This document shows, in pieces, positions 1 through 37,397 of a DNA stretch of 37,397 nucleotides. How positions within the stretch are numbered: the stretch's first letter is position 1; each line of letters starts with the position of its first letter. The translations under genes and the position numbers were made by a program. The notes beneath the pieces are model-generated. The model worked only from the letters and a program-made list of their open reading frames with translations. It was not told the DNA's origin and did no database searches. The stretch is from Gammaproteobacteria bacterium (GTDB lineage Bacteria > Pseudomonadota > Gammaproteobacteria > JAJPIJ01), in assembly GCA_022071965.1 (NCBI GenBank), contig JAJVIQ010000008.1, forward strand, positions 1 through 37,397, read 5' to 3'.

Positions 1-76
1 ACTCTGCGCGATGCTCCTGCACCATCCGAACCGCACGCTCACGGACCTCAGGTGAAAACTTGTTTGACTTGTTCAT
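1..76 (-). CDS. IS3-family transposase OrfA, N-terminal part
   Basis: The minus strand from an ATG at 76-74 reads MNKSNKFSPEVRERAVRMVQ and runs off the window edge. This is the standard opening of IS3-group OrfA proteins: a short basic start, then the first helix of the helix-turn-helix that binds the element's ends. In IS3 elements OrfA is joined to the DDE-integrase OrfB by programmed frameshifting; OrfB is not visible here. The gene overlaps the hybrid 3' end of the mrr frame in another reading frame. Only about 25 codons are present, so activity cannot be judged. Confidence 0.82.
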   Translation of the reverse strand, partial: MNKSNKFSPEVRERAVRMVQEHRAE

Positions 77-126
77 GGCTCCATTCTCTCAAGAGTTGAA
101 GCCTCCTCAAAACCCGGGGCGATTCA
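1..126 (-). mobile_element. Left end of an IS3-family insertion sequence (partial)
   Basis: Read on the minus strand, the element appears to begin at 126 with TGAATCGCCCCGGGTTT. This is an IS3-type terminal inverted repeat, and it is followed about 50 bases later by the start of an OrfA-type transposase. The rest of the element lies outside the window, so the second inverted repeat and the target duplication cannot be checked. The boundary at 126 is inferred from the resemblance to IS3-family ends and from the point where the neighbouring mrr reading frame loses family likeness. Confidence 0.72.
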
Positions 127-740
127 AAGGGCTTATCGCGGCAGAAAGCAGCTGCTTCCTCTGATACCTGTCCTGACGTTATCAGGACCGCGCGCGATGC
201 GCCTTCCGAGACGAGGACGCCGTAAAGCTCGCGAAGTACCTTGATGCCAACCGTACGGGCGTTCCAGTGCTTACACTGAACCAGTACGGTCTCTGTGTCG
301 GAGCGAAGGACGAGATCTACGCCACCATCAGAGCCGGCACCACCTCTTTCCTCGACCCGGTAGCCCTTAGTTCGATAGAACTCACCAACCAGCATCTCGA
401 ACTCGCGCCACGTAATCTCCTCACTAATCGCCGGAAGGGACTTTGCGGTCACACGCGACAGAAGTCCTTCTCGTTTTATCCTCCGGGACACGGAGATAAC
501 TGCGCCCACGAGAAAGATAGCTGGGATAACGTACTGGCCAATAGATGCCAGGGTTACCCCGAACGTCTGCGCCATCGCCTCGCCCAGCTGACCAGGCGCC
601 GATGTGACGGGCACCTTCTTTAAGGAGATGTGGTGTAAGACCAAGTACGCCACCGCCGCCAACACGCAATCCACCCACCACGGGAGCGCTGACGCAATAT
701 CGAGCAAATCATCGAGTAAGCCGGATCTTCGCCTGCTCAT
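48..740 (-). pseudogene. mrr: Membrane-anchored Mrr-like restriction endonuclease, 3' end replaced by IS
   Basis: The likely start is the ATG at 740 (MSRRRSGLLDD), preceded by GGGAG; an upstream in-frame extension to 839 looks non-coding. Two hydrophobic segments near the N-terminus (about residues 18-36 and 65-85) suggest a membrane anchor. The C-terminal half carries the Mrr-type PD-(D/E)xK nuclease signature: a GSDGGVDLV stretch followed by VLVQCKHW, giving the D and Q-x-K catalytic residues. Such enzymes cut modified DNA (type IV restriction). Family resemblance stops after RDKPF, exactly at the IS3 end at 126. The last roughly 26 codons (positions 126 to 48) are encoded by the insertion sequence. 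The catalytic core is intact but the native C-terminal tail is lost, so the gene may be inactive or altered. Confidence 0.72.
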
Positions 741-804
741 TTCTCCCAACCTTCTATTCCGTTGACCTAAACGTCCTTCCGCACCGCCGAGTCTGCTGTG
801 ACCG

Positions 805-1782
805 CTAGTCGATATTAACTCGGGCCTCCAGGAAGACATCGTTACGATGGAAGTCTAGGAATTTGCGCTGCCCCTCCGAGAAGGTGCCTACGGACACTGG
901 ACGGTCCACTGTTATCCCCATACGGGTTAGCGATTCGCGGTGTGCGCACGGCGATATTAAGAGTCGGCCGTCGTTCTCGAAGGAGATAAATCCACGGTCG
1001 AACAGATGATCGATGGTCGGAGTCAGTAGCAGTCCATTCTCACCATCCAGTCGTTGCTCATTACTCGCGTCACGCCACGGTCTGATATGGCTGGCGCGCA
1101 AATGCTCAACCCGCTCTACCTTTGTAATTCGACACGCATGCTCTACCGTGCGGACGCGATCCTTGAACAGACCCTGGCCGCGCCGTACCAGGACCAGTTG
1201 TAAGCGGTCGGTCGTGGATAGTCGCGAGTCGTTTTCCACCTCCACCTCAAGGTGCTCCTCCCATTCGACGGCAGACTGGCTATTCGGCAAGTTCTCGTCC
1301 ATCACAACACTCATCATCATCAGATCGCGGAGTCGAGGACCAATTAGGTCGGCCAGCGCCGTCATTAGCGGCGCCGGGATGGCGGTCAGGTACACCGCCT
1401 GAGAGCCCCGCCCATCGGACGACAACGGCGAGTACTTCGATGGAAGCAGCGGCGAAACTTGCCGCATGTGGTCGGCAGGCCGAATCTGCACAATTGGGTC
1501 GATATAACGAACGTCCACCTTCCAACCGATGCGATCCCAGTTCGGTCCAGCTGTGCCAAACTCGGCGGGTTTCGGGCATTCGTAACAATAGGACTGCGCG
1601 ACCCCAATTCGCCGGATGAAAGTATCCTGGAACGACAGAATCAGGTCGCCCGGCGCAACCTCCCGCATGAATTCATAATAGGGATTACGGTCGCCGTTGG
1701 CCTTGCGCTTGGGCGACCAAAGGTAGCCGCCTTCCGTCTCCTGGCGGAAGGTCTGATTCTGGTTCACCCACCAGTAGCGCAT
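805..1782 (-). CDS. HNH endonuclease with EVE-like N-terminal domain
   Basis: The 325-residue product opens with MRYWWVNQNQTF and a roughly 150-residue segment (PGDLILSF, IGVAQSYCYE) typical of EVE/PUA-like modified-base readers. The C-terminal half has an HNH nuclease: ASHIRPW near residue 228, then DGENGLLLTPTIDHLFDRGFISF, with the His pair and Asn expected of a beta-beta-alpha metal site. A reader domain joined to a nuclease suggests restriction of modified foreign DNA, with no partner methylase needed. It lies 12 bases downstream of the second HNH gene and 64 bases upstream of mrr, all on the same strand. The modification recognised cannot be told from sequence. Confidence 0.8.
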   Translation of the reverse strand: MRYWWVNQNQTFRQETEGGYLWSPKRKANGDRNPYYEFMREVAPGDLILSFQDTFIRRIGVAQSYCYECPKPAEFGTAGPNWDRIGWKVDVRYIDPIVQIRPADHMRQVSPLLPSKYSPLSSDGRGSQAVYLTAIPAPLMTALADLIGPRLRDLMMMSVVMDENLPNSQSAVEWEEHLEVEVENDSRLSTTDRLQLVLVRRGQGLFKDRVRTVEHACRITKVERVEHLRASHIRPWRDASNEQRLDGENGLLLTPTIDHLFDRGFISFENDGRLLISPCAHRESLTRMGITVDRPVSVGTFSEGQRKFLDFHRNDVFLEARVNID

Positions 1783-1794
1783 GACTAACCGGTA

Positions 1795-2715
1795 TTAATT
1801 GCCAAGAAACTGCCCGTTGTGCCATTCGAGGAAGGCCGCGGACGGGCGTTCTTCGGGAGCGTCGGGGAGGTTCACGAGTGGACGACCATGAAACTGATAG
1901 TACTCCCGCCCATTCTCGAACTCTTCTCGCACACGTTTGCTAACGAGGAAGCGCAAATCACGGTCGATAGTCACGTAACCATCATCGAACAGTCGATGAA
2001 TGTCCGCCCGAAGGAGCAGCCCATTATTGACGTGATTTGGCCCAAATGCCGAATGTGCCTGAATATGAGCGGCCTCAAGCGCGGGAAGCGTCTTCTCGCC
2101 TGTCACGGCGCAACGCCGGTGATAGGCGTCGGTGACTAGCACACGAAATGCACCCTGTCCGAGGCGTGCGTGGGTAAGGTACTGCGCCCCGAACCGCGGC
2201 TTATCGGCGACCTTAGTCGCATCCGCTATTGCTAGCGTGGACTGTTCAAGCCTCATCACAACCTCATCCCACAACGCACGGCCATAGCTTTCGTTCGTGT
2301 CGTATGTCATGCCTCGTTGCACGTTTGCGGGCCAGTTCTTCGGGATCGGAATCCACTCGTGCTCGAGGAAGAAGAATGGCGCGTTGAGGATGTTACAACC
2401 AAGCACACTACCGGGGGTCTGTGGAGCATGGCGATACCGTGCCACACGCTCGATGAGTTCTCGCAAGCTCGTTGCGCCGTTCTTCTCCCCGAACGCCTCC
2501 CAAGCCAGGAAACAGGGCAGCTGACTGAATCGGATAAAGAACCCGCCACCAACGATAAAATTCTTCGGCGAATGAAGTTTGAATAGAAATGGCCATCCTG
2601 GCTCCATGGTTCGTGGTGCCCTGGCACCCGGTTGCCAGAAATTCACCTCGTCCGGGCGGCGGGCAGACAGATGAGCAAACCAGTCACCGTCGGTTATGCC
2701 AACCCAGAATTTCAT
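1795..2715 (-). CDS. HNH endonuclease, putative restriction enzyme
   Basis: A 306-residue protein starting MKFWVGITDGDWFAHLS. The N-terminal two thirds (DEVNFWQPG, GGGFFIRFSQLP) resembles the variable part of solitary HNH restriction proteins. The HNH motif lies near residues 200-245: CAVTGEKTLPALEAAHIQAH, then NNGLLLRADIHRLFDDGYVTI, with AAHI supplying the catalytic His and NGLLL the Asn. It is likely a DNA nuclease acting on foreign DNA. It sits 12 bases downstream of the 83-residue Mrr-like remnant and 12 bases upstream of the EVE-HNH gene, so the three are probably co-transcribed. The GC content is visibly lower than in the right half of the window, consistent with horizontal gain. No methylase is paired with it. 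Confidence 0.78.
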   Translation of the reverse strand: MKFWVGITDGDWFAHLSARRPDEVNFWQPGARAPRTMEPGWPFLFKLHSPKNFIVGGGFFIRFSQLPCFLAWEAFGEKNGATSLRELIERVARYRHAPQTPGSVLGCNILNAPFFFLEHEWIPIPKNWPANVQRGMTYDTNESYGRALWDEVVMRLEQSTLAIADATKVADKPRFGAQYLTHARLGQGAFRVLVTDAYHRRCAVTGEKTLPALEAAHIQAHSAFGPNHVNNGLLLRADIHRLFDDGYVTIDRDLRFLVSKRVREEFENGREYYQFHGRPLVNLPDAPEERPSAAFLEWHNGQFLGN

Positions 2716-2727
2716 GTCCGTTCAAAT

Positions 2728-2979
2728 CTACCCTGGCCAGTAGACCTTCCGCAGCGACAGCAGCCGCTGAGTCTCTATATCCACCTTGTCGTAGTACTCG
2801 ACCACGGCTTTCACCAGATCATCGAAATCGAGAAACATTAATGGGATAGCGGCTCGGTCTTTCAGCGCGGGAAGGTCGCCAACAGCTCCCCATCCGATAG
2901 CCACCATCTTTTTCTCCAGGAACTCGCCGGCCAGTTGACTGCCCTCGGCGGCACGAATCCTCCAAATAGGCTTAGACAT
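2728..2979 (-). pseudogene. Mrr-like restriction protein, internally deleted remnant
   Basis: An 83-residue frame from an ATG at 2979. The first half (PIWRIRAAEGSQLAGEF, VAIGWGAVGDL) matches the opening domain of larger Mrr-like restriction proteins. The second half (IPLMFLDFDDLVKAVVEYYD, then LRKVYWPG) resembles the C-terminal tail of the same class. The catalytic middle that should join them is missing, so this looks like an in-frame internal deletion that left both ends. It starts 2 bases after the stop of the HsdM remnant. A genuine small protein is possible but less likely. The family assignment is from memory of the consensus, so confidence is moderate. Confidence 0.5.
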
Positions 2980-2981
2980 GG

Positions 2982-3383
2982 CTATGATCGCTCCCTTTCG
3001 GATGCAATGTCCGAGGCTATTAAACAGAAGTGCTCAAGTGCCGCATCAAGGTCGTCGACGATTTCCAGCGCGTTTAACGCCTCGTATTTGTAACCGCGCC
3101 AGCGCCCTCTTGATCCCCTCTCCCCGAAATCAAGCAGCGGATTGGGAGGCAGGCTTGCCTCGTCGAACCGCGCCTGCCTACGCTCGCGCCGATGCGCACG
3201 GTTGTAGGATCGCACGAACTTGTCCACGTCAGCGCGCTTCAGTGGGTTGGTCTTGAGCGTGAAGGACTTGTTGTTGCGCGAGTCCTGTAGCCACATTTGC
3301 TTGGTCCACAGCGTTTCGCGGGCCAGCTCCGGCTGGCATTCGCTCGCCGCGTAGAACTCAACGGTTAGCCTGAGCTTGGTCAT
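2982..3383 (-). pseudogene. HsdM C-terminal remnant
   Basis: The frame from the ATG at 3383 encodes about 133 residues. It aligns by eye with the C-terminal end of EcoEI-type type I methylases: LRL..EFYA near the start, then ETLWTKQMW, then SFTLKTNPLKRADVDKFV, GRWRGYKYEAL and EIVDDLDAALEHF. These motifs follow the catalytic domain in HsdM. The piece normally found between the Tyr-rich segment and EIVDDL (about 40 residues) is missing. No methylase motifs I or IV are present, so it cannot be an active enzyme. The start overlaps the 3' end of hsdR by 26 bases in another frame, which suggests a recombination junction. A short surviving protein is possible. Confidence 0.65.
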
Positions 3384-6366
3384 AGGTGAGGCCAAACACC
3401 GTGTCCGTGAGCCATCGCCTGAACGACTCGTTGTCCATGAACTGCTTGAACAGCTCCGTGTCGTCCTTCAACACGGCGGTCATCACGCGCGCGAGCGCCT
3501 TGTCGTGCTCGATGCGCGCGTTTTGCTTGTCGGAGTTCTGGCGCGCATTCTGATACGCCTTGTCGGCCGCCACCCGGTTTGGGATTTCTTCCGTGATCAG
3601 TTTGTGCACGCGGTCGGCGTCGGACCACGGGATGTTGCCGAACTGGTCATTGAACGCCTTGAGGATGTTCGAGAGCCGGTCCAGCTCGGGTTCCGGCTTG
3701 CGGCCGCCGCCCGTGGTAGGCACGGGCTCGATCTCGGCATCGGCATCGGAAAGCTGGATCTTGGCCGCCGCCCGCTTCTCGACGCGGTAGCTGTCCATGT
3801 CGATCGCCTCGAGGATGCCCTTGGACAGGTCCTCCTCGACCGGCGCCGGCAGTTTGGGCACGAGAAACGTCAGGAAGATCGAGAGCTTCTCCCACTCGGC
3901 ATTCGTGTAGGGCAAGATCGACGACAGGAAACCGTAGGTCCGCAGGAACGCCTTGGCCTTGCCCTTGAAATTCACCTGCCCGTCCTCGTCCAGCCGCTCG
4001 CGGTAGTCGGCCACGCAGGCGTCGAGGACCGGGTCGAGCCGGTCGCGGTCCGCACCACCGAGGTACAGCGCCGCGAACTCGTCCACCTGCGCGGCGGCAT
4101 AGACCTGGTAGCCATCGAGCGCCGCCTTCAGATCGTGCAGCTTGTTCGGGTCTGTCTCCTCCGCGAGGATCGTCGTGCGGTAGTAGTCGGCGAACGCCTG
4201 CTGGATCGTGTCGGCGTCGTTCATGAAGTCGAGCACAAAGACGTCGTGCTTCTTCGGGTGCGCGCGGTTCAGGCGCGACAGCGTTTGCACCGCCTTGATT
4301 CCCGACAGCTGCTTGTCGACGTACATCGTGTGCAGCAGCGGCTCGTCGTAGCCGGTCTGGAACTTGTCGGCGCAGATCAGGAAGCGGTACGGATCCTCCT
4401 GGATCTTGTCGGCGATCTGGCTCGACGGAAAGCCGTTGAGCGACGCCTCGGTCACCTTCGCGCCGCCGTAGTCGTGCTCGCCGGAGAAGGCGACGATCGC
4501 CCTGTAGCGGCTCTTGCGATCGACCAAGTAGTCGCGAATGGCATGGAAATACTGGATCGCCCGCTCGATTCCACTGGTGACGACCATCGCCCGCGCTTCG
4601 CCGCCGATCTTGTTCAGCGCCTGCACCTGCTCGTGGAAGTGGTCGACCATGATCTCGGCCTTCAGCCGGATCGCGTGGTCGTGGCTTTCGACGTAGCGGC
4701 GCAGCTTCTTCTTCGCCCGCTTGGTGTCGAACTCCGGGTCGCCCTCGACTTTCTTGACCAGCCTGTAGTAACTGTCGACCGGCGTATAGTGCTTGAGCAC
4801 GTCCAGGATGAAGTCTTCCTGGATGGCCTGCTTCATCGTGTAGCTGTGGAACGGCCGATGCTTCACCGTGCCGTCGAGCTGCGGGTCCGGCTCGCCGAAG
4901 ATCTCCAGCGTCTTGTTCTTCGGCGTGGCGGTGAAGGCGAAGTAGCTGGCGTTGGGCAACAGCTTCTTGGCCTCCATCAGCTGGTTGATCCTGTCCTCCA
5001 GCGTCTCGTCGTCGTCCTCGGTCCCCGCCGCGGAGAGCGCCATCGACACCGCCGCCGACGTACGCCCGCCCTGGCTCGAATGCGCCTCGTCGATGATAAT
5101 CGCGAACTTGCGTCCCCGGTGGTCGGAGCCGATCTCGTCCAGGATGAAAGGGAACTTCTGCACAGTGGTGATGATGATCTTCTTCCCCTCGGCGATGAAC
5201 TTGCGCAGGTCGCCCGAATGCTCGGCGTGCCCTACCGTGGCACCCACTTGCGCGAACTGCTTGATCGTGTCGCGGATCTGCTGATCGAGGATGCGCCGGT
5301 CCGTCACGACAATGATCGAATCGAACACTGTCGCCTCGTCCTTATTCAGGCCGATGAGCTGGTGCGCGAGCCAGGCAATCGAGTTCGACTTGCCACTCCC
5401 GGCCGAGTGCTGGACCAGATACCGCCGGCCCGCGCCGTTGGCCTGCGCATCGGCAAGCAGCCGGCGCACCACGTCGAGCTGATGGAAGCGCGGCCAGATC
5501 TGCAGCGCCTTCTTCTTGCCAGTCTTCTCGTCTTTGGTTTCGACGATCTGCGCGTAGTTCTCGAGGATGTCCGTCAGGCCCGCGCGGGTGAGGATGCGCT
5601 TCCACAGGTAGTCGGTCTTCAGCCCGTTCGGGTTGGGCGGGTTGCCCGCGCCGTCGTTCCAGCCCTGGTTGAACGGCAGGAACCACGAGCCCTTGCCCTT
5701 CAGGTGCGTGCAGAAGCGCACCTCGTGGTCGTCCACCGCAAAGTGCACCGCACAGCGCCCGAACTCGAAGAGCTTCTCGCGCGGGTCGCGGTCGCGCTGG
5801 TACTGCTGGACGGCGTCCTCCACCGTCTGCTTGGTCAGACTGTTCTTCAGCTCGAAGGTGGCGGCCGGCAGGCCGTTGATGAACAGGCCCAGGTCGAGTG
5901 CGCGCTGCGTCTCATCGCGGCTGTAGCGCAACTGCCGCGTGACGCTGAAGCGGTTGGCGGCATAGCGCTCGGCCGCCTTGGCATTGCCCGGCGAGGGCGT
6001 GCCGTAGAAGAGGTCGATGTGATGCGGTCCGTGCTTCAGGCCATGGCGCAGCGCGTCGATGGTGCCGCGCTTGCTGATCTCGCCCTGAAGGCGCGCGAGT
6101 AACTTGCGCCGCGTCGGCCCGTCGTGGTCGAAGTCAAGCGCCTCGCACACCTCCGGCTGCGTTTCGCGCAGGAAGGCCGAGAGCTGCGCGAGGTCGACGC
6201 AGTACTCGCGGTCGTAGTCCTCCGGCGCGCTGCAGATCCAGCCGGCGGCGTAGGTCGCCGGCCGCTGCTGCACCACGTTGACCGGCACGCCCGGATCGCA
6301 GGGCGCGCCGGTCAGCGCGGTGCAGATCAGGCGCTCGAGGCCGCGCTCGGAGGTGTCGGTGGTCAT
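3358..6366 (-). CDS. hsdR: Type I restriction endonuclease subunit R
   Basis: The motor and nuclease subunit of a type I restriction complex, 1002 residues, a normal length. The N-terminal nuclease domain shows RALDLGLFINGLP and FELKNS near residue 168 (PD-ExK fold). The SF2 translocase follows: Walker A SAGSGKSNS near 322, IIIDEAHSSQGG near 424, FAFTATPK, and motif VI QTLSRLNRAHP near 692. A helical C-terminal region presumably docks on HsdM2S. The ATG at 6366 is preceded by GGGGA at good spacing. The gene is last in the operon and separated from the AlbA_2 gene by 166 AT-richer bases, so it may have its own promoter. A long antisense frame covers most of it and is a composition artefact. 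No damage is visible. Confidence 0.93.
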   Translation of the reverse strand: MTTDTSERGLERLICTALTGAPCDPGVPVNVVQQRPATYAAGWICSAPEDYDREYCVDLAQLSAFLRETQPEVCEALDFDHDGPTRRKLLARLQGEISKRGTIDALRHGLKHGPHHIDLFYGTPSPGNAKAAERYAANRFSVTRQLRYSRDETQRALDLGLFINGLPAATFELKNSLTKQTVEDAVQQYQRDRDPREKLFEFGRCAVHFAVDDHEVRFCTHLKGKGSWFLPFNQGWNDGAGNPPNPNGLKTDYLWKRILTRAGLTDILENYAQIVETKDEKTGKKKALQIWPRFHQLDVVRRLLADAQANGAGRRYLVQHSAGSGKSNSIAWLAHQLIGLNKDEATVFDSIIVVTDRRILDQQIRDTIKQFAQVGATVGHAEHSGDLRKFIAEGKKIIITTVQKFPFILDEIGSDHRGRKFAIIIDEAHSSQGGRTSAAVSMALSAAGTEDDDETLEDRINQLMEAKKLLPNASYFAFTATPKNKTLEIFGEPDPQLDGTVKHRPFHSYTMKQAIQEDFILDVLKHYTPVDSYYRLVKKVEGDPEFDTKRAKKKLRRYVESHDHAIRLKAEIMVDHFHEQVQALNKIGGEARAMVVTSGIERAIQYFHAIRDYLVDRKSRYRAIVAFSGEHDYGGAKVTEASLNGFPSSQIADKIQEDPYRFLICADKFQTGYDEPLLHTMYVDKQLSGIKAVQTLSRLNRAHPKKHDVFVLDFMNDADTIQQAFADYYRTTILAEETDPNKLHDLKAALDGYQVYAAAQVDEFAALYLGGADRDRLDPVLDACVADYRERLDEDGQVNFKGKAKAFLRTYGFLSSILPYTNAEWEKLSIFLTFLVPKLPAPVEEDLSKGILEAIDMDSYRVEKRAAAKIQLSDADAEIEPVPTTGGGRKPEPELDRLSNILKAFNDQFGNIPWSDADRVHKLITEEIPNRVAADKAYQNARQNSDKQNARIEHDKALARVMTAVLKDDTELFKQFMDNESFRRWLTDTVFGLTYDQAQANR

Positions 6367-6532
6367 CGGACCATTCCCCGGATCCGCTCTTCGTTCATTC
6401 CTTTGCTAAAACCTTTGCTAGACCGGCGCATCACGACAAGTCCTAACAAAGACCTATGTGCCTGTTTCAAAAGGCCTTGCGGACAACAAACCGCGCCGTG
6501 ATTCGCGTTTCTGGTCGGAATTCCTTGCCAAG
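6367..6532 (-). promoter_or_regulatory. hsdR upstream region with tandem TAGCAAAGG
   Basis: This is the only sizeable gap in the type I operon, and it is noticeably richer in A and T than its neighbours. On the minus strand it contains two copies of TAGCAAAGG (6420-6412 and 6408-6400) twelve bases apart. A 12-codon frame from an ATG at 6399 ends in TGA that overlaps the hsdR ATG. The repeat could be an operator or simply a doubled ribosome-binding region. I do not see a convincing -35/-10 pair. Confidence 0.3.
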
Positions 6533-8218
6533 TCATGGCGCGTCCTCAGCCGGCGTCGGCTCGACGGCCACCCACTGGGGTTTCGACCGACTGCCGCGGT
6601 TGTCGATCAGGCCGGCTCGGCGGAGTTCCTGCAGGAGGTTGTGGACCTTGCGTAGCTTCTGCTCCTGCGAGAGGCGGTCCGGCAGCTTGGTAAGCAGGAG
6701 CTGATCCACGTCCTTCCGATCCACCGGCTGGTGCTCGCGCACCAGAGCCAGAATGAGATCGAGGTAGTACTGCTTGTTGAAGCCGCGCTCGCGGATGTGC
6801 CGGCCCGCCTCGCCGGCCGCCCTTGCCACCGCACCCGCCACGATCAGGTTCGGATAGCGGCCCTCCACCAGACCCGCGGACTTCAGGCGGTGGTGCTCGT
6901 CACGACCGATCCGCTGGCCCTTCTGCACCCGATCGAGCAGCATGACCTGCCCAAGGTCGAGGTCGGTTCGCTCCATCAAAAGGCGCGTGTAGCGCTCGTC
7001 CAGTATGCGACCGCTCAGACTCACCGCCACCAGAGCCGGCGCGCTCAGGTCGTAGTCCGGCAGCGGAAACCAGCGCCGTCGCTGCGTCTCGAACATGCGC
7101 TTGATGCCGCCGCCCTGGGTGTCGATCAGGTTCAGCTCGACCATCGCATCAGCGAGGAACGGATTGCGGTAGAGGGCCTGCGGCGCGTCCTGGCGAATCA
7201 CCGTCTCGACGTCGCCGGGCAGGAAGTCGCCGACATTCGTGACCAGCACCCGGTCGGGGAACTCGACCACGACGATGCGCCCGTGGCGGCGGTAGTCCTG
7301 GTGCGCGATGGCGTTGTGCAGCGCCTCGCGGATCACCCAGGGGTCGTACTGCGCGATCTCCTGGGGAAACAGCGTGCCGCTCGGCAGCGCGCGCACGATC
7401 AGATTGCGGATGCGCTTGAGCAGCCGATCGCCGACCAGCAGGAACGGCGGCCCGAAGTGCTCGTAATCGAGCTCGTGGTTGTTTGCGTCCTTGAGAATCC
7501 ACGAGATCTTGGCCACCGCCGGCGACAGTAGTGTCGCCGACTCGGGGCGCCCGAGGAGCAGCAGCGCCGTGTTCGTCACGGCACCCTGCCTCAGGACGCG
7601 GGCCTTGTTCAGGAAGGTCGAGTTGTCCCAATCCGCGACGGCCGCCGCCTGGCCGGGATGCTTGACGACGAATTGCTCGCGCGCCTTGGCGACGGCGTCC
7701 GGGTCTAGGTCCGCCAGCGCTGCCGCCGCGCACGCCTCTGCGGACCAGTCGCTGCCCCGCGTCCAGAGCGCGCGGGCTTTTTCCGGATGGTTGCGGAGTT
7801 CGGTCTTGCTGGTGCCTACGCGAATGTAGGGCGTGCCATAGAAGTTGACCGGTTCGCCGTTCGCCGGGCCGATCTCGAACAGCACGATGCGGCCGTCGGG
7901 ATGCGCGATGACGTGCGGCTCGAAGCCCGTATTTGGCCGCAAACCAGAGGCCAGCCATGGCAGCAAGTCCTGATTCCCTTTGGCCTTCACCGTGTAAGGA
8001 TCGAAGTCCGTGCCGACCACGCCGTGAGTGGCGTCGTCGATGCCGAACACCAGATAGCCGCGCGGCTGACCGGACAGGCAGGCCGCGTTGGCGAGCGCGG
8101 ACAGGTACTCGCCGAGTTGTTGGGGTTCGTGCCGGTTGCGCTTGAACTCGAACCATTCCGTCTCGGTCGGCAGCGCGCGGAGCCGATCGATGAGCGCGAT
8201 CTGCTCCCATTCGCTCAC
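6533..8218 (-). CDS. AlbA_2 (Schlafen-type) and GHKL ATP-binding protein
   Basis: A 561-residue protein of the RecG-C-like/AlbA_2 family. The N-terminus has ETEWFEFKRN near residue 20 and YLVFGIDD, the AlbA_2 (Schlafen-core-like) nucleic-acid-binding or nuclease-like domain. The centre has REALHNAIAHQDYR near residue 294 and VLVTNVGDF, an N-box and ATP-lid pattern of the HATPase_c_4 type. A winged-helix tail follows. Translation starts at GTG 8218, and the GTGA overlaps the hsdS stop by four bases, so the two genes are translationally coupled. Homologues sit inside or beside type I restriction operons, but the biochemical role is not settled. It may be a regulator or an accessory nuclease or effector of the system. 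Confidence 0.8.
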   Translation of the reverse strand: MSEWEQIALIDRLRALPTETEWFEFKRNRHEPQQLGEYLSALANAACLSGQPRGYLVFGIDDATHGVVGTDFDPYTVKAKGNQDLLPWLASGLRPNTGFEPHVIAHPDGRIVLFEIGPANGEPVNFYGTPYIRVGTSKTELRNHPEKARALWTRGSDWSAEACAAAALADLDPDAVAKAREQFVVKHPGQAAAVADWDNSTFLNKARVLRQGAVTNTALLLLGRPESATLLSPAVAKISWILKDANNHELDYEHFGPPFLLVGDRLLKRIRNLIVRALPSGTLFPQEIAQYDPWVIREALHNAIAHQDYRRHGRIVVVEFPDRVLVTNVGDFLPGDVETVIRQDAPQALYRNPFLADAMVELNLIDTQGGGIKRMFETQRRRWFPLPDYDLSAPALVAVSLSGRILDERYTRLLMERTDLDLGQVMLLDRVQKGQRIGRDEHHRLKSAGLVEGRYPNLIVAGAVARAAGEAGRHIRERGFNKQYYLDLILALVREHQPVDRKDVDQLLLTKLPDRLSQEQKLRKVHNLLQELRRAGLIDNRGSRSKPQWVAVEPTPAEDAP

Positions 8219-9660
8219 GCCTCTGCCTCCTCGGGTACTCCGTCGCTGTCTCCGGCGTCGCCTTCTTCCACGTCGCCCTCGACCTCGGCTTCGTCGAGCG
8301 GCTCGAACTCCTCGGCGCCCTCGGGCAACCGCGCCGCCGCCTCGCGCACGTCGAGCTTGCCGGTCACTACGTCGCCAATCAGGCGAGTGTGGTATTCACG
8401 GAGGAAGGAGATTTCGCGTTGGGCATCCTTCACTGCATTAGATAAAGCGACGGTCTGCCGCGCAATGTCATCGATGATTGCCTGCTGTTCATCAAGCGGC
8501 GGCCGGAGAATCGGGAAGGCGCGCAGCGTTGTGCTATTCGTCGCCGCGAGATTTGTGGTCTGCTTTGCGGTCAATTGGAAATATGCACGTCCATGCTGTG
8601 AGGCCATCAGGCCTACGAGAAACTCCGGAAGCAGAAGGGACCGATCGCAGCGGACGGCGAACACATGGTTTTGGTGGAGGCACACAGGAATCTCAGCGTG
8701 CCATACGCACCCTCGTCCCAGCTTGTCGATGTCGCCGCCCTCGGTCATGAGGACGTCACCTGATCGAAGCATTGCCCCTAGGGCCTCGCGTTCCGGCACA
8801 TCAATGTGCTTGACGTGCCTCAAGTCAACTCGTCCGACTTGGACGTTTGCGACTCGGAGGTACGGGTAGGACTCGGTCGGCGATCCAAGGTAAGCCTTGC
8901 CAAGGGTCAAGCCAGTCTGGACGCCGGCTACATCCTTGAGCCGCCGTACCTCCCAATGCTCCGGCACATCCCCCAGCCACTCCACGCCGGAGGGCTTGAG
9001 GCGGACGTTGGGGTCGAGGCCGCGGGTGACGGCGCGGTGGATGATGGCCTGCTTCTGCTCCTCCAGCAGCTTGATCAGCTTCTGCTTGGCGCGGATGTAG
9101 CGCCGAATCCGCCGGTCCGCGTGGTCGAGGAAGCGGACGATGGCCGCCTGTTCTTCGGCAGGCGGAATCGGAAACGGCGCCCCCAAGAAAGCCTCGTCCG
9201 TTAGCTGCAAGCGAGACACCCAAATGCCCTTGGATCGGACTTGAAGCTCCCAGTTGAACGGCGCGGACCGGGCAAGCTCGTGGATGTAACCGGAGTAGGT
9301 CTTGTGCGGCTGCCGCAGACGGTAAACACCATAGGCGGAGCTGACGATGCCGTGATGGCGAGCTACACCGAGGCCGCGTCCCCACGCCCACAGGCTGTTG
9401 ATTACAAGGTCGCCGGGCCAACAGAGTTTGTAGCCGACGTACGACTCCGCTTTGAACATCGTCACGGTAGCTGACGACCGCGGAACAACACCGCGATCCG
9501 ACGACACGGTGAGCAATTCTTCGGTCCCAGTCGATGATCTGACGTCGATGCTCCGAAAGATCGCTTTGCCGCGCCTCACGTCCCAGTGCGCTGGCGCCAT
9601 CCCAAGCCACGGCACGCCAGAGTCCTTCATCTGCGGATAGGGCTTGAGGCCACCGATCAT
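8215..9660 (-). CDS. hsdS: Type I restriction specificity subunit S
   Basis: This subunit determines the bipartite target sequence read by the HsdM and HsdR complexes. Two target-recognition domains are visible. The first opens with KDSGVPWLGMAPAHWDVRR and ends at the central helix PPAEEQAAIVRFLDHADRRI with KLIKLLEEQKQAIIHRAVTRG. The second opens with KPSGVEWLGDVPEHWEVRR and ends with RPPLDEQQAIIDDIARQ and LREYHTRLIGDVVTGKLDV. The repeated opening and helix motifs show the usual pseudo-dyad. An acidic tail of about 35 residues follows. The start is either ATG 9660 (TGATG overlap with the DUF262 stop) or GTG 9663. The neighbouring hsdM is three genes upstream, which is unusual. Confidence 0.92.
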   Translation of the reverse strand: MIGGLKPYPQMKDSGVPWLGMAPAHWDVRRGKAIFRSIDVRSSTGTEELLTVSSDRGVVPRSSATVTMFKAESYVGYKLCWPGDLVINSLWAWGRGLGVARHHGIVSSAYGVYRLRQPHKTYSGYIHELARSAPFNWELQVRSKGIWVSRLQLTDEAFLGAPFPIPPAEEQAAIVRFLDHADRRIRRYIRAKQKLIKLLEEQKQAIIHRAVTRGLDPNVRLKPSGVEWLGDVPEHWEVRRLKDVAGVQTGLTLGKAYLGSPTESYPYLRVANVQVGRVDLRHVKHIDVPEREALGAMLRSGDVLMTEGGDIDKLGRGCVWHAEIPVCLHQNHVFAVRCDRSLLLPEFLVGLMASQHGRAYFQLTAKQTTNLAATNSTTLRAFPILRPPLDEQQAIIDDIARQTVALSNAVKDAQREISFLREYHTRLIGDVVTGKLDVREAAARLPEGAEEFEPLDEAEVEGDVEEGDAGDSDGVPEEAEA

Positions 9661-11456
9661 CACAGCGCCACGAACCAGGTCTTGATCTTGAGCGCCATGA
9701 GCTTGCGGCGCTCCTCGAGAAAGCCGTCGTAGTCCGGGATCGCGCCATCGAGCATCGCCTCGGGGATGCAGCTCTCCCGCAGGTTGGCGCGCAGGTCTTC
9801 CGCGTCGGTGATGCCGCCGTACTTCTTCTTGCCGCCGTTCACCTGCTCGGCCAGCTCCGCGAAGTACTTTTCGGGCGGCTTGTCGCCGATGGCGATGTTG
9901 ATCTCGCTCTGCGCCAGCACGAAGTTGGCGATCTGGTTGTAGCGGCCGCGCGCGAGGCCCTGCGACTTCAGGTGCTTCTTCGGATAGGCGTGGTGCACGT
10001 CGCTGCGGTTGAGCAGCAGGTCGAGCACGGTGATGTCGCGCGAGAGGAAGCCCTTGTCGCCGAGCTTCACCTGCGCGGCCTGGTAGCAGAGGAAGTAGGG
10101 GCTGTTCGACGACGAGGTGTCCATGAGCTGCGGCAGCATGCCGGTCCAGAAGCTCGCGGGCAGTTCGTTGTCGATCACCGCGTCGGCGTAGGCGGCGAGT
10201 CCGCGTGCCTCGACTTGTCGGATGTCGAAGTCGAAGGCCGTCTCGGGGCTGCCGGTGTAGCGGCCGCGCAGGACGGACATCGCGTACCAGCGCCGCACCA
10301 GCCGCTCGAGATCGGCGGCGGGCAGGCCCTCGGCCCGCCCGCGCAGATAGAGGATGTAGGCGAAGTTGACGGCGTTACGGCCACCGATCAGATCACTGGT
10401 CACGAAGCCCGCCGAGCGCAGGATCATCGTGATGCGGTCGAAGTGGGTCTTGTTGATGAAGGCGAGCACGCCCTGCTTGAGCTTGCCGAAGGACGCCTCG
10501 GCGATCGCCTCCTCAAATTGCTTGGTCTCGAAATTGCGACCCGAAAGCAGCGCCACCAGATCCTGCAACTTGCCACGCCCGAACTCGGAGGTGAACGCCA
10601 CGCGCAGCATGTCCGTGTAGGTCGGGTCGTAGATGTCGTCGTTGACGTCTTTCAGCCAACGCATCTGCGGCAGGAACTCGGAGGCGGCGAAGGCCTTGTC
10701 GCCCTTCTCGATGCGAGCGAGGAACTCCGGGGCCACGGCCAGGTGGCAGAAGTAGTCGATCGCCTTGCGCAGCAGGTTGCCGCCATAGGTCTCGTTGACG
10801 GCAATCTTCGACATCGCGAAGTCCGCCTGCGAGAGCTCGGTGCCAGCCGAGTTGACGCGAATGAAGATCTCGGTGACGGTCTCGATGTCGAGGTCGTCGG
10901 CCAGCTCGATCACGCCGACGTGGTTGTTGATGATCTTGCGCAGCTTCTCGATGGTGGCGAACACCGCGTCCTGCGAGACGCCCGCGTTTTTCTGGCAATA
11001 AGCGGTCACGAGCTGAAAGACGCTGGTGGAGGGTGCGAACACCTCGGCCACGTCGTCGATCCAGGCGACGTCTTTGCGGATGGCCGGGTTGGCCACCTCG
11101 AAGCGCTCCTCCTGCGGGTGGAAGGCGATGCGGATGCGGACGGTCTCGTAATCCTTGGTCAGCACTTCGCGGCCGAGCAGCGCAGCCATCAGGGCGGTGA
11201 CCCGCTGCTGGCCATCGATCAAGATGCGCTTGCCGGCAGACGGGGTGCCGTCCTTGAGCTTGACGGTCGGGTTGCGCCAGGCGATCAGGTAGCCGACCGG
11301 GTAGCCCTGGTAGAGCGAGTCGAGCAGATTGCGGACCTTGGTCGCCTCCCACACGAAGGGGCGCTGGATCTCGGGGATGGCGATCTCGCCCGACTTCACC
11401 CAAGTGAGCAGGGTCTCGATGGGGTGCGGTGTGACGGAATAGCGTTGCGTGGACAT
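9660..11456 (-). CDS. DUF262 / HNH-like (GmrSD- or SspE-type) protein
   Basis: A 598-residue protein. The N-terminal DUF262 domain is clear: [25 protein letters not shown], then the hallmark [19 protein letters not shown] near residue 79. The C-terminal part has [10 protein letters not shown] near residue 488 and [14 protein letters not shown], an HNH-like arrangement as in DUF1524 and related nucleases. In GmrSD and SspE, the DUF262 part hydrolyses nucleotides and senses modified DNA while the HNH part nicks DNA. By analogy this may be a second nuclease linked to the type I system. It lies 3 bases after the DUF4062 gene and overlaps hsdS. What modification, if any, it reads is unknown. Confidence 0.82.
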
Positions 11457-11459
11457 GGC

Positions 11460-12593
11460 TCAGACCTTGGTTTCTCTTGCGATCGCGGCGACTATTCGTG
11501 CCCGCGCCTGGGCGCGATCGGCGACAAGCGCCTCTTCGCCGGTCTGTGCCAGCCACTCAAAGAATCGCTGCGCGCCGTGTCGAGTCGTGCTTTCGTCGCG
11601 GCAATTCACGATGAAGGCGAACTGAACTTTCTGCACACCGTCGGCGACAAAGACGCCGAACGGCGCGCTCACCACAGTCGCGTCGGGAAGGCCAAGCAGT
11701 CTGATCGCTTGCGCCTCTGTCGCCGTCTTGTGGCATGCGATGACGTGGACTGGACCACCGTGGGTCCCTTTTCGTCTGCTGAGGACCGGCGAGAGCTCAT
11801 GATCGCGGAGAAACGGCTGCCCAACCATCTCCTTGGCCGCGCTGACGGTCAGGGCCGCCGGGATAGCGGTCGGAACACACAGAACATCCACGTCCCTCAA
11901 TCGAACGAATAGGTGGTCGCCGTCCTCGCTCGAACCTGTACGTTGGCGCATGGCGTCACGCAGCACGCGGCGCATCTCGGCGTGGCGAGCGTTGAAGTGG
12001 AGGCGGCTCCAATCGAGCGCCTCTCCGCTGTGGAACCGGCCTTTGCTCGACTCGCGAACGCCAGCCTGAGTCAACGCTACCAACGCATCGCGCAGCGGCT
12101 CCTTCACGCGCTCCATCAGCTCCCGTTCTGTGGAAACCGTGCCGCCACGAAAAAGGCTCTGCTTTTCAACGTATTCCTGGAATCGACGGTTGCGTTCCCC
12201 TTCGGCAGCCTTGCTTACCTTGACATTGCCAAGCGATATCAACCGCACCTTTCCCGGCGAGCGTGACAGCCCGGTCATCAGCCCTGCATGGCAAATCCCG
12301 ATGTCTCCGCCGCTCTGCGCCCAGCCGGCGTTGCCATTCGACAGGGCAATGAGGACATCGCATTGCGTGACAGCCTGTATGCAGACATCCCAGCTGTCCC
12401 ACGTCCCACCCTGCGGAGGGATGTCCTCGTTGATCCAAACTTCCACGATGGGCTTTCCGAAGACCTCGACTGCCTCTATCTCCGCCTTCAGAGTCCTCCT
12501 GATTTCTGATAAAGGCCGACCCTTTGAATTGGCCGGAAAGGTGTCATTGCAGTGGCTGGAGATCATCACGCGCAGTTTGGACGACTTGGCCAT
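11460..12593 (-). CDS. DUF4062-like domain protein
   Basis: A 377-residue protein with KLRVMISSHCND at its start, the short beta strand and ISS signature of DUF4062, a Rossmann-like domain related in fold to TIR-type modules. GGTWDSWDVCIQAVTQCDVLIALSNGN fits the second half of that domain. The C-terminal 180 residues (LHFNARHAEMRRVLRDAM, GPVHVIACHKTATEAQ) are not recognised. It is wedged 2 bases behind hsdM and 3 bases ahead of the DUF262 gene, so it is almost certainly expressed with the restriction genes. DUF4062 proteins are frequent in defence islands, often fused to NTPases, but no NTPase is fused here. It could be a signalling or effector component; the function is not established. Confidence 0.68.
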   Translation of the reverse strand: MAKSSKLRVMISSHCNDTFPANSKGRPLSEIRRTLKAEIEAVEVFGKPIVEVWINEDIPPQGGTWDSWDVCIQAVTQCDVLIALSNGNAGWAQSGGDIGICHAGLMTGLSRSPGKVRLISLGNVKVSKAAEGERNRRFQEYVEKQSLFRGGTVSTERELMERVKEPLRDALVALTQAGVRESSKGRFHSGEALDWSRLHFNARHAEMRRVLRDAMRQRTGSSEDGDHLFVRLRDVDVLCVPTAIPAALTVSAAKEMVGQPFLRDHELSPVLSRRKGTHGGPVHVIACHKTATEAQAIRLLGLPDATVVSAPFGVFVADGVQKVQFAFIVNCRDESTTRHGAQRFFEWLAQTGEEALVADRAQARARIVAAIARETKV

Positions 12594-12595
12594 CG

Positions 12596-14575
12596 CTATC
12601 GCACTCCCCCGATGATCTCGCCGAGCAACCCCTCGGTCTCCTTCTCGAGCGCGAGGATGTCCGCGCGGATCTCCTCCAAGGTGCGCAGCGGCTGGGGCTT
12701 GTAGAAGTAGCGGGTGAAGCTGATTTCGTAGCCGGTCTTGAGGCTCTCCGGCACGTACCAGGCGTCGGGCGCGTGGGGCAGCACTTCGCGTCGGATGAAG
12801 GCCTCGATGCCACCATCCTCCAGCAGCGGCACCTGCTCGGTATCGCGCAGGTCGGAGTCGGGCTCGTACTCGACTACGGCAGGCTTGCCGCCGATCGTGG
12901 CCGCGAACAATCCGCGCAGCGGGTCGGCCGCGGCGCCCTTCTTGTGGATCTTTCGGATCGCCGGCGGCGCGTCGTCGGCGCGCTCAGCAGTCACCTTGAG
13001 CGCCTTGATTTCCTTCGGCGTATACGCGCGCTCAGGGTCGATGCCCTTCAGGCGCAGCGGCCGCTCGACGGTCACCTTCCAATAGCCGAAGGCGGCGTTT
13101 GGGAAGAGCTTCGACTGCTCAGCCTCCTCGAACTTCAGGAACGCGTCGCAGATGCGCGCGATGTCGTCGTCCGACACCTCGCAGTTCTTCTTGCCCAGGT
13201 TTTTGCGCAGCGGCTTGTACCACTGCGTAGCGTCGATGAGCTGCACCTTGCCCTGGCGGTGCGCCGGCTTGCGGTTGGTGAGCACCCAGATGTAGGTGGC
13301 GATGCCGGTGTTGTAGAACATGTTGAGCGGCAGCGCGACGATGGCTTCGAGCCAGTCGTTCTCAATGATCCAGCGGCGGATGTTGCTCTCGCCCTGGCCC
13401 GCGTCGCCGGTGAACAGCGACGAGCCGTTGTGCACCTCGGCAATCCGGCTGCCGAGCTTGGTGCCACGCTTCATCTTGCTGAGCATGTTGGCCAGGAACA
13501 GCATCTGGCCGTCGCTCGAGCGGGTGATGAGCGAATACTCGGGGTCGCCGGCGTGTTCGATGAGGAAGCGCGGATCCTTGATGCCGTCTTTGCCGCCCAT
13601 GCGCTCGAGGTCGCTCTTCCAGCTCTTGCCGTAGGGCGGGTTGCTGAGCATGAAGTCGAACTCGCGCGATGGAAACGCGTCGTTGGCGAGCGTGGAATGT
13701 TCCGGGCCTCCGACGATGTTGTCTGCAGCATCGCCTTCGCCCTTGAGCAGCAGGTCGGCCTTGCAAATTGCGTAGGTCTCGGCGTTGATCTCCTGCCCGT
13801 AGAGGTGGGTGGCGACCTGCTTTCCGTGCTGCGCCGCAAGCTCCCGCAGCGTCTCCTCTGCGACGGTGAGCATGCCGCCCGTGCCGAGGGCGCCGTCGTA
13901 GAGCAGGTACGTGCCCGATTCGATCTCGTCGGCAATCGGCAGGAAGATCAGCTTCGCCATGAGCTTGACGGCGTCGCGCGGCGTCCAGTGTTCGCCGGCT
14001 TCTTCGTTGTTCTCTTCGTTGAAGCGCCGGACCAGCTCCTCGAACACGGTGCCCATGCCGTGGTTGTCCAGACCAGGGTACTTGACCGAGCCGTCGCCTT
14101 TGAGCACCAGGTTCGGGCTCAGGTTGATGTCTGGCGAGAGGAACTTCTCGATCAGCGTGCCGAGCGCGTCGGCCTTCGAGAGTCGCGGGATCTGGTTACG
14201 GAACTCGAAGTTTTCGAGGATGTCCTGCACGTTCGGCGAGAATCCGTCGAGGTAGGCCTCGAAGTCCGCCTTTAGCTGCTGCTGGCTGGCACGTGACCTG
14301 AGAGCGCGCAGTGTGAACTTCGACGTGTTGTAAAACGCCTGTCCGGCGGCCTGCCGTAATGCTTGGTCCTGATGCACAATCTTCGCTTTGTCAAGCGAAG
14401 TCTTCATGTCGAGCACGGCCTGCTTCGTCGGCTCGAGCACGGCATCGAGGCGACGCAGTACGGTCATTGGCAATATGACGTCGCGGTACTTGCCGCGGAT
14501 ATAGAGATCCCGGAGCACGTCGTCGGCGATGCCCCAGATAAAGTTGGCTATCCAGTTGAGCTGTTGCGGTTCCAT
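12596..14575 (-). CDS. hsdM: Type I restriction methylase subunit M
   Basis: N6-adenine methyltransferase subunit, 659 residues. The helical HsdM_N domain opens the protein (NWIANFIWGIADDVLRDL, VLRRLDAVLEPTK). SAM-binding motif I appears as LLYDGALGTGGMLT near residue 226; the usual Cys before GTGG is Leu. The catalytic motif IV is DFMLSNPPYGKSW near 311. The C-terminal helical extension (RADILALEKETEGLLGEII) is the type that contacts HsdS. Its start ATG overlaps the stop codon of an upstream frame (TGATG at 14577-14573), so it was probably once the second gene of the operon. It leads the surviving operon, ahead of DUF4062. Confidence 0.92.
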   Translation of the reverse strand: MEPQQLNWIANFIWGIADDVLRDLYIRGKYRDVILPMTVLRRLDAVLEPTKQAVLDMKTSLDKAKIVHQDQALRQAAGQAFYNTSKFTLRALRSRASQQQLKADFEAYLDGFSPNVQDILENFEFRNQIPRLSKADALGTLIEKFLSPDINLSPNLVLKGDGSVKYPGLDNHGMGTVFEELVRRFNEENNEEAGEHWTPRDAVKLMAKLIFLPIADEIESGTYLLYDGALGTGGMLTVAEETLRELAAQHGKQVATHLYGQEINAETYAICKADLLLKGEGDAADNIVGGPEHSTLANDAFPSREFDFMLSNPPYGKSWKSDLERMGGKDGIKDPRFLIEHAGDPEYSLITRSSDGQMLFLANMLSKMKRGTKLGSRIAEVHNGSSLFTGDAGQGESNIRRWIIENDWLEAIVALPLNMFYNTGIATYIWVLTNRKPAHRQGKVQLIDATQWYKPLRKNLGKKNCEVSDDDIARICDAFLKFEEAEQSKLFPNAAFGYWKVTVERPLRLKGIDPERAYTPKEIKALKVTAERADDAPPAIRKIHKKGAAADPLRGLFAATIGGKPAVVEYEPDSDLRDTEQVPLLEDGGIEAFIRREVLPHAPDAWYVPESLKTGYEISFTRYFYKPQPLRTLEEIRADILALEKETEGLLGEIIGGVR

Positions 14576-14655
14576 CAGTAGACGTTTGCTCTCCGTTCGT
14601 CTGCGCGATCACACGCTTTCAACAATCGCTCCGCCACCGCCTGGTGAATGATAAC
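14576..14655 (-). other. Possible 3' tail of a lost gene coupled to hsdM
   Basis: In the frame other than that of the HsdR remnant, the minus strand reads HQAVAERLLKACDRADERRA and then NVY, ending in a TGA that overlaps the hsdM ATG as TGATG. Such overlaps are typical of adjacent genes in one operon. The segment could be the surviving tail of a gene that once preceded hsdM and was fused to the HsdR 5' fragment by deletion. It is only about 25 codons, so coincidence cannot be excluded. Confidence 0.35.
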
Positions 14656-14821
14656 CGGTCAGATAATCGGCAAAGCCAAAGCCAGATTCGAGCGGAAATT
14701 CGCTGATCGCCGCGCGGCGAGCGGCGTGGATGTGGCGGGCGCTAACGTCCTGCAGGGCCCAGCCTGCCGTCGTGAGCAGCGCATCGATGTTGGCGCGTGC
14801 AAGTTGTTCCGCGGTGGGCAT
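14609..14821 (-). pseudogene. HsdR N-terminal remnant
   Basis: A 70-residue frame beginning MPTAEQLARANIDALLTTAG, then GWALQDV, EFPLESG and GFADYL. This is the start of an EcoEI-type HsdR, where FADYL is normally followed by the nuclease domain. Here the resemblance stops and a Gly-rich tail runs to a stop. It is therefore a 5' fragment of a second, different hsdR, not a part of the intact gene at the far end of the operon. It lies directly upstream of hsdM and may still hold the operon's original promoter and translation start region. Whether the short peptide is made is unknown. Confidence 0.7.
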
Positions 14822-14967
14822 GGCCTACCCCGCCCTTCTCCGTGGCCTGGACTTCTTTATGCCTGAAACTAGCAGGGACCATCGGCGGTGGGCAAGGGTT
14901 GGCATTGTAGGGAGCCCTTCCGGGCGCCGGAATCGTCGGTCACGCCCCGAGGCCACGCTGGGCCGCC
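14822..14967 (-). promoter_or_regulatory. Intergenic region upstream of the type I operon
   Basis: This gap lies between the fic stop and the HsdR remnant, and it is the likely site of the promoter for the type I operon. On the minus strand a TACAAT hexamer sits at 14909-14904, next to an imperfect stem (GGAGCCC and GGGCGCC around TTCC, 14911-14928). I cannot find a good -35 partner, and the stem lacks a T-run, so neither a promoter nor a terminator is firmly supported. Confidence 0.25.
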
Positions 14968-16113
14968 TCATGCGTCCTGCTCAATGGCCTTCAGGATCGG
15001 AGCAGCCAGGTAGAGCTGCCCCCACTTGCGCCCGGAGACCTCCTTGAGCATGCCCGCGGCCTGCAGATGGCCGACGGCTTGGCGTGCCGTGGGGTTCGAT
15101 ACGCCGAGGATCTCCGTGGCTCGCGCGACGGTGATGTAGGGGTTCTCGAACAGCGCGTCGAGCAGCTCGACCGCGCGCGGCTTGTCCATGAGGCGTTTGC
15201 GGAACTTCTCCCGTAGCGCCGTCAGTCGATTGGCGCGCTCCACCGCGTCGCGCGCGGTCTCCGCCACGCCAGTCAGAAAGTACTGCAGCCAGCCGGACCA
15301 GTCGCCGCGCGTGCGCACACGCTGCAGCAGGTCGTAATAGTCCTGGCGATGCGCCTCGATGTAGGCCGAAAGATAGAGCAGAGGCTGCGCGAGGCGTTCA
15401 CGTTCCATCAGGAACAGCGTGATGAGCAGCCGCCCGATGCGCCCGTTGCCGTCCAGGAAGGGGTGGATGGCCTCGAAATGCTCGTGCATCAGGCCACACT
15501 GAATGAGGTCCGGATGGCGGTCGCGTTCGTGCAGGTATTTCTCCCAGGCCGAGAGCGCCTCGTGCATCTGCGGCGGCGGCGGCGGGACGTAGATCGCAGT
15601 CGCCGGGGTGCTGCCGGCCGGGCCGATCCAGTTCTGGGAGCGCCTGAATTCCCCGGGCGTGGCGCGATTTCCCCGCACGCCCTTCATGAGGCGCTCGTGC
15701 AGCTCGCGCACGAGGCGTAGCGACAGCGGCAGCGTCCGCAGGCGTTTCATCCCGTACTCGAGCGCCGTGATGTAGTTGCGCACCTCACGGATGTCCGCCG
15801 CATCGACGGCCGACGCGCCGGCCGCCATTTCATCGAGGAGGATGTCCGAGAGACCGGCCTGCGTGCCCTCGATGCGCGAGGAGAGCACCGCCTCGCGGCG
15901 CGCGTAAGGGGTGATGAGCAGGTGCGGGTTGAGGATGAGGCGGCCGAGACCCGACAGTTCGCCCAGCGCGGCGTCGGCGCGCGAGAGCGTCAGTACCAGC
16001 TCTGGCGTGTAATCGATACGCGGCGGCAGCGGCGCCGGCACGAAGGCGTGGTAGCCCTCCGCGGTACGGATCACCCTGCCCGCTTCCGGGCATTTGAATT
16101 CCGTGGGATCCAT
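14968..16113 (-). CDS. Fic-domain AMPylase-type protein, class II, with C-terminal winged helix
   Basis: About 381 residues from the ATG at 16113 (MDPTEFKCPEAG); a TTG start at 16140 would fall inside the repeat region. The N-terminal Fic_N segment contains SSRIEGT near residue 76, the inhibitory helix motif (S-x-x-x-E-G) whose Glu blocks ATP. The catalytic motif is HPFLDGNGRIGR near residue 216, complete with His, Asp, Asn and both Arg. The C-terminus has a winged helix (ATEILGVSNPTARQAVGHLQ) that could bind DNA. Fic enzymes transfer AMP or related groups to target-protein hydroxyls, and this class is self-inhibited. It stands between the restriction operon and a WYL regulator, and may be autoregulated through the repeats at its 5' end. 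Confidence 0.88.
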   Translation of the reverse strand: MDPTEFKCPEAGRVIRTAEGYHAFVPAPLPPRIDYTPELVLTLSRADAALGELSGLGRLILNPHLLITPYARREAVLSSRIEGTQAGLSDILLDEMAAGASAVDAADIREVRNYITALEYGMKRLRTLPLSLRLVRELHERLMKGVRGNRATPGEFRRSQNWIGPAGSTPATAIYVPPPPPQMHEALSAWEKYLHERDRHPDLIQCGLMHEHFEAIHPFLDGNGRIGRLLITLFLMERERLAQPLLYLSAYIEAHRQDYYDLLQRVRTRGDWSGWLQYFLTGVAETARDAVERANRLTALREKFRKRLMDKPRAVELLDALFENPYITVARATEILGVSNPTARQAVGHLQAAGMLKEVSGRKWGQLYLAAPILKAIEQDA

Positions 16114-16126
16114 GGCCGTGGCCGCC

Positions 16127-16190
16127 CGCTTTGTAAGCAATTTTCAAAGCTTAGGACGCTTTGTAAGAAAGCGCCATGATTTTTTCAAAG
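16127..16190 (-). promoter_or_regulatory. Direct-repeat candidate operator upstream of fic
   Basis: The element CGCTTTGTAAG occurs at 16127-16137 and 16157-16167, exactly 30 bases apart. Each copy is followed by a TTTTCAAAG element (16141-16149 and 16182-16190). The first copy together with its partner also forms a CTTTG...CAAAG inverted repeat. The region is AT-rich within GC-rich surroundings and sits immediately upstream of the fic ATG. Binding by the Fic winged helix or by the adjacent WYL protein is a guess. Confidence 0.42.
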
Positions 16191-16235
16191 TGGATGCCCT
16201 CGTCCCTGTACTGATCGTGCATGGAATCCCTGAGT

Positions 16236-17237
16236 TCACGAAATGACGGCGGGCGACCGGCCGGCATGGATATCGCGCACCTGGCCGCCGAGTTCGGCGA
16301 TCCGCCCGCGCAGCCCCGCCGGCCTCACCACCTCCACCTCCGCCCCGTGCCGGAGGATGTCCATAACAATCTCCCGGTCATCGGCATACGGCACCTCGAG
16401 CAGGTAATAGCCCTCCTCGTCGTACCAGGCCCGCTGCTGCGGGTGCCACTGCTCCTTCGAGACCCAGCGGGCGCGCGCGGGGGTGAAGCGCAAGAGCGCC
16501 GTGTGCTTCGGCTTGCCGGCGAAGATGCCGTAGCTGCCGGCCAGTTCCTCGTCGAGCTCGCGCTCGGGCACGGCCTTGGCGCGCGTGCTCAGCACCTCCA
16601 CGGCGCTGATGGCGTCCAGCCCGAACACGCGGATGCCTTCGCGCAAGTGACACCAGGCATCGAGATACCAGTTGTCGCGGTAGTGCACGAGGCGCTGCGG
16701 GGAGACCTCGCGCGTGAGCTCCTCGCCGCGCTCGCGGTTGTAGTGCGTGATGCGCAGGCGCTTGCGCGTGAGCACGGCCTTGGCGATGGTCTCGAACTCC
16801 TTCGCCGGCACCGAGCGCCGGCCCATGGGCAGCAGCTTAATGCGCTTGAAGATCTCGGCGGTGGTGTGGCCCGCGCTGTCGAGGAGGGTCGCGATCTGGG
16901 CCTTCAGCGGCGCGATGCTCTCGGCCAGCAGCCCCGGCTGGATCCCCTCCAGCAGATGCTGCATTGCAAGAAGGGCGTGCGCCTCGGTGTCGTTGAACCA
17001 CAGGCCCGGCAGCTCGTAGCGCGGGCCGGCCTGTTTGCCCCTCTGCTCCTCGAAGCGGTAGCCGCGCTGCGCCCGGTCCCAGACGATGGGGGCGTGCAGG
17101 CGGCTGCGCAGGTATTCGAGATCGCGCTTCAGCGTGGCCGGTGAGACTTCCAGTTCCTCTTCAAAGACATGGAACGGCACCACCCGCCGGGACTCCAGCA
17201 GCTGGTTGATGCGGTAGAGGCGCTCGGTGCGGTCCAT
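16236..17237 (-). CDS. WYL-domain transcriptional regulator
   Basis: A 333-residue protein from the ATG at 17237 (MDRTERLYRINQLLESRRVV). The N-terminal winged helix (VSPATLKRDLEYLRSRLHAP) is of the DeoR-like HTH_11 type. The middle shows the WYL ligand-binding domain (RLVHYRDNWYLDAWCHLREG), and the C-terminal WCX extension (VPYADDREIVMDILRHG) follows. WYL regulators commonly control defence genes and respond to nucleic-acid ligands. It is transcribed away from the ARPP-1-like gene, across a 200-base intergenic region with two inverted repeats, and towards fic. It is a natural candidate to control one or both. Confidence 0.9.
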   Translation of the reverse strand: MDRTERLYRINQLLESRRVVPFHVFEEELEVSPATLKRDLEYLRSRLHAPIVWDRAQRGYRFEEQRGKQAGPRYELPGLWFNDTEAHALLAMQHLLEGIQPGLLAESIAPLKAQIATLLDSAGHTTAEIFKRIKLLPMGRRSVPAKEFETIAKAVLTRKRLRITHYNRERGEELTREVSPQRLVHYRDNWYLDAWCHLREGIRVFGLDAISAVEVLSTRAKAVPERELDEELAGSYGIFAGKPKHTALLRFTPARARWVSKEQWHPQQRAWYDEEGYYLLEVPYADDREIVMDILRHGAEVEVVRPAGLRGRIAELGGQVRDIHAGRSPAVIS

Positions 17238-17282
17238 TCGTGGCGTCGTTTGTGTGTTGGGGTTGGTCTTGCCCCCACCCTG

Positions 17283-17310
17283 CCCTCCCCCGCACACGTG
17301 TGGGGGAGGG
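17283..17310. repeat. GC-rich inverted repeat
   Basis: CCCTCCCCC (17283-17291) pairs with GGGGGAGGG (17302-17310). An ACAC/GTGT inner stem continues it, with a two-base GC bulge. It is followed by GAAAAATGAGG. Similar C-rich/G-rich hairpins are common intergenic repeats. It lies between the divergent WYL and ARPP-1-like genes and could also act as a terminator on the minus strand. Confidence 0.55.
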
Positions 17311-17355
17311 GAAAAATGAGGGTTCCCGCCGGCGCTTCACACTAGTCTAGCGCTG

Positions 17356-17380
17356 AAGTGGCTCACCGTGTGAGCCACTT
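17356..17380. promoter_or_regulatory. Perfect 10-bp inverted repeat, candidate operator
   Basis: AAGTGGCTCA (17356-17365) and TGAGCCACTT (17371-17380) are exact reverse complements separated by CCGTG. The site lies 58 bases upstream of the ARPP-1-like ATG and 118 bases from the WYL start, a good place for an operator serving the divergent pair. It could instead be a hairpin in the leader RNA. Confidence 0.42.
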
Positions 17381-17438
17381 GCCCCCGCATCATGAGCCTG
17401 CCGCAACGCCTACCGCGGCAGAAAGAGAAAGCGAAAAC

Positions 17439-18404
17439 ATGCAAGTAATCAATGAGACGCTGATGGAAGTGCTGGTCGGGGACCCCACGCTGTGCCGGAA
17501 CCTGGCCGTGTTTCCGTTGTTGTCCGGGAAGGACTCCCGGTTCGAGTACCTGACGCTCGACGAGGCACTGGAGAGCGGGCTCGCGGAAGTCGCCGAGGTC
17601 TCCGAGAGCGGCAGCGTGCCCGAGCTGCGCTTCGTCAACCGCGCGGAGAAGGACGTGCTGCTGGTCGACGGCGAGGAGCTGGTCGGCGCCAAGCAGAACC
17701 GCGTGCTCAACCTCACCATCCTGGTCGGCGCCGGCCACACGGTGAGCATCCCGGTGTCCTGCGTGGAGAGCGGGCGCTGGCAGTACAAGTCGCGCAAGTT
17801 CACCTCCGGCGGCAAGGCGCTCTACAGCCGGGCCCGGGCGCGGAAGATGGCCTCGGTGAGCTTCTCCATGGAGGCGGCGGCAGTGCGCATGTCCGACCAG
17901 GGGGAGATCTGGGACGACATCGCCGCCAAGTGCGAGCAGATGGCGGCGCCCTCTCCGACCGGCGCGATGGACGCGATGTACGAGCACCACGCCGAGCCGC
18001 TGCGCGGCTACGCCGAGACGCTGCAGACGGTGGAGAACCAGGCGGGCGCGGTGTTCGTGGTGAACGGCAAGGTCGCGGGCCTGGAGCTCTTCGACAACCC
18101 GAGGACCTTCGCGCGGCTGAAGGACAAGCTGGTCGAGAGCTTCGCCCTGGATGCGCTCGGGGAGGCGGCGAACGACGCGCCCGCGCCGGATGCGCAGGTG
18201 GTGCGCGACTTTCTCGAGCGGCTGCAGGCCGCGCAGGCGAGCGAGCACCTGGCCGTGGATCTGGGCACCGACGTGCGCATGACGGGCGAGTCACTCGTCG
18301 GCGGCGCGCTGGTGCTGGACGGCGAGGTGGTGCACCTCGCCGCCTTCAACCTGGACGCCGATGCGCCGCGGGCGTGCGGCAGGGAGGAGGTGATGTTCGA
18401 CTGA
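17439..18404 (+). CDS. DUF6569 / ARPP-1-like protein
   Basis: A 321-residue soluble protein starting MQVINETLMEVLVGD at 17439; the longer upstream frame includes the inverted-repeat leader and is unlikely. The body carries a conserved stretch (VLLVDGEELVGAKQNRVLNL, then ILVGAGHTVSIPVSCVESGRW) and later QAGAVFVVNGKVAGLELFD. That pattern fits the DUF6569 (ARPP-1) family, named for its association with ADP-ribosylglycohydrolase and rhodanese-phosphatase proteins. Its activity is unknown. No signal peptide or membrane segment is seen. It is divergent from the WYL regulator, so the two may form a regulated pair. The family call is from remembered motifs. Confidence 0.6.
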   Translation: MQVINETLMEVLVGDPTLCRNLAVFPLLSGKDSRFEYLTLDEALESGLAEVAEVSESGSVPELRFVNRAEKDVLLVDGEELVGAKQNRVLNLTILVGAGHTVSIPVSCVESGRWQYKSRKFTSGGKALYSRARARKMASVSFSMEAAAVRMSDQGEIWDDIAAKCEQMAAPSPTGAMDAMYEHHAEPLRGYAETLQTVENQAGAVFVVNGKVAGLELFDNPRTFARLKDKLVESFALDALGEAANDAPAPDAQVVRDFLERLQAAQASEHLAVDLGTDVRMTGESLVGGALVLDGEVVHLAAFNLDADAPRACGREEVMFD

Positions 18405-18460
18405 TGAAATGTGCCAACCTTTGTGGTGCCGGCGACACGCGCCGCATACGCGTTCAGTTC

Positions 18461-18709
18461 ATGACGAGGGACCTATTCCTCGTCATGCCAGCGAAAGCTG
18501 GCATCCATTCTTGGCTGCCGCGTAATTGTGCGTCATGCCAGCGTACGGCGCGTTCGGCTCATGTCGAGGGACCTACTCCTCGTCATGCCAGCGAAAGCTG
18601 GCATCCATTCTTGGCTGCCGCGTAATTGTGCGTCATGCCAGCGTACGGCGCGTTCGGCTCATGTCGAGGGACCTACTCCTCGTCATGCCAGCGAAAGCTG
18701 GCATCCATT
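18461..18709. repeat. 100-bp tandem repeat (2.5 copies) carrying hairpins
   Basis: Units start at 18461, 18561 and 18661 (the third stops at 18709). The first two differ at only a few positions. Each contains ATGCCAGC-GAAA-GCTGGCAT (18485-18504, 18585-18604, 18685-18704), an 8-bp stem with a GAAA tetraloop. A second, overlapping stem pairs ATGACGAGG (18461-18469) with CCTCGTCAT (18478-18486). The hairpin is a REP-like element that recurs through the next 2 kb. There is no convincing gene in 18405-18866. Confidence 0.85.
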
Positions 18710-18798
18710 TGAGGCTGGCTAATGACTATCGATGTGTTTGTTTCTCCCCAGTTGGGTTTCGGCCACCCCTCCGAAACGACGGCCCTCCCACGACCGTC

Positions 18799-18822
18799 AT
18801 GCTGGCGACGGATCGCCAGCAT
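18799..18822. repeat. REP-like hairpin variant
   Basis: ATGCTGGCGA and TCGCCAGCAT form a perfect 10-bp stem around CGGA, preceded by CGTC and followed by CCAA, as in the neighbouring REP-like elements. It lies 44 bases before the small membrane-protein gene. Confidence 0.6.
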
Positions 18823-18866
18823 CCAACCCACGGACGGACGATTGAAATAGTGTCTGGAGAAATGCG

Positions 18867-19070
18867 ATGACGACACTATTGACGATTCTGGTTCTGCTGA
18901 CCTTCATCTTCGCGGTGTGGCAGGGACGTTCCCCGTCTTGGCGCCGCGCCCATCGCTGGCGCGCACATGTGATCTGGGTGCCGCCGGCGCGCACCGGTGA
19001 TGCCGTCCTCGACGCGCGCAACCTGCGCGACCGCTCGAAGTGGACTCGCCTACACACCAACCGGCCCTAG
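18867..19070 (+). CDS. Small membrane protein of unknown function
   Basis: A 67-residue frame with GGAGA six bases ahead of its ATG. Residues 3-19 (TLLTILVLLTFIFAVWQ) form one hydrophobic segment. The rest is basic and aromatic (SWRRAHRWRAHVIWVPPA) and ends with a polar tail (GDAVLDARNLRDRSKWTRLH). I do not recognise the family. A shortened copy of its 3' half lies about 0.85 kb downstream on the other side of the toxin-antitoxin pair, and both copies keep the DAVLDAR and DRSKWT segments. Conservation of that peptide in two copies supports a real protein. Confidence 0.55.
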   Translation: MTTLLTILVLLTFIFAVWQGRSPSWRRAHRWRAHVIWVPPARTGDAVLDARNLRDRSKWTRLHTNRP

Positions 19071-19132
19071 CACGGCTCGGCGGGCAGAAAGACTGAATTC
19101 CGAGCCCTTGGGGTTCCGAATGACCTGATTGA

Positions 19133-19171
19133 TTGACAGGTGTTGTCATAACTGACAACATCTCGAGGAGG
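19133..19171 (+). promoter_or_regulatory. Toxin-antitoxin promoter with palindromic operator and RBS
   Basis: TTGACA at 19133-19138 is a consensus -35 box. Beside it lies a perfect inverted repeat, TGTTGTCA-TAAC-TGACAACA (19141-19160), placed where a bound repressor would block the promoter. GAGGAGG at 19165-19171 is a strong ribosome-binding site five bases before the toxin ATG. XRE antitoxins of this type usually bind such palindromes. The -10 box is not clear (CAACAT at 19156 is weak). Confidence 0.55.
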
Positions 19172-19176
19172 TTTCG

Positions 19177-19516
19177 ATGACAAGGACGACGAGGCCCATA
19201 TCCTGGGTCAGTGCCGCCCGGAGGGCATTCGAGGAGTTTCCGGAAGCAGTGCAGGCCCTGTGCCTTGCGGCCTTGACAATTGCAGCGGAAGGCGGACACC
19301 GCCAAACCGATCCACGGACTGGGCTCCGGGTTATTCGAGGTCGCGCTGGCTTACCGTGGCAACGCCTTCCGAGCGGTGTATGCGGTGCAGCTTGACGAGG
19401 ATGTCTGGGTCGTCCATGCGTTCCAGAAGAAGTCGACCAAGGGCATCAGGACACCGAAACATGAAATCGATCTGGTCCGGGACCGGATCAATCGACTGAA
19501 GCAGATGTTGCAATGA
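19177..19516 (+). pseudogene. HigB/Gp49-like toxin, frameshifted
   Basis: Two overlapping frames together make one RelE/HigB-type (phage Gp49-like) toxin. The first gives ISWVSAARRAFEEFPEAVQ up to LTIAAEGG. The second gives KADTAKPIHGLGSGLFEVAL, VYAVQLDEDVWVVHAFQKKS and TPKHEIDLVRDRINRLKQML. The family consensus reads AAEGGKADxAKP across the break. Restoring a second copy of the 8-base unit GGAAGGCG (19287-19294) makes the frame continuous, which suggests slippage loss of one tandem copy. As read, translation would end early and lack the catalytic part, so the toxin is probably inactive. A sequencing error is possible. Its stop overlaps the antitoxin ATG by four bases. Confidence 0.75.
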
Positions 19517-19833
19517 AACGGGAAAAGATCGAAATCATCCGCGGCAGCGGCAACGTATACCGCGATCTCGGCGATGAGAAGGCCGATGTCAGGCAGCTCA
19601 AGGCGATCCTTGCCGCCGAGATCATCAAGGTCATGGACAGGGAAGAACTGAGCGTCCGGAAGGCCGAGGCCCGGACTGGCATCGCGGCGGCGGATTTCTC
19701 GCGCATCCGCAACGCCGATCTCGAGCGCTTCACGGTGGATCGGCTGATGTCCGTCATCAACCGACTGGGCTCCCGAATCGACGTCAAGGTCAAGGTCCGC
19801 CGCCGAACCGCCGAGGAATCGGCCCACGCCTGA
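19513..19833 (+). CDS. XRE-family antitoxin (HigA-like)
   Basis: A 106-residue intact protein with a helix-turn-helix in its centre (LSVRKAEARTGIAAADFSRI, then RNADLERFTVDRLMSVINRL) and a basic tail (IDVKVKVRRRT). It is encoded after the toxin and overlaps it by ATGA, the usual arrangement for HigBA-type pairs where toxin precedes antitoxin. It probably binds the toxin and represses the operon at the palindrome at 19141-19160. With the toxin broken, it may persist as a stand-alone regulator or as an anti-addiction remnant. Confidence 0.82.
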   Translation: MKREKIEIIRGSGNVYRDLGDEKADVRQLKAILAAEIIKVMDREELSVRKAEARTGIAAADFSRIRNADLERFTVDRLMSVINRLGSRIDVKVKVRRRTAEESAHA

Positions 19834-19932
19834 CCTGGGTGCTGCCCGCGCACCGGCGATGCCGTCCTCGATGCGCGCAGCATGCACGACCGCTCGAAGT
19901 GGACCCAGGTGCACAGCAATCCCTACTCGTGA
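19832..19932 (+). pseudogene. Truncated second copy of the small membrane-protein gene
   Basis: From CCTGGGTGCTGCCCGCG onward, the sequence matches the 3' half of the small gene at 18867-19070. Over about 95 bases the encoded peptide segments GDAVLDAR and DRSKWT are kept. Two bases are missing near 19850, which breaks the frame, and no 5' half or hydrophobic segment is present. It begins at the antitoxin stop codon, so the toxin-antitoxin pair lies between the full and partial copies. Confidence 0.7.
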
Positions 19933-19953
19933 GTCTTGTAGCTCGACAAATGG

Positions 19954-19973
19954 ATTCCAGCTTCCGCTGGAAT
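19954..19973. repeat. REP-like hairpin
   Basis: ATTCCAGC-TTCC-GCTGGAAT, preceded by ATGG and followed by GACG. This is the reverse-orientation form of the element in the 18.5-kb array, with compensating changes that keep the stem paired (GGAAT/ATTCC). Confidence 0.75.
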
Positions 19974-20047
19974 GACGAACCTGAACGTTCCTTGGCTCGT
20001 CGGTGGAATGGAGATCGGGCGGCACCACCCCTTCCTACGACGCCGTC

Positions 20048-20067
20048 ATGCCGGCGAAAGCTGGCAT
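20048..20067. repeat. REP-like hairpin, forward, upstream of the GIY-YIG gene
   Basis: ATGCCGGC-GAAA-GCTGGCAT, preceded by CGTC and followed by CCAT; one pair is G-T. It ends 16 bases before the ATG of the GIY-YIG gene and is in the opposite orientation to the copy just after that gene. Confidence 0.78.
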
Positions 20068-20083
20068 CCATTTTCGTCGAAGT

Positions 20084-20377
20084 ATGAATAAGCAACCCGC
20101 CGTCTACATGCTGGCCAGCAAGCCGTGGGGATCGCTTTACTTGGGCGTGACCTCGGAACTCGTCAAGCGCGTTTGGGAGCACAGGAGCGATCTCGTCGAC
20201 GGATTCACCAGGCGCTACCAGGTCCACACGCTCGTGTGGTTCGAGCAGCACGAAACCATGCTGAGTGCGATCGGGCGCGAGAAGGCGATCAAGGCGTGGC
20301 GCAGGCAATGGAAGTTGGATCTGATCCGGAAGACCAATCCGGAATGGCGTGATCTGTATCTGGATTTGATCCGGTAA
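20084..20377 (+). CDS. GIY-YIG nuclease family protein
   Basis: A 97-residue single-domain nuclease from the ATG at 20084 (MNKQPAVYMLASKPWGSLYL). The frame can be read further upstream, but that part is translated hairpin repeat. The motifs are the VYML and LYLGVT pair that stands for GIY and YIG, then VKRVWEHRSDLVDGFTRRY with the catalytic Arg and a following His/Tyr, and EKAIKAWRRQWKLDLI. The final NPEWRDLYLDL is the common end of the small GIY-YIG subfamily. It probably cuts or nicks DNA. It is bracketed by inverted REP-like hairpins 17 bases upstream and 11 bases downstream, suggesting a mobile or repeat-linked unit. No partner gene is seen. Confidence 0.9.
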   Translation: MNKQPAVYMLASKPWGSLYLGVTSELVKRVWEHRSDLVDGFTRRYQVHTLVWFEQHETMLSAIGREKAIKAWRRQWKLDLIRKTNPEWRDLYLDLIR

Positions 20378-20388
20378 CCACAAAATGG

Positions 20389-20408
20389 ATGCCAGCTTTC
20401 GCTGGCAT
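20389..20408. repeat. REP-like hairpin, reverse, downstream of the GIY-YIG gene
   Basis: ATGCCAGC-TTTC-GCTGGCAT, preceded by ATGG and followed by GACGG. It begins 11 bases after the GIY-YIG stop and is the mirror image of the copy upstream. It may also fold in the mRNA and protect or terminate the transcript, although no T-run follows. Confidence 0.78.
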
Positions 20409-20446
20409 GACGGAGTTGAAGGCGACCACCTTGCCAACCGATCGTC

Positions 20447-20466
20447 ATTCCAGCGCAAGCTGGAAT
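20447..20466. repeat. REP-like hairpin, forward
   Basis: ATTCCAGC-GCAA-GCTGGAAT, preceded by CGTC and followed by CCATTTTT. The loop is again of the GNRA type. It forms an inverted pair with the element 39 bases before it. Confidence 0.75.
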
Positions 20467-20498
20467 CCATTTTTGGACGCTGCACGAAAGACAAATGG

Positions 20499-20518
20499 AT
20501 GCCAGCTTTCGCTGGCAT
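20499..20518. repeat. REP-like hairpin, reverse
   Basis: ATGCCAGC-TTTC-GCTGGCAT, followed by GACGGAG, identical in core to the copy at 20389. It is the last copy seen before the serine biosynthesis genes. Confidence 0.75.
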
Positions 20519-20599
20519 GACGGAGCCGGCGAATCGCGCACGCATTCGGTGCATGCGGACTTGTGTGAGCGAGGCGGCGTTTCGAATTGCAACCGGCCG

Positions 20600-20629
20600 T
20601 TGCGCCGCAAAATTCGCTGTGCATAGAAT
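20600..20629 (+). promoter_or_regulatory. Candidate sigma70 promoter for serC
   Basis: TTGCGC (20600-20605) and TAGAAT (20624-20629) are separated by 18 bases, and the serC ATG lies 32 bases beyond. The stretch is more AT-rich than its surroundings. It is a reasonable match but not a strong one. The rest of 20519-20661 holds no gene I can support. Confidence 0.4.
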
Positions 20630-20661
20630 GCGACTACGTTCATGAGTCGCCGAAGGGGATC

Positions 20662-21807
20662 ATGAGACCGTCGCTGTTGCCGGCGCGCCCGTACTTTTCG
20701 TCCGGGCCCTGCGCCAAGCGTCCTTCGTGGACGCACGAAGTGCTGCATGATGCGGTGCTGGGCCGTTCCCATCGCTCCGAGATCGGGCACGATCGGCTGC
20801 GCGCACTGCTCACACTCAGCCGCGATCTGCTCGGCCTGCCCGAGGACTACCGCATCGCCGTCGTGCCCGGCTCCGACACCGGCGCCGTCGAGATGGCGTT
20901 GTGGTCGCTGCTCGGCGCCCGCGGTGTGGACTGCCTCGCCTGGGAGAGCTTCGGGCTGGGCTGGGTCGAGGACATCAGGTCGGCGCTGAAGATCACGGAC
21001 CTGCGCGTCCTCAGGGCCGACTACGGCGAGCTGCCCGATCTCGCGCAGGTCGACTGGCGGCGCGACGTGGTCTTCACCTGGAACGGCACCACCTCCGGCG
21101 TGCGCGTGCCCGACGGCGCGTGGATCGCCGATGACCGCGAGGGCCTGTCGATCTGCGACGCCACCTCGGCGGTGTTCGCGATGGATCTGCCCTGGCGCAA
21201 GCTCGACGTGGCGACCTACTCCTGGCAGAAGGTGCTGGGCGGGGAGGCCGCGCACGGCATGCTGATCCTGGGTCCGCGCGCGGTAGCGCGGCTGGAGAGC
21301 CACACGCCGCCCTGGCCGATCCCCAAGGTCTTCCGCCTGACGAAGAAGGGCAAGCTGACCGAGGATCTCTTCACCGGCGCCACCATCAATACGCCGTCAC
21401 TCCTGTGCGTGGAGGATCACCTCGACGCGCTGCGCTGGGCCCGGTCCCTCGGCGGCCTGCAGGCGCTCATCGCCCGCTCGATCGCCAACCTCGACGCCAT
21501 CGGGCAATGGGTCGAGAGAACGCCATGGGTGGAGTTCCTCGCCGCCGATCCGCGGGCGCGCTCCAACACCTCGGTGTGCCTGAAGATCGTCGACCCGTGG
21601 TTCACGGCACAGTCGCTCGAGGAGCGCTGGGCGATCGTGAAAACGCTGTGCGCGCGTCTGGAAGACGAGCAGGCCGCCTACGATATCGCCGCCTACCGCG
21701 ACGCGCCGCCGGGCCTGCGGATCTGGTGCGGCGCCACCGTCGAGCGCGAGGACGTCGAGCGCCTGCTGCCCTGGCTCGACTGGGCCTATCACGACATGGC
21801 GCGCTGA
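20662..21807 (+). CDS. serC: Phosphoserine aminotransferase
   Basis: Converts 3-phosphohydroxypyruvate and glutamate to phosphoserine and 2-oxoglutarate with PLP. The 381-residue protein starts at ATG 20662 (MRPSLLPARPYFSSGPCAKR), with GAAGGGG just ahead. Motifs include VPGSDTGAVEMALWSLLG near residue 75, CDATSAVFAMDL, and the PLP-lysine region ATYSWQKVLGGEAAHGM. This matches the SerC subfamily found in Methanosarcina and alphaproteobacteria rather than the E. coli form. It heads a row with serA and serB, giving the whole phosphorylated serine route; a 91-base gap precedes serA. No fault is seen in the reading frame. Confidence 0.9.
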   Translation: MRPSLLPARPYFSSGPCAKRPSWTHEVLHDAVLGRSHRSEIGHDRLRALLTLSRDLLGLPEDYRIAVVPGSDTGAVEMALWSLLGARGVDCLAWESFGLGWVEDIRSALKITDLRVLRADYGELPDLAQVDWRRDVVFTWNGTTSGVRVPDGAWIADDREGLSICDATSAVFAMDLPWRKLDVATYSWQKVLGGEAAHGMLILGPRAVARLESHTPPWPIPKVFRLTKKGKLTEDLFTGATINTPSLLCVEDHLDALRWARSLGGLQALIARSIANLDAIGQWVERTPWVEFLAADPRARSNTSVCLKIVDPWFTAQSLEERWAIVKTLCARLEDEQAAYDIAAYRDAPPGLRIWCGATVEREDVERLLPWLDWAYHDMAR

Positions 21808-21898
21808 TCGCCCGCGCGGAGAATGGCACGATGCGCGCACGTTGAAGGCGCGGCCATTGAATCCGTCCGGACAACGACCCGAAGGAGTGGATAGCAGC

Positions 21899-23482
21899 AT
21901 GTACTCGATACTCGTGGCAGACGCCATCGCCCGGGAGGGCGTGGCCCACCTCACCGACCAGCCCGGCTTCCGCGTCGACGTGAAGACCGGCATGAAGGAG
22001 GCGGAGCTCCGCGCCTGTGTGGCCGACTACGATGCCGTGGTCGTGCGCAGCGCGACGAAGATCACCCGCCCGGTGTTCGAGGCGGCGAAGCGGCTCAAGG
22101 TCGTCGGGCGCGCCGGCATCGGTGTGGACAACATCGATGTGGAGGCTGCCACCGAGCACGGCGTGGTGGTGATCAACACCCCCGACGCCAACGCCGTGAG
22201 CGCCGCGGAGCTCGCGCTCGCGCACCTGTTCTCGCTCTGCCGGCGCCTGCCGGCGGCCGATGCCTCGGTGAAGGCCGGCGAGTGGGCGCGCGGCAGGTAC
22301 ACCGGCACCGAGGTGACCGGCAAGACCCTGGGCGTGATCGGCTACGGCACCATCGGCCGCATCGTCGCGGCGCGCGCGCTGGGTCTGAAGATGAGGGTCG
22401 TGGCCCACGATCCGTTCGTGAGCGCGGAGATCTACGCCGCGCACGGCGTGCAGCCGCTGGCGCTCGATGACCTGCTCGCCGGCTCGGACTTCGTCACCCT
22501 GCACTGCCCGCTCATCGAGCAGACCCGGAACCTCCTCAGCCGCGAGCGGCTGGCGCTGATGAAGCCGGGCGCGCGGCTCATCAACTGCGCACGCGGCGGG
22601 CTCGTCGACGAAGAGGCGCTGCACGACGCGCTGGTCTCGGGGCATCTGGCCGGTGCGGCGCTCGACGTGTTCATGAAGGAGCCGCCGGGCTCCTCGCCGC
22701 TGCTCGCGCTCGCCAACGTCGAGTGCACGCCGCACCTGGGCGCCTCCACCGAGGAGGCGCAGTTCGCGGTCGGCGTGGAGATCGCCCGCCTCGTCGCCGC
22801 CTATCTCATCGACGGCGAGGTGGTGAGTGCCGTCAACCTGCCGCGCGTGGCGAGCGAGCAGGCCGGCCGGCTGCGGCCCTACCAGGACCTCGCGCACCGC
22901 CTCGGGCGTCTTCTCGCGCGCATGATCGACGCGCCGCTGCAGGGCATCGAGGTCTCGCTGCAGGGCGCCGCCGGCGAGCTCGACACCCGCCCCGTGGCCA
23001 TCGAGGCCCTGGTCGGCTACCTGCAGGAGCACCACACCCGGCCGGTCAACCGCGTCAACGCCCTGCTGGTCGCCGACCGCGAGGGCCTGGCCTTCGGCGA
23101 GTCGCGCTCACTGAAGGCGCACGATTACGTCTCGCTCATCGTCGTCACCGGCAGGGCCGCCGATCGCGGCGTCGTGCTCATGGGCACGCTGTTCGACGAG
23201 CGCTATCCGCGCCTGGTGCGCATCGACAACTACGAGATCGAGGCGGGGCTGAAGGGCGACATGCTGTTCACGCGCCACGACGATCGCCCCGGCGTGGTCG
23301 GCGCGCTCGGCACGGTGCTGGGCGAGAGCGGCATCAACATCTCGCGCATGCACATCGGCAGCGCCGAGGATAGCCCGCACGCGGTGGCGGCGATCGAGAT
23401 GTCCACGCCGCTCACCGACGCGCAGATGGAGCGGATCCGGTCGATCCCCGCGGTGAGCAAGGCGTTCCAGGTCACGCTATGA
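21899..23482 (+). CDS. serA: D-3-phosphoglycerate dehydrogenase (long form)
   Basis: Oxidises 3-phosphoglycerate with NAD+ as the first step of serine synthesis. The 527-residue protein is the long type. The substrate-binding fold opens with YSILVADAIAREG. The NAD-binding fold has LGVIGYGTIGRIVAARALG near residue 145. The catalytic Arg, Glu and His sit in INCARGGLVDEEAL and TPHLGASTEEAQ. An ASB domain follows, and the C-terminus is an ACT domain (DRPGVVGALGTVLGESGINI) that usually senses serine. The start at ATG 21899 has AAGGAG upstream; a further in-frame extension to 21842 lacks support. The stop overlaps serB by four bases, so feedback control of both is likely shared. Confidence 0.95.
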   Translation: MYSILVADAIAREGVAHLTDQPGFRVDVKTGMKEAELRACVADYDAVVVRSATKITRPVFEAAKRLKVVGRAGIGVDNIDVEAATEHGVVVINTPDANAVSAAELALAHLFSLCRRLPAADASVKAGEWARGRYTGTEVTGKTLGVIGYGTIGRIVAARALGLKMRVVAHDPFVSAEIYAAHGVQPLALDDLLAGSDFVTLHCPLIEQTRNLLSRERLALMKPGARLINCARGGLVDEEALHDALVSGHLAGAALDVFMKEPPGSSPLLALANVECTPHLGASTEEAQFAVGVEIARLVAAYLIDGEVVSAVNLPRVASEQAGRLRPYQDLAHRLGRLLARMIDAPLQGIEVSLQGAAGELDTRPVAIEALVGYLQEHHTRPVNRVNALLVADREGLAFGESRSLKAHDYVSLIVVTGRAADRGVVLMGTLFDERYPRLVRIDNYEIEAGLKGDMLFTRHDDRPGVVGALGTVLGESGINISRMHIGSAEDSPHAVAAIEMSTPLTDAQMERIRSIPAVSKAFQVTL

Positions 23483-24168
23483 GACGCGGGGCCTTCTTCG
23501 ACTGCGACAGCACGCTCTCCGCCGTGGAGGGCATCGACCTGCTCGCACGCCGCGCCAACGTCGCCGCGCAGGTGGTGCCGCTCACGAAGGCGGCGATGGA
23601 GGGCAGTCTGCCGCTCGAGCAGGTGTACGCGCAGCGCCTGGAGCTCATCAGGCCCGCGCGCGCGGACGTGACCTGGCTCGGCGCGCAGTACGTCGAGCAG
23701 CGCGCCGCCGGCGCCGCGGAGACGGTGGCCGCCCTGCACGCGCTCGGCTGGCAGGTGCACATCATCAGCAGCGGCATCCGCGAGGCCGTGCTCGCGCTCG
23801 CCGCCGATCTGTGCATTCCCCCCGAATGCGTGCACGCGGTGGCGGTGCACTTCGATGCCGCGGGCGCCTACCGGGACTTCGATCGCGCCTCGCCGCTCAC
23901 GCGCGCCGGCGGCAAGGCCGCCGTCTGCCGCTGGCTCATGGCCCGACTGGACCGCGCGGTCATGATCGGCGACGGCGTGACCGATCTCGAAGCGGCGGAG
24001 GCCAACGTGCCCGTGGTGGGCTACGGCGGCATCGCGCGGCGCGAGCGGGTGGCCGCGCAGGCATGGCGGTACGTCGACGCACCCTCCCTCACCGCGGTGC
24101 TGGATGTCATACTTGGCCCGGCCGATCACGCGCGGCTCGCGGGCCAGTCCGGCACGCCGAAGCCGTGA
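23479..24168 (+). CDS. serB: Phosphoserine phosphatase (HAD family)
   Basis: Removes phosphate from phosphoserine to give serine. The 229-residue protein has the HAD motifs in order: FFDCDSTLSAVEG near residue 7 (nucleophile Asp and acid Asp), VHIISSGIREA (motif II Ser), a Lys in TRAGGKAAVCRW, and AVMIGDGVTDLEAAEA (motif IV). It lacks the N-terminal ACT-like domain seen in some SerB proteins. The ATG overlaps the serA stop (ATGA), so the two are translationally coupled. It is followed after a short gap by gcvT. With SerC and SerA it completes the pathway in one operon. Confidence 0.9.
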   Translation: MRRGAFFDCDSTLSAVEGIDLLARRANVAAQVVPLTKAAMEGSLPLEQVYAQRLELIRPARADVTWLGAQYVEQRAAGAAETVAALHALGWQVHIISSGIREAVLALAADLCIPPECVHAVAVHFDAAGAYRDFDRASPLTRAGGKAAVCRWLMARLDRAVMIGDGVTDLEAAEANVPVVGYGGIARRERVAAQAWRYVDAPSLTAVLDVILGPADHARLAGQSGTPKP

Positions 24169-24228
24169 GGCATGAGCCGCGGCCACACCGGCCGCCGGGC
24201 CAGAGAACGATACGCAAGGAATGAGGGC

Positions 24229-25380
24229 TTGACGCAGACATCCGCCGACGAGGGCATCGCGGACGGCCGGCGAACGCCGCTCCACGAGCTGCACGTGCAG
24301 GCCGAGGCGCAGTTCACGGAGTTCGCCGGCTGGCAGATGGCGCTGCGCTATCCGGAAGGCACGCTGCGCGAGCACCTGCACACGCGCGCCCACGCGGGGC
24401 TCTTCGACATCTCGCACATGGGCCAGATCGCGCTGCGCGGCGCGCGCCGGGCCGCGGCGCTGGAGGCGCTCACCCCGGCGGACGTGATCGATCTGCCTGC
24501 CGGCCGCCAGCGCTATGCGCTGCTCACCAACCGCGGCGGCGGCATCATCGACGATATCGTCGTCGCCAACATGGGCGCGGAGCTCCTGCTCGTGGTGAAC
24601 GCCGCGCGCACCGCCACCGTGCTGCCGTATCTCGTCGAGGAGATCGGCAGCGCCTGCGAGATCCGGCATCTCGACGACCTCGCCCTGCTCGCCGTACAGG
24701 GCCCGGAGGCGGCCGCGGCGGTCGAGACGCTGGCCGCCGGGCTCGGAGACCTGCCGTTTCAGTCCGTGTGCACGCCCGAGATCGACGGCGCGCCCTGCCG
24801 CGTCAGCCGCTCGGGCTACACCGGCGAGGACGGCTACGAGATCGCCGTGCCGGCACCCGATGCCTGCGACCTCGCCCGCCGGCTGCTGGCGCAGGAGGGC
24901 GTGCGGTGGATCGGTCTCGGCGCGCGCGACTCGCTCAGGCTCGAGGCCGGCCTCTGTCTTTACGGGCACGACATCGACGACACTACCACCCCGCTCGCCG
25001 CGGGCCTGGGCTGGACGTGGCCGACGGTGCGGCGCCCGGGCGGCGCGCGCGCCGGGGGATTTCCGGGTGCCGGGGAACTCGCGGACGAGCTCGCCGCCGG
25101 CTCCGCGACGCGCCGCGTGGGCCTGCTGCCGGAGGGCCGCGCGCCGCTGCGCGAGAACACGGGCCTGCTGGACGAGGATGGCAACATCGTCGGCCGCATC
25201 ACCAGCGGGCTCTTCAGCCCGACCCTCGGTCGACCCATCGCCATGGGTTACCTGCGCGCGGACCACGCGGCGGCCGCCACCACCCTGCGCGCGATGCTGC
25301 GCGGCCGCGCGCTCACCGTCGCCCGCGCCGCGCTGCCGTTCGTGCCGCATCGCTATCAAAGAAAATCCAACGAGCCCTGA
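24229..25380 (+). CDS. gcvT: Glycine cleavage system T protein (aminomethyltransferase)
   Basis: Takes the aminomethyl group from lipoylated GcvH and transfers the one-carbon unit to tetrahydrofolate, releasing ammonia. Family similarity begins at RTPLHELHVQAEAQFTEFAG. Further motifs are AHAGLFDISHMGQIALRG near residue 50, DDIVVANMG, and SRSGYTGEDGYEIAVPAP with the folate-binding face. The C-terminus has GRITSGLFSPTLGRPIAMGY. I prefer the TTG at 24229, with AAGGA eight bases ahead. An ATG at 24172, three bases after the serB stop, would add 19 residues that do not look family-like. It is co-directional with gcvH (13-base gap) and gcvP. Confidence 0.9.
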   Translation: MTQTSADEGIADGRRTPLHELHVQAEAQFTEFAGWQMALRYPEGTLREHLHTRAHAGLFDISHMGQIALRGARRAAALEALTPADVIDLPAGRQRYALLTNRGGGIIDDIVVANMGAELLLVVNAARTATVLPYLVEEIGSACEIRHLDDLALLAVQGPEAAAAVETLAAGLGDLPFQSVCTPEIDGAPCRVSRSGYTGEDGYEIAVPAPDACDLARRLLAQEGVRWIGLGARDSLRLEAGLCLYGHDIDDTTTPLAAGLGWTWPTVRRPGGARAGGFPGAGELADELAAGSATRRVGLLPEGRAPLRENTGLLDEDGNIVGRITSGLFSPTLGRPIAMGYLRADHAAAATTLRAMLRGRALTVARAALPFVPHRYQRKSNEP

Positions 25381-25393
25381 AGGAGACGCACCC

Positions 25394-25774
25394 ATGTCCG
25401 AGCTCAAGTACTCCCGCGATCACGAGTGGCTGCACATGGAGCCCGACGGCACCGCGACCATCGGCATCACCGACTACGCGCAGAAGGAGCTCGGCGACGT
25501 CGTCTACGTGGAACTGCCCGAGGTCGGCCGCGAGGTGCGCCAGGGCGAGGAGGCCGCCGTGGTCGAATCGGTGAAGGCCGCGAGCGAGGTCAGGATGCCG
25601 GTGGCCGGCACCGTCGTCGCCGTCAACACCGCGCTGGCCGAACACCCCGAGACGGTGAACGTCGATCCGTCCGGCGACGGCTGGTTCCTGAAGCTGAAGC
25701 CCTCCAGCCCCGATCAGATCACCGGCCTGATGAGCGAGGCGGAGTACCAGGCCTACGTCGCCGGCATCAAGTGA
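25394..25774 (+). CDS. gcvH: Glycine cleavage system H protein
   Basis: The lipoyl carrier protein that shuttles the aminomethyl intermediate between GcvP, GcvT and the lipoamide dehydrogenase. The 126-residue product has the lipoylation site in [13 protein letters not shown] (Lys near residue 64) and the typical flanks [28 protein letters not shown] and NPSGDG-like [18 protein letters not shown] sits eight bases before ATG 25394. It lies between gcvT and gcvP with 13- and 16-base gaps, so the three are one transcript. Lipoyl attachment needs lipA, lipB or lplA elsewhere. Confidence 0.96.
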
Positions 25775-25790
25775 CGCGGGAGCGAGGCCG

Positions 25791-28703
<2,913 letters not shown>

Positions 28704-29076
28704 CCCGCGTCGCGCCTCGGCTGCGACATGGCGCGCGCATTCACCGGCGCGCGATCATGAAGCGGCCGCGGTTCAGGCCGATGTGCTATCCCCCTGATGC
28801 CTCCCACGCCGCCCCGGCGGTGGGCGGCAGGCGCGCCCTCGATGCCTTCAGCGCGCGTGCGAGCTGACGGGCCGCACTCCCCGGCGCGGCCTTCCTTCGC
28901 GGCGGCACTGGCCCCATCGACGCGTCCAATCCGGCGGCGAACTGGCCCCATTGGCACCAGATCAGTTTTCCATCGCGGCCCTTTCTCCGATCGATGCACG
29001 GTTCGAAGATGGTCATCGGGGAAAAAGGGGGAACTCCCGCCCCCTGAGTCGGGATGAGCCGCGAGGAGGACGTCTC
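28704..29076 (+). promoter_or_regulatory. Leader region of the hao cluster with a repeated motif
   Basis: This 373-base gap has no supported gene. CGGCGGC-ACTGGCCCCAT (ending 28917) recurs as CGGCGGCGA-ACTGGCCCCAT (ending 28951), with the shared 11 bases starting 34 bases apart. That is a candidate regulator or sigma-factor-linked site ahead of haoA. A GC-rich stem at 28803-28824 (CCCACGCCG and CGGCGGTGGG with one bulge) could end the gcv transcript but lacks a T-run. GAGGAGG at 29063-29069 is the haoA ribosome-binding site. Confidence 0.35.
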
Positions 29077-30798
29077 ATGGTCACGAAAAGAAGAAGTGGT
29101 GTCTCGTGGTCGTTGGCAGTGGTGTCCGCAGTAGTACTGGGTTGCGCATCGGCCGGCCCCGCGCAGGCCGACATCCCGAAGGAGACTTTCGAGGCGCTGA
29201 AGCTCGATCCCTCGGCCGGGCCGAAGGAGCTGCACGAGGCGCTCACCAAGCGCTACCGGGATCCGGAGCAGGGCGCCGGCAAGGGCAAGTACTCCGAGCT
29301 GTGGGAACCCATCCCCATGAGCAAGTACACCGACCCCCTGACCTTCTATGAGCCGCCGGCGACGGTGAAGGAAGTGGCGGGCCGCAAGGATTGCGTGGAG
29401 TGCCACGCCGACGAGACCCCGGGCTGGGTCGACGCGTGGAAGAAGAGCGTGCACTCGAAGCTCGACGATGTCCGCGCCCTCAAGCCCGACGACCCGACCT
29501 ATTACAGGAAGCAGAAGCTGGAAGAGGTCGAGAAGAACCTGCGCGCGATGGGCAAGCTCGCCGCCGACGCCCCGCTGAAGGAGGTCGGCTGCATCGACTG
29601 CCACGTGGACATCGGCACCGACAAGAAGGCCGACCATCGCACCGACCTGCGCCTGCCGACCGCCGACATCTGCGGCACCTGCCACCTGCAGGAGTTTGCC
29701 GAGCGCGAGTCGGAGCGCGACACGCAGATCTGGCCGAAGGACCAGTGGCCCAAGGGCCGTCCGTCGCACGCGCTGGACTATCGCGCCAACGTGGAGACCG
29801 GCATCTGGGCCGGCATGCCGCAGCGCGAGGTGGCCGAGGGCTGCACCCTGTGTCATTACAATCAGAACAAGTGCGACGGCTGCCATACCCGGCACGAGTT
29901 CTCCACGGTCGAGGCGCGCAAGCCCGAGGCCTGCGCGACCTGTCACAGCGGCATCGACCACAACAATTACGAGAACTACTCCTATTCCAAGCACGGCATC
30001 GTCTACAAGACCCTGGGCCACGAGTGGAACTGGAACGTGCCGTTGAAGGACGCCTTCGCCAAGGGCGGCCAGACCGCGCCGACCTGCGCCACCTGCCACA
30101 TGGAGTACAACGGCAAGTTCTCGCACAACGTGGTGCGCAAGGTGCGCTGGGCGAATTACCCGGCGGTTCCGGGCATCGCCGAGAATATCAAGGACAAGTG
30201 GTCCGAGGAGCGCAAGGAGGCCTGGGTCGTGACCTGCACCAACTGCCATGGCGAGCGCCTGGCCCGTTCCTACCTCGAACTGATGGACGAGGGGACGCTG
30301 GCCGGCGTCGAGAAATACAAGGAGACGCACGCGGTCGTCGACAAGCTCTACCAGGAAGGCCTGCTGCCGGGGCAGAAGACGAACCGTCCGCCGCCGCCGG
30401 CGCCGGAGAAGGAGGGAATGGCCCAGTTCTACCAGTATTTCTGGACCAAGGGCAACAACACCACGGCGGTCGAGTTCGAGGTCGGCTCGATGGGCGAGAA
30501 CCAGCTCGCGAAGATGCACGTCTCGCTGGCGCACGTGAACCCCGGCAACTGGAGCTACTCCGACGGGTGGGAGCAGCTCAACGCTTCCTATGCGAAGGTC
30601 ATGCAGTATGACACCGAGATCCGCGAGCGCGTGGCGTTGCAGGAAAGGGTCGCCAAGCTCGAGGGGGGCTCGCCGACCGCGATGCTGAAGCTCGACAGCG
30701 CCGGGAAGATGGTCTCGCTCGGCAGTCTCGGCGGCGGCATGCTGCTGGCCGGCTCCGTGATGTTCTGGCGAGGTCGCCGCAGGGATGGCGAGGAGTGA
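29077..30798 (+). CDS. haoA: Hydroxylamine oxidoreductase, octahaem cytochrome
   Basis: Periplasmic enzyme that oxidises hydroxylamine, the product of ammonia monooxygenase, and passes electrons to c554. The 573-residue precursor has a signal peptide ([20 protein letters not shown]). Eight CxxCH haem sites are seen: CVECH, CIDCH, CGTCH, CTLCH, CDGCH, CATCH, CATCH and CTNCH. The [11 protein letters not shown] stretch and the later [15 protein letters not shown] are HAO-like. The fourth site would hold the P460 haem by analogy. Tyr494 in NWSYSDG is my candidate for the Tyr that crosslinks P460; alignment is needed. The C-terminus has a hydrophobic run ([18 protein letters not shown]) and a basic end, so it may be membrane-anchored. 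haoB follows closely. Confidence 0.94.
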
Positions 30799-30820
30799 TG
30801 GCAACCCGAGGAGCGATCAG

Positions 30821-31846
30821 GTGAGACGTGTGGCTCCGGTCGCGGGCATCGGGCTCGCGGCCGGAGGCGCCCTCCTGCTCGGCTGGATCGGCTGGGCGGT
30901 CCTCGGCCTGTCGTCGCCGCCGCCCTATCACTATACGCTCGTCGCCGAGGGCGGCGTCGGGAAATTCCCGGAGCTCGGGATGAAGGATCAGGCCGGGCTC
31001 GCACTGAAGAAATACGAAGTCCGCGCCGATTCCGCCGGCAAGCCCGTCGCCACGGCCCTCGTCGCAGCCAAGGGCGGCGGCGCACCGGTGCTGCTGTCGT
31101 GGGAGAACAGCACCGCCGAGCCGGTGCTCAGGCTGGGGCCCGCGGTCGGCGAGCTGACCACGCTCGCCGCGGCGGTCGCCCGCCACGCGCCAGGGCAGTC
31201 CAGGATCCTCGCCTGGTGGGATACCTCCCGGCAACTGCAGCTGCTTGCGGGCAGCAACGTCGTATTCGAGGAGAACCTGGTCGCGCCGCTGCTCCTCCCG
31301 CCGCCGTGGCGCGCGGCGGAGAAGTCCATCGTTTCCCTGGAACGCGACTTCTGGCGCGCCCCCGCCTCGGCGCGGACAGAGCGGCAGTTCGCCGAGTTCG
31401 CCGACGCGATGCTCTCCGATCTGCCTGCCGGGCTGGAGAAGCTGCGCCGGCTCGCCGGCGGCACCGAGGCCTACGTGGTCGTCCACATCACCGACGCCTA
31501 CCGCCTGGGCGCCCTGTATCCCGCGCGATTCGGCGTCGGCTTCAAGGATTTCCGCATGGCCGGCCAGGTGCACGGCACGATCAACGGCGTGAAGAGCTGG
31601 CTGAAGAAAGAGGGCTATCCCGCCTACGCCGTGGAGCGCCGGGACGACACCACCGTGCGCGTGCACTTTCTCACCGACAAGGCGTCCACGCGCACGCTCG
31701 CCGCGCAGTTGCTGCCGTTCGACACCTCCACCCCCCTCGCCCTGGATGCCCCGCGCATCGTCTATCAGCACGGCGGCTACTGGGTCTACAAGCTCTCGCC
31801 GGGCGCCCGGAAGGTCGAGACCGCCGCGGCCGGCCCGCGGCCCTGA
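30821..31846 (+). CDS. haoB: HaoB, protein of the hao cluster
   Basis: A 341-residue protein of the HaoB family, always found next to haoA; its exact role is not established. Residues 6-25 form a membrane segment (AGIGLAAGGALLLGWIGWAV), and the rest (YHYTLVAEGGVGKFPELGMK, AYVVVHITDAYRLGALYPAR, FGVGFKDF) is probably periplasmic. I prefer the GTG at 30821 because GAGGAG lies seven bases ahead. An ATG at 30785 inside haoA would extend the protein by 12 residues. It has no haem motif. The gene starts 22 bases after the haoA stop, so the two share a transcript. Confidence 0.85.
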   Translation: MRRVAPVAGIGLAAGGALLLGWIGWAVLGLSSPPPYHYTLVAEGGVGKFPELGMKDQAGLALKKYEVRADSAGKPVATALVAAKGGGAPVLLSWENSTAEPVLRLGPAVGELTTLAAAVARHAPGQSRILAWWDTSRQLQLLAGSNVVFEENLVAPLLLPPPWRAAEKSIVSLERDFWRAPASARTERQFAEFADAMLSDLPAGLEKLRRLAGGTEAYVVVHITDAYRLGALYPARFGVGFKDFRMAGQVHGTINGVKSWLKKEGYPAYAVERRDDTTVRVHFLTDKASTRTLAAQLLPFDTSTPLALDAPRIVYQHGGYWVYKLSPGARKVETAAAGPRP

Positions 31847-31970
31847 GCCGGCCGGCATCCCTTCTGGCACCAGAAAGCAGTCCGCCGCTGGCCCTAAGAG
31901 CCATCGCAATCCTGCGCTTACATTAGGACCACGAGTCTCGCGCGTTCACGACTGAAAGGAGAGATGCCAC

Positions 31971-32690
31971 ATGCGGACCTCCAGCATATTGCTCAGGGCG
32001 TTGTTTGCGGTGGGCGCGGCAGCCATCCTCGCGGGACCCGTCCTCGCCGAGGAGCCTGCCTACGAGGGGCGCAAGAAGTGCAGCTCCTGCCACAAGAGCG
32101 AGTACAAGTCCTGGGTAGAGACCAGACATGCCAAGGCGCTGGAGTCGCTGATGCCCGGCGCCAAGACCGAGGAGAAGCTCAAGGCCAAGCTCGACCCCGA
32201 CAAGGACTACAGCGCCGACAAGGACTGCGTGGGCTGCCACGTCACCGGCTACGGCAAGGAGGGCGGCTACGATCCGGAGGACCCGGGCAAGTACCTCGTC
32301 GGCGTCGGCTGCGAGTCCTGCCATGGCCCGGGCTCCGAGTACCGCCTCGTCCACCGCAAGGCCGGTGAGGCGTTCGAGAACAAGCAGGAGACAACCCCCC
32401 GCGAAGAGCTTGCCGCCGCCGGTCAGGAGTTTCACTTCATCGAGCGCTGCAACGCCTGCCACCTGAATTTCGAGGGCTCCTCGTGGCCGGGCGCCGCCAA
32501 GCCGTACACGCCGTTCACGCCCGCGGTCGATCCGAAATATACGTTCGACTTCGAGAAGGCCGTGCGCGACAACAAGGCGATGCACGAGCACTACAAGCTC
32601 GACGGCACGTTCACCGGGGAGCCGATGCCTGAATTCCACAAGGAGTTCCAGTCGCAGGCCAAGGCCGGCGAGAAGGGCGCGGAGGAGTAG
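31971..32690 (+). CDS. cycA: Tetrahaem cytochrome c554
   Basis: Periplasmic electron carrier that takes electrons from HAO and hands them to cM552. The 239-residue precursor has a cleavable signal (LLRALFAVGAAAILAGPVLA) and four CxxCH sites: CSSCH, CVGCH, CESCH and CNACH. Segments typical of c554 are YEGRKKCSSCHKSEYKSW and VGVGCESCHGPGSEYRLVHR. GGAGA lies nine bases ahead of ATG 31971. The 124-base gap after haoB has a small TTCTGG-CA-CCAGAA palindrome at 31862-31875 and nothing else I can name. Its presence, with cycB, is the main argument for an ammonia oxidiser rather than a methanotroph. Confidence 0.9.
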   Translation: MRTSSILLRALFAVGAAAILAGPVLAEEPAYEGRKKCSSCHKSEYKSWVETRHAKALESLMPGAKTEEKLKAKLDPDKDYSADKDCVGCHVTGYGKEGGYDPEDPGKYLVGVGCESCHGPGSEYRLVHRKAGEAFENKQETTPREELAAAGQEFHFIERCNACHLNFEGSSWPGAAKPYTPFTPAVDPKYTFDFEKAVRDNKAMHEHYKLDGTFTGEPMPEFHKEFQSQAKAGEKGAEE

Positions 32691-32699
32691 GCCGCGCCC

Positions 32700-33284
32700 A
32701 TGCGAGCCCTCTGCCGCTATATCGGGGCTCACCGCGGACCGTTTCTGCTCGGCGCCGTGTCCGCCGTCGTCCTGGCGACGCTCGTCGTCGGGGGTGACGC
32801 GGCGATCTCGACGACCACTTTCTGCACCAGCTGCCACGAGATGACCTACCCGGCCCAGGAGCTGAAGAAGTCGACCCACTACGGCGCGCTCGGCGCCGAT
32901 CCGGATTGCCATGACTGCCATATCCCGAAGGGGATCGCGAACTTCCACCGCGCCGTCGCCACGCACCTGCTCGACGGCGCGCGCGAGACCTGGCTGCATT
33001 TCAGACGCGATTACTCCGACGTCAAGAAGTTCAACAAGTACCGCCTGGAGATGGCGCACCACGCGCGCATGAACCTCAAGCGCTGGGACAGCGTCACCTG
33101 CCGCGACTGCCACAGGAACCCGCGGCCGCCCGGCGCCCCCGCCCGCGAGGCGCACGCGAAGATGGCGACCCAGGGGGCCACCTGCATCGACTGCCACCAG
33201 AACCTCGTGCATCGGGAGGTCGACGAGACCGATCTGGACAGGAGCCTGGCGGAAGGCAAGATGGTCGTGCGCGTGGTGGAGTAG
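32700..33284 (+). CDS. cycB: Tetrahaem membrane cytochrome cM552 (NapC/NirT family)
   Basis: Membrane-anchored quinone reductase that passes electrons from c554 into the ubiquinone pool. The 194-residue protein has an N-terminal membrane segment (LGAVSAVVLATLVVGGDAAI) and four CxxCH sites: CTSCH, CHDCH, CRDCH and CIDCH. The CTSCHEM and GPDxCHDCHIPKG arrangement is that of NapC/NirT proteins. The ATG at 32700 follows the cycA stop by nine bases. The hao cluster ends here, with a likely terminator 85 bases further on. The proposed electron route is HaoA to CycA to CycB to quinone. Confidence 0.9.
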   Translation: MRALCRYIGAHRGPFLLGAVSAVVLATLVVGGDAAISTTTFCTSCHEMTYPAQELKKSTHYGALGADPDCHDCHIPKGIANFHRAVATHLLDGARETWLHFRRDYSDVKKFNKYRLEMAHHARMNLKRWDSVTCRDCHRNPRPPGAPAREAHAKMATQGATCIDCHQNLVHREVDETDLDRSLAEGKMVVRVVE

Positions 33285-33368
33285 GCGATGGCGGCAAGCC
33301 GCCCCGGGGGCCCGCGCCGCCTCCGGACCTGGTCTGCGCCGCCATCCCGGACGTTTATCCGGCCCAGG

Positions 33369-33397
33369 GCACGGCGGCGCGGCCGGTGCGGTTTTTT
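33369..33397 (+). terminator. Candidate rho-independent terminator of the hao operon
   Basis: GCACGGC pairs with GCC-G-GTGC (one bulge) around a GGCGCG loop, followed by GG and six T residues (33392-33397). It lies about 85 bases after the cycB stop and is the best terminator-like structure in the window. The rest of 33285-33469 holds no gene. Confidence 0.5.
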
Positions 33398-33469
33398 GAT
33401 CCAACGCAATGCCGGGGCGCAAGTAAGCTGCTTGAGTAAAAAAAGGATCACCGGCGAGGCGTGGGACAG

Positions 33470-35008
33470 ATGCAACTGCCAATCGTACTGTGCCAGACCG
33501 CGCGGCAGCCATTGCAGCGGCAGCTGTTCGACCAGATCCGCGAGCTGGTCCTGAGCGGCCGCCTGAAGCCCGGCACGCCGCTGCCCGCGAGCCGCGCGCT
33601 GGCCGATCAGCTCGGCGTGTCGCGCAACACCGTGCTGCTCACCTACGAGCAGCTCCTCGCCGAGGGCTACCTGCAGACGCGCCAGGCGGTCGGCACCTAC
33701 GTGAGCCTGGAGCTGCCCGAGGGATGCCTGGCCGCGCGCCGCGCGCCGGACGAGCCGGCCGCCGAGGCGGGCGTGCACACCTGCCCGCACCCGCTGCCCT
33801 TCAAGGGCCGCAGCCAGGCGCTGGTGAATCCGCATCCCCTCGCCTACGACTTCTGGCTGGGGCGGCCCGACCCGCATTCCTTCCCGATCAAGGCCTGGCA
33901 CCGGCTCACCAACCGGGCGCTGGCCAGTGCCGGGACGCGCTTCACCGAGTACCGCGAGCCGGCGGGGCTGTTCGAGCTGCGCAAGGCGATCGTCGATCAT
34001 CTCGGGCCCGCGCGGGGCATCTCCGCCAGCCCCGATCAGGTCGTGATCGTCGCCGGCTCGCAGGGCGGACTCAATCTCATCGCGCGGCTGCTGGTGCGGG
34101 AGGACTGCCGCGTGGCCACGGAGAACCCCTGCTACCAGGGCGCGGCGTTTCTCTTCGAGAGCCATCGCGCCGAGCTGCTGCCCGTGCCGGTCGACGAGGA
34201 TGGCATCGTCGTCGATCTGCTGCCCCGCAGCGGCGTGCAGCTCCTCTACGTGACGCCTTCGCACCAGTACCCCATGGGCTTCATGATGTCGCTGGAGCGG
34301 CGGCTGCGGTTGCTCGACTGGGCGCGCCGCAGCGGGGCCTACATCATCGAGGACGACTACGACAGCGATTTCCGCTACCGCGGATCGCCGCTCACCGCGC
34401 TGCAGGGGCTGGATCGGCACGACAGCGTCATCTATCTCGGCACGTTCTCCAAGTCGATGGGTGCCGCGCTGCGGCTGGGGTACCTCGTGCTCCCGCGGCA
34501 ACTGGTCGAGCCGGCTCGCACTGCCAAGGCGCTGATCGACAACGGCCATCCATGGCTCGACCAGGCCGTGATGGCGGAGTACATCGGCAGCGGCGCCTAC
34601 GACACCCATCTGCGGCGCATACGGCAGATCTATCGCGAGCGCCGCGACTGCCTGCTCGAGCGTCTCCAGCATCACTTCGGCGAAGTCGTCATCACCGGCC
34701 AGGACGCCGGCATGCACGTCGCATGGCACCTGCCGCGCTCGTTTCCGCAGGCCCGCGCGCTGCAGGACCTGGTGGCGGCCAAGGGGGTGGGCATCTATTC
34801 GCTGCAATCGGGCGCGGCCTACGACTTCGGCGGTTGCGCCTACAGCGAGCGCACCGTCGTGCTCGGATTCTCCTCGCTCGACGAGCGGCACATCCGCGCG
34901 GGCATCGATCGCCTCGCCGAGGTCATCGCGCGCAACCGCAGCGCACCCGCCCACGCGACGGCGGCGGACAGCGTGCATCCGCCGCTCACCACGAACCTGA
35001 CGCTATGA
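33470..35008 (+). CDS. MocR-type (GntR/aminotransferase) transcriptional regulator
   Basis: A 512-residue fusion of a GntR winged helix and a type I aminotransferase fold. The N-terminus has QPLQRQLFDQIRELVLSGRL and ALADQLGVSRNTVLLTYEQL. After a linker, the aminotransferase part has SASPDQVVIVAGSQGGLNLI, LYVTPSHQYPMGFMMSLERR and YIIEDDYDSDFRYRG, with the PLP lysine in YLGTFSKSMGAALRLG. MocR proteins bind PLP and regulate genes for vitamin B6 or amino-compound metabolism. ATG 33470 is preferred since GAGG lies ten bases ahead; GTG 33461 is an alternative. No target can be named: it sits between hao and ccm, with PLP-dependent gcvP and serC not far away. It has its own transcript after the terminator. 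Confidence 0.88.
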   Translation: MQLPIVLCQTARQPLQRQLFDQIRELVLSGRLKPGTPLPASRALADQLGVSRNTVLLTYEQLLAEGYLQTRQAVGTYVSLELPEGCLAARRAPDEPAAEAGVHTCPHPLPFKGRSQALVNPHPLAYDFWLGRPDPHSFPIKAWHRLTNRALASAGTRFTEYREPAGLFELRKAIVDHLGPARGISASPDQVVIVAGSQGGLNLIARLLVREDCRVATENPCYQGAAFLFESHRAELLPVPVDEDGIVVDLLPRSGVQLLYVTPSHQYPMGFMMSLERRLRLLDWARRSGAYIIEDDYDSDFRYRGSPLTALQGLDRHDSVIYLGTFSKSMGAALRLGYLVLPRQLVEPARTAKALIDNGHPWLDQAVMAEYIGSGAYDTHLRRIRQIYRERRDCLLERLQHHFGEVVITGQDAGMHVAWHLPRSFPQARALQDLVAAKGVGIYSLQSGAAYDFGGCAYSERTVVLGFSSLDERHIRAGIDRLAEVIARNRSAPAHATAADSVHPPLTTNLTL

Positions 35009-35162
35009 GCATGAGGCGCGGCGTGGCGCGGGCGCACACGGGCCGCCGGCCCGCCGGCGCCAGGCGATGCGGCGCAACGGCTGCCCATGCCGGCCCTTCG
35101 GGCGTCATCCCGCCGGCGCGCAGGGCGGCCTCCACACGGCAGGCGCGAGACGCGCCAGGGGC

Positions 35163-37136
35163 ATGATCCCGGAGCTCGGACATCTTGCCCTGATCGTCGC
35201 CCTGACTCTGGCGATGACACTGGGCGTGCTGGCGATCGCCGGGGCGCAGCGCGGCAACGTCCGCTGGATGGCGGTGGCACGGCCCGCGGCGCGCGGTCAG
35301 TTCGCATTCGTCGCGATCGCCTTCCTCTGCCTGACCTACACCTTCGTCAGCAACGACTTCTCGGTCCACTACGTCGTCTCGAACTCCAATTCGCGCCTGC
35401 CGCTCGCGTACCGGATCGCCGCGGTCTGGGGCGGACACGAAGGCTCGCTGCTGCTGTGGACCCTTTGTCTCTCGGCGTGGATGCTCGCGGTCACCTTCTT
35501 CAGCCGCCACCTGCCCGAAGCGATGGTCGCGAGGGTCCTGGGCGTCATGGGACTGGTTTCCGTCGGCTTCCTCGTTTTCATGCTCTTCGCCTCCAATCCC
35601 TTCGGGCGGGTGCTGCCCGCCGCCCCGGAGGGCAGCGACCTGAACCCGCTGCTCCAGGACCCCGGGATGGTCGCGCACCCGCCGCTGCTCTACATGGGCT
35701 ACGTCGGCTTCTCGGTGGCATATGCCTTCGCGATCGCGGCGCTGCTCGGCGGGCGGCTCGACGCCACCTGGGCGCGCTGGTCACGCCCCTGGACCACGAT
35801 CGCCTGGATGTTCCTGACGCTGGGGATCGCGGTCGGCAGCGGCTGGGCGTACTACGAGCTGGGCTGGGGCGGCTGGTGGTTCTGGGACCCGGTCGAGAAC
35901 GCCTCGCTCATGCCCTGGCTGGTCGGCACGGCGCTCATCCATTCGCTCGCGGTCACCGAGAAGCGCGGGGGCTTCCGCGCCTGGACGGTGCTGCTGGCGA
36001 TCTGCACCTTCGCGCTCAGCCTGCTCGGCACGTTCCTGGTGCGCTCGGGCGTGCTCTCCTCGGTCCACGCCTTTGCGACCGACCCGAGGCGCGGCACCTT
36101 CATCCTCGTGTTCCTGAGCGTGGTGATCGGCGCCTCGCTGGTCCTCTACGCGCTGCGGGCGCCGCGGGTCGGTGCCGGGGCCGGTTTCCATCCGATCTCG
36201 CGCGAGTCGATGCTGCTGGCGAACAACGTGCTGCTGCTGGTGGCCGCCGGCACGGTGCTGCTCGGCACGCTCTATCCGCTGTTCCTGGACGCGCTGGGGC
36301 TGGGCAAGATCTCCGTCGGGCCGCCCTATTTCGAGACCGTGCTGGTGCCGCTGGTGACGCCGGTGCTGTTCCTCATCGGCCTGGGGCCGATCGCGCGCTG
36401 GAAGAAGGCCGCGCTGCCCGAGCTGGCGACCCGGCTGCGCTGGGCGGCGGCGGTGGCGGCGATCACCGCGATGCTGTCGACGCTGGCGCTGGGGCGGTGG
36501 CGGCCGGCCGTCGCCTTCGGCCTGATCATGGCCGCCTGGATCGCCGCGAGCAGCATCGTGGCGCTGATCGGCAACGCCCGCGGCGCCGGGCGCATGGCCG
36601 TGCGCCTGGCCGCGATCCCGCGCGGCTATTGGGGCATGGTGCTCGCCCACCTCGGCCTGGCCGTGTTCGTCGCCGGGGTCACGCTGGTGCGCGGCTACGA
36701 GTCGTCGAAGGACGTGAAGATGCGGCGCGGCGACAGCGTGACACTCGCGGACAACGTCTTCACGATGCAGGCGCTCGGCGCCGCGGACGGACCGAACTAC
36801 ACGGCGACCCGCGCCACGATCACGGTGACGCGCGCCGGCGCGCCGGTGGCGACGCTCGAGCCCGAGAAGCGCGTGTACCACGCCAGCGGCATGGCCATGA
36901 CCGAAGCGGCCATCGACTGGGGGCTGATGCGCGATCTGTACGTGTCGATGGCCGAGCCGCTGGATCACGACACCTGGATCGTGCGCGTCCAGCACAAGCC
37001 CTTCATCAGCTGGATATGGCTGGGCTGCGTGGCGATGGCCGCCGGCGGCCTGCTCGCCGCCACCGACCGGCGCTACCGGCTGGCGGTGCGGCGCGGCCCC
37101 GTCCTGCACCCGGCGGCCGCGCCGGCGGCGGTGTGA
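35163..37136 (+). CDS. ccmF: Cytochrome c maturation protein CcmF
   Basis: Integral membrane part of the haem lyase that attaches haem to CxxCH motifs. The 657-residue protein starts at ATG 35163 (MIPELGHLALIVALTLAMTL); the longer frame from 35067 has a basic non-family extension. Many membrane segments are evident. The WWD domain is WGGWWFWDPVENASLMPWL near residue 236. Conserved His residues sit in WGGHEGSLLLW, VAHPPLLYMGY and the LVGTALIHSLAV region. It follows the MocR gene by 154 bases and precedes ccmH. The many haem proteins of the hao cluster make this neighbour logical. Confidence 0.94.
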   Translation: MIPELGHLALIVALTLAMTLGVLAIAGAQRGNVRWMAVARPAARGQFAFVAIAFLCLTYTFVSNDFSVHYVVSNSNSRLPLAYRIAAVWGGHEGSLLLWTLCLSAWMLAVTFFSRHLPEAMVARVLGVMGLVSVGFLVFMLFASNPFGRVLPAAPEGSDLNPLLQDPGMVAHPPLLYMGYVGFSVAYAFAIAALLGGRLDATWARWSRPWTTIAWMFLTLGIAVGSGWAYYELGWGGWWFWDPVENASLMPWLVGTALIHSLAVTEKRGGFRAWTVLLAICTFALSLLGTFLVRSGVLSSVHAFATDPRRGTFILVFLSVVIGASLVLYALRAPRVGAGAGFHPISRESMLLANNVLLLVAAGTVLLGTLYPLFLDALGLGKISVGPPYFETVLVPLVTPVLFLIGLGPIARWKKAALPELATRLRWAAAVAAITAMLSTLALGRWRPAVAFGLIMAAWIAASSIVALIGNARGAGRMAVRLAAIPRGYWGMVLAHLGLAVFVAGVTLVRGYESSKDVKMRRGDSVTLADNVFTMQALGAADGPNYTATRATITVTRAGAPVATLEPEKRVYHASGMAMTEAAIDWGLMRDLYVSMAEPLDHDTWIVRVQHKPFISWIWLGCVAMAAGGLLAATDRRYRLAVRRGPVLHPAAAPAAV

Positions 37137-37244
37137 ACGGCCGCCTCGGGGATGCGTGTGATCACGGTGCCGCGGCCAACCTCCAGCGCGCGGCGGATCG
37201 CCCCCGGCACCCGTCTCGCCGCCGGCCGCGGGCGCGCGGGCTGG

Positions 37245-37397
37245 ATGAGGAGGCTCCTCCTCGCGCTGTGGCTGGCGGCCCCGGCGAGCGCCGGATGGGC
37301 CCGGGAGGCCGAGCCCGCCGCCGCCGATCCGGGGCTGGAGGCGCGCGTGATGGCGCTGGCCGCGGGGCTGCGCTGCCTGGTCTGCCAGAACCAGACC
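37245..37397 (+). CDS. ccmH: Cytochrome c maturation protein CcmH, N-terminal part
   Basis: The frame from ATG 37245 gives a signal-like segment (MRRLLLALWLAAPASAGWAR) and then the CcmH thiol-redox motif LRCLVCQNQT, where the two Cys handle the apocytochrome cysteines. The reading frame runs off the window at 37397, so the protein is partial. An in-frame ATG at 37152 would add 31 residues without family likeness. There is no ccmG (dsbE) gene in the 108 bases between ccmF and ccmH, where it is often found. Confidence 0.85.
   Translation, partial: MRRLLLALWLAAPASAGWAREAEPAAADPGLEARVMALAAGLRCLVCQNQT

Follow-up and report, generated by a model that had tools for sequence, protein, structure and literature searches.

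A MocR-type regulator recurrently encoded at hydroxylamine dehydrogenase (hao) genes of proteobacteria: a predicted operator and hydroxylamine as candidate signal

The MocR-type regulators PdxR, GabR and TauR are called activators in the sections consulted of PMC5320631, PMC6917764 and PMC10790758, and the operators of the family are made up, according to part of the first of these, of boxes that recur one or more helical turns apart and share a TGG/TGT core. In Pseudomonas aeruginosa, an excerpt of PMC10790758 describes MpaR as a MocR needed for a cyanide response, proposed to act via PLP-cyanide, and in Alcaligenes a point mutation of DnfR silences the dirammox dnf cluster (PMC12575085 and PMC9355588, both in part). 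As to hao itself, PMC3772326, in the portion available, stated in 2013 that there was no clear understanding of how this gene and its partners are regulated.

The MocR gene analysed here lies in a window of 37,397 nucleotides, i.e. the whole stretch of DNA examined, from a Gammaproteobacteria bacterium (contig JAJVIQ010000008.1), and is found between haoAB-cycAB and ccmF (Table 1). It resembles DnfR, the two being likened by description rather than by sequence or operator, in that both are MocR-family regulators encoded in a hydroxylamine-handling cluster; however, DnfR acts on the cluster of a diiron N-oxygenase (DnfA), whereas the window gene is placed beside an octahaem HAO, outside any dnfT1RT2ABCD cluster. 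The DnfR box is presumably TGGTCTGT, and no text giving it as such was found in the literature. With GabR of Bacillus subtilis the window MocR shares the two-domain architecture and the PLP residues, but not the ligands of the GABA carboxylate, H114, R207 and R430. PdxR of Bacillus clausii, whose model (NF052282) gives the best NCBIfam score, is similar also in having a pocket without carboxylate-binding arginines; it differs in its usual target pair, pdxST, and in the long branches that separate it from the hao-linked clade. Finally, MpaR and the proposed window regulator would have in common the sensing of a small PLP-reactive poison and the control of a neighbouring respiratory gene, whereas MpaR has cyanide as ligand, ccoN4 as target and a palindromic motif (PMC10790758, in part).

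Table 1. Genes and predicted regulatory sites of the hao region of the window
Feature	Position	Strand	Remarks
Extra upstream half box	28909..28916	+	TGGCCCCA
Extra upstream half box	28943..28950	+	TGGCCCCA
haoA, hydroxylamine dehydrogenase	28951..30798	+	837 bits to solved aerobic HAOs
Predicted hao operator	28952..28983	+	TGGCACCA-N16-CGGCCCTT
haoB	30785..31846	+	TIGR04392, 338 bits, cut-off 200
Second predicted operator, haoB-cycA intergenic	31865..31896	+	TGGCACCA-N16-TGGCCCTA
cycA, cytochrome c554	31971..32690	+	PF13435; NF043010 374 bits, below cut-off 400
cycB, NapC/NirT-type cytochrome, cM552-like, named by position	32700..33284	+	PF03264
MocR-type regulator gene	33461..35008	+	GTG 33461, in-frame ATG 33470; 515 aa; N-terminal wHTH and aminotransferase-like PLP domain
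ccmF/nrfE haem lyase	35163..37136	+	TIGR00353, 746 bits; ORF listed from 35067

The regulator shows, by Pfam, a GntR match at residues 19-81 (8e-16) and an Aminotran_1_2 match at 142-436 (3e-22), i.e. the GntR-type winged HTH, linker and fold-type-I aminotransferase-like domain of the MocR subfamily, and it scores 458 bits against the cut-off of 320 of its top NCBIfam model, PdxR. The first-pass annotation had placed a MocR gene between the hao and ccm genes, and these matches, together with the gene order, confirm it; the end given there, 35162, is instead the base before the likely ATG of ccmF (35163), the MocR stop being at 35008. As start, the ATG at 33470 fits the alignment better than the GTG at 33461. 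Several long ORFs overlap at this locus (33461-35008 and 33490-35166 on the + strand, 33011-34978 on the - strand), as is usual in other frames at such high G+C, and the family matches belong to the first of them. The window genome (98.7% complete) showed no further MocR, the profile search giving one match at E <= 1e-60 and tblastn two additional weak ones (1e-8 and 4e-6), covering only the aminotransferase part.

On sequence grounds, the window HAO is of the aerobic kind: besides the score reported in Table 1, it keeps the tyrosine of the HVNPGnWsY motif, Y536, which is invariant in the three HAOs compared and which we take to be the P460 cross-link tyrosine. A ribosome-binding-like GGAGG followed by an ATG at 29077 suggests that haoA truly starts at this position and, therefore, that the predicted operator is located upstream of the gene. 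A serC-serA-serB-gcvT-gcvH-gcvP set (20587-28703) directly precedes hao; besides the window, this occurs at hao only in the genome of the same genus (L009). The dnf cluster of Alcaligenes also includes phosphoserine-transaminase-like, SHMT-like and pyridoxal kinase genes (PMC9136411, in part). Further upstream, on the - strand (805-14575), there is a type I restriction-like island with HsdR-, HsdS- and HsdM-like genes, two genes similar to a phosphorothioate-DNA restriction enzyme and unnamed ORFs between them, all the restriction-like matches being below the NCBIfam cut-offs.

An orthologous MocR was found at hao in 20 of 41 distinct hao/haoB genomes (alpha-, beta- and gammaproteobacteria), a recurrence because of which the neighbourhood seen in the window can be considered no accident. 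The genomes were collected in two ways. Scanning species genomes with peptides of three HAOs gave 26 loci: 20 hao loci with 50-85% identity, of which 19 had a haoB match, and six distant cytochromes (L029-L034; <=32% identity and no haoB match), which were dropped. A MocR was at hao/haoB in 14 of these 20 loci, and in one more, L018, it was ~5 kb off, beside ccmF; the figure is biased to kin, since all three query HAOs come from MocR-bearing loci and two of them from the genus of the window. The HaoB-family searches, which are less biased, gave matches in 10 genomes out of 369 in the class, 6 of which have a MocR at hao, in 4 out of 385 in an alphaproteobacterial class (1 with the MocR so placed) and in 13 out of 379 in an order (3 so placed); overall, the MocR is at hao in 10 of 26 distinct genomes. 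Duplicates (L055/G123 = L011; G001/L009 = G369; G787 = G324) were counted once.

The position of the MocR gene in the 21 MocR-bearing loci is far from fixed. It is divergent from hao in seven (L008, L011, L015, L017, L019, L050 and L051), downstream of it in eight (the window, L009, L020, L025, L027, L028, L128 and L130), upstream and codirectional in five (L021, L022, L023, L024 and L026) and apart in L018, while the linked set consists of haoAB-cycAB or of haoAB alone; ccmF follows the MocR gene also in L009, L020, L025, L027 and Ruegeria. The pair thus stays constant through repeated rearrangement, which argues for a functional tie. On the megaplasmid of Ruegeria pomeroyi DSS-3 (L176, 6926-15506) the order is hao-haoB-mocR-ccmF-DsbE-cytochrome c biogenesis gene-TPR gene-hemA, so that genes for making HAO stand there with genes for haem attachment and with ALA synthase (hemA), a PLP enzyme; the MocR gene of this set is SPO_RS20830 and its protein WP_011241978.1. 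One Burkholderiaceae MAG (G381), possibly a mixed bin, holds two different hao-MocR loci (L021 and L130), of which one includes cycAB. On a plasmid of Jannaschia, a MocR (43%) is surrounded by genes for transport and other metabolic functions, and the 15 kb read there contained no hao.

In a tree of 48 sequences, 19 hao-linked MocRs and three not at hao group together in a single branch of 22 (SH-aLRT 99), to which 24 other MocRs, GabR and PdxR do not belong. The tree was built by a quick method, with SH-aLRT support and no bootstrap, leaving out L063 (= L090) and L069 (a 64-residue hit); long end branches were flagged for L074, L065, GabR, L072 and L091, and odd composition for seven rows including L024, of the hao set, and L062. 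Among the positions that set the hao-linked clade apart from the 24 other MocRs are D300, N358, W362 and Y443. In the class sample, the profile of hao-linked MocRs gave nine matches above 600 bits in seven genomes, six of which have the MocR at hao. As to clade members found elsewhere, G087 has a second one (L087, 8201-13592) beside molybdopterin oxidoreductase and cytochrome c genes, in a stretch with no hao-type element, and G210 has the counterpart of this second copy on a contig of 4.5 kb (L088); that of G200 (L086, 8359-9849) belongs to a genome with no haoB match and is followed, ~2 kb on, by the start of a PQQ dehydrogenase gene.

The first sign of a shared regulatory site was the motif TGGYNCCA, recurring in intergenic stretches of the MocR-bearing loci. 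Of 19 such loci, 16 had the box TGGNNCCA in the 300 bp preceding hao, with 30 boxes against a background of 0.00-0.15 per locus, and none of 10 MocR-less loci from 8 genomes had it there; in the 37 kb of the window, the 300 bp richest in this box are the hao promoter. The full element, YGGNNCCA-N16-YGGNNCTW, was found in all 21 hao promoters of the MocR-bearing loci, its half boxes being 24 bp apart in 20 of them and 23 bp in L022, any other spacing occurring in at most 4, and this arrangement fits the general operator rule of the family. In 17 MocR-less control promoters neither the box nor the paired element (CTT form) was detected. Over the complete loci, the element matched 32 times in 397 kb with MocR and 3 times in 342 kb without it, compared to 2 and 1 for the reversed pattern; the MocR-less group of this count includes L136, a contig piece of the MocR-bearing genome G381. 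One of the three MocR-less matches is in L100, away from hao, and two are in L010 (68-124), from an Arenicellales MAG, where the contig begins at hao and two matches face opposite ways, one of them pointing off the contig; a divergent mocR is therefore predicted beyond its end, and none was found in the rest of the assembly. The element was defined on the same loci in which it was counted; only L128 and L130 were fetched after the first box had been noticed, and both carry it. In the held-out hao promoter of Ruegeria there was no exact match, the best agreeing at 11 of 12 fixed positions and being tied with two other places in the locus.

Copies of the element were observed also at other promoters of these clusters. 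The one between haoB and cycA, followed in the window by a -10-like TACATT (31919-31924, by eye), has equivalents in L009 (12910) and L128 (9939). A copy faces mocR in 3 of the 7 divergent loci (L008, L011 and L015) and precedes the separate mocR of L018, and others are just before mocR in L128 and L130; no exact copy faces mocR in the divergent L017, L019, L050 and L051, nor is there one upstream of the window mocR. When the -10 score was averaged over 18 promoters, one peak appeared, 29 bp past the start of box B, the second box, and none of 5000 circular shifts reached it; at this position the hexamer of the window hao promoter is weak. Since the -10-like peak comes 29 bp after its start, box B would occupy the -35 position, a usual seat of an activator.

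To look beyond the hao clusters, 16 genomes (12 with the MocR and 4 without) were scanned with a stricter, YGGY, form of the element. In the window genome the full pattern matched three times, in the hao promoter, in the haoB-cycA stretch and inside a 626-aa ORF. Only the location of such matches carries weight, because their number in the window genome is not above that of the reversed control (3 against 5) and the MocR-less genome G617 has six, more than any of the 12 MocR-bearing genomes scanned. The matches inspected outside hao clusters were the third of the window genome and one of those of G001 (C87), which falls inside a 1876-aa ORF. The shorter pattern TGGYNCCATYGGYNCCA matched the window genome perfectly once, at the hao promoter, and once more with a single mismatch, between genes that by eye look flagellar. 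From these matches, the regulon looks narrow. The first-pass annotation had held that binding sites lying only at B6 or transport genes would refute its speculation, a sensor of hydroxylamine stress; the opposite was found, since two of the three genome-wide matches belong to the hao cluster, the third falling in a coding ORF, and pdxS was not found. This B6 gene (PF01680), the one searched for, was found in none of the 20 MocR-bearing genomes, while 10 of 14 control genomes were positive, and PdxR as function was rejected on this basis. A regulation of the ser/gcv genes was likewise discarded, these genes being at hao only in the same-genus genome and showing no element match in the window.

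The regulator had also been annotated as PLP-sensing, and its pocket agrees with this. The PLP residues of GabR, Y205, D279, Y281, K312 and R319, have invariant equivalents in 19 of 19 hao-linked MocRs, which in the window protein (numbered from the ATG) are Y222, D295, Y297, the lysine K328 and R335. The carboxylate clamp of GabR is missing: all 19 have a glycine in place of R207 and 18 of them have also lost R430, and the window protein has L, G and S in place of H114, R207 and R430 (roles of the GabR residues from part of PMC6917764). On the other hand, R207 is present in none and R430 in 4 of the 24 other MocRs, so that the loss of the clamp was dropped as a telling feature; as other MocRs also lack it, it permits, and does not prove, a small effector. 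Judged from its residues, the pocket could bind PLP and would admit small nucleophiles, hydroxylamine among them. Predicted with AlphaFold (mean pLDDT 82, low confidence at 85-115), the structure has the GabR/PdxR fold, and GabR and PdxR entries are among the best 50 structure matches listed. It superposes on PdxR 7pq9 with Z 40.9 and an rmsd of 2.4 over 356 residues, and on GabR 4n0b with Z 43.1 and an rmsd of 21.8 over 437 residues, the latter indicating that the domains are placed differently; the PLP domain fits GabR 6uxz with an rmsd of 2.1.

The first-pass annotation suggested to look for the MocR gene beside hao in other nitrifiers, and in this respect its expectation failed. In the window genome no match to subunit A of AMO/pMMO was found, and for this reason the organism is probably not a canonical ammonia oxidiser; the premise of a nitrifier was accordingly abandoned. 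Matches to subunit A came from 5 genomes in one set of 28 and from 6 in another of 14, i.e. from 11 of 41, as G381 was included in both searches, and from none of the 20 MocR-bearing ones. Conversely, no MocR was at hao in the 11 AMO/pMMO-bearing genomes in the sequence read, this being contigs of ~4 kb that end at the hao cluster for G835 and G1104, one of three hao copies for G879, G918, G955 and G1075, and all three copies for G324. Ten genomes have neither AMO nor a linked MocR (G370/L010, G372/L012, G373/L013, G219, G617, G512, G513, G986, G1046 and G1016), several of them on short contigs, with 19-20 kb read in G617 and G513 and a haoB fragment only in G1016. Nothing in the 16 MocR-less genomes searched, seven of which are AMO/pMMO carriers, scored above 600 bits with the profile of hao-linked MocRs; for most genomes these presence-absence counts come with no figure for completeness. 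In two alphaproteobacterial hao-haoB loci, L098 and L100, which have no MocR, no AMO and no promoter element at hao, hao would be under some other control. A 'GntR' gene (Noc0891) is listed beside haoA in the ammonia oxidiser Nitrosococcus oceani, changing little with ammonium or hydroxylamine (PMC3772326, Table 1), and, if it is a MocR of the hao clade, it may be an exception to the rule that the linked regulator occurs only without AMO. An activator triggered by hydroxylamine would be sensible where this compound comes from outside and hao is best made on demand, whereas ammonia oxidisers produce hydroxylamine continuously; on-demand induction fits the observed distribution of AMO.

The tie between MocR and hao is borne out by the recurrent neighbourhood in several arrangements, by the single MocR clade and by the element in the hao promoter, and the control of hao by this regulator, as judged by comparing genomes, is strongly supported. 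That it activates hao is likely, and hydroxylamine, via the PLP-oxime, is a plausible signal and the likeliest candidate, be it for a response to stress or for the induction of its own breakdown. The reading we consider probable is that the regulator, for which we use the working name HaoR, is a dedicated local activator of hao acting at the predicted operator, with hydroxylamine/PLP-oxime as signal. The sites bound by HaoR would be the direct repeats YGGYNCCA and YGGNNCTW, 24 bp or about two helical turns apart, with the second in place of the -35; they occur in the hao promoter and, in the window, before cycAB as well. From there HaoR would recruit the polymerase. At rest, PLP would be held on K328. 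Hydroxylamine reacts with PLP to give an oxime; being a small, strongly nucleophilic amine, it would displace K328 and leave the PLP-oxime in the pocket as a minimal 'external aldimine', throwing the switch as PLP-GABA does in GabR. Binding to the element, activation and the effector are, in this scheme, what we infer.

The signal could also be another one. MocR might regulate hao in response to the level of free PLP, as PdxR does, to an organic amine or to some other PLP-reactive metabolite, hydroxylamine having at most an indirect part, through depletion of PLP; the PdxR-like pocket with both arginines absent, and the NCBIfam score as PdxR, are in favour of this possibility, but it is hard to see why a pure sensor of PLP level should be placed only at hao, in genomes in which no pdxS was found (20 with MocR) and with promoter-placed matches, in the window genome, only at hao and cycA, and we regard it as rather unlikely. 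Box B at the presumed -35 is a place where a repressor could act as well, and in some loci a copy faces mocR, which suggests that the gene regulates itself, so that the protein may repress hao, or itself, until a signal releases it. We judge this improbable, since a direct repeat ending at -35, with the -10-like peak at constant distance, is a usual seat of an activator and PdxR, GabR and TauR are called activators in the sources cited at the outset. An ordinary PdxR or amino-acid-type MocR, next to hao by accident and acting on B6 or ser/gcv genes, would explain both the NCBIfam score above cut-off and the serC-serA-serB-gcvTHP set just upstream; with the linkage recurring in 20 of 41 genomes, ser/gcv at hao seen only within the genus, pdxS in 0 of 20 and no element at ser/gcv in the window, it is very hard to credit.

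While the MocR family is known, the hao-linked group, its predicted operator and its connection with hao were not met in the literature searched. For MocR/GntR with hydroxylamine, hao or nitrifiers, titles and the beginnings of abstracts of the papers listed, for the most part outside subscription journals, contained no description of a hao-linked regulator, and terms starting with hao, nitrif or Nitroso are absent from the main text of PMC5320631, a comparative study of MocR regulators. Our broader proposal, put forward tentatively and at somewhat less than even chances, is that this orthologous group would be the first PLP-based sensor of hydroxylamine, whose PLP-oxime would switch on hao, often with a dedicated haem-attachment gene, in AMO-less proteobacteria oxidising the hydroxylamine made by others, while the canonical ammonia oxidisers covered here produce hydroxylamine themselves and have no MocR at hao. 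If true, HaoR would be a natural hydroxylamine biosensor, and Ruegeria pomeroyi DSS-3, as a named carrier, makes a test practical. For many AMO-less carriers of hao, the question of how this gene is regulated receives a concrete answer, open to test, from a regulator that recurs at hao, with a defined predicted site, in 20 genomes, and the distribution of the hao-MocR pair suggests a guild of hydroxylamine users other than the classical nitrifiers.
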